This document shows positions 1 through 64,000 of a stretch of DNA of 64,000 nt, piece by piece; position 1 is the stretch's first letter, and each line of letters opens with the position of its first letter. The position numbers were made by a program, and so were the translations under genes. The notes under the pieces were generated by a model, which was given only the letters and a program-made list of their open reading frames with translations, was not told where the DNA came from and did no database searches. This DNA comes from Panopea generosa (taxonomy: Eukaryota > Mollusca > Bivalvia > Adapedonta > Hiatellidae), in assembly GCA_029582155.1 (NCBI GenBank), contig CM055896.1:7146624-7210623 (forward strand). The letters are read 5' to 3'.

Positions 1-182
1 ATCACTCAAAATAAAGAATCAAAAGGCAGGAAAGTTATATTATGCATATTGTATACCTGGTAATGACAATATATCAATATAAGATCTTTCTATTCTAAAA
101 CAATGTTATTGGATATCCTTTATCAAAGGTGGTGATTTTTAGTGACTTATATTTACAATGTTTCAGATCTCTTAAGTAGCCA

Positions 183-248
183 AATAATCAGTGACGTGAT
201 CTTCAATAATCAGTGACATGATCTTCAATTATCAGTGAAATGATCTTC
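183..248. repeat. 22-bp direct repeat, three copies
   Basis: Units at 183-204, 205-226 and 227-248 read approximately aataatcagtgacrtgatct plus tc, differing at only a few positions. It lies in the 3' flank of the channel gene. Confidence 0.85.
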
Positions 249-532
249 CTTGTTTGGTACAGGGCTGCATGTCATAAAATAACTTACAATGAAAAACACC
301 ATAACCGAGTCAATTTGACAATTTTATCATTGTATGTTCAAATTTTGATCAATGTTTAAAATGACTGTATTTTCAGAAAATATATCATTGCTTAGTTTAA
401 GCTAATAAACGGATAATTTTGGTTTCATTCGGATGAATATTAAAAATATTATGAATAATTGTTGGTTTACATTAACAACGAATTTTGTCATAAGTTTTTT
501 GGTGAAATGCAGCCCCTGCTCATTTAATCTTC

Positions 533-538
533 AACTAA
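533..538 (-). terminator. Candidate polyadenylation signal (ATTAAA)
   Basis: The plus-strand tttaat reads ATTAAA on the minus strand, about 145 nt after the stop. It is the best match to a poly(A) hexamer before the window edge, but six-base matches arise by chance in AT-rich DNA. Confidence 0.25.
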
Positions 539-683
539 TCAGAAATATATAAAGTATCTTCTCCACCAATAAGAATATTATTCTCAAACTATCAGAATAT
601 CTATAGAATGATCACAACCAATCAGGATTATCTTAAGCATATCTTCCACCAATCAGAATGGTCTATTGTAGATTTTCCACCAA

Positions 684-788
684 TCAATGATAAGCATCAT
701 GAATTCTAGCAGCCTCCTGTACAATGACACTTTCATTACCAAACATCTTCACATATGGTGACACTTCTTTCCATTTCACACTGCTTTC
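684..788 (-). CDS. TRPM2-like: Exon 36: C-terminal end of NUDT9-H domain and stop
   Basis: The acceptor is ttttctgacag, phase 0, 34 codons plus TGA. It encodes [13 protein letters not shown] followed by [12 protein letters not shown] and the stop. This matches the last strand and helix of NUDT9/TRPM2 (the conserved 'W...LYA.H...' ending and a C-terminal tail close to the usual '..AHY' end), so the protein ends at the family's normal position. Confidence 0.93.
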   Translation of the reverse strand, partial: ESSVKWKEVSPYVKMFGNESVIVQEAARIHDAYH

Positions 789-3700
789 CTGTCAGAAAAA
801 AGAAGATCAGTTGAAATAAAATGGAAACGCCAATAATGAAGGACATCTTTAAGATGTATTTAGTGTAGGGGGGCACTTGAAAAATATCTGAATTATGCTC
901 AAGATCTTCTGGTAGAAAGACAAAACAAGAGGCCCATGAGCCTTAACGTTCACCTGATTATCCTTGATAACATAAAGCTATATGAATCTATTTTCCAACT
1001 TTTGTCAATAAAACATAAGCAACAACAAATTACACCAAAAACCATTCAAATGAGTCTATTCAGTCATCAGAAATTACGTTTTTTGTCATTTTCTCTTACG
1101 TAGATTTAGTAAAGTAGGTCCCACCTCCAGGGCAAAAACTATGAGACCCAGGGACATGCAATTCACAATTTTTATAAAGGACCCATATACGTCCATAATT
1201 ATGCTCACCATTTGTTTCCCAGTGGTTCCTAGTAGGAAGTAGATTTTCAAAGTTTATCTTAAATTTGAATGTTTCAGCCCCCTCCCCAAAGGCCCCAAGG
1301 GGCTGGGAACCATGCAACTCACAATTTTGATTCATCCTTAGGTAGCAAAGCTGCATACAACATTTCATTATGATTGAGCTTACATTTTTTGCAAAGAAGT
1401 CGAAAATGTCAATTGTTTACGGACGGACAAAAGGAGATCACAAAAGGTCCCTCGAGACAAAGCCTCAGGTGAAAAATCAAAAGTACAAAGTGAAAACATA
1501 TTTTAAATCAACACAGAATTATGGTTCTTACACTCTAAATGCCTTCTCAATACCCTCTGTTATTGTATCAACTTTCAATTAAATTGTTTCAAGTAATGCT
1601 TCGGACAAGTTATTATAGACACAAGGAAGAACTACAGGACAATGATAAATGCTAATTACCTCTGTCAGTTTCAGATCAAAAGTGTCTCCAATATCATAGT
1701 GGAAATTCCACACCTCTGTCTCTACCCATGCATTGTCCGTGTTTCTTGGATCATCAAGGTATCCCTTGTACAACAATGATGCACTGAAGTGGTTTACAAG
1801 TTAAAATTAAACTCAAACATGATCTGATTATTTTACATAGAGCATGTCATATAAAGTTTGATATTTCAAGCCTCTAAGTAACTTTCTGATCACAAATAAC
1901 CAATATCGGATAAATACATAATATACAAATCTTATTTAAATTAAAACTGTTTAAAACATTTAAATAATATCATAAGCTAATGGTCAGAGAGTTAACCGAA
2001 ATACCTGAATCCCTGGAGATCAACTTCTGTCCTCAGATTAGATCTGGATTCGGACAAGAATGGTTGTGCATACGATGTTGATCGGTTGATGGAGGACGAC
2101 ACTACAGCATCCGCAGCAGTAAATAACGATGTTATGGAGCTTGATATTCCATCCAATGAACTGGCAAACTGGGCAAAAAACTGAAATAAACAATGCAATA
2201 GTGTGCTTTATAATTTTAAAAAGTTAAAATAAAATACACTATATATCTATGAAATATGACTATCAAAAAGTTAAAATAAAATACACTACACCTGTATATA
2301 TATCTATAAAATATATGATTATCAAAAAGTTGAAATAAAGTACACTATAAATCTATAAAAATTTATGATTATCAAACAGTTTTCACCCACTTGAACAAAT
2401 TACTTTAACCCTTTACTCCATAGATACGCTTTTTCCTGCACCAATCACAGAAGGCCTTTGAAAACAGTGCAGAAAGAGTTCAGATTTCTCGTTACACTTC
2501 CTACACTGTTTTCCACTCTGTCAGATAATATAAACATAATTCACCCATTGCTGATACGTGGTGAATTAATTCTTTCAATATTAGAGGTGTCCAAAGGCTA
2601 TATGAAGTAAAGGGTTAAATGACATTATTTTAGGTTTTCGTTTAATATGTGGTAATAATATTTTACTAATTCTTTCCACAAAGTTCCATCAAATTGTGAT
2701 GAATTGTTATACAAAGGAGATAAGGTGCAGTAAGATTTCAATTTTTTAAAGAACTTGAAAGGGAAATAAATCCTTTTATTCCTTTACTCCATAGATACAT
2801 GTTTTCCCGCACCAATAACAGAAGGCCTTTGAAAACAGTGCAGGAAGAGTTCAGATTGCTCGTCATAATTCACCCAATAATTCAAAAGCCTTCTTTATAA
2901 GGTGTTCAAAGGTGTCTATATTAGAAGTTTCAAAAGGCGTCTATATGAAGTAAAGGGTTAAATAATCATTTCATCAGAACTTCTCAATATCATGCATAAC
3001 TAAAAATCATACTGATACTAAATACATTCCATCAAAATCCAATGAGCTGTTACGGAGATGAAGTGTGGACAAAATTTCTATTTTAAGACACAGAAAGGGG
3101 CATAACTCATTGAAACAGAACCCAGATATGGTACACTCAACTAAACTTAATACTGATGAACAGGTGAATGGATGGATGGATGGAAATAATGAACACTACA
3201 TATATGTCAAACCCACTCAAGAAAGGCAGAGACATAATTTAGATACAACTTGATTGCAACAACACTGCATATGTTTCCATAGAAAGTAATCCATATACAG
3301 GTAAGAGACAATGTAAGAGAACATCCTAGTTACCTGAATCATTTCTGATTGGTCAAACTTATTATACTGGCTGGACTCCGGCTCCTCAAACACGTGTGCC
3401 ATGAAGGACTTACACAGGATGCTGTATGGGCTGCTCAATCCATGTAGAACATCCTGAGTTTGTATAATAAAGAATTTATGAGACATTCAATTATTTAAGT
3501 GTTACATTGCTCTTCACAATATTCACTATAAAACCATTCCAATTAAAGAGTAAGCTATACAGGGAAGCTGCATTTAGCACTTCTCCAGTCATTACAATGA
3601 AGACACATAATTATTATTTTATCATGAAAAGATATATTTTAATTCTCATGTTATTTTCACATGAGAATCATATGTAGGCTAATTGCTTGATATGATTATT

Positions 3701-6700
3701 CATATTCTTGGTTTCACATGATTATCATATAATAGGTTTCATGAGACAATCATAATTATGCTAATTGCTTGATACGATTATTCATATTCTTGGTTTCACA
3801 TGATTATCATATAGTAGGTTTCATGTGACAATCATAATTATGCTAATTGCTTGATATGATTATTCATATTCTTGGTTTCACATGATTATCATATAATAGG
3901 TTTCATGTGACAATCATAATTATGCTAATTGCTTGATATGATTATTCATATTCTTGGTTTCACATGATTATCATAATTTTTAGTATGTTTCATATGAGAA
4001 TATGCTGCTCCTTTATAATAATTCTCACACAAGAGGTTTCATATGATTACCATGTGAGAATCCTGTTCATATGACCAGTATTAAAAAATGAGAATGATAT
4101 GTGGCTCCGTTTTTATGATTCTTACATGAGAGTTCCTAATGACTCTGTGACTGAGTTGCCTGTGAATGATTTAAAATACTTTCAGATATATGAGAAACCA
4201 CTTCAAAATTTGTTTATAAGAAAGTAAAACAAATCATTGACTAAGCAGGGAAGTTTGAAGACATGGTGATCGTGGGGGTTGAACTTTCTAGGCTCAGTTC
4301 CCTTTCACATATATGAGATAGCCTGCCAATGACTATAGTACATCTTCAATATGCCTCTTGTCTTAAAACTGCTAAGTGAAAAATGGTCCATGGGGTCTCT
4401 AAAAGCAAGTAGTTGCATAACAGAGATGCCCGCTAACACTGATTAGCTTGTACCTACCCCTGGAAGACAGTAGCTTGTATCAATGTAGTTGTCTTTTTGT
4501 ACTGCAATAAACTCCAGGACCCGCTTCCCTTCCACGTACAGATAGTCTGTCATCGTGTTGAGGTCAGGTCCATATTTACGCCGCCATCGAGTCACCACAG
4601 CTTTAATGACATGATTTGGACCCCAGCGCCACAAGTTACCCTTTCCTCGCATACCCGTTCTGCCTAACGGATTTCTATAAGAGACACGCAAGTAATGGAG
4701 GTCAATTTTGAATAACACTGATATGCTAAATATGTTATATTGAAACCAATAGGTTACCGAATGATAATAACAACATGAGGCCAAGCTCATCCATGGATGG
4801 AAACAATCTATTTGTGCATGATGTTTGACTGTGGTTTTTATTATCATTATTTAACTATTAATCTCAAAGTAAATGTCTTATATACACAACACAAAAAAAC
4901 ACAGTCAAGCAAACAAACATGTAACACTACATTATATATATAAAGCATTTTTTAGAAAAAGCAGTTTCAAAAAATATCAATATAATCTCTGTCAAATTTT
5001 GTCTAACAGTGGCCATCTGGGATTACCGTCAAAATTCTCTTTTCTATTTCAATCAACATAACATCATAAAATTTAAATATCTTGAATAAATTACAAAGAA
5101 GACATATAAACAATAGTATCAAAGACAACAGAAACACAAACTAGGATAGCTATGTGAATAGTAAAAATACAAACTGAGGTATATCTAGAACATCGAGGGT
5201 GTATCTGAGAGGCTGATTGTCAATATTTATCCACGATCTGCGGTCTATCTCTCTCCGTTCACCATTCTCCTTGTATGTGATAACAGCATTCCACTTGGGC
5301 GTGAATTCTATGATCGGAGATAAGCGAGTGTCATCATCATCGGTGAGCTTTGATCGTTCCTCCTTCTGGTGATGCAATCTGAATTGTAAAACAATCTTGT
5401 CATTGATGTCATATATAGCTGTCATATAGCTGAGAGCATGTATACAATACCTTAAGCTTTACTTACTCAAAGTAAAAAATTAACAAACAAAATCATTCAT
5501 CTATAAAAAATGGAACAACAGAAAAAACAACACATGTACCACTTGCTTTTATTTCATCAAACAGAAACAACATGGCTGAAACCTGCAACTGGGTAGGCTA
5601 AAGTCCCTTCTTTTAACTTATTATACATGTTTTATAAGATTTTCTGCATGACCGAACGAAGATGCAACGCAACATGAAAATGGTGCGTAAATTCCCCTGT
5701 CAGAGGAAAATTCCCCCCTCAGAGGGCCCTGGTCCCATTCCCCCAAAGTGAAGGGAGGGACCTGGTAGGGTATTAGTCACCTTTTTATGCAAAATTAATT
5801 AAATACAGTATGGATAATAAGAGCTTTCGTCTTTTTGAACTATTTTTATTGGTCCAAATGACTTTGAGATAACAGGTTTCAACTGTATATCATCTGCTCC
5901 TGTAAATACTTACTCAATGATGTCTTCATCCACGAACATGATTTCATTCTCGGGAAACTCATCTTTCTTCATTGTGATTGTTTTCGGATCATACACGTCA
6001 TAGGGAATCTAAATAACAGTAACGATATTATTGCCATAGCAACAATATGAAATACAGTAACTGTTCTTGAGCTATATCAATCTAAATGACAATAGTATGC
6101 CTCATTTCTTCTTTGTTTAATGTGATGTGATCCAGTCAATATATTAGTATATGATACCACCCAGTCCAATATATAAAATATGTGAGTATTTCAATGTGCA
6201 CATAACAGAAGTACTTCCCTTTTCCAAAGGTTGTACTTTGAAATGATGTTATTGTTGTATGGTATTTCGTGTCGCTTTCAATAATTTTTCAGTTATATCA
6301 TGAAAGCATCTACTTAAGATGGTATTTTAAGCGCTGCCACACTGGAATATCATACCGCAAACACATGGTATTATACCCCACCCAGTCACATTATACTGAC
6401 ATAGGGCCTACCAGACCTAAAACTATTGCCAAATTCTGTGTGCCAAGCAAAGAAGCTTCTATTATAGTACCATTTTTCAAGTCTTTGGTATGACCCTGCC
6501 TGGGATCAAACCCATGACCTTCTCCATGCAAGGCAATTGCTCACATGAACTGATGCATTTGTTATTTTCATATCATATTTGAATACGTTTGGTATAATAT
6601 AATCACAGCTCAGTCAGTAGTGAGTCTGTCTATCAATCCAGGCGTCATGAGTTCGAATCCCCATCTGGTGACTGTTTCCATGATGAATGATATATGACAT

Positions 6701-9700
6701 TACGTCCCATTGACGTTTGTCTCACCGCTGATTCAAATGAGAAAGTTACCAGTTACATGCGAAGATGAGTGTGCTTAAGTTCTGTTTAATCTTCCAGGAT
6801 TCAAGTTAAGAGTGGTTAGGTTAACTGATCGTCTGATAGCACTCAATGGCATTAAAATTATGCTAAACATTTAAACAAATCAAACTTGATGACACTATGA
6901 GCAAACCAATTTCCATTGGCAACTTATATAACCTACCTCCCAGGGTACATATTTATCAAACACTGGGAACCGAGTTCTTCTAGTACCAGGGTAGGGGGAC
7001 TGTCTCGCTGCGATGTGGATGAATCTACCCTTCACATTCGTTATACCCATTACCTCTGGAACACAAGAGAAGAATAAAATTAAAACATAAACTCTAAAAC
7101 AGCTTGACCTACATTTAAATTTTACATATCAAAACACAATTCTTGAAGATCTCAGAAATAAATAAATAAATTCCAAGTCTCAGAAACAATCCAGTTTTTT
7201 TCAAGATAAATATAACAAGATTTGGAGATCCTAAAATTCAATAGAAACATATGACATGCAGAACTGCAAATACAATCGGAACAAATACATCACAACAAAG
7301 TTTCAGACACAAAAAAACAGAGGTACTGTATACAGTGGTAAACTGCTCCATAGCATTACGAGGGTTCAGCACCATGTCGTATAGCAAGAACAGACTGATT
7401 TAGAGGAAGAATTGTCGATATGATCTGCACATTTCATTATTGGATTTCACCCAGTGGAAATCATAGATTTGACAGACTCTAAGTAACGATTATGTAGAGT
7501 GTGTAATCAGGTGGTAGAGCATCAGAATCAGGAGCAGGGAGTCGTGGATTTGGTCCTCCTCTATGACTATATATGGTGTCCTTGAGCAAGACACTTTATA
7601 CACATATACTTAATACTAATTCTACCCAGGAAGACTTTAAACGTAATTTGTCCACGTTGTAATAACTTGTTTCACAACTGAAGTAAAATGAAAAAAGTTT
7701 AAACAAAACATAGTGAATACAAACCAACGGTTATTCAGATAACCCTGTAAACTCACCAGATTTCTCCAGTTTGTGCGCTATATCCTCGAGGTAGAGACGG
7801 CTGGACTGTATCATCCTCTCCAGTTCCACAACTCTGTCACTCAGACGCTTCATACTCTTCCTGTGTGTCCTCAGATCCTCTTGTAAACTCACCAGACTGA
7901 GATTAGATAGAGAGGGGCTATATTCATAACTATATATCTTCTCAATGTATATTTTTTCTTTATTATTTGGGAGAGGGTGGGGTATTGGGGAGATAAATTT
8001 TATTTATATGACAGAAATCTTCAGAAAGTAGAATCTAGTTATAATAAAGTACAAAGAATAAAGAAAATATTTAGGGTGCATAGAAATACTGTAAGTTACT
8101 GCATTCATCATATGTTTTGAGACAGTACAAAAAAATAATTATTTTTCAAATAATAAGTATTGGGTCAGAAATGTTTTTTGATTATTTGTTGCTGTTCCAA
8201 AACATATGGCGAACACCACAATGGATATGAAAGTTAACGAGTAATATCGCATGTGAACGAATCATGTCTTATAAATACAGTTTATGTAAACACACAATTA
8301 ACATGTATCAATGTTTGAATCAATGAGAAACACCCTAAACAGTTGTATATAATGACCCAATTTCTTATGTGCCCTTTTAACCGGATTCCCTTGGACAGTC
8401 TACACTACTTTTAAATAAGTATACAGTGGAACCTTTGTAAAGCAAACACTCAGTTAACCTATATAGTTTTCAATTCCCACTTTGGTCCGAAAACTATATG
8501 TAAGAAATTTGCCAGTTACTTATGGAAGAGAAGTGATTCTTTTCAGATTCATTCTGAGGTCTGTCTCCCTTTCTCCACCAATAGAACTTGATGCCATATA
8601 TAACATGTAATATGTAGAAAATGCCAATCAACCACATTCTTTTTAAAAATATAACCTTTATAATAGACCGACAGTCCATACGTACATATCTCCCTGTTTT
8701 GCTGATATGTTTCCTTTATCTGCCTTAGCTTCCTCGCTGACAACATACTCTCGTGCTACACGTTTCCAGAACACGTTGTCATCGACACTCTTCACACTGC
8801 ACCTGCCTTTGTAACGATTCACTTTCTTCTCCTGTAAACGACAACAACGTCTGATGAAAGATCTTCGCAAAACTCATTTTTGGGGAGGGGGAATGTTAAA
8901 ATCATCAGACACTAAGTAATTGAAAAAAATATTTTAAAATTGTATAATTACATGTAGAACATTTAGTAAGAGCTGTTTCTGCCTCAAACTACTTATTGTA
9001 GTGAATGAATGAATGAATGAATGAATGAATGAATAGGGTTTTATGGTGTACCAACACATTATAGGTTATTCGACGCCAACAGGAAGGAAGATTCCAGGTT
9101 CACTCTACATGTACAAAAACAACAAATTAACATACAGATTAAAAAAAAATACATCAACAAATGAATATGCAGAATGAACCTAGAACCTTGATACCTGCAG
9201 AACTACAGAGTTTCAGCAAATTCTATCCTATTACTCAATTTGTCGCTTCTTACGACATGCATAAGCCACAGTGATCCTATTCTTGCCATCACTCATGGCT
9301 CCCTGGAACCACACAGGGGTTGATAATTTAACCACAATAGTGAACATGACAAAAAATGATAAAATGAACATGACACCCATTCGGAGGATTCCTACCCCTC
9401 TGCAGAGATGGACAGTGATTCTATTCTTAGCCAGAATCACATGGGCTAGTGAGAGAGAGGGAGTATACTGGTCACTTATTCAGGCACCTGTAAGCTTCTA
9501 TGAATAATACAATGTATGAGTCCTCTATGGCCGAGTGGTCTAAGGTGCCATCCCAAGATCACTTACCTTTCACCGCTAAGGTTGTAGGTTCAAGTCCTGC
9601 TACAAAAACTTTATGTCAGAAAGTTTGCCAGTTACTTGTGGAAGGATGGTGGTCCTACTCAGATTCATCCTGAGGTCTTCCTCCACCAGTAAAACTGGAT

Positions 9701-12700
9701 ATGCCATATAAACCTGAAATGTGTTGAAAATGGTGTTACCCAACTCCCCACTCCCATTCCAATTAAATATTTTCAAATTTTGTTTGGCAGTTCATGAGAA
9801 GAATATTTTTTTAGCATTTAACTATAATAAGCAATGGCAGCCATCTTGAATTTTCGATTTAGAAAAAAAAGTGTGTATAATATCACATACATGAGAAACA
9901 TCCATGTGAAGTTTTGAGTATAACTGGACAGTGGTTTTAGAAAAATATTGCTTACAGGCGACAACGGACAACGGATGACAGACAAAGGATAGCATGCCGT
10001 AGCATAAGCGCTTCTGGCCTTTGACCAGTAGAAAACATAAAGTGTTTTTTTTCCAAACAGGCGTATAAAGCTCTTCCTTTAGTTTAATGCATATAATTAG
10101 TACTTATTAAAATTAGCATAACTTTCATATAATTATTTACCTCTTTTTTCAAACAGCAATGACTTAACCCACGTCGACATTTCATCAGTCTTCTACAAAC
10201 ACACTTGATGAACAGGTATATAAAGCTAAGCACAGTGAAAGGAGGTGGTAAACTGAACCGCTCGATAAAGTCCGCGATCAGCGCGTAACGTTGGAACTTC
10301 CAAATCTCGCTCGCTTCCTTGTCTATCTTACCGATTGTTAGTCTGAAAGGACAGATTTACTATTAAATTCATAGGAAAACTGTACATTACATTTACATTT
10401 TTTACAAAAGTGGTGGGGGCTTCATTATAGATTATACAAGAATGATCTGATTTGTTCCCTTGAGTTCCTTTGACAATCAAAAGGTTTCACTGATGTTAAG
10501 GCTGATAGTTATTGAGATATGAGATTGATGAAAAACTGAATTTTCCAATTGAAAAGGGGTCATCATACTGTCTAAAATCAAAATGAAGTTATCCCACATG
10601 TCCCTTTGAGCTCCTAAATGTAGGTGAAGATTTCATTGATGTATGACAAGTAGTACCAGGTATCTAAGATATAACTTTCCCAAGGAAAGAAAATGTCTTA
10701 ATCACATTTTCTAGGTATAAAAAGGGCCATGATTCAGTCTAAAATAAAAAGAAAGATAGTCATACCTGACACATTGAATCCCATTTTAGGTAGTGAACAC
10801 ATGCATAAAGTTAAATAAATTCATTATCATAACGCTGGTAGTAACTGTAAACTGATAAGAGTTTGCCAAAACATATTATTCAAATGTTCTAAGCACATCA
10901 TATACAAGGGTCATAACTCTTCCTAAAATCAAAACAGAGTTATCTTACTTATCTTATTAGTTCCTTTAATGAAAAGAAGAAACATCACGTGACATGTGAA
11001 GATTCATTGAAATATTATTTGTGATTACCGAGATTTGACAGTCCTAAAAATCTGAGTTTTCGAATCTAAGAAGGGAACATAATTCTGCCTAAAATCATAA
11101 TGGGGTTATCCTACTTGGCCTCTTGGGTCATCTTTATGGTATTGAAAACACACAAGATGTTTCATTGATGTTTGGGTATGGTTACTGAGATATAATATTA
11201 TATACTCACGAAAACATGGCAAACAGCAGGGTGACCAAGACTAGTTTACAGATCAGCAGGTATTGTAGTGTTATCACATAGCCAGAGAAGCTGGAGTGTG
11301 GGCACTCTGATAGACTTTGGGCCAGCGTGTCACCTGCAAAAACAAACAATCATTTATTTCAACAAACTTATGACTTATTTGGTTTCTATGTGTACATAAT
11401 TTTATGCATAATGAAATGCTTTCTTCAATAAAAAATAATTGTTTGAAGATTTGAGAAGAAATAGACTAATTCCAGAATACATGTACTTCCATAAATATCC
11501 AATTAAATGATTAAATACAGAAAACCAAAATTACAAATGCTAAAAAATCTTAGTACATGTATCCCTTTGATTTTAAAGTAAGTTCAGTAACAATGTGTAA
11601 TCAAGTTACACAGTTGTATGACAATATGATTCATCTCATCCCAATTTTCTCATGTTACAGGAATCATGCATGCATTTCTTACCTATTATTTTTTGTGAAT
11701 GAAAGTATAACTGAATACAATTCTTACTGTCCTCATAACGGCATCTAGTTTGTATTAGTATTATAAATAATTACAAAAAAAATTACTAGATCAATATTTT
11801 TTTTTACAACTCAGTAAAAAATAAATAAATCTGAATGCCAAGAGAATATGCTTGAACCTGCTGTACAGCAAGTTCTGAATCTGATTAAAACTGGGGAGGA
11901 ATGCTGATCCAAAACTTGACGGAGGCAAGCACCATTTTAATATGGTATACCTCAATTTACTTTGAAAAGCAGGCAATAATAAACAAGGAAATTGTTAATG
12001 ATAATGAAAAAGAAGGTGCAAGTGACAGGGTGAAATGATTTCTTATCCTATTGATTTATAAACTTACTTTTTGCGTTACCATCTCCACGATTATAGTAGC
12101 CTTGGCCTGAAATGTAGCAATACCAGAGATTAAACGTTCTGTAACTATTTTATGATTCTGTTCTACTAGATTGACCTGGGCTCACACCCTACACCTAAGT
12201 GGTGAGAGTAAGTAATCTTGCAACATTGCCTTAGGTCCCAAGGCCACAGCAAATCGTTTTCTTGAACTGCAGACTGCTGCATGCCAACTAGTATTCTATC
12301 TATCACGTCAGAGATCCCAGGTTCGATCTCCAGCTCGACCCAATACCTCTTAAATAAACATGCAGTACTGGTTCTACCAAGAAAGCGGACTTGAAGGCAG
12401 TTCATATAAGCTTTGACCTGTCTTTGCTATCGAGCTAGAATGAATTGATATAAATTAACATGGGACAAAATTTGACTCCGAGCCAAACTTGTTGCTAGAG
12501 CCATACATTTATAGGTGTGACACCACCACTAATTTTTCTTCTCATTTACATAGTGAATAATAATAAATGAATAAACCACTTTTAAAGGCATGTCATTCAT
12601 AAAAAGGCAGATATGAAAAAAGAGAAACTTACATTTCATTTTGTGTTCACATCTACAGTGCCAAAATATCATATGAAAATTAAAGGTCATTTTTTAGCCA

Positions 12701-15700
12701 AAACATTTTTTTTTGTTCAGTGTGTTCAATTTAAAGTGAAAATAGACTTCAAAAATAATTAGTCATGTCAAAAATTCCAAGCATCAATTTTTGACAATTC
12801 AAAAATAACAATGCTTTCAAAAGTTTATAGGTGTAACCCCAACATTGATTTTTGTTCATTATTCTTTAGTAAATAATAAAAGTTTGAAGGCTTGTCTTTC
12901 ATAGAGAGACCCAAATGAAAGCAGTGAAACTTACATTTTACTAAACCGCTGCACTACCAAAATATGATGAGAACAGTAGAGGCCATGTGTCATATAAGAG
13001 GTTTTTTTCTGCTCTGTGTGTAAAACTGTTGACAAAGTGAAAGTAGACTTCCAAATTTATACATTCATACCCAAATTTCCAAGCATCATTTTTTTTTTTC
13101 TAAATCACAATTCAAACATAAAATGCTTTCAAAATGTTTAAAATACATCAAATTGCATTTTTAAAGAAGAAGAAACAAGGATTATTTATAACTGCCATTA
13201 TGTGACTACCCCAAGGAAGCGCTTCTTTTTTCCAACGGTGGTAGTATGCCTACAAATACATGAATAATGCCATTAAGTTCCCAAAATGAGCTTTAAAATA
13301 AGGAATACTTTTTTAAAACTTTAGGTGCATCATCATGTTACCAAAAGAGCAGGATATTTTTTATTGGATAGTTTTGTGGCATAATGCAAATGTAATAAAC
13401 AATTTTACATCTCACGATCAGACCAATTTAAAATCAAGTAATTCATGTGAAAAGTAAACAGCAACTGTAGTATGAGTTGCTTCCCTTTGATAATTCTTCA
13501 CATACACATGTAGGTCTATTACAGGATTGTGTTCAGCACCATTAACAGCCAACACGTTTACTGCCTGGTTACCTAAAATTAGTGCATACTGCATACTAAT
13601 TTAAGGTAGAGCCAGTGTCAAGAAAAATATGTTACATGTAGCTAACTTTAGCAAACATTTAACAGAACTGAATGCAGCCCCTGAGTGATTTTCTATTCCC
13701 AAAATATACATGTATATGAGGTTCCCTACAAATTAGTTCCAACTTTCTTTTTCTTTTCCTTTTTGTTTGCTTTATGTTTGGTATTTTTTTATTTTCTAAG
13801 CAACATTTTTTTTGTTCATCCAAGCCTTAAAATACTGATCAGTAAAAGAAAATATGTCTTGTGTGGTATGAATTTCTTTTAGGCTCCCCAGCCAACCTTC
13901 ACATTGTCTGTAACAGTGTTTGTAAATGAGACTTTTTTCTTTCTTAGAAAACATTTGACTGTGTTTTTTCATCTTTATATTTCATAGGGTTATCTTAATA
14001 GAAAAGTGGTTATCAAGTCTCAATTTTTGCATTTCTACTATTTACATGTCTATGAAATGAATTGTTTTATTTAAAAACATTCTAACACCTTTCTCACTTC
14101 AATACCATCAGTTATATCACAAACATCCTTAACAGACAAACACTCAAATTTACTGACATCAATATGAGCATATATTAGCACACTCTTGAAATCTACTTCT
14201 TGATCAAGCGATCATATTTTTATGCAAAAAGAAATCATTCAAAATATAATCTGCAAACAAAAGAACAGCATATCCTTCTGTATCCATATCCTATTTATGT
14301 GGTACAAAACAACAGGGTATTAGGAACTGTTTTGTTCCACGCAAAAACAGCCATAACATAATGAGATGTGTACAAAAAACAGCCTCCCTGAGCAACATAG
14401 TGTATGAAAAGTTGAAAAAAAACTGACCCAACACAAGAACAACTATTGCTCCGCCCACTGGTCACATTGCGCTGATTGTCCAAGAAAATACAATGTAATA
14501 CAATGTAGTGTTTACTTAGAGATGGTTCGCTTGTCTAAGGAAAGTAGAAGTGTAGCAACCAATATCAATCGCTGATTGGATTATCAACTTGTTCGATTGA
14601 CAGCGTGTCTCGGGTCAATTTAATGAACATTCTATTATGTAAACAAAAAAATATTTACTATTGACAAAGGGAGTGCAGTTTCTTAATTATAAAATTTTTA
14701 CTAAATGAATGAACGCTAACTGGTTTAGTGTTAAACGGCATTTGACTAACAGGTTGATGTCATTTGACTGACTCCGAGAAGAGCTATGATGAAAGCTGAG
14801 ATGACTGATGTTTTAAAGTTGATGTTTGCTAAGGCCGTTTCTAAGGAAAGCTCACTCAGTTTTGTAGTTTGTACACAATTCATTCAGAATTGATTCAAGG
14901 GCGAGTCTGTGGAATAATATTCACACATGCATAGTGATGATGAACTTCTTAATAATTAAGAACAAACTTAATAATTAAGTTATTTTGTAGGCTGTTTTAA
15001 CAAAAAAAGAGCAACACAATTTTGAAAATTGAAGCGATTCCATTGGTTGTCAAATGAGGTTAAACACCAAGTTGTTTTTGCACAGAACATAATGGCTCTC
15101 AGAGCCACAAATTTCTATACAGCTCAATACAATTTGGCCGCTTTTCCACGGAACATGTCAGTTGTTGAAAGGATATAAATTTTTGTAGTTAAATTGTGGT
15201 TTTCATGATTAAAAGAAACATTTTGCAGTAAAATAAGTATATCAAAAGAAAAAAAACAAATTTCCACTATAATTTTGTTCCATGTTTCTGTTACTTTCAA
15301 ATAGGTTTAATTTTCTTACCTGCAGAGCAATACCCAGTGAGGTTCTTGTAGTATCCGGAACATGCAGGATTGCCTGAAAACATGAATAATTTACCTTTCT
15401 ATAAAGAAATAAGAAATTTTAATTAGTTAATAGGGACTTTTTGGATCTATCATAAAGAATATCAAATTCTTCTGAAATCCAGAGACAGGAATAGCAAACA
15501 GTAAATACCAGTAGTTTGTTTTTCATCAGTGTTGATTGGATAAAATACTAATAGATAAATTGGGCTACTCACGCCAAAGGCTGCGGATTCGATTCCCAGC
15601 TCGACCAAAACAGCAACACTCAGCACTGGTCTTACCCAGGAAGAAGATTTGAGAGCGGTTCATATAAGCTCTGAGTTTTCCTCGTAATCGAGCTTACAGT

Positions 15701-18700
15701 CAGTATAAACTAAATATTATTTTCTTGCATACCAGATAAGGATTGCTGCATATTTACTGGGATAAAATATATCTGTATCAACCTAGGGTCGAAATAAAAT
15801 TCACATGCTGTGACATTTAAACCATCTACAACATGATATATAAAAATATATGACATGATAATATAATTTGACATCTTAAAGGTGGTAGTGATCAAAATAA
15901 CATAATGATGAATTCAACTTAAATACATTTCAATGTGTTTGGCATGCAGGAAAAATAATCATTCATGGCTTTTTCGGTTCAGGTAGAAAATTCTGTCCCT
16001 TAGAATAAATGGTTATCCATCCAGACAGATATTCAATCTGAACCCGAAACTTATGTAACTACAAAGACGTGAAGAAGAAAACAACCCTTCATCAATGAGG
16101 CCATCCCATGGGGGTGGGGGTGGGGGGTCCCTGTTCCCTGGACCTCTTAAAGTAATGGCCATTGTTCCAAATATCCCCAAAAGTATTTGCCATAGTTCCC
16201 CAAAAATATTTCCCCCAGATCTCCAACATTGGGACTTTGATCCCTGGATCTCTGAAAGTAATGGTCAATGTTCCCCAGATCTCTAAAAATAATTGGCCAT
16301 GTTCCCAAGATATCCTATACCCCTGGTGGGGCCTCATCAGTGCTTACCATCTAGATCCTGAACTTGTGTAAGAAACATGGCATAGATTGGTCGGGTGATC
16401 ACACGCTTGATGAGTTCTGTGTTCAATGGCCAGTTTGGATATAACACGGCTTGAATCGTTACCCCACCCACTATCATGAATATCATGAACATGCGGATAA
16501 AGGCAATGAAGTCATGTTTCACCTGAAACAAAGAATACCGATATACAACAATAGAAGTGAACAACTCGTACAATAATACATAAGTGAACATACTGTACAA
16601 TAATAGATAAGTGAACAACTCCTACAATAATAGATAAGTGTACAACTCGTACAACAATAGATAAGTGAACAACTAAATTTGGACTAAACCATAACCTGTG
16701 GTACGGAGCCTTGTTCCTGCCAAAACAGTTATCCCTGGCGACTGAATTTTCTATCTGAACCATAAACACATGTAAGTATTTTATAACCTGTAAGTTGACA
16801 TTAACCCTTTTTTTCCATAGATACGCATTTCCCCGCACCAATCACAGAAGGCCTTTGAAAACAGTGCAGGAAGCACTTCCTGCACTGTTTTCCACTCTGT
16901 CAGTTAATATAAACATAATTCTCCCAATAATTCAAAAGCCTTCTATATTAAAGGTGTCCAAAGGCGTCTATATGAAGTAAAGGGTTAAGACCACATGAAA
17001 TGTTTATCCTACATTTGTCACCAAGGGTATAAAGTATGTAGTATGCATTTTGAAATTAAGACAATATTTTATTGCATAGATTTTATTAAATGGTTGTTAT
17101 TTTACAGCACAAGTGTTCCCATTGTGGCTGACCCCCAGGGAAAGATGTAATTAATCAGTGGGGTGTTTAGTGAGATAAATCATGGCACTTAAAATTGTGA
17201 CCATTCTTTTTTGTAAATATCGATATCCATGAAATTTTAGTGAAGCTAGAAAGGCAACAAGATTTTCAAGGAAGACAGATGATGATCCAAAATGGATTAG
17301 CCACTGGAATCTGACTTCCTATTTTTTGAGCACCATTTTCATTGTTTAATGAAAACTGATTGCAATCTAAATTTAATTGCTTAAAAGCAGATCTAGTAAC
17401 ACATAGCAACCAAATAACTATGAAATACAGTTGATCTAGGGCAAAATTAGTTAAGATGACCTTTTCCTAAACTATTGCCCAGCTAATGGTGTGATGTGTT
17501 TTTTTTTGTGTGTTTTTATAAGTTTTAAATATGTTGTTGTATGTTTTAAATGTATATGTGTAGAAAAATAGCAATCAGTCTCTCTAAAGAGCATCTCTTA
17601 GCTTCACTTTGTATAACTGAAAATGTTTTATATATTTAGATTGTAATGTGATAGAGGTGAGACTTAAATACAATATATGTGATATGATACCAGATTGACA
17701 GAAGGAATACCTGTCTTTGTCTTACATTCCCATTCCACATAACATTGGCCCCAGGGTAGGGCTGACAGGTAAGTAAACTCCTTAGCACATAATTCTTACC
17801 ATTCTATTCATTCTGAGCAACATTGGCCCCAGGGTGGGGCTGATGGGTAGGTAAACTCCCAACAGTCTGTAGAAGAAATAGATGAGACCAAAACACATGA
17901 ACGTCTTCGCCTGTATGTAGTTTGTGACACTGATCCAAACGTGGAGTATCCGCATCAGTAGCAGCATCACAAGGAACACCATTATCACAAATATGTCTAT
18001 ACAGTTGCCAACTAGAGATAGCTTCTCGTATTTCTGAAGAGTATACAGTAACTTTTATTAACTTAAACCTCAATAAGATTACCAGTGAGATGATTAATTT
18101 GACCTCTGTAAAATAACAACATAACCCCTCTGTACAAAAGTGACCCAATATAATGGTCAGAGAGTACATAACAGTTCTGATTTCTGTCTCACCAACATAT
18201 TCTTGTTTGTGAATTTTGACTGGTTATTTATCAATTATCTAATGAATGTCAATGAAACCATATGCAATTGTGCTGGAACCAGTCTAAAATTGTAATCACC
18301 TGGATGTTTTTCATAGATTTAAGTCTTTATGTATTTATATATACTTAAATCTGTTTGTAAAACAGGAGCTTATTCTTATATTTCACTGCATAACATGGTG
18401 TAAGTGGAAGAGGTGAGAAAAAAAAATTCAATTGTTCAAATATTACATGTCACCCAAACTAAACTAGGCAATGGATATTTTGAAATTAGCAACAAGAAAG
18501 TAATACTGCCGATGGATACATCCAAATAAAAGTGCAGATTAAACAATCAAAATATTATATTGATTTGTAATAAAAAGAGACATTGATCTACAAATGAGCA
18601 TTAATGTATTATTGTATGACTGAAGCACAAGCAGTAAATGGTACAGCTGCAGGGGAAAACTGGTATACCATGGTTTTTAGCTGCGTCAGTACTTAAGGCA

Positions 18701-21700
18701 GTTCTATTATGGAGTACCGGTTTTTCAGCTATTTCCGTGACTGAGAGTTTACTGAAATCACCGAAGTAAAAAGGAAATAAAGTGTTGTATTCATACTTTA
18801 GAAAGTTAGATTTCAGCTTTTAAGTTTCTAGCTGTCTTTATTTTAAAAGTAATGCATTATAAGACGAGTTTTACTTGGTAATATGTTACTACAAATATAT
18901 TAACAAGAGTTGTCAGAAGACAACAAAGCTCGCCCCTCGGTGCCTAAGTCAAAAAAGGGCCATAACTGTGTCAAAATGCAATCCATAGTTATGGTTCTTG
19001 TCTGTGTGCGTTCCATTGATGATGGTGAACACAAATGCGAAGTTTCATTCACATCCAAGAGTGGTTGCATAGATATCTTAAACTTAAATACAGAAGTTTA
19101 ACCTGGCTGTCTACAGACGACGCCGACACCGGGGTCATGGCAATAGCTCTTCTTGGACTTCGTCCCTGCAAGCTAAAAACAAATCATCATACGTTATACC
19201 ATCGGCAACATCAAAAGTAATCAAAATGGCAGACAATTCAAAACCAGCGTGGTAAATCTAACATTTGGAGATATATTGGCCTTTAAAAACAACACAGTAA
19301 ACCATGGTATATACTGCGGTACTCACTAAAAAAATGTGATATACCACAATACTTTTTTTTCTCACAGTACACACCTCTAGTAAACTGTGGCAAACTTACG
19401 TGATATTTCATGTATACACGACACACCAGTTCCATCTCAATAATGGCCGTCCAAAACCACAGTACCAGATCCAGGTACTGGTTCCCACATGTTGGCCAAA
19501 GTGTTGCTAGGCAAAACACACCTAGATACGCAAAGTAGAAAACTTGTGTGGTCCAGAATTTCGTGATGGGTGCTGTCCATAGGAGGTAGATTTTCATGTG
19601 AAATGGAACATCTTTTTTTCTTGTGTCCCGTGAAAAGACATTTTTTAGTCTTGACCCAATGGCACTTTTTTTCTAGGAAAAAACAATTTTTGAACAACAT
19701 GTTCAAAGTATACTGTAAATCAAACATGGCTCAGATAGAAACACTCTGATCATGACCTTGATACAAGGTAAGTTATCCCTCTACTGTTCATTATGCTCCA
19801 ATTTGGCTGGTTCAAGTTTTTGTCGGATCTTTAATGATGATAAACACTATGTTTAAGCTGGGCCTGGTTAGCTCAGTCACTAATGCATCTGACTATCAAT
19901 CCATCCAGAGGTGATTAGTTTGAATCCCCTCCCAGCCACAGTCTCTGCGATGATTGATATATGACAGTGTGTCTCATTATCATTTGTCTCTCACTGCTGA
20001 TTCAAGTGGGAAATTTATAAATTACTTGCGGAGATATGGTGTGCTCAGCTACTGGTTAACCTTTCAGGATCCCAAGAAACAGTGATTAGGGTAACTGATT
20101 GTCTGTTAGCCTTCGATGGCATAATAATGATATAAAATATTCAATCAATCAATCAATCTGTTTAAGAACTTATCCTAGCTTTCATGATCATAAACACTTT
20201 GATCAAGAAAAATGAAGATGCTACAGTGTTTACATAACAAAGTTAACAAACAAACGATGGACAATTATGATGACTTTTGACCAGTCAAGCTAAAAGTGAT
20301 TTTTATGTACAAAAAGTAGTTTAAGACATGATTTGATGTCCAAATTTCAGTGGAAGACCTAAAACTGATAAATAGTTTACCTTTTTCATGACCGAATCAA
20401 ATGTGGATTTAGACACATGTGGGACATATTCATCATCATCAGCCTCTGAATCAGATTCATCATTGTACACCGATGTATCATCCTCAGCTGAAATACACCA
20501 AATCACAGCACTGACTCAAAGCATTATTTGTAACAATCTTTGGGATAAGATGGCATTCATTGTAACTAGCTTTGGGATTGGATGGCATTCTTTGCAACAA
20601 GCTTTGGGATTGAATGACATTCCTTGTAACAAGCTTTGGGACTGGATGGCATTTTTTGTAACAAGCTTTGTCACTGGCAGAAAGGTTTTATTGGAAGATC
20701 AATTCTAACATTTCAACCATTTTAGCTTTTGATTTTCTATCTTTTTTGTGTTCACCTAAAATGAGCTGTTTTGTATATAGCACAGCTATGTGTAGTGTCC
20801 TTGCGCAAGACACTTTATCCACATATGCTTACTAATGGTTCAACCCAGGAAGACTTCAAGCTTGGTTTGTCTAAGTTATAAGAATTTGTTTCCCGATCGG
20901 AAGACTTCGAGCATGATTTGTCTAAGTTATAAAAATTTGTTTCACAATCGATGTAAAAATAATTATTTTAAACAAAACTGCAGACCTACATTATCACCAG
21001 TAGACTCTAGACACTCACCATCCTAGTTAGTGAGACATTTAGTACTGATAAGGGAAGATAAAGTGCTTATAAACATTACCTGTGTAGGTAGTCTTCTGAC
21101 TTGGCGGCATAAATGAAATCCATATGTACATGGGAAATATAAAAAAGGCGCTAACCAATATCTGAAATGAAAAAAAAATCATTGTTATTAAATACAGTCC
21201 TTTATACATTTTAAGACAAACCAAACGCAAAATAAATGCTTTTTCTATTGATGCATTTCACATACATTTGAAACAGGAAAAAAATGCAATGTTCAATGAT
21301 CAACAGATAACAAGAGTAGGCATTTCTAAACAATGGTTAACACAAATGTAAATGCTTAATGCATTTATAAACAAATAGAAAATGCATTTTTCAATAAAGC
21401 TGTCACATTTGGATCCACTCAGATTTTACCACAGTAGTGCATAAAATAAAAATACAATTCCTTTATTAATTCAAAATTAAAATATATATTTATATTAAAA
21501 TACTATTACTGTATGCAGTTATTTTCTACCCATTCCATTTGACAAAGTATTCCTATCAATGTTTGAGGGCATGTGTTAACTCCTGTGTACTATATTGTCA
21601 TCAGTGAAAAAAATAGACCACTTCCTAGAAGAAAATGTCCTTGCAACATCTGACACCTTATTAAGCACAAAAGTGATGTACATGTATTCTACTACCTATT

Positions 21701-24700
21701 AAGAAGGTTAACAAACATATTCATAAAAGAAATTAGTTAACAGAAATAGGAATTCAATTGAGAGTTTTACATTGTTTTTATTTTTCAAAGAATTCCCATT
21801 TGGATCTACATTCGCCAGTCTCTAAACAGTCAACTAAACAACAATTGTTCAAACACAATGGTATGTACACATCCTCTTATTGGATACTATATTGAACTGA
21901 TTGAATATTTAGTGTCATTTTATGCCATCGAGGGCTAACAGACAATCAGTTAACCTAACCATGTTTCATGGGATCCTGCAAGGTTAACCAGTACTTGAGC
22001 ACACCCCATCTTCGCAAGTAACTGATGACTTTCCCACTTGAATCAGCAGTGAAAGAATGATTATGAGACACAATATCATATATCAATCATCATAGAGACT
22101 GTTGCTGGGCGAGGTTCATAAACATACACAAGAAGTTACTATCTGCCATGATTACTGCATGCTATGACACTTACACCAACTGTCTCGCGCTTATGTAAAT
22201 AATGAGAACACTCAAATTTTAATGTGAGAATAGAAATATCTATAATACTGAAATCATGGAAATTTGTTTTTCTCAAATTGGTGTTGAAACGAATTTTTGA
22301 ATAAAATACAATAAAAAAATTAATACCAATTATTATTATTTAATTTCAAAAGCACAACAATTACTGTATAATAGATAACCAAATAGAATTACACATCAGT
22401 AAATGCACTCCAATATCACCAGACAAGTACTGGATTTGAATATCACCAGACAAGCACTGGAATGGAATATCACCAGACAAGCACTGGGTTGGAATATCAC
22501 CAGACAAGCACTGGAATGGAATATCACCAGACAAGCACTGGGTTGGAATATCACCAGACAAGCACTGGATTGGAATATCACCAGACAAGCACTGGAATGG
22601 AATATCACCAGACAAGCACTGGGTTGGAATATCACCAGACAAGCACTGGATTGGAATATCACCAGACAAGCATGTGATTAGAATATCACCAGACAAGCAC
22701 TGGAAGTCCATAAAAGATCAGGTCGACGAGTCATGACCTGGTAAAGGAATCTGGAAAATGTGGTCCAATCAAAACAACAAAAACCGAAACAACATTACCT
22801 TAAACCAGTAAGGTAGCCTAAAAATTCCCCAATCCAGTTCCTTCAAGTGCAGATGACCAAAAAATGTTTTAGTTAGCCATTTCTGGCAACAAGGATGGGC
22901 CAGGAAGTGTATATATCCAGCGTCGTGGGCAATCTCTATCACAGATTTGTTGTTGAAGTCAGGCAAACGTTTGCCAAGCATGTTGTAGGCCTGGATGCTG
23001 GAGTCACGCCAACATATGGCCAGCGCCCCCAAAGCCATTTTACCAAATTCTCTGAAATATTATATGAAAGATAGATTACAAGCCAAAAACAGGTTTAACA
23101 ATTCTTCAGGATTGGAAGATATCCACAAAACAACATATACTTTGTTATCCACCAAACTTAAATGGAATTTTGAAATTTTAAGATTCTTTCCAGATATTTT
23201 TGCGACCAGTAGCATCATAGCATGTCCGTTATTCAAACATTTGCAATGGTGTACCTTTTTAAATGGAATTTAATTGGAACATTTTTCTGAATAAAGATCA
23301 TCAAATATAATAAATCTGTAAAAAAAACACAAAAAAAACCATTGTACTTTAGGCAATAATAAATTAATTGCTAGATTATCATCACCACCCATCTGCTAAT
23401 TTTCCTGCCGCCCTGACTCTTTTTATGTTCATAAAAAAAAAATATGTAAAAAATAAATATACCCCCCCCACCCTCAATCCCATTTTTTAAGAAAAATTTG
23501 GATGAGAATCCAGCAATTATTTATAATGGCTTAATGGTTGCCATCTTCAAATAATGCATTAAATTTTTATTTTATTATCGTTATAGGTAACAATATTGGA
23601 TGATAGATGGCAACAAAAATAACACAAATCAAAAGGGAAACAACCTGAGCGACATAGTTACCAATTTTGAAGAGAAGAAAGAACAAGTAATGGCATATCT
23701 TAATGATAGCAATGGATAGTGTTTTTTATTTTTTTGGATGGGGTTTAACCCCATTTTCAACACATTTCAGGTTATATATGGCACATCCAGTTTGAATCTG
23801 AGTAGAACCACCATCCTTCTGCAAGTGACTGGCAAACATTCTCACATAAAGTTTTACGATTCAGCACGACTCGAACCTATGGCCTTTACACTAAACAGTG
23901 AAAAGTAACTGATCTTGAGACAGCACCTTAGACTAATTGATCAAGAACGACCCTCAAAATAAAATTAATCTATACTAATTCATATTAGCTTGATTGTAAT
24001 AAACAGTAATGGATTAAAATGGCTCTATATATTTATTATTTTTAATGGTGTTAGATATTCAAAATATTCCAATACTTGGCATTTTCCTCGAGCTCTGTTC
24101 TCTGATACTGCTCCATCTTATACTTGGAGAGTTCGCGGAAGATCCGGCTGCAGATGAGAGCGACTCCTATTGGCTCATCACACCGGTTCCAAAGCGTCTT
24201 TGCTAGTTTGTGTCTGTTCATCAACACTGCCCAAATTATCAAGGAATTCACAGCCTGCAAAAACCAACATACAAAACTGAGGTTTTTGTCTACTAGATGT
24301 TGGTTTTGTTGTGTAAATTGGAGAATTTGTAAAACAACATACAAAACTGCAGTTTTTGTTCACTAAATGTTGTTGTTGTTGTATATTTCGGAGAATTTGT
24401 AATACAACATACAACTCTACTTTTTGTCTCCTGATTCCATTCGTTTTTTTACAACACATTATAGCAACATTATTATGGCAATCAGTTTTATTGAAGTTTT
24501 AAGGGCAATAATTCAGACATTGTTTCTCTGATTTGGTCAGTTCAATAACGTGTTTAAGATGGAAGATCCAATGACAAATGCAGGTGATAGAGTGCATACA
24601 AATGTAGAATAATTAAGTTTGTGAAGTTTTGACCTAAAAAAAATAATGTTGGTATAAAGAGAGCAAACAATTTTTGATGAATCAAGGGCCATAACTCAGA

Positions 24701-27700
24701 TAAGGTAAAGAAAAGCCTGTTTAAGATCTTATGGTTATATAAGTACATAAAATATGTTTTGTTGAAGTCTCAATAAATTATTCAGGCCCAAAAGTCTATA
24801 TAAGGCTCAATAGTGCAATGTCTGACAATTCAGTAGGACCGTAACTCAGACATTAATTGTCTGATTTGACCAGTTCAAAAACTTGTCCTTCAGATAAAGG
24901 TGATATAACTACTGGGTTAGTTGGTTATCACAGTTGGTAGAGCATTTGACTATCAATCTTAAGGTCGAGAGTGCGAATTCCAATCTGACCACATCTTACT
25001 AACAATCTAAGGGTCTTGAGTTGGAATTCTCATCCGACCATGTCTGACTATCAATCTAAGGGTCGTGAGTTGGAAACCCCATCCGACCATGTCTGAATAT
25101 CAATCTAAGGGTCTTGGGTTGGAATCCTCACCCGACCACATCTTATTATCAATCTAAGGGTTGTGAGTTGGAATCCCCACCCGACCACATCTTATTATCA
25201 ATCTAAGGGTTGTGAGTTGGAATCCCCACCCGACCATGTCTGACTATTAATCTAAGGGTTTTGAGTTGGAATTCCCACCCAACCATGTCTGACTATCAAT
25301 CTAAGGGTTATGAGTTGGAATCCCCACCCGACCATGTCTGACTATCAATCTAAGGGTCTTGAGTTGGAATTCCCACCCAACCACATCTTACTATCAATCT
25401 AAGGGTTGTGAGTTGGAATTCCTGGCCCGACCATGCCTGACTATCAATCTAAGGGTCTTGAGTTGGAATTCCCACCCGACCATGTCTGACTATCAATCAA
25501 AGAGTCATGAGCTGGAATCCCCTCCGACCATGTCTGACTATCAATCTAAGGGTTGTGAGTTGGAATCCCCACCCGACCATGTCTGACTATTAATCTAAGG
25601 GTCTTGAGTTGGAATTCCCACCCAACCACATCTTACTATCAATCTAAGGGTTGTGAGTTGGAATTCCCACCCGACCATGTCTGACTATCAATCTAAGGGT
25701 CTTGAGTTGGAATCCCCACCCGACCATGTCTGACTATCAATCAAAGAGTCATGAGCTGGAATCCCCTCAGACCATGTCTGACTATCAATCTAAGGGTTGT
25801 GAGTTGGAATCCCCACCCGACCATGTCTGACTATCAATCTAAGGGTCTTGAGTTGGAATTCCCACCCAACCACATCTTACTATCAATCTTAGGGTCGTGA
25901 GTTGGAATTTCCACCCGACCATGTCTGACTATCAATCTAAGGGTCCTGAGTTGGAATCCCCACCCGACCATGTCTGACTATCAATCTAAGGGTCATGAGC
26001 TGGAATCCCCACCCAACCATGTCTGACTATCAATCTAAGGGTTGTGAGTTGGAATCCCCACCCGACCATGTCTGACTATCAATCTAAGGGTCGTGAGTTG
26101 GAATTCCCACCCGACCATATCTGACTATCAGTCTAAGGGTTGTGAGTTGGAATCCCCACCCGACCATGTCTGACTATCAATCTAAGGGTCTTGAGTTGAA
26201 ATCCCCACCCAACCACATCTAACTATAAATCTAAGGATCGTGAGTTGGAATCCCCACCCGACCACATCTTACTATAAATCTAAGGGTCTCGAGTTGGAAT
26301 CCCCACCCGACCACATCTAACTATAAATCTCAGGGTCTTGAGTTGGAATCCCCACCCGACCACATCTTACTAACAATCTAAGGGTCTTGAGTTGGAATCC
26401 CCACCTGACCACATCTAACTATAAATCTAAGGGTCTTGAGTTGGAATCGCCACCTGACCACATCTTACTAACAATCTAAGGGTTTTGAATTGGAATCCCA
26501 ACCATACCATGTTTGACCATCAATCTAAGGGTTTTGAGCTTGAACCACCACCCGATCACGTCTGACCATCAATCTAAGGATCGTGAGTTCAAATCCCCAC
26601 CCTACCACATCTGACTATCAATCTAAGGGTCTTGAGTTTGAATCCCAACCAGACCATGTCTGACTATCAATCTAAGGGACATGAGTTTGAATCCCAAACC
26701 CGACCATGTCTGACTATCAATCTTAGGGTCGTGAGTTCGAATCCCCACCAGACCATGTCTGACTATCAATCTAAGGGTCATGAGTTTGAATCCCCACCCG
26801 ACCATGTCTGACTATCAGTCTAAGGGTCTAAAGTTGGAATCCCCACCAGACCATGTCTGACTATCAATCTAAGGGTTGTGAGTTTGAATCCCCCACCAGA
26901 CCATGTCTGACCATCAATCTAAGGGTCGTGATTTTTAATCCCCACTCGACCATGTCTGACTATCAATCTAAGGGTCGTGAGTTCAAATCCCCACCCTACC
27001 ACGTCTGACTATCAATCTAAGGGTCTTGAGTTCGAATCTCACTAGACCATGTCTGACTATCAATCTAAGGGAAATGAGTTTGAATCCCCACCAGACCATG
27101 TCTGACTATCAATCTAAGGGTCGTGAGTTTGAATCCCCACCAGACCATGTCTGACTATCAATCTAAGGGTCGTGAGTTTGAATCCCCACCTGACCATGTC
27201 TATCAATCTAAGGGTCATGAGTTCGAATCCCCACCGAACCTTGTCTGACTATTGATCTTAGGGTCGTGAGCTTGAACCACCACCCGACCATGTCTGACTA
27301 TCAATCTAAGGGTTGTGAGTTGGAATTCCCACCTGACAATGTCTGACTATCAATCTGAGGGTTGTGAGTTTAAATCCCCACCCGACTATGTCTGACTATC
27401 AATCTAAGGGTCGTGAGTTGGAATCCCCACCCGACCATGTCTGACTATCAATCTAAGGGTTATGAGTTGGAATCCCCACCTGACCATGTCTGACTATCAA
27501 TCTAAGGGACATGAGTTCGAATCCCCACCCGACCATGTCTGACTATCAATCTAAGGGTCGTGTGTTCAAATCCCCACCCAACCACGTCTGACTATCAATC
27601 TAAGGGTTTTGAGTTCGAATCCCCACCCGACCATGTCTGACTATCAATCTAAGGGTTCTGAGCTTGAACCACCACCTGATCATGTCTGACTATAAATCTA

Positions 27701-30700
27701 AGGGTCAAGTTCAAATCCCCACCCTACCATGTCTGACTATCAATCTAAGGGTCTTGAGTTTGAATCCCCACCCTACCATGTCTGACTATCAATCTAAGGG
27801 TTTTGAGTTGGAATCCCTACCCTACCATGTCTGACTATCAATCTAAGGGACATGAGTTGGAATCCCCAACCAACCATGTCTGACTATCAATCTAAGAGAC
27901 ATGAGTTGGAATCCCCACCCGGCCATGTCTGACTATCAATCTAAGGGTCGTGAGTTCGAATCCCCACCAGACCATGCCTGACTATCAATCTAAGGATCTT
28001 GAGTTGGAATCCCCACCCAACCACATCTTATTATCAATCTAAAGGTTTTGAGTTGGAATCCCCACCATACCATGTCTGACTATCAATCTAAGGGTCGTTT
28101 GTTGGAATCCCCATCCAACCACATCTTACTATCAGTCTAAGGGTTGTGAGTTTGAATCCCCACCATACCATGTCTGACTATCAATCTAAAGGTCGTGAGT
28201 TGGAATCCCCACCCAACCATGTCTGACTATCAATCTAAGGGTTGTGAGTTCTAATCCCCACCAGACCATGTGTGACTATCAATCTAAGGGTTGTGAGTTC
28301 GAATCCCCACCAGACCATGTGTGACTATCAATCTAAGGGACATGAGTTGGAATCCCCACCCGACCATGTCTGACTATCAATCTAAGGGTCGTGAGTTGGA
28401 ATCCCCATCCGACCATGTCTGACTATCAATCTAAGGGTCATGAGTTTGAATCCCCACCCAACCATGTCTGACCATCAATCTAAGGGTCTTGAGCTCAAAT
28501 CCCCATCTGACCACGTCTGACTATAAATTTAAGGGTCGTGATTTCGAATCCCCACTCAACCACAATCTCCATGATGATATAAGACATTATGTCTCATTGT
28601 CATTTGTCTCTCACTGCTGATACAAGTAGTGAAGTTATCAATTACTTATGGAGATGAATGTGTTTGAGTACTGATTAACCTTCAGAGATCCCAGGGCAGA
28701 GTGATTAGTCTAACTGATTGTATATCAAATTTTTGATAACATAAAAATGACGTTAAATATTCAAACAAACAAACCTCAGTAACAATGACTAGCAATGTAG
28801 GAGAGCATTCATTCAACAAACATTTTACTAAAACTGATTGTCTGTTAGTTTTTGATGACATAAAGATGACGTTAAATATTCAAACAAACAAACCTCAGTA
28901 GCAATGACTAGCAATGTAGGAGAGCATTCTTTCAACAAACATTTTACTTAAACTGATTGTCTATTAGTTTTTGATGACATAAAAATGACGTTAAATATTC
29001 AAACAAACAAACCTCAGTAGCAATGACTAGCAATGTAGGAGAGCATTCATTCAACAAACATTTTGCTAAAACAAAATTAACATACATGTGTCAGGCCACA
29101 TGTTGAAATAACTTCCCCCATGGTCAACAAGTATCTATATATGCAATCTGCATGGCAGGAGATCATTAAATATAGAAAGATCAGGTACCGAGCTCACTCA
29201 GTCATAAAACATATTCTAATTATAACTGTTAATACCAAGGGATAAATCACACGGTGATTTTGTAACAACAGAATCACAATGTGGTCTCACTTTGCGGTAT
29301 GGCACATTCAAGAATAGTTGTTTATTCTGCTGCATGAACCACCAGGGATATTTTTATATATAGCAGCAGAACTATGTTGTGGTCTTGAGCAGGAATTGTT
29401 TTCCGATATTTGTGGGAGCATTAATGCCAATATTGCTTTTGTTATGCCTACCTTTCCTGGAGAAATATTCCATAGTCCATACGTATGTGAATGGCTAAAC
29501 CTACGGAGGCAGGAATGATTGTTTACATGTTTAAGTAATTATTTGACAACTGGGATATATGTGAATATTAACACATTTGTCTTATGTCAGGATATTAAGG
29601 TACTTGTGAGATATAAGCACAATATTGTGGTTATGATTTTATTATATATCAAGGACTTGTATAGAAAGATAGGAAACTTGTATCTCTCTACTAAATATTG
29701 ATAAAATAGCATGCGAAAAATTAATAAAATGCAAATTAATCATTAAAATTTTATTTCTTCCACATTAAATGTAAGGTTTATGTAAGTTTATATGTTTTAT
29801 AATGTTTTAAACATGAAAAATGAGCTTAAATTTAAAATATTGTAGTTTGAAGTACTTTCCTTGATTTTTCAGTTGCAATATACAAATTTTGTTATCATAA
29901 GTACTTCAACAATTGTAAACACAATTTGCTGGGAGTAGTCTTGTTTTGTAGAGAATTCCATTGAGCAAATAAAGAATTTTTATTTGTATTTCTGAGATGA
30001 ATGGAATGGAAACGAGATTTCGCAAGATTTTGCATGAATATGCGAGCGTTCATAACATCTCAATCAGTTGCTTTTCCTTTTCTATATAAAGAAAGTATTT
30101 TCTATATATATATATATTTTTTTTTTTTTAATGGGGTTTACCGCCATTTTCAACGCATTTCATAAAATAAATGGCATATTCAATTATAATGGAGAAAGAT
30201 TTCAGAATGAATCTGAGTATATATACAAAACAAATTCAACAATTGTAAATGTATACACAGTGGAAATTACATTCCTTTAAGCTATTGTGAATGTATACCA
30301 TACATAAAGGAAGTTACATTCCTTTAACCTATTGTTAATGTGCACAAAGAGAAAGTTGCACATTCCTTTTGTCTATTGTGAATGTTTAAATAGCGCATGT
30401 AACATTCTTTTCAATTATTGCAAATGTGTAAATAGAGGAGGGTACATGACTTTTTATTTTTGTGAATGTATAAATGGAGGAAGTTACATTCCTTTCAATT
30501 ATTGTGAATATATAAATAAAGGAAGTTACATTCTATAAATAAAGGAAGTTACATTCCTTTTTTATTGTAAATGTATATATAAAGAAAGTTACAATCCTTT
30601 CAATCATTGTGAATGTATAAAAAAGGAAGTTACATTCCTTTCAATTATTGTGGATGTATAAAAAAAAGGAAGTTACATTCCTTTCCATTATTGTGAATGT

Positions 30701-33700
30701 ATAAATAAAGGAAGTAACATTCTATAAATAAAAGAAGTTACATTCCTTTTTTTTATTGTAAATGTATAAATAGAGGAAGTTACATTCTTTATCATTATTG
30801 TGAAAGTATAAAAGAGGAAGTTACATTCCTTTTTATTATTGTGAATGTATAAATAAAGGAAGTTACATTCTTTTTTTTATTGTGAATGTATAAAAAGAGG
30901 AAGTTACATCCTTTTTATTATTGTGAATGTATACATACAAGAAGTTACATTCATTTCACTACACTGATAGGTACAAAGAGGAAGTTACATTTCTGGCATC
31001 TATTAACATTCCTTCCAGCTAATGTAAACATATATGGAGTTGTAAACAGACATCAGCCTCTAGGACATTAGGCCCTTCATGATATTGCACAGGTGGAAAC
31101 TAGCCCGTTACCCTATGACATTAGCCCCTTGATGATTTTACAAGGGCAGACATTAGCCCCTTGATAATTTTGCTTAGGTGGACAGTAGCCTCCATCATAG
31201 GACATTAATCCCTTAATAATATTTAATACATTCCATTTAACTTTTTTATTACTTTTATTTATCTATTTATTTGTTTATTTAATAAAAAAGAAGAAGAAAA
31301 TGTAGTTTATATGTAAGATTAAGTAATCTATGTATGAGGATTAATGTTCTAATCTGGCCGGTATAGATTACCAAAAATTATTGGACTTGACCTTTTATAT
31401 ATTGATTCCTGGGCGAAGTGCCCTCAACCCAAATAATAATAGAACGCGGTAACCAGTCAGTTTCTCAGTTCTGACCATAAACTCAAGGATACTTGACATG
31501 GCATTTTTTCGGGACAACAATTTATAATTTTATCCACCACCACCGTAATTCCTCATTGGCTCCTAGTCAATTTTGTTCTAGCCTTAGTTTATATATATTT
31601 TAGGCAGATTAGAACATCTACCTTGTTTGTTGTTTTTATGCTCATTACTTTGCATCTGACGGTTTTGTATGCCCGAATATATTTGTGTAGTGGTAATTAA
31701 TATATCTCTTCTATATAAGGAATTTCCTAGCATTTTTAATTAAAATGCCCATTTCAACTTACACCATGTTTTGTTGTTACATCTTTACCATAATAGCATC
31801 TTAGGTCCATCATAATAATTGATTATCATCTATTAAATTCAAATTAACACAAATATTACTACAGGGAAGGGATAATGTCCTCAACAAAACCACGTAGGGG
31901 CTAATATTCTTCGGTGAAGATGCTTATGTTTTAAGTTAAAGGGGCTAATGTTCCAGGTTAAAGGAGCTAACTGCCTGTGCAAAATCACAAAGGAGCTAAT
32001 GTCTTTGTGTGCAAAATTCAGCATTGGGGCTCATGCTGAGAATGTAATTTGTTTTTGTTTGAATATTTAGTGTCATTTTTATGCCATCAAGGGCTAACAG
32101 ATAATAAATTAACTAAACCACTCTTTCCTGGGATCTTGAAAGGTTAGCCAGCACTCGAGTACACCAATCTCCGCAAGTAACTGACATCTTTCCCACTGGA
32201 ATCAGTGGTGAGAGACAAAAGACAATGAGAAGCAATGTCATAATTATGTCAATCCTCATGGTGATTGTAGCCAGGCGGAAATTCAAACTTACGACCCCTG
32301 GATTGATAGTCTAAAGTGTTACCGACTGAGCTAAGAGCGCCCTGCAAGTAACTGACGTCTTTCCCACTGGAATCAGTGGTGAGAGACAAAAGACAATGAG
32401 AAGCAATGTCATAATTATGTCAATCCTCATGGTGAATGTAGCCAGGTGGGAATTCAAACTTACGACCCCAGGATTGAAAGTCTAAAGTGTTACCGACCGA
32501 GCTAAGCGCGCCCTGCATTGAAAATATGTAGCTCAAATAAATTAAATTCCTTTATAACCTATATTTCAGCTATTTGGTAGAATAATATAAAGAAAACTAC
32601 CATTTACACAATTAAACAGTACTCCAAATATGCCATGCATCAATATAATTTATGCAACTGAATTTTTAAATACACCCAAAATTAGTTATAATTTGGTTTA
32701 TATGTGAGGCACCAGACAACCCCAGCAGTATATATTGCTATCCAAAAACAAAACAAACATGATTTTTACAATATTTTGTTACTTATAATAATGCAAATCA
32801 TGTTTGTTTTGTTTTTGGATAGCAATATATACCGCTTACATATTATTTTCTACATTCCAGTACTTTTTGTTTTTCAAACGATTCTATGATTTGGAGAATA
32901 AAATGTTTGTTTTCACTGATAATTTGCTTTGTGTGGATTGTAGGCAAAATAACAGGGAATCAAGTGTTGTTGATTGCATTTTGGCATCTGCATCTTTACC
33001 AGTATCTCATTACGTAAAAAATGATAGTAAATTACATTCACATGTGGGTGAAGAGGGAAGTGGGGAAGGAGGCTTATTGGTTCTGGATAGGCTCTGGCAA
33101 GCATTAAATATGAAATGAACCAGTTTTAGGTCCACGGTTAATTGATTATTTAAATACACAAGAGAATTTAAACAAAAAAGAAATTAAATAATGATAATGG
33201 GGGATGGGGATCAAAACATATAGAGGAAAACTCCATCTTCCATGTCACGTGATAGCTTTCTAACATAGCCTGTCGAAAATCTGGGACTAAATCATTTTTT
33301 GTGATCTATTTTCTTATCCACAAATCGTGATCATATACATTTTCATTTTCACGACTATGAAAATATTTTAAAACTTGATTTTGTCCTAGGAAACTGTAAA
33401 AAAGAAAGAGACGTTATGACAGAATAACAACGTCAATGTATATCTGTATTGGTCAAAATGCAGGGAACTTGGCTTTCTGCATGTAATTTCGACCCCTCGG
33501 GTGAGATATTTCTATCCCACACGGATACTCATGATGGATTCTTATAATCTCTCTTCTCAGGTATTGTAGAAACTACCCTGTTTTTGTATAACAAAGTACT
33601 TACCTTTCTTTCAGCTTTTGTAGAATTGAACATGTTTATGTATAGAAATATTCATTTCTCTTCTCAGGTATTGTAGAAATTACCCTGTTTATGTATAAAG

Positions 33701-36700
33701 AAGTATGTGCACCTACCTTTCTCTCGGCTATAGTGGAATCCACCATGTACATGCCTGTTGAACTCATGGACAGCTCGTAGGGCTGGATAAAGTTTCGTAC
33801 CCATGCTAGTTTGTAGATCAACCTATTGAGGCTCTCTGATAGAAACATGTCCCCCAGCTGCTGGTTCTGCATCTATAACAACAGATTGTTCCAGAGAATA
33901 TTGAACAAAATGTTCTCAAGCTCAGAGTAGTTTAAGAAATGGAATAAATATGGGGGCATAACTGATGTTACATTGCGGAGCGCATAGTCCAGTGGTAAAG
34001 CGTCAAACCCAGGATTGGAGGGTCATGAGCGTGACTATGTGTGGTGTCCTTGAGCAATGTTTTCCACATAAGCTCAGTAATGGTTCCCGAGCCCATGTGG
34101 TTCCTGCTAAGAATAGAATCACTGCCGATCTCTGTAGAGAGGTAGGAATCCTCCGAATGGGTGTCATGTTCATTTTATTATTTTTTGTCATGTTCACTAT
34201 TGTGGTTAAATTATCAACCCGTGTGGTTTCAGGGAGCCATATGAGTGATGGCAAGAATAGGACCACTGTGGCTCATGCATGTCGTAAGAAGTGAAAATTT
34301 GAGTAATACGATAGAATTTGCTGAAACTCTGCAGTTCTGCAGGTATCAAGGTTCTAGGTTCATTCTGCATATTCATTTGTTGGTGTATTTTTTTAAAACT
34401 GTATGTTAATTTGTTGTTTTTGTACATGTAGAGTTAAACTGGAATCCTCCTTCCTGCTGGCGTCGAATAACCTATGTGTTGGTACGTCGTAAAACCCTAT
34501 TCATTCATTCATTCAGTAATGGTTCTACCCATGAAGACTTTGAGCAGGATTTGTACAAGTTGTAAAAACTTGTTTCACAATCAATGTAAAATAAATAAGT
34601 TTAAACTAAATATGTTTGGAGAAACGAAGCATCTTAACAAATGAAAAATTCTGCCTTTCCAACATTGTAACTTTGAATACTATTGGTACAAAAATGAGAC
34701 AAAAAAATACTCCACTAACCATAGTAAGGCCCAGTACTCCTTCAAGGCAAATGTTGACGAAGAATTCTCTGTCTTGAGCTTTCTCAAATAGAAGTTTCAG
34801 TTTCCTGTGGTTGAGGAACTTGTGAACTTTGACCCCTTGCGATAAGAATAAGTCGATAAACTCCTCCCTGTCTTTCTGTAGTAGAGCTTGTTCGAACATC
34901 TTCTTGTCTATCTGATGAAGAAAAATGAAAACAGGCAAATAGAGCTCTAGGGAAGTGAAATGGCATAATTATGTAATTCTATTATAGGAAATCTACCTAA
35001 TTAGGTCTTTGTTGAATGACAAATGATTTATTAAGGGAAGGATTATACTGTAATGACAAAGCAATGCCCCTGACATCAAGATGTTTAAAATAAAACCAAA
35101 TATAAATGAGAAAAACATAATATCCTGTTTTCCCACACTAGTGCTATAAAAGTGCCATCTTTAAAATTAATTTCAATAAATTCTTTCTTTGTCTCCTATT
35201 ATTCTCCACTTTCCTTTTTTAATCTAAATCAGTCGGCAATGTGCCTGAATGTCAATCCTGGGGGTCATGATTTTGAATCCTTGCCTGGCAACATTCTCCG
35301 AGATGATTGTTCATGAATTTTGTTTTACAGCCATCAATCTCCCACCTCTGAATGGTTGGGGAAGTATTCAGTGACTTGCATCCCTCCCCAGGAAACTGGC
35401 AAACTTTCTCACATAAAGTTGTTGGAGCGAGTGGGTCTCAAACCGACTCCCTTAGCGGTGAGAGGCAAGTGATCTTGAGATGTCATCTTTGATCACTCAG
35501 CCAAAAAATCCTAACGTAAACAATTAATACCCTGACACGTGAGAAGTCCTGCTGGAAGATATCCCAGGCAAGGTCGGGTCGGTTCCAATCTATAGTCAGC
35601 TGCAGGTCATTCTGATGCTGCTCTTGTTGACCTCTCACTTCATGTCTCTCTGCTGTAGTCATGGAAACAAACAATTATCACATATTTTAACAGATGAAAT
35701 TAGTAAACAACAATTCACACAAGCTGACAGCAAAAATTATCACATTTATTCAACAAGAGCTGTCGGAGAACAGCATTAACTCGCCTATCCTATCATTAAC
35801 ATCTATCCTAGCCTCGTCAAAGAATCGTATTTAATATATATAATGATTTTGTAATATACGATAAACAGGCACATCTTTACCAATCAAATCAACTTATATA
35901 ATTAATAATAGCAATAAAGTAAAAACATGTATGTACGGTGCAGGTGAGGAGGGGAACAGTACTAAAGTTGAAATGGGGGCAGAGTAGTCAAAAATAAAAA
36001 AAAATAAAAGTGTGGAGGGGGTGGGGGTGGGGGAGATTTTTTTTTAAAAATTGGGTTGGGGAATGTTGAAGGGTTAGGCAGTAATAAAGTTGAAGTATGG
36101 TTAAAATTTTTTTTAAAAAATCGGGTTGTGGGGTGGGGGAGTATTTCATTAAGTACAAATACAATTAAAAAATAAACATTGGGGGTTGCCCAAGTAGGCA
36201 TGGAAAAATGGGGCAAGGAATGTTCAAAACAATAATACAAACCATTTCTCAAAACCAAATAACTACTGTACTGTGTTCTATGCAAAATTATATCAATCTG
36301 GATACATTTACCAACAGTTTATACAAATATCCAATAACATTTTTGGTTCCAAAGATATTGAGCCCAAAAGTTGTTTTATATGATACTCATTAACAACAAC
36401 AAAAAAAAATAGAGCCAACATCTGGTTAAAAATTAATATAAGAAAATAAGAATCATAATACAAAAGTGAAAGTATTGTCTATATACAATTTACACCTAAA
36501 CCTAGAGTTATAAGAACAAATTCTCCTTTTCAATTTGATATTTCACAACTTAAATATAGCAGCCCTTTTAAAGTTAAAAAACTCAAGGTATAAGCAAAGT
36601 TTTAACACCCTTGAGCCAAATAACATTCACATAACTGTCAGTTTTCCTGTAGTTAATACCAACTTGCACCAAAACTTCAACACAGTGTTTACAGACAAAA

Positions 36701-39700
36701 TATATATTTTCACTCTACAATATTACCTTGACCTTCTTCGAATGGCGGGAGCATAAAACATTATTAATAAATGTAATAACTATTTAACAGGTGTGTAGCT
36801 TCCTTTAGGCACTGTAGGCATGTGCTTACACATTTTTATGAGAAATCGAAAAAAAATAAATACCAAAAATGCAATAAAAATGATCCAGAGTATATGATCC
36901 AGAGAGATCTGTTTAACACCAATTTATCAATTAATTTGGTTATAAAACAAGGTTGAATTTAAGGATAACCAGGCTGCCAATAAATCAGGGGATCATGCAC
37001 CCGGACTCCCTACAACTGTGCCTACACATCGATTTCAGCCAAGCTATGCCTTTATTTAAGATTATATATTTTATAGAATAGGGACACAACAATCATAAAT
37101 TAACCAAAAGTAATGTAAACTAGCCCAAGGATTGATTTACATTCACAGTTGTAAAAAATAGACTAGAGTTGATCTTCTGATATGAAAACCTCGACTGAAT
37201 GTGAGCAGAACCACTGTCCTTTCACAAGTAAATGACAAACTTTCTCGTATAAAGTATTTCGAGCGAGCTGGACTCAAACCAATGACTTTGGCAGTAGGAG
37301 GTTACTGATCTTGAGATGGCACCTTTGACCACTCTGCCAGGTAAGACCAAAAGAAAAATTTGCCTCTCTATAGGCCAACTGTTTGTTTTTAATTCTCAAC
37401 TTTTCTTCAAATAGACTACCGGTAAATACAAAAAAACATCCATCAAATATGGTTGACCACCTACAATGGGAAATGTAATCAAACTACTGAGAGACTCCAT
37501 TGCAGTACTTACATTTAAATAGGGCACAGAGGATGTATTTATCCAGATCTCTCATACTGGAGCCCCAACCTTTCATGTTCACTACCATCATGAAGGAGTT
37601 GTCACCCTACAGAAGAGACAGATTTAAAACATGGGTCAATACAAAAAAATACCTGTAAAGCCATGCTTAAAACAAATGTTTGTTCCGACCCAGTATTTCG
37701 CACAACGGTAAGTAGATAGCTATTTTTTTTGTCATTTTAAACAAAAATGGACAGAAATCATGAAAATAAAACTCCAATGCTGCAATATTGAGTGAGTAGG
37801 TGGGAGCACAGCAAACAATTTATTTTAAGAAAGGCCTCATTGTCTACACTATCTAGGAGGCTTCAGTAAGAGCTAGCGTTCATGTCAACATCATTAGAAC
37901 ATTTGTTTAGGCAAAGTACCACCATCGCATATAATGGCGGTTATAAAAAATTCTTCTTCTTTAAAAAATACATTTTCCATATTACAATGCTTATTTTTTT
38001 ATTTGAATGGCTATTGCTGTAATTTGAACATTTTGAAAGCATTGTCATGTTTGAATTGTGAATTTAGGAAAAAAAAATTGATGCAAAGGAAATTGCGGTG
38101 TGAATACATGATTTCAATTGTCTTCTTTCACTTTGTCAACAGTGTACACACCGAGCAAAAAAAATCTCTTATATGACATATGACTCTTACTTTTCTCATC
38201 ATATTTTGGTAGTTTCATTTGGGTCTCTCTATGAATGACACGTCTTCCAACTTTTATTATTTACTATAGAATAAAGAGCAAAACTCAATGGTGGGTTTAC
38301 ACCATAACATATCAGAGTTGTGGGTTCAAATCCCCATGAGACTGTTGTTTTTTTCCTTGAGATGTTTCTGGTACTTTTAAATCGGATGGAGTATCCAACT
38401 AGGCATCAAAGGGAGCTTTTATTGCCCAGAATATCTGAATCATTGTACATTGTTTATTTATTTGTTGATACATGTATCTGAATGTCGTTAATACATGTAC
38501 TTAGAGGGAGGTAGTACATGTAGGACTTAGTTAGGGACTTATGGTAGTTCTGTTTGTTTGTTTGAATATTTAGCATCATTTTTATGCCATCGAGGGCTAA
38601 CAGTCAATAAGTTAACCTATTCAGTATTTCCTTGGAACCTGAAAGATTAACCAATACTCAAGCACACTCATCTCAGCAAACAACTGATAATTTCCCACTT
38701 GAATCAGCAGTGTGAGAATGACAGTGAGTTGCATTGTCTTATATCAATCATCACAGAGACTGTAACCGGATCGAGAACCAAACTTACGACCCGTGGATTG
38801 ATAGTCGGCGCTAACCAGTCCCGGCCTTTTTGTCAGTAGATAGGTATATATGCACGGTACTACTGGCCATAGAGCTAGCTTTTATAGTGAAATTGATATA
38901 GCATTCAATCAGCATAAGAGACTTGTGGGTTCCGATCCCCCCTCCCCCCCTAAAATATCAGTGTTATTTTTTTTAAAGGATTCTGACTGATCTTGAGCAT
39001 CATCTGGGAACCAGAGTCTACATAATTATACTCATCCAGGCTATATGTAAACAAAAATCCACATCTATTTCATATTAGCATTCATAGGAGTTAACTTGAA
39101 TACCTCAAACACAGGATCTACCTCCCTTTAAGATGTGCAGACACAAATCACAAAAAGATTCAAAGTGTGATCTTGACCTTTGAGATATGGGTCTTTAGCA
39201 CGACACGTCGTCATGTCAAGGTGATCGACTGAAACAAGTGTTGAAATTCATCAATGTATGACAAAGTAACAGACCTAACACAAAATCTCAAACAAACTCA
39301 AAGTGTGACCTTGACCTTAAACTCAAGGTGTCCCCTCTTACGCGCCACACATGATCATGTCATGATAATCATTTGAGCCAAGTGTTTTTGATATCCACCT
39401 ATGTGCGGACAAAATTACAGACCAGACACGGAATCTCAACAAACTCAAAGTGTTGTCAAACAAACTCAAAGTGTGACCCTGACCTTTGATGACAGTTATA
39501 TTAATACAAAGAATCCCAACAATAATAAAGATGTCTCACCTCATTTGCGCATTTTACACTCTGTATTATTTTGTCACGGAGAGCAAATTTACCCAAATCA
39601 TTGTCTTCAAAATGCAATGAATAAATCTTCGAGATCATCTTTATCAACTCTGGCTTTAAGAAGTTCTCTTCATACTCCGGGTCACTATCTCCCCTGGATA

Positions 39701-42700
39701 TAAAGGGAAATTAATTTTCCATAAGTAAATTATATTAATATATTCTATGGAAATTTTGAATACAGAACATAGTGCACTTCCGAGTTATGTGAAGTTGCCC
39801 TCTCCCTGACCCAATAACGCTTCTATAAAAATTTGAGCAATATTCATTTGGTATTTACAAAAAAAGATGTGACGAAAAGCAATGAAGACGAATATGCCAT
39901 TTTACCAAGGACAGGTCATATGAAAAGCTTAAATAATTCTTTATTTTAACCAATTCTATTGTTTCAATTAAAACAAAACTATCTTGATTTAACCAAAATA
40001 TGAAAAGCACTGATAGTCAGGCTTTTTTTAATATTTATACAACTTCCTAATACAACAGATATTATTGTAGCATTTTGTTTATTTTATTAAACAGTTTTAT
40101 AAATGACATATAACACTGAATGTCCATAATATATGTTTATTGTCTGATTTGTTGTTGCTTGCATATATAAAATACATGGGGGGAAAAAAATGAAATTCAA
40201 GGAATAAAAACTCGTCCCTGTCCATATGATTTTGATATAAGCATGGATATGCCTTGGCATAAATCCCAGCTAAAAATCTTCAAAAGTATGGACAGTCTAA
40301 AATGAACTTCTGGTAAAAGTTAAAATCCCGATAACAAAATTATTTGAGAATTCATCGAGGCATCAAAAATCTCAAAGCTAAAAAAAAAGAATGTAAATTT
40401 ACCTGTGAAAAATTCTTACTTTTCTTGCATCTCCTCATAAACAAACACAATCATGTCTGCTATTCCACCACTCCCCTTCAACACCACTACAGGCATTCTA
40501 TTTTGTAGGTAGAACAGGACGTGATCAATGTCACGTGGCGTGCCCTGCACCAGCAGACCTACCACAGGTATAACGTTTTCAGGAGCTTCCTGTTTCTGAT
40601 CTTCATACTCGGAATCTGATCCAGCTGTAAACAATTAAAATTTAATCAAATTATTGACTCTATTAAGTAGCCTTATTGCGCAAGTCTGATTTATGTGCCA
40701 GAAAAAATCAGCAGACACCACCTCCATGTATTTAATGTTAAAATTTAACTGCCCATTTATAATATGGTGATTGTTTGGATTTTGAAGTCACGCAACCTTC
40801 CAAACCCTTTTGCTGCCTGTTTTGACACAGTGAGCCAATTAGAGTAACCAATCACTTTTATGAAGTGTTATTGAATTCCAGCCAATGGTTCCAAGAAATA
40901 GCGACCACAAAATTTGTCCACAAAACGAATTAAAAAATTTGAGACAAGAAAATTGTGCAGGTGTCTGGCGGTGCCAATTTGACTCCACCCACTTGTACTT
41001 TTCTCATCCTATGCTGCTGTCGGATTATCACTCTGTTAATTGAAACTAACTGACATCTCTTTGATCTTGAATTAAAGAGTGCGAATACTGTGACAAGTGA
41101 TAATAGTGACACGTATGAATTATACTTGGGATAATACGGTATTAAGAAAACTTTGACATTATTTTCTATCTGGTCATTACCTATACTCATCAATCTTTTC
41201 TTTTTACGACTGCCACTTTTGATCCTGAACTGCTTCTCTATTAGACAACGCAGACTGACAGGTATACTGTCCCGCCCCTCTTCTTCTACCATGATGAAGT
41301 GGGTGTGGTCAGGGTTCAACTCGTAGATATCTGCACTGGGCTTCTGGCCAACATTCTTTACCTGTACACCTTCCTAGAAGTAAAATTTAAACTAGACAAT
41401 GCAACTAGGCTTGATACCAATCACTCTTGTGAAGTTTCATTGAATTCCAGCCAAGAAATATCAACAATAAAGCATATGTATGAAAAATTCAAAGGGCCAA
41501 CTCAAAAAATTATTCTCACGCAACATGCTGACAATATGCACATCTAGGCTAGGCACCAGTCAACTTTGTGAAGTTTCTGGCCAATGGTTGCTGAGAAATA
41601 GCAATCACAAAAACAGTCCACAGACAGACACACAACCGACAGACATATGATAGTTTTAACACCTCCAATTACCTGTAAAGCTATCATTGTACTGGAACAC
41701 CTTCAGTTACCTGTAAAATTATCATTATAAGGTGATGGTTTGAATTTTTTGTAATTTCTACGAAAACCAACATATAAAACGGTAAAAGCAGGATGACTTT
41801 GGATTTTTATTTTTTATTATAACACTTTCGCAAATATCAAACCTCCCAAACATAGTCAAGATTTAATATTCACTAAAAATTTTGACCTAGCAAAAATATC
41901 TGCTTTAACAGTATGCCGATGGCAATAACAAAATCAAATTTTTACCGTTCCATCAAAGTAGACACCGTACGGAACAGTTTCCTTGGGAACAATGCCCATA
42001 ATTGTGAGCCTCCTACGTCGTAGTTCGTCACTGGACATGACGGGATTACTTATCAGACGACTGTTTTCCTGTTCGTAGTTGTACTCCCTCACAGCATCAC
42101 CAATTATCTTGGGCACTCCAGCATCTATTCCATTTGTTACGATCCACATCTCCGTCGTGTTTGCAGCCTGTCACAAAGTACAACATTTTTAAGGTTTATT
42201 TCACCCTGATCTATACTAAAATAACAATGGTTCTGGGGGATGGTGACTTTTAGGGTACAATGTTCGGCCCCATTCCCCTCACCAAAAACATATGGTTTAC
42301 CCTTAATGTAAGAAAGAATTTGCAATGGGGTTAGCACCAGTTTAACAGTTTTAAACAATGAAGAATAATGTTGACCTGTAAACTGTTTTAAACATACATA
42401 CTTATAAAATTTGCACTGTTTTGATCCCCCCACCCCCCATTTTTATTACGATGTTATTTTCCCATACTGAAGGGACCCTTTCTTATTCACCACCACACAC
42501 ACACAAATTAATGTTTTATCCTTGTTACATTACATTTACCAGAATGTTCATCCTTTATAGTGACACAATAATGTTATCTTCACAGGGTGTATAGATGTGT
42601 GTTTGAAATATAATATTTTATCAGTTTTGTCTTACTGTAAAATAAGATTGTAGAATTTATTTTGTATACATATTTTATATTGTTTTTGTATGGTCATTTT

Positions 42701-45700
42701 TCTTTTAATAATGAACACGATGCAAATATGTGAATGGATAAGGTATAGAGAGTAACTGTAGCATAATAACTGAAGCTGCAGTGCTACAACAAACAAATGA
42801 TCAGAATGAAATACTGGCCATAATTTACACTAAACACCAAGCATAAGAACACAGGTTTGTAAAATTTGTTAGCAAACCTTTTCTGTATTTTTTCTAACAA
42901 TTTATGCTTTAGAAGTGCTAAAAACAATGCCATCTTAGGAGAATTTCTGGAGTTCATAGTGGACGAACTGAGAGGTCAAGGTCAAATAGGCAGTATTTCA
43001 TGTCCCCTCTGTATCTTTTAAACCATTTCAGGGATTTTTAATAACTTCGTAAAAATGTTTACTAAATTGAGACGACATGCAGAGCACAACTTCCTGCCAT
43101 GTCAGTATCAGAAAAAGGTCAAACTGAGAGGTCAAATGTCTTACTCTCAGTTCAAAGGTCATACTGAGATGTGAAAGCACACTGATCAGGCAAGTTCAGA
43201 TACTGGCAGTTCAACATAACAGCAGATTCAAATAAATATATTGACCTATACACAAAACTTTATGAACTTTAACCTGAGTTTTTTTAGGCTTAAGTGTCAA
43301 AACTTAAGTAATTTAGCTATAAGCTTTGTTTATAGAACATAATATGAATAGGTTTGATAAGTTAAGTGTATGTAACACAAGTAATTTTTCATAAACAGAG
43401 AAGAAGCTGAGCTAAACATAAAACTTTACCCAGGGAATAAAGATGACGGCACCAGGGTCATGAGAATAGCTCTTTGCATGACCATTGCTCAACATTTTTT
43501 TTAAAAAAAGATGAGCTAAAAAGGTTTGTTAAATCTGTCTGCAAGCTATTACTGTATTTATTTCTCACAATTAACAATGGTTTCAAAATCCTAAAAACAA
43601 TGCAATCACTGGATTCAAACATTGCACTACATGTACATACATACTTTTATAATGCCTTTCTGGAAGTCGTCCTTCAGCCGTTGGTTTTTCCAGGGTTTAA
43701 AGTTGTCGGCGGCAGAAATGATGGAGAGAACAATCTTGGGATTTCTCTTCCTCCAGTAGCGCGACATGAACTCGGTCACATGATCTAACGGTGTGTCAGG
43801 ACGTACACACATGTAATGCTTCTTTGGCTGTAAGTAGATGTTAAACATTCATTGACATGATATCTTAATTCCCCTCACCAAGGCTAGTCGCTAATATCAA
43901 GCACATATATAGAGAAGGAAAGGCTGATTGAGATTTTATGAATGCTGCGTATTCATGCAAAATCATATGAAATCTTGTTTTCAATTATGTTTACTTTCCT
44001 ACAAATAGAGAAATACACTTCTTGATCATAGAACACAATAATTACCAATAGTTTTTAAAGTGTCTTGTTTCAATAGATACTCATCTGATGATCAAAATAT
44101 ACAGGAAATTAATTGTTGCGCGAGACATACCAGACGGTGTTTACAAATGTAGTTCAGAACAGGAAACATGAATATGGACATCAGTTGTCAGAGAAGGCAA
44201 TACTAAATAAAACATTGGTTTCTGTATCAAATGTCCACAACTATCATGTAGAGCCTTTTTTCTGGAAATTGGGAAGAGGCCCAAGCCTTCGAGACTGGGA
44301 AAAAACAGCGCAGTTGAGGTGAAATTGGGAATTTTTTTTAGGCTTAAACAAGCTGGAAAATAAAGCACAACACTGTTAAGGCCATGTTCTCAAACAATAA
44401 TTATCAGATATTACAGTAACACTACATATCCAGTTGCAGTTTTTTATTCACTAATCAAAGGAAAATTCAAAACAAAAAAAATGGGGAAAAAAAAACAATA
44501 TAAAAACATAGGAGTCACAAGAGACAACTTTTGAAACATTGTCTGATCAGAATGTGAATAACAATATACATGTTCCTTTGATGTCCATAGTTCCATTATA
44601 TTTAAATATAGCCAGGCCTATTTAACTCAGTCCATAGCGCATCTGACTATCAGTCCAGGGATCGTGTATTCCTATCCCCTGCATGGCCACAGCCACCGAG
44701 TGATTGATATAGACATTACGTCTCATTGTCATTTGTCTCTCACCGGTGATTAAAGTGGAAAAGTAACCAGTTACTTGCAGAGGCCTTCCAGGATCCAAGG
44801 AAAGAATGGTTAAATTAACTGATTGTCTGTTAGCCATCGATGGCATAAAAATGATACTTAATATTTAAACAAATAAATATATTTGGATAAACAAAATTTA
44901 AGAGCACAAAATATTGTAATGATAAAAGTTTACAAATGAAAAAGGGGCATAACTCTAGAAAAAAAAATGAGCATTTCCACATAATGTATGTACTAATCAC
45001 ACAGACTAATCAATTACGATAAAAAATGTCGGAAGAGATGCAGTCTTAAATTCTATGAAGAACAAACAGATGAACGTTTATATACAATTAATTTAGAGTC
45101 ATGAATCTCTGAATTACTCCACAATTAGCCCTTGTGGTGAGACCGTGAGATTGAAACCCATGACCTCATCAGAAGGAGGTCATTCAGTGACCTTACACAG
45201 ATGAAGAGCCTTTGATGACATGGCTGAAGAGGATCTTAATGCTTGGTTTTGACTTAAATAACACAAAAAAACAAGTATGTGGTAAGAATAGATATATTAT
45301 ATATATCTTCCATGGTGTAGTGGTTAAGGCGTCCGACTCGGAAGCTGGAGGTCCAAGGTTCAAATCCTGGTGGAAGCACTTGCATTTTTTTCTGATGCAG
45401 CCTGTTGCTCACCCAGCAGCTAATTAAACTGAGGGATTCCGAATGTCTGACAGCCAGATGCCTGGCAATGATAGCTTACGGAAGTAACTGTGTACAGCAT
45501 AAAGGTGTCTCATAAGCTCAATGTGGCAGGCCCTTTTGATAGGGGTGACACTATAATAAACAAACACTTTACACTCTACTTTATCATATACCTCTTGTAA
45601 CAGATCAACACTGTCCTTCACAAATCTTATATTTCCACACTGCAAGGGGGCATGTTCATAGGTGGCGCTGTCCTGGGTATTCACAGAGAATAACGATTGT

Positions 45701-48700
45701 ACGGTGCGCTGATTTTCATCCACCTCAAATAAATAGTCTTCTAAATCATTCATTTCTATATGTTTGTCAGTTGTAAGTTCATTTGGATCGATAGCTGAAG
45801 TCAGAGATACATCAACATGAAGTTAAGTCACTGCTGAAGTAGTCAAAATAAAAATACAAAAAGTTTATTAAAAAGTTTTTTCATTATCCCTTTACTCCAT
45901 AGATATGCGTTTTCCCACACAAATCACAGAAAGCCTTTGAAAACAGTGCAGGAAGGGTTCCGATTGCTCAAATCAAGCAATCTGAACACTTCCTGCACTG
46001 TTTTCCACTCTGTCAGTTAATATAAACATAATTCACCCATTGCTGATACGTGGAGAATTAATGCTTTCATTTTGGAAGAGTCCAAGAAAATGTATATGGA
46101 GCAAAGGGCTAATTAGAACAAATCTCTAACCTGGCTTCAGTTCAAAATAAATATGTAGTAGCGTTATGTAGCCAAATTTTTCAAGATAAACGATATTCAA
46201 TATTATGATTCGAACATTCATTTTATGTAGTGTAAAGCTGACAGTGCTTTGAACAACTGGGACCAGAATGATAAATTATTTGAACAAAAGAAGCTACAAA
46301 TACTTACACACGTGCCTGTCATACTTGTTGTTTATTACACCATTTTCCTCCAATAGAAGAGGCTGATGTGCTCCTATGTTGTTATGACCTGTGTCCCTGT
46401 GTAAAGACGTATCCGACATTGCGAATTGCATCTCTGGCTCGGGACTCTGATGGACCACAATGCAATTTGACTCATGACTGCTCTCGCTTCGGGTGGGAGT
46501 TCTACTCACAATCTTTTTTATGTTTGCTGAACTGCTGATTGGAATGCTCTGCGAAGAACTTATGGAAAATCTGCCGGTGGTTCTTGGTTGATTTGATGTC
46601 GACTGCGGTATTGGGTTTGTGGTCGGAGAGATCACAGTGTGGGTCGGCTGGTGAAAGCTATCTTCCGACTGAATGCTGGTCATGGAGTTGTCCCTATGGA
46701 TGGACAAGTAGGAAGACTGCTGAGACTTGGCATCATTTATATTTTGGTGGTGTATGTGTTTCCGGGCTCCCGGGCGCGAAACTGTGCTGAAGGGCGAATC
46801 TGGGCGGTGGGAGGTACCGATGGAGTTAGAGATGGAGCCAGCATATAGATTTGAACTCCCAAGACTCTTAAGTGATCCCGCATTTAATAATTTTCCTGAA
46901 AGAAAACCCAAATAAAACAGGTTCAAACAATTACAGTTGTTATAAATCTTTAACTTTATGGTATTCGATCATTTGCGTAAAAACACATAATTGTATTTCT
47001 GGATCGAAATAAAATTTACAGACAAATAGCAACAGAAAACTTTTTTTGCTGATTTGCAAATTTTAAGGTTTTAATTATAAAATAAAAGAGAATATCAGGC
47101 CACAATGACATAGTTATTATACAAATATTTTTCGTCCATTAGGTATATAAATGCTACACTACTTAGGCAAGACAAAAAATACCTGTGTTTAGGGTTACCT
47201 GAGACCAACCCTCAAATTGAGACCAGATCCTAACAGGGTTTTTTTCAACTCAAACTTTATAAAAGTATGAAAAACTGTGTAACGAATCTACTTAATGTGT
47301 AATTTTCATGGCGAAGGAGTGTTTCAATTATGGGGGTGGGGGGGTGGAGGGGGCAGTCTGAGGAGAGAGTGTATGAGTATGAGAAAGTATATGCTGCCCC
47401 CTCAACCTGAACATTGGGGGGTCAGGCCCCTGTATAAAGCGCATGGTTCTATGGGAGAGCACCAAACCAGATCAGAGGGTCATGAGGTCAATCCTCCCCC
47501 ACAGCTATGACTATTGTGTGGTGTCCTTGGGCAAGACATTTTTTCTGCATATGCTTAGAACTCAGAAAAACTTTGAGCATGATTTGTATAAATTGTAGTA
47601 ACTTGTTTCGCAATAAAAATAAAAATAAATAAGTTTAAACTAAACTGCATAAACAATTCATTAATGCAACTGCTTTCAGTTTCATCAGGTGTATGAACTC
47701 TCCATTCATATTCCCTATTTTTCTTTCACTTCTTTTTTTCTTTACTGAGAGAGGTCATTTCTCCCTGAAATTGAGACATAGTTTGAAGTCTGTATAATAT
47801 TGCCTGTTAATACCTACAGAGAGGAAAATTCATCTGTAGAATAGAACATTTGGACATTTCGGTTTTATATAAATATTTATATAAATAAATTGAAGAATTG
47901 TGTATACAACCATGCTTGACCGATCATTAAACAGTGTGATAAAACAACATTAACTTACCATCAACACAAGGTGAATGTCCAAGCGACATGGTTACTTCAT
48001 CCACCTCACCAGCATTTGTGGGCTTGATAATAGCTGGCTCCTGGTCCTTATCAACACCCCCAGCCTCAGACTGGGAACCAGACACCTTGCTGAGATCTTC
48101 CTCCATACTTGTAACTGGGGTTACCACTATCTAAAAATAAAGTATAATGTATCATCATCATGTTATGTTTTATTGCACTGAGTGTCTGTCAATAAATGCA
48201 CTCAAACAGTGTGTATCACTTGTCAGATCTCCCCAAAACACTTCTTTACATAGATGTTTAAGCCTCTTCAATTTAAATTGTAATCATTTATCAAAAGGCT
48301 TATAGGCACACATGTAATACACTCGACAAGTGCAGTAACACAGTAAAAAAAACAAAGGAAAATGAGGTCACGTCCGTAATCCTAATGATTAAGCCAGAAA
48401 AATGACCCAGTATATACTTACAATCAATATCAGAAACTTCATAATCATTGTGTACTACTATATTGCAATGACAAGTGTTTTTTCTCACATTTTCAAATTG
48501 GGGGATCATTAATTTTGTCCCCCACATGACAAGACTTTATAGGCAGATCGGAAAATTTTACAGGTAATTTTGACAAAAACACAAACTTCAGGATCATGGA
48601 AAACCATGAATGAGTGCAGTGGCAGATTCTGCATTTAATGTAAGGGAGAGGGGTAGAATTGCAGCAAATTTTCAATATGGAACGGGGTGGGGACAGAGGT

Positions 48701-51700
48701 ATATTATCACGATTTTTTTTTAACAGCTACAAATAGGGAGGTCGTAGTATATTTTTGGCCATTTTAGTGGAGATGTGCACCAGTTTTATAGCCAGACTTA
48801 TTACACTTATTTCAACTATACTTGCCAGAGCATTTTAACCTCATTAAACAGAGTCCGATATTCGACTTTTTCCAACTGAGGCAAAAACAAATTCCAAACT
48901 TTTTCTTACACTTAAGAGATAGAAATCCACTGGAAAGGAAGTATTACCGGTATTCTAGTATCTGATAATCATTGGTTACAACATGATCTTAACAGTGTTA
49001 CACTATATTTTTCCAGGTTGCTACAGCCTTAAGAAAATCCCAATTTTCCCAAGATCGCACTGTTTTTTTCCAAATCTCTAAGGCTTGGATCACTTCCCAA
49101 TTACCAGGAAAATAGCTTGGCAACTCCCTGCGATCCACCAGTGGATTGACTGACACGCATGTCCCCCCCCCCCCCCCCCCCCTACATGGAGCATGTAGGA
49201 AGTGATATAAAGTGGTTTTAAAAAATTCCAATGTCAACCAAGTGCACTTCATTTCATCAGACTGGTTTCAGGTTTGAGACAGGTCTGTCTTAAGGGTTTT
49301 CACTTCACTACTAAATGGACCATAGCCTTAAATGTCATTTAATGATTTCCACAAATAAATATAAAAAAAATTTATATATATTAAAATCATTTAAAAGTTA
49401 TTATTTTACATTTCTATTTCCTTTTAAAGCCAAAAGAAAGAGACTTTTCCATTTTTCTTTTAACATGTTAAGAGATTCAAATTAAATTCATATCAAGTGA
49501 ATTTTAAATGCTTTGTAATTAAAATACAATCTACATTAGGCCACACTAAATTAATTGCTTGATTATCATCCTGTTCGCCCCCTAATTTTCATGCTGCACC
49601 AACCATTTTTATTTTCATTAAAAAATAAAAACAAATATAAACAAATAAATAAATAAATAAAATCCCCCCCCCCCCCCCACCCCCCACTCCCACTCTTCCT
49701 TTTTAAGAAAAAAATTGGATGATAATCTAGAAATTAATATCTAATGGCCTGAGGAAAATATTTCTTCACTACTGTTAAATCAGTCGCTGACTTAGTGAAT
49801 GTTGTATCATGCTTACCCCTAACATCACATATAATATAATGTTCTATTCATCAATAGCGGGTACATTAAGTATATAGCAAGAGACATGTATTATATGATC
49901 TTTTTTTGTTTACTGTTAAAACAAATAAAAACTGTCATATTTTTGTAAGCCCTATTTTGATTTTCCAACAGACAGCAATTGGAAATTGATCACTTGTTGT
50001 TTTTTTGTTATAAGAAATATTAATAATTAATGCATTATTTAAAGGGTTATTAAACTTCTGTAACAACAGATTTTTGTATATAATTTAACCCTTTACTCCA
50101 TAGATACGCATTTTTCCCACACCAATCACGCAAGGCCTTTGAAAACAGTGCAGGTGCAGGAAGAGTTCAGATTGTTAGTAACAAGCAATCTGAACACTTC
50201 CTGCACTGTTTTCCACTCTGTCAGTTAATAAAAACATAATTCACCCAATAATTCAAAAGCCTTCTATATATTAGGTGTCCAATGGCGTCTATATTAGGTG
50301 TCCAAAGGTGTCTATATTAGGTGTCCAAAGGCATCTATATGAAGTAAAGGGTTAAGTCTATTTTCCTATTCCAGTTCATAGATAACAGTCATGTTTATTT
50401 GACCTCTGAGAAAGAATGCAAACAAAGACATTAATAAAAGATGCATTATTTTAAATAATTGCAAACGGGTGTTTGTTTACAAATCAATGGTTGTTTCTTT
50501 CCTATTAACACATTCAGTACAGAACGGCAAACTGCGAGTCCATTCTGAATGGCGACAGACAGTTATTTATGCATATATCGATTTGTGTGATTCTGAACAC
50601 TGGCGGAGGAATAGTTAGAAAACAACCGGAGTCATTACCAAATGCCAAACATGTAAACAGTAGTTAAAAACTTGGTCTGCTCTTTTAAGAAATGCACTTT
50701 TCGATCAAAGTTATTTATTTACTCACTCTTTTAAAAACAGTCATTAAGGGGTCTATAGCGATGGTTTTAGCAATACTATAAAAACCTTTAATTATGATCA
50801 TTTTTGTTATTATCAAAAACTGTGCATTTCCGAAGTTTAATGACACTTAAAAATATTTCAAAAACAAATTATAATTAATAACTTAAACACATATTATTGC
50901 ATGTGTTGCATTACAGCTGAAATGGTAACTGCAATAATATTATTTGTTTAAGGCAGTAGTGCAGTAGATAGTGTTTGATCCCAAACTCAAAATGACAATG
51001 CTTCTACCACAGAAACATATTTTACAGTAGGGATGTGCATTATTTTTCGGGGCAGGGACTGGGGGGAAATCAAAAGAATATTAGTTTAATATTTTACTTT
51101 AGCTAAAATTAGATTGATTGACTGATTGAATATTTTTATGCCATCGAGGGTTAACAGACAATCAGTTAATCAAACCACTGTTTCCTGGGATCCTGAAAGG
51201 TTAACCAGTACTCGAGCACATCCCATCTCTGCAAGTAACTGATAACTTCCCCACTTGAATCAGCGGTGAGAGACGAATGATAATGAGACAAATGTCGTAT
51301 ATCATTCATCATGGAGACTGTTGCCAGGCAGGGATTCGAACTCACGACCCCTGTAAAAAAATAGAAAACCTGACAATTACTGCACAACTGATTCCCCAGG
51401 TTAATGAGCCAGGTTTGTCAAAACTATTACAAAAGATCAATTGATTGTTTAATTGAATGTTTAGTGTCACTTTTATGCAATCGAGGGCTAACAGACGATC
51501 TGTTAACCTATCCACTCTTTCCTAGGATCATGGAAGGTTAATCAGTACTTGAGCACACCCATCTCCCAAAGTAATTGTTAACTTTCACACTTGAATCAGA
51601 GGTAGTGAAACACAATGTCTTACAATCATCACAGAGACTGTGGCCCAGTGGAAATTCGATCTTGCGACCCCTGGATTGAGTCAGACCCACTACCAACTGA

Positions 51701-54648
51701 GCTTATTGGGCCGTAATCAAACTGACTAGCAAATGATTGTTGCAAGGAATGTTTTACAAGTACAGTACATTGATGAAACCTGTCACATCAAGTGTAAACA
51801 AACAAATCAAACTAATGCTGATTGTACAATTAATAAAACTTTTACGCTTTTCCAATGGCAAGGCAAACATCTCATCATTAATAAATGTTTTTGTTTTGAA
51901 TTTTAAATAATACAAATGGTAATACTCTCAATTACAAATCAAGCAATTTAGGTTTGCAGTTGAGGCGACCACCTGAGCTCCTTCGAAGGAAAGCAGGGAT
52001 CCATTCACCAAAAAAGGAGCCATAATAATCATTAATAACTTAAACACATATTACAGCATGTGTTACATTACAGTTGAAATAGTATCTGCAATGTTATTCA
52101 TTTTTTAAGGAAGACAGTAGCGCTGTAGAAAGTGTTGATCCCAGACTCGACCCCATGATTTCTTAAAACAACACTCAGTGACGCTTCTATTACAAAAAAA
52201 AGTATCCATGTGGTCATTAAATGCAATGAATAATATCAATTATAATGCTTCCGATACATGTAAGAAAGTCATTTTATTATATAGACCTGAAAAAATGTAC
52301 TAGTATTTCTCACTATATCCATTTTTCGGTTTACATAAAGCCTCGATAAATTCTAGGTTTGTTTACGAATATCGATTTCAAACATGTCTGATGAAAAGTG
52401 ATACAATACAGGTCAAGGTCAAAAGTTATAAAATATTTCACTTGTGCATGTCAGAAATAATAGAGGTTCCAGATGAGTGACCTTCTTATAGTTTTTTTTT
52501 TTTAAAAAACTAGTTTGAAATAAGCACAGGGTCACATGTTAAATGTAGAAAAAAAGTAAAAAGTTAAAGGTTTGTTATAAGGAGTGGATGAGAAGAGGTG
52601 GATATATAAAGATGCATAAATAAAGTATACAATAAAAAAAGATATATATATTTTTTAAATTCAGTGTTTTTATTTGATTACTATGATATTTCAAAAAAAT
52701 AAAAATTAGAAAAATTAAAAAACCTCATGCTGTTCAGTGAATTGATATTGTTATGGAATAAACACATTGAGAAATATTTATTCATGTGAAAGGTAAACGC
52801 AGTTTATCTGCTTTCAAGTATTTGCGCTTTTGCAGCCTCATGTCATTTATGTTTGACACATTGCTTCATCCAGTCATGTGCTCGAAATCAGGTGCCGCCA
52901 TTTTGTTGGATATATATTGGGTCACCGTGATCTAATGTGAATTGTGAAGTCAATGGACATATATTTGTTATCTTTTTGGTAGAAAATAATCATTTGACAG
53001 TTATTTAAAGGTTATATACAAGCATTTGATGTCAACATCCGTTTTGCATTGAAATATTTAGCAGCAATTCTTAAGTGCTCAAAAACCGGTAACACCATCA
53101 TACTTAAGCTCTGAGACTGAGCTTACTTTCCATTTCAATAAAGCTAAAATAGATTAACCAGTACAACAAATTAGAACAAATTTCATCATCTTGTTACTTA
53201 ATTGGTAGATCAGTTATTTTTTACAAGAATCTGAAAAGCTTAAAAATTATCTTCAAATTATGACCTGAAGAAATTAAATTAATGTAAAAGTCTTACCAGA
53301 TGAACTTATCTGGTATTACAAATCAGTTACATGTTCTGTGTTAAAGACAATAAACACTGACACTGTAAAGGCATTTCAGAAGAAGAAAAAAACAGCGTTT
53401 ACCAGTTTTTATCGATTCTGTTTTATGCTTCTGTGGCTATGAAAACATGACAAAATGTTTACACATCGACAAAGACAATAAAAGATATAAAAACCAAAAA
53501 TATAAGATGATAACATACTGGTCTCATTTGCTAGTGGTGTTGATCTCTAACTCATAACCTCAATCTAATACTAAACTCGAAACAAATAGGTTTTTCCTAT
53601 TTTAGCAGACAACTGCATTTTTTAAAATTCGCGAAATCCCATTACACTAAATATACCATACCTAAATTTAGAATACTACTTTAAATTATACATCTTAATG
53701 AAAATGTGAATAAAATATTCCGTTACAATCAATTGTATTATATATTCTACATAAAGATATTTTAACCAACGACTTTTTGCGAAATCACAGTTATCGCAAT
53801 TGTTGTTGTTGTTGTTGTAGTTCTCTGTTTTAACGTCCTTTAGTTTTAGTCTGAAATAATTTCCGTAAGAAAGGGGTAAACTTTTCAAAAAAAAAGCTTG
53901 TTTGCTTCACCAATAATAATTTAATTGAGTTATGTGTAAAAATACACTTTGGATTTCATTCAGAGACATATAAACACAGATAAGTACATTTACGTGTATA
54001 GATTCCGGGTGGTGACTTAAATTTGAAACGTTCTTATAACTTCTGAACCGACTAATATAATTTGCTATCAAAATAAAGGCATATATTGTAATTTTGGATT
54101 GTAATCGTTTAAAAAATTAAAGAAATGAAGAAATTTTACATTTACATTATTTTTTCGTGATAATTTTCTCGTTTTAACTTTTTTAAGTATGGATTAAGAA
54201 AAACTTCTTTAAATATCGTTATGACATTTTCTCCAACCATGGATATTTTACTTCTTCATCTTTCTAAGAAAAATGTAAACTTTCATGGTGCTTGTAAAAA
54301 CACACAAAAAATAATAAAAATTCCAATATTTTTCGTTTTCGACCCGTAATAGTTTTAATTCAGAAGAAACATATTAAATAGATCTAATTGATAAATAGAA
54401 ATGTTCACCATTTTGTCAGCTATACTTTCGTGACAAAATTATTAAATTCTGACAAAGTCCCAATGAGTTATTAAAGAAATACCAATTCAGTCGTAAATAT
54501 TGAATTAATATTAGCCTGTCATGCAATCTCTGCAATTAAGTCGCTGTTTCCATAAACATTTTACATAGATGTAAATTTACGTTTAAAGGATATATACGAT
54601 TAAAAGACAATGACAAAACGGTTTGAAAAAAGTCGCCTAAATCTTTGC

Positions 54649-54719
<71 letters not shown>

Positions 54720-55332
54720 AGAGTTGGTGGTAGAGAAAGGAGGGAGAGATCCTTTCAACAATTTCCCAAAAAATAGCACAAGCAATGCGTTGTAACAAAA
54801 CCAACCTCATCCAAGATACCATTTGTAGACATGGTAACATCTGATTCCTGATTACTATTTACACTTAAAGTTTCAGGTTGAGCACCAGACACATCCCCTT
54901 CTTCTTCCTCCATAAGTTTTGGTGTCGTAAATAAACTCTGAAAATGAATATTAAAATTAATTTTATTGAATTCTTTCGCAAATATTTTGTAAAAGATCTA
55001 ATATTTTTCGTTTTCAATCCGTAATAGTCAATTTAATTCAGAAGAAAACTTTAAAATAATTGATAAATAGAATTGTACAACATTTTTTCAGCTATACTTT
55101 GATAACAAAATTATAAACTTCTGACTCATTTTCAAAGAGTTATTAAAGAAATACTTAAGGTGCCACCCGAAAATTCTGTTGTGAATATTGAATATGTATT
55201 AGACTGCAAATCTCTGTAATTAAGTCACTGTTTCCAGACACTTTTTACAAACATGTGCATTTACGTTTAAAAGATAAGAAGGATTGAAAGACCACGGTAA
55301 ACGATTTTAAAATTTTCGCAAATTTCTAGAAT

Positions 55333-55393
<61 letters not shown>

Positions 55394-55973
55394 GAGGCAA
55401 CGGTAGGGGGAGAAAAGATGGAGAAAGCCTTTTAACAATTTCCCCAAAAATAGCACAAGCAATGCGTAGTTATAAAACTCACCTCATCCAAATTACCATT
55501 TGTAGACATGATAGCATTTAATTCCTGATTACCGTTTACACGTAAAGCTTTAGGTTGAGCACCAGACACATCAACTTCATTTCCCTCCATTATTGTCGAT
55601 GTCGTAAATAAACTCTGAAAATATATATTAAAATTAATTCAATTCAATTCTTTCGCAAATATTTTGTAAAAATCTAATATTTTTCGTTTTCGATCCGTAA
55701 TAGTCAGTTTAATTCAGCAGAAAACTGTTAAAATAACTGTAAAATAGAATTGTTAAAAAAAAAATCAGCTTTATTTTGGTAACAAAATTATTAAATTCCG
55801 ACACATTTTTAAAGAGTTATTAAAGAAACACTAAAGGTTCCACCCGAACATTTTGTCATGAATATTGAATTGGGGTTTGCCTGAAAAGCTTTGTAGTTAA
55901 GTCGCTGTTTCGATACACATTTTACAGAGATGTTTATTTACGTTTAAAAGATAAAATGGATTGAAAGACCATG

Positions 55974-56014
<41 letters not shown>

Positions 56015-56213
56015 GAAGAGAGAGTTAGGAGCATTTCAATAATTGCAAAAAAAATGACATAATCAACGCGTAGTTACAAAAACCGACCTCATCCAAATTA
56101 ACATTTGTAGACATGGTAACATCTGATCCCTGATTAACGTTTACACCTTTAGGTTGAGAACCAGACCCAACTCCTTCATCTCCCTCCATAATTGTCGATG
56201 TCGTAAATAAAAC
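684..56213 (-). CDS. TRPM2-like: TRPM2-like cation channel with C-terminal NUDT9-homology domain (whole gene, 36 coding exons)
   Basis: Melastatin-type TRP channel of the ADP-ribose-gated class, expected to be a tetrameric Ca2+-permeable channel in plasma or lysosomal membrane. Coding exons, 5' to 3' on the minus strand: 56213-56088, 55614-55483, 54937-54806, 48130-47959, 46895-46308, 45794-45592, 43827-43645, 42167-41946, 41373-41181, 40624-40420, 39693-39540, 37606-37513, 35652-35531, 34911-34720, 33872-33717, 24254-24076, 23051-22799, 21161-21080, 20487-20381, 19672-19400, 18033-17800, 16522-16348, 15373-15320, 12106-12068, 11333-11210, 10342-10141, 8831-8686, 7896-7757, 7055-6937, 6008-5914, 5378-5175, 4674-4458, 3453-3334, 2180-2005, 1783-1660, 788-684. 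All introns are GT-AG and the phases chain without a break. Using every exon gives 6042 nt, about 2013 codons before the stop. Vertebrate TRPM2 is about 1500 residues; the excess is mostly the N-terminal leader and loops in the NUDT9-H domain. Residue numbers below count from the first codon of the exon at 56213. The start codon is unproven: in-frame ATGs occur in the leader exons. Confidence 0.92.
926..1475. repeat. Dispersed bivalve-type repeat in last intron
   Basis: It begins 'acaagaggcccatgagcctt' and ends in 'gcaaagaagtcgaaaatgtc' followed by 'ggacaaaaggagatcac' and a decayed 'tcaggtga' end. I recognise both ends from an abundant bivalve interspersed repeat. Short reading frames inside it (1096-1582) are not genes. 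Confidence 0.6.
1660..1783 (-). CDS. TRPM2-like: Exon 35: NUDT9-H core, [15 protein letters not shown] motif
   Basis: The acceptor is cttcag, one base completes a split Ser codon, and the donor is GAG|GTAATT in phase 0. It carries [17 protein letters not shown] and [14 protein letters not shown]. The block '[15 protein letters not shown]' is the most conserved signature of NUDT9 and the TRPM2 C-terminus and makes the domain call secure. Confidence 0.97.
2005..2180 (-). CDS. TRPM2-like: Exon 34: Ser-rich insertion inside NUDT9-H
   Basis: The acceptor is tttatttcag in phase 0, the donor is TTCAG|GTATTT in phase 2, 58 codons. It encodes a Ser/Ala-rich helix-like segment ([19 protein letters not shown] and onwards) between the Nudix-box region and [14 protein letters not shown]9 and vertebrate TRPM2 have only a short linker here, so most of this exon is an extra loop. 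Both splice junctions preserve the frame. Confidence 0.88.
2405..2618. mobile_element. piggyBac-like MITE, copy 1
   Basis: TTAA target duplications flank inverted termini CCCTTTACTCCATAGATACG and the complement of its 3' end (tatgaagtaaaggg). The inner part contains 'gaaaacagtgcagaaagagt' and its near inverse 'cctacactgttttccactct'. Four more copies lie in this window. No coding capacity. Confidence 0.8.
2777..2961. mobile_element. piggyBac-like MITE, copy 2
   Basis: Same family as 2405-2618, with a mutated left end (TTATTCC) and an intact right end 'gtaaagggttaa'. The inner inverted arm is partly deleted. Confidence 0.75.
3334..3453 (-). CDS. TRPM2-like: Exon 33: degenerate Nudix-box region of NUDT9-H
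   Basis: Acceptor caaactcag, donor CAG|GTAACT, phase 0-0, 40 codons. Joined to the preceding exon it reads [18 protein letters not shown] then [14 protein letters not shown]. The Nudix box should be G-x5-E-x7-R-E-U-x-E-E. Here G-x5 is followed by Leu instead of Glu and no R-E pair is present; only an 'FEE' remains. Hydrolase activity is therefore unlikely. Confidence 0.9.
3655..4000. repeat. 82-bp tandem repeat, about four copies
   Basis: The motif gctaattgcttgatatgatt recurs at 3678, 3760, 3842 and 3924, exactly 82 bp apart, with 'ttcacatgattatcatata' between. Units diverge on both flanks. It lies in the intron between exons 32 and 33. Confidence 0.9.
4458..4674 (-). CDS. TRPM2-like: Exon 32: NUDT9-[13 protein letters not shown]...WGPNH
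   Basis: Acceptor tctcttatag, donor CCAGGG|GTAGGT, leaving phase 0. It encodes [20 protein letters not shown] then [12 protein letters not shown] and [11 protein letters not shown]...YCLPG. The blocks 'NP.GRTG..G.G...WGPNH', 'TRW.R' and 'LEF.A.....LPG' are diagnostic of NUDT9/TRPM2. Confidence 0.97.
4675..5174. other. Intron 31, no recognised content
   Basis: AT-rich intron sequence. The open frames on both strands are short and show no family likeness. Confidence 0.5.
5175..5378 (-). CDS. TRPM2-like: Exon 31: NUDT9-H N-lobe
   Basis: Acceptor tttacaattcag, donor CCTCA|GTTTGT. The donor is weak, but it is the only one that joins exon 32 in frame. It encodes [36 protein letters not shown] and [15 protein letters not shown]. 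'DRRS' followed by a short stretch and then 'NP.GRTG' is the usual order in TRPM2 NUDT9-H. Confidence 0.87.
5914..6008 (-). CDS. TRPM2-like: Exon 30: NUDT9-H start
   Basis: Acceptor tgttatttag, donor ATTGA|GTAAGT, 95 nt. It encodes [18 protein letters not shown] and [12 protein letters not shown]. It follows 'VPWE' of exon 29, as 'VPWE...YDPP' does in TRPM2. Confidence 0.9.
6340..6520 (-). repeat. 3' part of a tRNA-Ala-derived SINE (SINE-E)
   Basis: It contains 'ggtattataccccacccagt' and 'cagacctaaaac', the reverse complement of the body that follows the tRNA-like head at 58733-58945. Confidence 0.6.
6605..6895 (+). repeat. tRNA-derived SINE (SINE-A)
   Basis: The head 'cagctcagtcagtagtgagt' and 'gagttcgaatcc' resemble Pol III A and B boxes. 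The body holds 'tgatatatgacattacgt', 'gtctcaccgctgattcaaat' and 'ggattcaagttaagagtggt', and the tail is AAAC/CAAA-rich. It is the same family as the copies at 19.9, 22.0, 32.1, 38.6, 44.6 and 51.1-51.7 kb and as the source of the 24.9-28.6 kb array. Confidence 0.8.
6937..7055 (-). CDS. TRPM2-like: Exon 29: linker into NUDT9-H ([12 protein letters not shown])
   Basis: Acceptor ttgtgttccag, donor GAG|GTAGGT in phase 0. It encodes [20 protein letters not shown] then [19 protein letters not shown]. 'YP....RFPV.....VPWE' is the conserved entry to the NUDT9-H domain. Confidence 0.95.
7485..7712 (+). repeat. tRNA-derived SINE (SINE-B)
   Basis: The head is 'gtagagcatcagaatcagga'. The body is 'tggtgtccttgagcaagaca', 'ctacccaggaagacttt', 'acttgtttcacaactgaagt' and the A-rich end 'agtttaaacaaaac'. 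Other copies are at 20.8, 34.0/34.5 and 47.4 kb. Confidence 0.78.
7757..7896 (-). CDS. TRPM2-like: Exon 28: C-terminal coiled coil
   Basis: Acceptor ctaatctcag, donor TCTG|GTGAGT. It encodes [18 protein letters not shown] then [20 protein letters not shown] and IAHKLEKS. Leu/Val/Met recur at heptad a/d positions between charged residues, as in the TRPM C-terminal coiled coil that tetramerises the channel. Confidence 0.92.
8497..8640 (+). repeat. 3' fragment of SINE-C
   Basis: 'aatttgccagttacttatgg', 'cagattcattctgaggtctg' and 'ctccaccaatagaa' match the body of the copy at 9515-9765. Confidence 0.7.
8686..8831 (-). CDS. TRPM2-like: Exon 27: post-TRP cytoplasmic helix
   Basis: Acceptor gtcgtttacag in phase 0, donor GATAT|GTACGT in phase 2. 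It encodes [20 protein letters not shown] then [20 protein letters not shown]. It corresponds to the 'W......Y' rib-helix segment between the TRP helix and the coiled coil in TRPMs. Confidence 0.9.
9001..9455 (-). mobile_element. ATTC-tailed non-autonomous element, copy 1
   Basis: On the minus strand it runs from 'agcccatgtgattctggcta' to an (ATTC)n tail, seen here as (TGAA)n at 9003-9032. Two sister copies are at 34087-34513 and 56357-56829. Frames inside it on both strands (9231-9507) are shared by the copies but broken in one, so they are not treated as genes. Confidence 0.7.
9515..9765 (+). repeat. tRNA-Leu/Ser-like SINE (SINE-C)
   Basis: The head 'atggccgagtggtctaaggt' with 'gtaggttcaagtcctgct' carries A- and B-box-like sequences typical of a class II tRNA. 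The body is 'agtttgccagttacttgtgg' and 'atcctgaggtcttcctccac'. Minus copies lie at 23.7, 35.3 and 37.2 kb. Confidence 0.78.
10141..10342 (-). CDS. TRPM2-like: Exon 26: TRP helix (IWKFQR)
   Basis: Acceptor gtcctttcag, donor GAG|GTAAAT in phase 0. It encodes [20 protein letters not shown] then [19 protein letters not shown] and a Cys/Arg-rich tail. 'IWKFQR' and 'PPPF..L' are the TRPM TRP-domain hallmarks just after S6. Confidence 0.97.
10430..11200. repeat. Degenerate tandem repeat of a dispersed element
   Basis: Phrases such as 'taaaatcaaaatgaagttat', 'cctaaaatcataatggggtt', 'atttcattgatgt' and 'gagatat' return about every 150-190 bp, four to five times. The copies are strongly diverged. Confidence 0.55.
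11210..11333 (-). CDS. TRPM2-like: Exon 25: transmembrane segment S6
   Basis: Acceptor tttgcag, donor TTTTC|GTGAGT. It encodes [17 protein letters not shown] followed by [20 protein letters not shown] and AMFS. The family S6 ends 'NLLIAMFN'; here it is TLLFAMFS, so the highly conserved Asn of TRP S6 is Thr. Membrane span roughly residues 1440-1462. Confidence 0.93.
11334..12067. other. Intron 24, no recognised content
   Basis: AT-rich sequence with short homopolymer runs. No repeat family or coding likeness recognised. Confidence 0.45.
12068..12106 (-). CDS. TRPM2-like: Exon 24: 39-nt micro-exon in the pore-to-S6 loop
   Basis: Acceptor gctacatttcag, donor GCAAAAA|GTAAGT, phase 1-1. It adds [13 protein letters not shown] between the Cys loop and S6. 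The length is a multiple of three, so skipping it would keep the frame. Both splice sites are strong and it fits the phases of exons 23 and 25. Confidence 0.82.
12305..12445 (+). repeat. tRNA-derived SINE (SINE-D)
   Basis: 'ggttcgatctccagctcgac' is B-box-like. The body is 'ggttctaccaagaaagcgga' and 'cagttcatataagctttgac', ending in 'tcgagct'. A second copy is at 15583-15712. Confidence 0.65.
12500..13220 (+). repeat. Dispersed repeat family, tandem pair
   Basis: Two diverged copies in tandem share 'ataggtgt(g/a)ac', 'gtaaataataaaagtttgaa', 'aaagtgaaagtagacttcca' and 'tttccaagcatca'. Related copies are at 63540-63800 (plus) and 37920-38320 (minus). It is not coding. Confidence 0.6.
13221..15319. 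other. Rest of intron 23, no gene recognised
   Basis: A 2-kb AT-rich stretch with T-runs at 13740-13820. The 65-codon plus-strand frame at 13685-13882 is a low-complexity Phe-rich translation of T-rich DNA. Nothing else could be assigned. Confidence 0.45.
15320..15373 (-). CDS. TRPM2-like: Exon 23: 54-nt micro-exon, Cys-NLT-Cys pore turret loop
   Basis: Acceptor catgttttcag, donor GCAG|GTAAGA, phase 1-1. It encodes [17 protein letters not shown]. Two Cys 11 apart enclose the N-glycosylation sequon NLT. Vertebrate TRPM2 and TRPM8 have a disulphide pair at the same place, and TRPM8 also an Asn-glycan between them. The length is a multiple of three. Confidence 0.88.
15583..15712 (+). repeat. 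SINE-D copy
   Basis: 'gattcgattcccagctcgac', 'cagcactggtcttacccagg' and 'gcggttcatataagctctga' match the copy at 12305-12445. Confidence 0.65.
16095..16335. repeat. Degenerate short tandem repeat
   Basis: 'aaagtaatgg(c/t)ca..gttcc' and 'ccccaaaa(g/a)tatt' recur about four times in a C/G-biased patch. The overlapping open frames on both strands are a by-product of the repeat. Confidence 0.55.
16348..16522 (-). CDS. TRPM2-like: Exon 22: S5 and pore loop
   Basis: Acceptor gtttcag in phase 0, donor GATG|GTAAGC. It encodes [20 protein letters not shown] then [20 protein letters not shown] and [15 protein letters not shown]. The 'A.L.P' after S5 and 'Y...LTQ' pore helix fit TRPM2, but the FGQ(I/P) selectivity-filter triad of the family is absent and the loop is about four residues shorter. 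Confidence 0.93.
16545..16675. repeat. Short tandem repeat (about 23-25 bp)
   Basis: 'aataatagataagtgaacaa' and 'ctcgtacaa' alternate about six times immediately upstream of exon 22. Confidence 0.75.
16801..16988. mobile_element. piggyBac-like MITE, copy 3
   Basis: Perfect TTAA at both ends (16801-16804, 16985-16988), left terminus CCCTTTTTTTCCATAGATACG-like, right terminus tatgaagtaaaggg. The inner arms 'gaaaacagtgcaggaagcac' and 'ttcctgcactgttttccact' abut. Confidence 0.82.
17800..18033 (-). CDS. TRPM2-like: Exon 21: S3, S4 and S4-S5 linker
   Basis: Acceptor atacgag-proximal tcttcag, donor AATG|GTAAGA after Met, phase 0-0, 78 codons. It encodes [40 protein letters not shown] and [15 protein letters not shown]3 keeps N-x-x-D (NCID), two of the four Ca2+ ligands known in TRPM2/4/8. 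'TLGP' is the conserved linker motif. Confidence 0.95.
18903..19165 (+). repeat. Dispersed bivalve-type repeat
   Basis: It begins 'caagagttgtcagaagacaa', continues 'aaaaagggccataactgtgt' and ends 'caccggggtcatggcaatag'. This layout recurs at 35750-35810 and 42945-43475. It lies in the intron between exons 20 and 21. Confidence 0.62.
19400..19672 (-). CDS. TRPM2-like: Exon 20: S1 and S2
   Basis: Acceptor tgttttttcctag, donor CAC|GTAAGT, phase 0-0, 91 codons. It opens with a basic stretch ([20 protein letters not shown]), then [20 protein letters not shown] and the S1 and S2 helices. 'F.TAP.TKFW' is the TRPM pre-S1 signature. In S2 the Ca2+-site pattern E-x-x-Q reads E-M-E-L. Confidence 0.95.
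19858..20158 (+). repeat. SINE-A copy
   Basis: Full-length: head 'ggttagctcagtcactaatg', body 'tgatatatgacagtgtgtct', 'cactgctgattcaagtggga' and 'ctgattgtctgttagccttc', tail (CAAT)n. Confidence 0.82.
20381..20487 (-). CDS. TRPM2-like: Exon 19: acidic cytoplasmic loop before S1
   Basis: Acceptor ggtgtatttcag, donor AAAAAG|GTAAAC in phase 0. It encodes [20 protein letters not shown] and [16 protein letters not shown] strongly acidic patch (11 Asp/Glu in 20 residues) precedes the basic start of exon 20. Confidence 0.88.
20515..20690. repeat. Degenerate ~32-bp tandem repeat
   Basis: 'agctttgggattggatggca' and 'ttctttgcaacaagctttgg' recur about five times. Confidence 0.7.
20790..20985 (+). repeat. 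SINE-B copy, 5' truncated, with internal duplication
   Basis: 'tagtgtccttgcgcaagaca', 'aacccaggaagacttcaagc' and 'tgatttgtctaagttataaa' match the other SINE-B copies. The 'gaagacttc...tttgtctaagttata' part occurs twice. Confidence 0.7.
21080..21161 (-). CDS. TRPM2-like: Exon 18: hydrophobic pre-S1 helix
   Basis: Acceptor tcatttcag in phase 0, donor ACAG|GTAATG. It encodes [20 protein letters not shown] then SQKTTYT. TRPMs have a hydrophobic pre-S1 helix here. Confidence 0.9.
21895..22110 (-). repeat. SINE-A copy
   Basis: The reverse complement of the SINE-A body is seen as 'tgccatcgagggctaacaga', 'tcctgcaaggttaaccagta' and 'tcttcgcaagtaactgatga'. Confidence 0.78.
22412..22706. repeat. 27-bp minisatellite, about 11 copies
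   Basis: The unit is 'atcaccagacaagcactgg' plus 8 bp that alternates among aatggaat, gttggaat and attggaat, so a higher-order order is visible. Because 27 is divisible by three and the unit lacks stops, it is open in several frames on both strands. This gives nine-residue repeat peptides that are not evidence of a gene. Confidence 0.95.
22799..23051 (-). CDS. TRPM2-like: Exon 17: MHR4 / pre-S1 region
   Basis: Acceptor atatttcag, donor TTTAAG|GTAATG in phase 0. It encodes [25 protein letters not shown]-type helix [20 protein letters not shown] and [17 protein letters not shown]. The 'F.AHPCCQ..LT..W.G.L' block is one of the best conserved TRPM motifs. Confidence 0.97.
23347..23540. repeat. 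Dispersed repeat, related to 49537-49755
   Basis: Both places share 'aaattaattgctagattatc', 'ctaattttc.tgc' , a stretch of A-rich then C-rich sequence, and 'tttttaagaaaaa.ttggatga'. Two copies only in this window. Confidence 0.6.
23722..23948 (-). repeat. SINE-C copy
   Basis: Seen reversed as 'tctgagtagaaccaccatcc', 'ctgcaagtgactggcaaaca' and 'gaacctatggccttt'. Confidence 0.75.
24076..24254 (-). CDS. TRPM2-like: Exon 16: MHR3 helical repeat
   Basis: Acceptor ggtttttgcag in phase 0, donor GCCAA|GTATTG. It encodes [20 protein letters not shown] then [20 protein letters not shown]. 'L..WAVL.NR..LA...W..C..P...AL' is a TRPM core motif. Confidence 0.96.
24257..24440. repeat. Local ~82-bp direct duplication
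   Basis: 'acaacatacaaaactgcagt' with 'tgttggttttgttgtgtaaa' and 'ttggagaatttgtaaaacaa' occurs twice, with a third partial copy, beginning right at the 3' splice site of exon 16. Confidence 0.7.
24918..28762 (+). repeat. Giant tandem array (49-bp unit, about 70 copies) inside a SINE-A element
   Basis: A tRNA-like head with an A-box-like 'ggttatcacagttggtagag' starts at 24918. The next ~3.6 kb repeats a 49-bp unit: 'ggtcgtgagttggaatcccc', 'acccgaccatgtctgac' and 'tatcaatctaag'. The array ends at about 28555, where a normal SINE-A body follows ('tgatataagacattatgtct' to 'taactgattgtatatcaa'). Each unit carries a B-box-like 'gagttcgaatcccc'. Units vary mainly at the positions after 'ggt' and 'ccacc'. 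The whole sits in the 9.46-kb intron between exons 15 and 16. Confidence 0.93.
28751..29070 (+). repeat. 119-bp tandem repeat, 2.7 copies
   Basis: 'cgttaaatattcaaacaaac' starts at 28751, 28870 and 28989. Each unit combines the SINE-A 3' tail with 'ctcagtagcaatgactagca' and 'attcaacaaacattttact'. Confidence 0.92.
29652..30090 (-). mobile_element. TIR-bearing element, copy 1
   Basis: The left end 'gtatagaaagataggaaact' and right end 'ttgcttttccttttctatat' are inverted. The inside has 'atgcgagcgttcataa' and 'gaaacgagatttcgcaagat'. A copy in the opposite orientation is at 62300-62731, and a partial one at 43905-43995. Confidence 0.6.
30239..31010 (+). repeat. Tandem array of palindromic GGAAGTTACATTCC units
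   Basis: About 14-16 units of roughly 40-60 bp contain 'aaaggaagttacattccttt' and 'attgtgaatgtataaata'. The core GGAAGTTACATTCC is nearly self-complementary. Spacing varies, and open frames across it are low-complexity. Confidence 0.88.
31040..32045. repeat. Possible foldback element
   Basis: 'ggacattaggcccttcatga', 'gacattagccccttgatgat' and 'cattagccccttgataattt' at 31060-31220 face their inverse at 31870-32040 ('gggataatgtcct', 'aggggctaatattctt', 'ggggctaatgttcc', 'aggagctaatgtc'). The middle ~650 bp has no recognised coding. Confidence 0.5.
32051..32517 (-). repeat. SINE-A copy with a 173-bp tandem duplication
   Basis: The reversed SINE-A body starts at 32051. The head part ('gcaagtaactgacrtctttc' to 'taccgactgagctaag') is present twice, at about 32172-32344 and 32345-32517, with few differences, so the duplication is recent. 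Confidence 0.82.
32728..32832. repeat. Perfect 38-bp inverted repeat (hairpin)
   Basis: Bases 32728-32765 are exactly the reverse complement of 32795-32832, separated by 29 bp. The arm contains 'tattgctatccaaaaacaaa'. No longer terminal repeat or target duplication was seen around it. Confidence 0.93.
33717..33872 (-). CDS. TRPM2-like: Exon 15: TRPM helical (MHR) region
   Basis: Acceptor gttatag, donor AGAAAG|GTAGGT, phase 0-0, 52 codons. It encodes [20 protein letters not shown] and [16 protein letters not shown]. Separated from exon 16 by the largest intron (9.46 kb). Confidence 0.9.
33975..34086 (+). repeat. SINE-B, 5' half (interrupted)
   Basis: Head 'ggagcgcatagtccagtggt' and body 'ctatgtgtggtgtccttgag'. 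It breaks at 'cagtaatggttc' and resumes at 34514 with the same 12 bases. Confidence 0.85.
34087..34513 (+). mobile_element. ATTC-tailed element, copy 2, inserted in SINE-B
   Basis: It is flanked by the 12-bp target duplication CAGTAATGGTTC (34075-34086 and 34514-34525). It starts 'ccgagcccatgtggttcctg' and ends in (ATTC)4. This defines the exact ends of the family. Confidence 0.88.
34514..34610 (+). repeat. SINE-B, 3' half (interrupted)
   Basis: 'ctacccatgaagactttgag', 'acttgtttcacaatcaatgt' and 'aaataagtttaaact' continue the copy that starts at 33975. Confidence 0.85.
34720..34911 (-). CDS. TRPM2-like: Exon 14: MHR1/2 helical region
   Basis: Acceptor tttcttcatcag, donor ATG|GTTAGT, phase 0-0, 64 codons. 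It encodes [20 protein letters not shown] then [20 protein letters not shown]. 'AL...R.EF..LFL..GV....FL....L..L' is a TRPM core pattern. Confidence 0.96.
35225..35506. repeat. SINE-A head fragment joined to SINE-C (minus)
   Basis: 35225-35318 reads like a diverged SINE-A head ('cctgaatgtcaatcctgggg'). 35330-35506 is SINE-C reversed ('ctggcaaactttctcacata', 'gaggcaagtgatcttgagat'). Confidence 0.6.
35531..35652 (-). CDS. TRPM2-like: Exon 13: SLOG-to-MHR transition
   Basis: Acceptor catgactacag, donor GTCAGG|GTATTA in phase 0. It encodes [20 protein letters not shown] then [20 protein letters not shown]. 'QL...W.R.D.A...IF' is conserved across TRPMs. Confidence 0.96.
35750..35810. repeat. Head of a bivalve-type dispersed repeat
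   Basis: 'caacaagagctgtcggagaa' followed by 'cagcattaactcgcctatcc'. The rest is too diverged to follow. Confidence 0.55.
36780..37070. repeat. Dispersed repeat, related to 59225-59485
   Basis: Both places share 'gtagcttcct', 'actgtaggca', 'ggataaccaggc' and 'ccctacaactgtgcctacac'. Two copies only in the window. Confidence 0.6.
37165..37345 (-). repeat. SINE-C copy
   Basis: Reversed body 'tgtgagcagaaccactgtcc' and head 'ttactgatcttgagatggca' with 'ccactctgccaggt'. Confidence 0.7.
37513..37606 (-). CDS. TRPM2-like: Exon 12: end of the SLOG/LSDAT region
   Basis: Acceptor cttctgtag in phase 0, donor AAAT|GTAAGT. It encodes [20 protein letters not shown] then [10 protein letters not shown]. It fits the 'D..I..AL' helix that leads to exon 13. 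Confidence 0.9.
37920..38320 (-). repeat. Dispersed repeat, same family as 12500-13220
   Basis: Reversed copies of 'gagagacccaaatgaaa' and 'aataataaaagttggaagac'. The 80-codon plus frame at 37934-38176 lies in it and is not a gene. Confidence 0.55.
38559..38825 (-). repeat. SINE-A copy
   Basis: Reversed body 'tatgccatcgagggctaaca' and 'cccacttgaatcagcagtgt', head 'acccgtggattgatagtcgg'. Confidence 0.78.
39080..39500. repeat. Degenerate dispersed/tandem repeat
   Basis: 'caaactcaaagtgtgacctt', 'gaccttaaactcaaggtgtc' and 'tgatcatgtcatgataatca' style phrases occur about four times. They resemble the ligated tail of bivalve dispersed repeats. Confidence 0.5.
39540..39693 (-). CDS. TRPM2-like: Exon 11: SLOG/LSDAT region
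   Basis: Acceptor tttatatccag, donor AATGAG|GTGAGA in phase 0. It encodes [20 protein letters not shown] and [20 protein letters not shown]. The helix 'L..MI.KIY' is typical of the distal SLOG region. Confidence 0.92.
39694..40419. other. Intron 10, no recognised content
   Basis: AT-rich, no repeat family identified. Confidence 0.45.
40420..40624 (-). CDS. TRPM2-like: Exon 10: [21 protein letters not shown] motif
   Basis: Acceptor tgtttacag, donor GAAAA|GTAAGA. It encodes [40 protein letters not shown] and [11 protein letters not shown]. 'P.V...G.G..AD' is the nucleotide-binding-like Gly loop of the TRPM SLOG domain. Confidence 0.98.
41181..41373 (-). CDS. TRPM2-like: Exon 9: SLOG/LSDAT, NPDHTHF motif
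   Basis: Acceptor ttttacttctag in phase 0, donor AGTATAG|GTAATG. It encodes [39 protein letters not shown] and [20 protein letters not shown]. 'LNP.HTHF..V' is the most diagnostic TRPM N-terminal motif. A basic GSRKKKR loop follows. Confidence 0.98.
41946..42167 (-). CDS. TRPM2-like: Exon 8: SLOG/LSDAT, WIVTNG motif
   Basis: Acceptor tttgtgacag, donor GGAACG|GTAAAA, phase 0-0, 74 codons. It encodes [20 protein letters not shown] then [10 protein letters not shown] and [20 protein letters not shown]. Families usually read 'WI.TGG...GV......A'; here TGG is TNG. Confidence 0.98.
42945..43475. repeat. Dispersed bivalve-type repeat
   Basis: It contains 'gtggacgaactgagaggtca', 'gtcatactgagatgtgaa' and ends 'aaagatgacggcaccagggt' plus 'catgagaatagctcttt', the same end type as 18903-19165. 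Confidence 0.55.
43645..43827 (-). CDS. TRPM2-like: Exon 7: start of SLOG/LSDAT region
   Basis: Acceptor atctacttacag, donor ATAAAA|GTATGT, phase 0-0, 61 codons. It encodes [40 protein letters not shown] and [11 protein letters not shown]. 'Y.R.....D......Y....W....P.L..S' is the TRPM entry pattern. Confidence 0.96.
43905..43995 (+). mobile_element. Partial TIR element (same family as 62300-62731)
   Basis: 'tatatagagaaggaaaggct' then 'ttttatgaatgctgcgtatt'. Only the left end is present. Confidence 0.6.
44612..44878 (+). repeat. SINE-A copy
   Basis: Head 'ctatttaactcagtccatag', body 'cattgtcatttgtctctcac' and 'tgattgtctgttagccatcg', tail 'atttaaacaaataaat'. Confidence 0.8.
45307..45380 (+). 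tRNA. tRNA-like sequence (gene or pseudogene)
   Basis: 'tcttccatggtgtagtggtt' gives a good A box and 'ggttcaaatcc' a good B box. The ends 'cttcca' and 'tggaag' can pair as an acceptor stem. The anticodon arm pairs poorly, with one mismatch in the T stem, so this is probably a tRNA-derived pseudogene or a short SINE head. No clear body follows. Confidence 0.4.
45592..45794 (-). CDS. TRPM2-like: Exon 6: N-terminal region before SLOG
   Basis: Acceptor tctgacttcag, donor CAAGAG|GTATAT in phase 0. It encodes [40 protein letters not shown] and [13 protein letters not shown]. 'YE......G.I.F' resembles the 'Y..G...F' start of the TRPM homology region. Confidence 0.88.
45884..46112. mobile_element. 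piggyBac-like MITE, copy 4
   Basis: Left end TTAT-CCCTTTACTCCATAGATA, right end 'gagcaaagggctaa', so both target sites are mutated. The internal inverted arms 'gcaggaagggttccgattgc' and 'gcaatctgaacacttcctgc' are well kept. Confidence 0.78.
46308..46895 (-). CDS. TRPM2-like: Exon 5: long Ser-rich low-complexity N-terminal exon
   Basis: Acceptor gttttctttcag, donor CACGTGT|GTAAGT, 588 nt (196 codons), the largest exon. It is rich in Ser, Asn, His, Pro and Gln: [40 protein letters not shown] and [19 protein letters not shown]. No known domain. Probably a disordered cytoplasmic tail with many Ser/Thr phosphorylation candidates. Vertebrate TRPM2 has no counterpart of this size. Confidence 0.85.
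47437..47645 (+). repeat. SINE-B copy
   Basis: Head 'tgggagagcaccaaaccaga', body 'ggtgtccttgggcaagacat' and 'actttgagcatgatttgtat', end 'aaataagtttaaac'. Confidence 0.78.
47959..48130 (-). CDS. TRPM2-like: Exon 4: diverged relative of the triplicated leader exon
   Basis: Acceptor tttatttttag in phase 0, donor GATG|GTAAGT. It encodes [20 protein letters not shown] then [15 protein letters not shown] and [12 protein letters not shown]. The pattern 'TP..-ME-E....VSG.Q......N' matches the exons at 54.8-56.2 kb, so it is likely an older copy with an added 3' part. It contains an in-frame ATG (SMEED) with A at -3 and G at +4. Confidence 0.82.
48131..49155. other. Start of intron 3, no gene recognised
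   Basis: AT-rich sequence. Short frames on the minus strand have no family likeness. Confidence 0.4.
49156..49184. repeat. Poly-C tract
   Basis: About 20 consecutive C. A similar C-rich run is at 49663-49685. The exact length is likely to be unreliable in sequencing. Confidence 0.85.
49537..49755. repeat. Dispersed repeat, related to 23347-23540
   Basis: Shares 'ttaattgcttgattatcatc', 'cccctaattttcatgc', A-rich then C-rich core and 'aaattggatgataatcta'. Confidence 0.6.
50095..50355. mobile_element. piggyBac-like MITE, copy 5
   Basis: TTAA at both ends (50095-50098, 50352-50355), longest copy. The inner hairpin arms 'ggaagagttcagattgttag' and 'aagcaatctgaacacttcct' are intact and the 'ttaggtgtccaaaggcgtct'-type unit is repeated three to four times near the right end. 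Confidence 0.85.
50866..50992. repeat. Dispersed repeat pair (with 52026-52152)
   Basis: 'taacttaaacacatattatt', 'catgtgttgcattacagctg' and 'gtgtttgatcccaaactc' are matched at 52026-52152 with modest divergence. Confidence 0.65.
51111..51352 (-). repeat. SINE-A copy
   Basis: 'tgccatcgagggttaacaga', 'gatcctgaaaggttaaccag' and 'ggcagggattcgaactcacg', the last being a B box reversed. Confidence 0.82.
51437..51712 (-). repeat. SINE-A copy
   Basis: 'gcaatcgagggctaacagac' to 'ccactaccaactgagcttat', orientation as 51111-51352, about 85 bp away. Confidence 0.8.
52026..52152. repeat. Dispersed repeat pair (with 50866-50992)
   Basis: 'taacttaaacacatattaca', 'catgtgttacattacagttg' and 'gtgttgatcccagactc'. 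Confidence 0.65.
52153..54305. other. Rest of intron 3, no gene recognised
   Basis: AT-rich sequence with a (TTG)n tract at about 53797-53818. No coding or repeat family recognised. Confidence 0.4.
54654..54722. repeat. (GA)n microsatellite in unit C
   Basis: About 33 GA dinucleotides. It makes spurious Arg-Glu and Leu-Ser open frames on the two strands. Sister tracts lie at 55336-55396 and 55976-56012. Confidence 0.95.
54806..54937 (-). CDS. TRPM2-like: Exon 3 (leader copy C)
   Basis: Acceptor tattcattttcag, donor GATGAG|GTTGGT (weak), phase 0-0, 44 codons. It encodes [20 protein letters not shown] then [20 protein letters not shown] and ILDE. Acidic, no membrane or known domain. In-frame ATG (LMEEE) has C at -3, a weaker start context than the sister copies. 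Confidence 0.8.
55336..55396. repeat. (GA)n microsatellite in unit B
   Basis: 'agagagatagagagagagag' and further GA. Paralogous in position to 54654-54722. Confidence 0.93.
55483..55614 (-). CDS. TRPM2-like: Exon 2 (leader copy B)
   Basis: Acceptor tatattttcag, donor GATGAG|GTGAGT (strongest of the three), phase 0-0, 44 codons. It encodes [20 protein letters not shown] then [20 protein letters not shown] and NLDE. In-frame ATG (IMEGN) with A at -3 and G at +4. Confidence 0.82.
55976..56012. repeat. (GA)n microsatellite in unit A
   Basis: About 17 GA dinucleotides, in the same place relative to the exon as in the other two units. Confidence 0.93.
56088..56213 (-). CDS. TRPM2-like: Exon 1 of the coding model (leader copy A)
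   Basis: Acceptor ttatttttcag, donor GATGAG|GTCGGT, phase 0-0, 42 codons. It encodes [20 protein letters not shown] then [20 protein letters not shown] and DE. The clear acceptor means at least one more exon, coding or 5' UTR, lies upstream. If that exon is non-coding, the ATG of IMEGD (A at -3, G at +4) is a good start. Confidence 0.78.
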
Positions 56214-56356
56214 CTGAAAAATAAATATTACAATTAATGTCACCCAATTCTTTTGCAAATAATGTATAATATAAGAAATTTCCAAACAACAGCGATACGA
56301 ATTAAACTGGCCATACTGATAATATTTGGACCGTCTTAATTTTATTCCTTTCAACC

Positions 56357-56829
56357 AAGCCCGTGTGGTTCCGGCTAAGAATATAATCACTGCCGATCTC
56401 TGTAGAGGGGTAGGAATCCTCCGAATGGGTGTCATGTTCATTTTATCATTTTTTGTCATGTTCACTATTGCGATTAAATTATCAACCCCTGTGTGATTTC
56501 AGGAAGCCATATGAGTGATGGCAAGAATAGAACCACTGTGGCTCATGCATGTTATAAGAAGCGACAATTTGAGTAATACGATAGCATTTGCTGAAACTGC
56601 AGTTCTGCAGGTATCAAGGTTCTAGATTCATTCCGCATATTCATTTGTTAGAGTTTTTTTTTTAATCTGTATGTAAATTTGTTGTTTTTGTACATGTAGA
56701 GTGAACCTGGAATCGTTCTTTCTGTTGGCGTCGAATAACCTATAATGTGTTGGTACGCCGTAAAACCCCATTCATTCATTCATTCATTCATTCATTCATT
56801 CATTCATTCATTCATTCATTCATTCATTC
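56357..56829 (+). mobile_element. ATTC-tailed element, copy 3
   Basis: From 'aagcccgtgtggttccggct' to an (ATTC)n tail of about 17 units at 56770-56829. It matches 34087-34513. Its internal frame has a stop after 'AIKLSTPV', showing the shared frame is not under constraint. Confidence 0.85.
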
Positions 56830-58097
56830 CTTTCAACCACTTACAAGTCAGACTACAAGCCTTTATACTAGACTAAGTGCTATTACCGTGATCATTTCCA
56901 AAATCCAAAATAATAAGGTAATATTCCTGCTACTATATAAATGTGATTTAATACATTAAATTTAAAATGCCAAACGAATTTCGAAAAGGGGAAATTAATT
57001 AGATTATCCGGCACCAAGATTAGAAGAACTGTTTTAATTGCTCAGTAAATGTCAGAGTAGTAATGCTTGATGTACATGTATATAGAAACTGCTTTCGTAG
57101 TGACGTAGTATTTTCAGCTGTATGGGTCTGTTTTTATAAGTCTTATACATTTTACATCGATTGTGGTATTTTATTCACGAGGTGAAGAGAATGTTAATAT
57201 TTGCAACAGTACATTCGACATTGGATATTATTCACAGATGCTTCCCGAGGAACTCTACAAATTCTAAACTTTCAAATATTAAGATATATATTTTGTTTCT
57301 AAGATAGGAAGTTGAGTATTCATCGGCTATCCAGGCACGGTCCGTGACTAATTTTGTTGTAACTAATGTGTGCTCCCTGTGAAATGATGCGTCAAGCTTT
57401 ACTGATATACACGTTTTCTGAAATTGCTACAATAAATCCACCTTCTCCTTTTTACAAAGAAGATCCCTGACATTGATGGGACAGTAATTACGATTAAAAT
57501 ACAATTATCTCCGATTGTACCGACCACGACCTGTGTCATCAATCGGTTTATAACATATACGCAAAGCAGTTATGTACATGCGCCAAATAAAAAGAGTGCA
57601 TATACAGTTAAGCGTGTCGATGGCGGGTGATTTAAATTATCGTATATTTTTATGTTCTCTTTTGGACATGAAAACCCAGGCACTGTCAAATGCTATAAGA
57701 AGTTCTTGTTTGACTTACAATTTAACGTAAGAATGTTTATCTTTTAATAATATTTTTACTCATATATTCAAAACTGACTTGATGTCACTAGTTTTATAAA
57801 AAGAAAATGTTTTTATATATATATTTAATTTCAACCACCAACTGGTGGCCCATTTATTCACTCTGTAATAGGTGCAAGACGGTCACAGTGGTTCCTCCCT
57901 CAAAGCGCCGTGCGCTATATATAATTATATTTTACATATTATGATATCAAATCATTGTTATAGTATGCAAACATTATTGGTTCATTGTCGACTACAAGGT
58001 GTGTTTTTTTCTGTATTCCACACATGTTTTTCAGTGGATTAATAAGATATGGAAGGTGAGTGGGGTCGGGCTTTTTAAAGGAGGGGGTGTGGAGTGG

Positions 58098-58152
58098 GGG
58101 GGGGGGGGGGGGGGGAGAGAGAGAGAGAGAGAGAGATAGAGAGAGAGAGGGC
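58098..58152. repeat. G-run followed by (GA)n
   Basis: Some 18 G then about 25 GA dinucleotides. It produces a spurious Pro/Ser-Leu frame on the minus strand (58031-58213). Confidence 0.9.
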
Positions 58153-58732
58153 TTTGCTGGGTTTTTAAAGTAGACCCACCCGTGGTAATATACATGTTGT
58201 GGTATGAGTTCAAATTACAACTTTAAAGTGAAAGTTTCAATGACATTTTTTGATACACAGCATTCCTAAATACACTCTTATCATACATTTTCGACAAACA
58301 CCCTTTAAAGTAACCCTAGTATTTATCTCCAAAACCACATAAAATGCTCTTTACACGTCGTATTAAAATTAAATTATATCGTGACAAACCTACTCACAGT
58401 CAGTCCCAATCCAATCACCAATTGTTAATGTCCCTTCCTGTGTATTTAACCTTGATTTGACCTTTAAAGGGACTATCAGCGATATATTTTCCACCGTTAC
58501 TTAATTTACATTTCATCTACTTTGTTTCAGTCTTCAGTTGTATATTGATCCAGTCTAAAATTGTATCACAATTATTTTCGATATACAAGAAAACCCCTTA
58601 ATGCTAGTAGGTGCATTTATAAAATTAATTCCCATACCAGTGACTTAATTACAGAGACCGGCATGTTAATTAATATACATGGCCGAAAGTTCAGATGCAG
58701 CTCCTGTATTTCTTTAACAATGCGTTAAAACC

Positions 58733-58945
58733 GAGAGGTAGTCTAGTGGTAGAGCGTCCGCCTCGCATGCTAAAAGTCGTGAGTTCGATCCCCGGCGGTA
58801 TCATACCATTACTTTAAGCTCCCTCGCTTGGTACTCAGCATTTAGGTGGATAGTTTTAGGTCTGGTCGGTCTGGTGTCAGTATAATGTGACTGGGTGGGG
58901 TATCATACCATGTGTCTGCGGCATGATACTCCAGTGTTATCAACC
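58733..58945 (+). repeat. tRNA-Ala-derived SINE (SINE-E)
   Basis: The head 'tagtctagtggtagagcgtc' and 'cgcctcgcatgcta' (anticodon-arm-like, CGC) with 'gagttcgatccccggcgg' is close to a tRNA-Ala. The body 'ggatagttttaggtctggtc' and 'tgtgactgggtggggtatca' follows directly, so it is a SINE rather than a tRNA gene. Confidence 0.78.
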
Positions 58946-59224
58946 AATAATATTAAAAATATTACGAGCTGAAAACAAATAATGTTATTTTTCCCACTAA
59001 ATGTATATACATGCATGTGATTTTTAACAAAGGTAGTGTACAAAAACAGTTTAACTTTAGCTACACATCATAGGAAAATAAATTTGATGTAGAACGATGA
59101 AAAATTTAATTATCCATGGAGGCAAACATTTATATTAATAATTTAAAAAGTTTTTTATTGTTTTAAAAAAGGATGTAAAATTGGATATGATCACAGTACC
59201 GAGTGTTGCCGTCATGTGACTACA

Positions 59225-59485
59225 TCCGGGGGAGTAGCTTCCTATTGACACTGTAGGCAAGTCATAAATTCGCAGCAAAAAATCAAAGTATATAATCAGA
59301 TATTTAACAGCATTTTATTAATTTATTTGGTTATAAAACAGTGAATTCAAGGTTAATATCAATGATAACCAGGCCCCTAAAAACATAAGAAATATACGTC
59401 AAAACGCACCAACGACAGACTAGCTGGAAAAAATGGGACCCCCTACAACTGTGCCTGCAAATCGTTTTAAGTAAAGCTACGCTCC
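59225..59485. repeat. Dispersed repeat, related to 36780-37070
   Basis: 'gtagcttcctattgacactg', 'atgataaccaggcccctaaa' and 'ccctacaactgtgcctgcaa'. Confidence 0.6.
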
Positions 59486-59602
59486 TGGCATGATGCCGGT
59501 TTAATATTGTACTAGTATCGATTTATCAACAGTAATATCACTATATACGAAAATTAATTTATGAATATACACGGAATATTCATGAGTGCCAGGTAAATCC
59601 TA

Positions 59603-59956
59603 ATGTACAATAGCTCTGTGTCCACCTTTCATCGAAAAATGTCAATATTTGACAGAGATAACAACAAAAACAAGTTTGAAGTTAGAATAATTGCTAACTA
59701 CATGTATAGAAGTGGTATAATACATGTATGTTTATCATCACGTGGACATCGTATTGAAACTGGAAAATGCGGTATAAACAGGAAAGAAAGAAATGAAAGG
59801 CTATGTCAATTTTGTGACTCGTGTGATATTGAAGATGAGTTTCATTTCGTTTTTATATGCCATAAGTTAATAAACACTCGAAAAAAGTATATACGAAGAT
59901 GCTATTGGCAAAATAAGTCATTTTTTTTAATCCCTCCATTTACTTCAACCAACTAA
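59603..59956 (+). pseudogene. 3' fragment of a non-LTR retrotransposon (reverse transcriptase C-terminus)
   Basis: The 117-codon frame has IETGKCGINRKERNERLCQF and CDIEDEFHFVFICHKLINTR. The pattern 'ER.C..C....EDE.HF...C' with two early Cys and a later His/Cys is the zinc-knuckle-like end of many LINE ORF2 proteins. Endonuclease and reverse transcriptase parts are missing upstream, so this is a 5'-truncated, dead copy. Confidence 0.72.
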
Positions 59957-60464
59957 AAGTTATGCTATAAATGATTTATCGTATTACATATTAAATGATC
60001 TTAAGATATGGAATACTGATTTAGATTTATACTCTCAGTGGTTAAAATGTATCTAAAATGTGTGTTTTGTTTGTTAAAATGAGCCTGCTATTCACATTTA
60101 AGATTTTGTTGAATAATCAATAAACTGTATAGTTCGAATTCTGAATAAACGTATGTTCTGTTCTGTCCATTTCTACAAAGCTGTGCTCTGGAAGCAGCAC
60201 TATTAATAATTACGGAATCGGACAACGCAAAGGATCGGATCAATAAGAAAGGTTCCTGTGTTCGATCAGCGGCCATTTCAGCTTATTATTTCCAGTATTC
60301 GTATGTTAGTGAACTACGTGTATTTACGTGTATTTAAATTTTAAGAGTCTGTAATTACTGATATTAATAGTAAATAAAATTGGTTTGCTTTATGATGATC
60401 AATTATTTTATTTACACGTATGTAGTGAGAAACATTATATGTGTACTTTACCAATAAAGAAGTA

Positions 60465-60472
<8 letters not shown>

Positions 60473-60518
<46 letters not shown>

Positions 60519-60560
60519 AATGTGACTTCTAAATAGCATATCTCTCTCTCTCTCTCCTGT
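60473..60560. repeat. (CT)n microsatellites
   Basis: 'tctctctctctctctctctc' of about 40 bases at 60473-60514 and a second tract at 60540-60557. Confidence 0.93.
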
Positions 60561-62299
60561 GACCGCTAAATATCATACTACATTGCCAGAGAATGTTGTA
60601 ACTGGTATTACCAAACTACGCACGGTACAGTCAAGATTCCTCGAGCATCGCGTGAACCTCTCTCATACCTTGAATATCATTCATCATTCTTAGTGTGATT
60701 CTTGGCATGCATTTGTGAGGTCTTGTTATCACTCCAAACATGCTTCCACACGCTGCTGTGTCAATTAGCACTTCAGAGATGAAAATATTAATTATCAACT
60801 GCCTCATGTAAGCACTTTTTTTTAAACTGAATTTCCGTTTATATTTGTATATTTTTTTTATATGTGTTGTTGTTTGTTTACTTTGACGTAGGCGACCTTT
60901 AGACAATTAACATGAATTTGAGCTAGCAAATAATAGTATTATTCCGTAAAAAATGAATCTTAAGTAGTGTTTTCAGGTCATTTCTCCAGCAGGTGTTGAG
61001 ACAAGTTGTGTATGGTCAATACAGACGGTTTGTAAGGTATAGCATTTCAGCAAAAGTATTCACTAGCCATTTGTTACGTATTTCGGAATACATCACTGGA
61101 AAGACGCATATGTAATATAGGGAGCAGAAGTTTTAATCAGTGAAGAATTGATTGTTAGTATGATTTACACACGTTTTTTTATTTTTATTTTAATGATGAC
61201 AATGTATACTAAACGGAACAGCTTATCCGCCACTTTTGTATTTTTTTATATCTTCATCGAAATATTGAGTAGCGTTATAAAGGTGTGTACACGTCATAAA
61301 CATATAATTATATGTTGATATTACATAGTAGTGTTCTCTCTTACTCAAGTCCAAATTTCAAGGAAATTGCTTTGGTACTTTTTGAGTCATAAAATGTCAG
61401 GTACATAAAATGTCACGTGGCAAATTAGCTGTGTCGTTCAGTAAACATGTGATTATAAATTAGCCAACAGAAACATATGCGTTTTATACCAGTTTGCATA
61501 TTGTTTCCAACTTGGAAAGAAATAATGACCCTGGTTTGATGATATTTGCAGTAAGATTTGTACGGTAAATGTATTATGAATTAAATTCCAAGTTAATACG
61601 TCGTTGTCACTAATTTGACACGGAAGCTTTGCTAAACATATTTGTTTCAGATTGTGGAATATTGAAATATGATTTACTCGATTAAAACAGGAACAACAAG
61701 AACATCGGTATATGTATGTTAATCGAGTACAGATAATTTGCATTATGTTTGCGACAACCGATATCGCAGCCTTTGCGGCGCTGGCATAATGGTAAGAAGG
61801 GTCTAGCCAGTTTGCATAAAGTTTAGTGTAAATTTTCAGCTTTACAATAGTGTGCAATGCAGTTCGGTGGACTTTGATGGTGATTGCATCAGTATTTTGT
61901 TGTTAGTTTAAACATAGTTTATTACTTATGTTACAGAGAATGAACATTACGTGATAAATATATTTTTTTTATCCGGCAATGTATGTTGTTTGTTATTTTT
62001 AAAGTTTTAGGTCAATATGTTATCCATGTCCCTTTAAGAAGTACACATATCTATGTAGGCTAGCATATTAATCTAAACTTTTACTTAATAATAAGTTACT
62101 GCTTCATTTAAAAACAATATGTCCGGTTGATTCTGTATCATATTTAAGAAACGTACTTTTGTTAATAACTCAAAAAAATGATTATTGTAACTTTGTTTAA
62201 TACATTTAAAGGTTTCTCCGTATTTCTTTTCCTTTCAAACAGTATGACTGTAATCGTTGTATACATGTTGTATACTGAAGAATATTCGTGTTTTCAAGG
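60561..62299. other. No recognised content
   Basis: AT-rich. The minus frames at 60631-60906 (91 codons) and 61453-61857 (134 codons) show no family likeness, biased codon use or splice context that I could support. Confidence 0.4.
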
Positions 62300-62731
62300 A
62301 CGTATATAGAGAAGGAAAGGAAACTGGTTGGAATTTTATGAACGCTCGTGTATTCACGCAATATCTCGCGAAATCTCGTTTTCAGTTAAAAATTAAAAAT
62401 TCGTTCTTTACACACTGAAAATCTCTTCAAAACGAGACCATTCCAATCAAATTGTGTTTTAACATTTTTGAAGCATTTTTTATAACTACATTTGTATACT
62501 GCAACTAAAAAAACAAGGATAGTACTTTAAATTTTATTTCAAACTACAATAATTTTAATTAAAAATATTTTGCATATTTATATAACATACTAAAACATCT
62601 ACGGTTAAATTACACACAGCTCATATATGTATACAAATCAGTTTTCTGCGAAATCTGAATTATTAGTTTGTCAATGCTATGTTTTCATTATTTAGAAGAG
62701 AGATGCAAGTTTCCTATCCTTCTATTTAAGT
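62300..62731 (+). mobile_element. TIR-bearing element, copy 2
   Basis: Left end 'tatatagagaaggaaaggaa' with 'actggttgg', right end 'gcaagtttcctatccttcta' inverted to it. The inside has 'gaacgctcgtgtattcacgc' and 'aatatctcgcgaaatctcgt'. No coding capacity, so it is MITE-like. Confidence 0.65.
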
Positions 62732-63539
62732 CCGTGGTGTTATCTTGATAATATATTTGTAATTTAGATATTATATCTGATTTACTGACACGATTTCATT
62801 TATTCTTGGGGAACCATAAAAAAGTAGCCTGATTAAATAAGGCGTGGATGGACAGGTTTTTTATTATTTGGATATCTGATCTGCTGCCTTTACCGCCTTA
62901 TTGCGCTAGACCAATATATGTACCGGAAACTCGAAATAATAAAAATCTTTAAAATGCTCCCAAGAGACATATAATATGTAATATACGATCTAGTGCGGCA
63001 TAGTGCCCGTCTCTAAGGAGCCTTGTGACACATGGACGGTACATCGGATATACAAATAAAAAATGTACATTTCACACCTTACAGGGACGTAGTGTGACAA
63101 ATTTAGAATTACTCGGTTGGGGGTCCCACTTCCCCAGATGGGATCCGAGGTCGCCTCCCGAGGTGAAACTTTTAAAACTTTTATGCTTTAATTGGGTAGA
63201 AAACATAACTTAAACAAACTATCGGTCAGTTCAGATACGGTTTCTCGGACTGCACAACCGTAATTATGTCGATATTTTACATAAAGGACACAGTTGGTTT
63301 ATGTATGGAAAAGTTCATACTGCAACCTGTACTTTTGTGTACACCTCTCCTGTTAAATGTCTATTGATTCTATCGATTTTTAGCCTTTTTATTTAGTAGG
63401 CCTTGATTTCAAATGTTATTCAGCAGAGTAACTGAATATGCCAGGCTCCACGCCTGTCTTATATAATCAGACTACAAGTCGGAGACGTTTCCCACCTCGT
63501 AACACCATGACACGTGACATATAGGCGTAGTTTGTTCTT

Positions 63540-63800
63540 TATTCTACAGTAAATAATAAAAGTTTGAAGGCTGATAAAGTGAAAGTAGACTTCCGAAATC
63601 ATGTATTCATACCCCAATTTCTAAGCATCATGATTTTACTAAATTCACAATTCAAAATGACAATGCTATCAAAATGTTCAGAATTCATCAATTATGCCAT
63701 TCAAGTAAAAAGATGAGCATTAAAATAAAGAAAATGCATTTTTAAAGAAGAAGAAATGAGGATTATTTATAACCGCCACGGAAACACTTCCTTTTTGAAA
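63540..63800 (+). repeat. Dispersed repeat, same family as 12500-13220
   Basis: 'gtaaataataaaagtttgaa', 'gataaagtgaaagtagactt' and 'gaagaagaaatgaggattat'. Confidence 0.65.
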
Positions 63801-64000
63801 TGGTGGTACTATGCCTATAATACTATAGTATTTAAACAAGTGAAAGCACTTGATAGGGTTAATTTAAGCTTTACTGCCGGTCAAAGATCAACTTATCCTT
63901 CTGTAAAACTAAGTAGATTAGGCCTATAAACAGTTGTGTGCACTGCCAGTGTTTATTTACCAACTAACTATGTTTAATCAACTATGTGTAAGCTGCGAAG

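What the first reader, a model, noticed from the sequence alone, without database searches (positions are those of the whole stretch)
15320..16522. Pore loop of a TRPM2-like channel lacks the FGQ-type selectivity filter
Seen: exon 22 reads ...[16 protein letters not shown] after S5, and S6 in exon 25 reads [10 protein letters not shown]. Known: TRPM2, TRPM4 and TRPM8 have F-G-Q after the pore helix and N-L-L-I-A-M-F in S6. Here the pore helix anchor 'LT' is kept, the G-Q-I/P stretch is missing or replaced by QVQD, the loop is about four residues shorter, and the S6 Asn is Thr. Inference: ion selectivity or gating is probably changed, although the rest of the gene is intact.
Basis: partly seen in the sequence, partly recalled or inferred. 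Interest (0 to 1): 0.8.

Follow-up and report, generated by a model that had tools for sequence, protein, structure and literature searches.

The report
TRPS channel with glycine-free pore filter
The odd pore of this bivalve ion-channel gene is the usual pore of TRPS, a little-studied sister family of TRPM channels, and the sampled family shares a pore so unlike other TRP channels that its ion selectivity should be measured.

Summary
The segment aligns gap-free with TRPM through the pore helix, so F-L-T falls on F/Y-G-x, and the loop is about one residue shorter than invertebrate TRPM, not four. The same genome keeps a TRPM exon with a Y-G-E filter. TRPS, and substitutions in its pore, are in print; my searches found no main-text description of this three-part signature. 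The functional consequence (low Ca2+ preference, little desensitisation) is inferred from TRPV1 Y671K/R and untested.

The parts
684..46806 (-). TRPS (CED-11-like) gene, 31 modelled exons, 1772 aa from 46806 to the stop at 684; upstream of 46806 not modelled; some splice sites approximate
   Evidence: tblastn with Mactra and Mya proteins, splice modelling, tree
17800..18033 (-). model exon 17: S3-S4 and S4-S5 linker (...GNCIDIF...[19 protein letters not shown])
16348..16522 (-). model exon 18: S5, turret, pore helix, filter and post-filter stretch (...[16 protein letters not shown])
16367..16375 (-). codons F-L-T that align with F/Y-G-x of TRPM
   Evidence: coordinates counted
15320..15373 (-). 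model exon 19, 54 nt, phase 1/1: outer pore loop [17 protein letters not shown]
11210..11333 (-). model exon 20: rest of outer loop and S6 (...[17 protein letters not shown])
11245..11247 (-). S6 Lys codon (AAA); a basic residue here in 170 of 172 TRPS rows, in 0 of 38 TRPM rows
   Evidence: coordinates counted
11230..11232 (-). S6 Thr codon (ACC) at the site of the TRP-wide S6 Asn
10141..10342 (-). model exon 21: end of S6 and TRP helix (...[13 protein letters not shown]...)
684..7055 (-). model exons 24-31: NUDT9-homology region; the stretch where the Nudix box should lie reads [25 protein letters not shown]
   Evidence: relatives

Best explanation
The gene encodes a TRPS (soromelastatin) channel, closest to the 'TRPM member-like 2' type proteins of other bivalves. 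SHOWN: its pore loop and S6 are the usual ones of the TRPS proteins sampled here (molluscs, arthropods, tardigrades, nematodes, rotifers, amphioxus): no Gly at the end of the pore helix (F-L-T in place of F/Y-G-x), Thr or Pro in most in place of the S6 Asn, and a Lys/Arg five residues above that site. INFERRED: it still forms a tetrameric pore of TRPM type, with a filter of Leu/Thr backbone and Thr hydroxyls instead of the Gly carbonyl and the Gln/Glu side chain, an outer acidic ring, and four S6 lysines near the cavity. By analogy with TRPV1 Y671K/R this predicts a cation current with low Ca2+ preference and little desensitisation. Gating would not use the TRPM Ca2+ site, whose two S2 ligands are absent in this protein, and the NUDT9-H domain would bind ligand without hydrolysing it.
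For: Tree of 54 proteins, 1712 columns: TRPS 41 rows and TRPM 13 rows lie on the two sides of one branch (SH-aLRT 100), the window with Mactra, Mya and Dreissena. Filter Gly 0 of 175 TRPS against 38 of 38 TRPM; S6 Asn 1 of 172 against 38 of 38; Thr at the third filter site 142 of 174. Gly within five residues of the anchor aromatic: 4 of 175 against 38 of 38; S6 Lys 162 + Arg 8 of 172 against 0 of 38 (Asn 37, Ala 1). In 45 rows grouped as molluscs (7 without a name) F and T of F-x-T are invariant. Register: and pore helix 453-468 ending at that F with a short helix 473-476 after it in the AlphaFold2 model. Fold: TRPM2 chanzyme and other TRPM chains head the PDB matches. S2 Ca2+ ligands: the E893-equivalent is Leu and the Q896-equivalent Arg in the window, against E 38/38 and Q 37/38 in TRPM; in nvTRPM2 E893A channels fail to open (PMC5976436, passages). 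Y671K/R lowers relative Ca2+ permeability and abolishes desensitisation (PMC2645548, one passage). TRPS is a published family (PMC13143021).
Against: I know of no TRPS recorded on its own (recall); the Brugia work knocked down ced-11 together with gon-2, and the drug-evoked current fell by about half (PMC7387335, passages), which does not isolate it. That the S6 Lys faces the pore is inferred from the TRPV1 position, not shown. The group labels were first set by the Pfam hit PF00520, which depends on the channel domain itself; the tree, a partly independent check, covers 53 of the 213 counted rows and has no outgroup, and within it the two amphioxus TRPS attach nearest to TRPM, so TRPS as a clade rests on PMC13143021. 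The third filter site varies in TRPM too (E 15, N 12, D 5, Q 2, T 2, L 1, S 1), so Thr there is not unique. Alignment confidence is low exactly at the filter. Four TRPM rows were in the alignment given to AlphaFold2 and could draw the model to the TRPM register. Rows are related species, so counts are not independent events, and the TRPM yardstick is mostly NUDT9-H-bearing TRPM2/TRPM-beta.
Confidence: 0.85

Rival explanations
1. TRPS pores are Ca2+-selective by convergence with TRPV5/6, the TRP channels whose filter also lacks the Gly (pore FELFLTIIDG). The shared F-L-T-x-[IV] stretch and the nearby acid would make a narrow filter that strips water from Ca2+.
For: TRPV6 pore sequence from the PDB. 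[quoted passage not shown] Acid at the third or fourth site after the Thr in 139 of 175 TRPS rows. Nematodes mostly read F-T-T-D, with Thr at the Gly site.
Against: In the best profile register the Thr sits one residue after the Gly site, except in most nematodes and 3 of 8 rotifers. TRPV6 keeps the S6 Asn and has Thr where TRPS has the S6 Lys, and four lysines would oppose Ca2+. The motif is too short to prove convergence.
Confidence: 0.12
2. TRPS subunits conduct poorly or not at all alone and act as regulatory subunits of heteromers with other TRP subunits.
For: Two residues common across TRP channels (filter Gly, S6 Asn) are gone and a charge sits in S6. PMC7387335 proposes heteromers of TRP-2 with GON-2 or CED-11 (passages).
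Against: The pore looks constrained, not decayed: F and T invariant in 45 rows grouped as molluscs, Lys/Arg in 170 of 172. Loss of pore function would be expected to relax these sites.
Confidence: 0.2
3. One reading: a TRPM2-like channel of this species has lost part of its filter by a short deletion.
For: A NUDT9-homology region is present and the loop is one residue shorter than in invertebrate TRPM.
Against: The gene groups with TRPS, its closest bivalve relatives have the same loop, and a TRPM exon with Y-G-E exists elsewhere in the same genome.
Confidence: 0.02
4. Gene-model error: the real transcript uses another exon carrying a canonical filter.
For: None found. The pore exon could in principle be alternatively spliced.
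Against: Pore HMMs over six frames of the window hit, at E below 0.1, only model exons 17, 18, 20, 21 and a 19-codon scrap of exon 17. Annotated proteins of Mya, Dreissena, Mactra and others have the same loop.
Confidence: 0.02

Closest known systems
TRPS / soromelastatin family (C. elegans CED-11; PMC13143021)
   Same: Place in the tree, melastatin N-terminus, NUDT9-H without a recognisable Nudix box, cysteines in the outer loop, the whole pore signature
   Different: No essential difference seen; the nearest row is 71% identical (Mya P0002)
TRPM2 / TRPM-beta (Nematostella, choanoflagellate, human)
   Same: Domain order and fold, S5-pore helix register, and in this particular protein the S3 Asn and Asp of the Ca2+ site
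   Different: No filter Gly, S6 Asn to Thr, S6 Lys, S2 Ca2+ ligands absent, Nudix box absent (the box is also altered in vertebrate TRPM2)
TRPV5/TRPV6
   Same: Filter without the TRP-wide Gly; F-L-T-x-[IV] stretch; acid nearby
   Different: Different family; TRPV6 keeps the S6 Asn and has Thr at the S6 Lys site; register of the Thr differs by one in most TRPS
TRPV1 Y671K/R mutants
   Same: Basic residue five before the S6 Asn site (671 against N676)
   Different: Laboratory mutants in a Gly-type filter; TRPS has it naturally and nearly throughout the sample

Membership tests
TRPS (soromelastatin) | Falls on the TRPS side, not the TRPM side, of the family tree | tested here: met
   41 TRPS rows against 13 TRPM rows split by one branch, SH-aLRT 100; window on the TRPS side; no outgroup, quick method
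TRPS (soromelastatin) | Melastatin homology region | tested here: met
   Exons 3-13 align with Mactra and Mya, and Mactra P0001 hits Pfam LSDAT_euk and TRPM2 domains; the spliced window protein itself was not scanned
TRPS (soromelastatin) | NUDT9-H present but hydrolytic residues not conserved (PMC13143021) | tested here: met
   NUDT9-H exons present; box region reads [25 protein letters not shown], like TRPS relatives
TRPS (soromelastatin) | Two cysteines in the outer pore loop (PMC13143021) | tested here: met
   Three Cys in the loop encoded by exons 19-20; pairing not testable
TRPS (soromelastatin) | No Cys-rich N-terminal region (PMC13143021) | not tested
   5' end not modelled
TRPM2 / TRPM-beta | F/Y-G-x filter | tested here: not met
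   F-L-T in the window; filter Gly 38 of 38 in TRPM rows
TRPM2 / TRPM-beta | S6 Asn | tested here: not met
   Thr in the window; Asn 38 of 38 in TRPM
TRPM2 / TRPM-beta | S2-S3 Ca2+ site (E, Q, N, D) | tested here: not met
   Window: Leu, Arg, Asn, Asp; TRPM: E 38/38, Q 37/38, N 38/38, D 38/38
TRPM2 / TRPM-beta | Gated by ADP-ribose and Ca2+ | not testable with these tools
   Needs expression and patch clamp
TRPV5/6-like Ca2+-selective filter | Thr at the Gly site | tested here: inconclusive
   Leu at the Gly site in the best register, Thr one residue later; gap placement ties in the pairwise case
TRPV5/6-like Ca2+-selective filter | High Ca2+ selectivity | not testable with these tools
   Needs recordings

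The most novel reading that the evidence does not exclude
TRPS is a whole animal channel family that gave up two residues common across TRP pores (filter Gly, S6 Asn) and placed four basic residues in S6 near the cavity. Its pore would then be non-desensitising and poor in Ca2+, perhaps monovalent-selective or even partly anion-permeable. That would fit a role in moving salt and water, as in the cell shrinkage reported for CED-11 in dying C. elegans cells (recalled, paper not seen), rather than in Ca2+ signalling as in TRPM2.
Probability: 0.25. Interest if true: 0.75.

Novelty: new member of a known kind. Interest (0 to 1): 0.45.

Why it matters
The gene itself is ordinary for its family. What matters is the family: TRPS was named in 2020 (cited in PMC13143021; original not seen) and I know of no TRPS recorded alone (recall). 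The alignment gives it a clear pore signature, with one site (S6 Lys/Arg) where a known TRPV1 mutant already predicts a phenotype. It also warns that invertebrate genes labelled 'TRPM2', 'TRPM member-like 2', 'TRPM1-like' or 'TRPM7-like' can be TRPS (names seen; PMC13143021 reassigns several) and should not be assumed to carry TRPM2-type Ca2+ currents.

Tried and rejected
Rejected: an alternative pore exon in the window; a four-residue deletion; decay of the pore (conservation). A strict regular expression for the Nudix box found 1 of 38 TRPM and 0 of 175 TRPS; it does not discriminate, so I used only the stretches, where 12 of 16 chosen proteins gave a stretch to read. A count of TRPM genes in the same genome was not obtained: the search with a TRPM pore piece did not complete. 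No comparison of structures at single residues was possible: the fold tools give ranges only, and whole-model Foldseek TM-scores are low (query-normalised 0.33-0.38) because the domain arrangement is not matched. The listed rows (50 each) are TRPM chains and NUDT9; no TRPV row is listed, which excludes nothing. A tree of all 213 rows, or one with an outgroup, was not built.
Full report
WHAT IS THERE. The gene lies on the minus strand. tblastn with Mactra and Mya proteins and splice modelling give 31 exons in frame from 46806 to a stop at 684, 1772 residues; the 5' end was not modelled and some splice sites are approximate. The pore is spread over exon 18 (16522-16348: S5, pore helix, filter), exon 19 (15373-15320, 54 nt) and exon 20 (11333-11210: S6).

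WHAT IT IS. A search of 5.8 billion proteins with a rough model (109 hits) and two follow-ups (155 hits of which 120 listed, 45 hits) gave 220 proteins. I set 4 aside before any count because their domain make-up is unlike the rest (P0100, P0109, P0163, P0172). I took the 38 that carry Pfam PF00520 as TRPM and the 178 without it as TRPS candidates. PF00520 is itself the channel domain, so I checked with a tree of 53 of these proteins plus the window over 1712 columns: the 41 rows called TRPS (window included) and the 13 called TRPM lie on opposite sides of one branch, SH-aLRT 100, and the window joins Mactra, Mya and Dreissena. The tree has no outgroup and its root is for drawing only; on it the two amphioxus TRPS attach nearest to TRPM. 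That TRPS is a clade and the sister of TRPM comes from PMC13143021 (abstract, passages, section 6 part 1 and section 33 part 1 seen). That paper names ced-11 as the C. elegans member, reports TRPS in molluscs, arachnids, nematodes and amphioxus, reassigns some sequences filed as TRPM, and says that the NUDT9-H catalytic residues are not conserved and that pore residues are substituted (its Figure S6b, which I could not see).

THE PORE. I aligned S4-S6 of 175 of the 178 TRPS proteins plus the window (P0140, P0149 and P0157 dropped by length) and of all 38 TRPM, and compared the two profiles: Prob 99.9, gap-free from S5 through the pore helix, F-L-T on F-G-E, one single-residue gap right after it, Thr on the S6 Asn. 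Confidence per column is 9 in S5 and S6 but 6, 4, 3 at F, L, T. The same register comes from a TRPM exon of the same genome: 47 residues, 40% identity, no gap, F on the Y of Y-G-E. TRPM8 'AMFGQVPSDVDG' (matched in the PDB) equals '[12 protein letters not shown]' in length. In an AlphaFold2 model of Tegillarca P0021 (mean pLDDT 76.8, pTM 0.56; block means 73-84 at the pore; 47 rows, 4 of them TRPM) the pore helix ends at that F and a short helix starts after four more residues, like the filter and post-filter helix described for nvTRPM2 (Y1035-G1036-E1037; PMC5976436, passages). Its best PDB matches are TRPM2 and other TRPM chains. Two gap placements tie in the single-sequence comparison, so the exact partner of Leu is not certain.

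COUNTS. Filter Gly: 0 of 175 TRPS, 38 of 38 TRPM. S6 Asn: 1 of 172 TRPS (a tick, P0086; 3 gaps), 38 of 38 TRPM. Thr at the third filter site: 142 of 174 TRPS; in TRPM that site is E 15, N 12, D 5, Q 2, T 2, L 1, S 1. To be free of the exact column: a Gly within five residues of the anchor aromatic in 4 of 175 TRPS and 38 of 38 TRPM. By group (my grouping by hit id): in 45 mollusc rows (7 without a name) F and T are invariant and the Gly site is L, I, F or R; the 74 arthropod, tardigrade and unnamed rows mostly read F-L-T-P; the 45 nematode rows mostly F-T-T-D; the 8 rotifer rows have S or T at the Gly site; the 3 amphioxus rows read W-L-T-P. A third feature appeared: five residues before the S6 Asn site TRPS has Lys in 162 and Arg in 8 of 172 rows (one Asn, one Leu, 3 gaps), TRPM Asn in 37 and Ala in 1 of 38. 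Counts are of related clusters, not independent events. Four of four TRPS proteins tested show no PF00520 match at a limit of E 10 (the program's filters drop most matches above about 0.1), while a Haliotis TRPM has 67.9 bits.

HOW IT PROBABLY WORKS (inferred). PMC7431192 (section 7 part 1) states that a Gly after the pore helix is common to non-selective TRP channels and to TRPM4, and is Thr in the Ca2+-selective TRPV5/6. PMC9242649 (passages) gives the filter Gly in 86.3% and the S6 Asn (TRPV1 N676) in 93.7% of the TRPs it aligned. By parsimony TRPS lost both. The S6 basic residue falls on TRPV1 position 671 by counting from N676; PMC2645548 (one passage) reports that Y671K and Y671R lower relative Ca2+ permeability and abolish desensitisation, and PMC7349285 (passages) describes Y671K as a Ca2+-defective mutant. 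Hence the prediction of a steady, Ca2+-poor cation current. The TRPM Ca2+ site is not intact (window Leu and Arg for E893 and Q896, Asn and Asp kept), and E893A nvTRPM2 does not open. The Nudix box stretch is unlike that of invertebrate TRPM such as P0091 and P0156, so NUDT9-H is probably a binding domain. The Ca2+-selective rival rests on TRPV6 'FELFLTIIDG' and is weakened by the S6 Lys.

WHAT IS KNOWN. Eight paper searches found TRPS in print. For the physiology of a TRPS gene I looked only into the Brugia paper, where ced-11 was knocked down with gon-2 (PMC7387335, passages); other listed papers on the same drug were not opened. I found no main-text description of the combined Gly-less filter, lost S6 Asn and S6 Lys. 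The scallop TRP survey PMC8539334 (passages) names TRPM2a and TRPM2b and has no occurrence of 'selectivity filter'; whether either is TRPS I did not test.

VERDICT. The family-wide pore signature is the part worth pursuing.

Noticed in passing
window 17725-17781 (-): A partial tandem copy of the 3' part of exon 17 lies just downstream in the intron: 37 of 41 nt identical, reads [19 protein letters not shown] and is followed closely by a GTAAGA.
   Followed up: partly
window about 54758, 55435 and 56028 (-), and more weakly 47930 (-): Reading frames share a stretch like MEG.E..VSG.QP....VN.NQ... MSTN..LDEV, as if a 5' exon had been repeated in tandem upstream of the modelled gene.
   Followed up: no
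window 22364-22717 and 25314-27834: Tandem repeats, seen in the ORF lists only, that read as open frames (QCLSGDIP.. units; PCLTINLRV.. units) within introns 13 and 11 of the model.
   Followed up: no
   Followed up: yes
L010 1291-1692 (-) (own genome, contig C2): A TRPM-type exon of the same genome with a Gly-type filter (IPYWQMYGELFLEDMEG).
   Followed up: partly
P0068, P0078, P0142-P0147, P0072, P0150, P0051, P0074, P0119, P0042, P0046: TRPS-like proteins in rotifers, tardigrades, centipede, millipede and horseshoe crabs, groups not in the TRPS list of the sections of PMC13143021 that I read.
   Followed up: partly
window 684-7055 (-): The NUDT9-H domain has no recognisable Nudix box, while invertebrate TRPM such as P0091 and P0156 keep REFGEE and KEFCEE.
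   Followed up: partly
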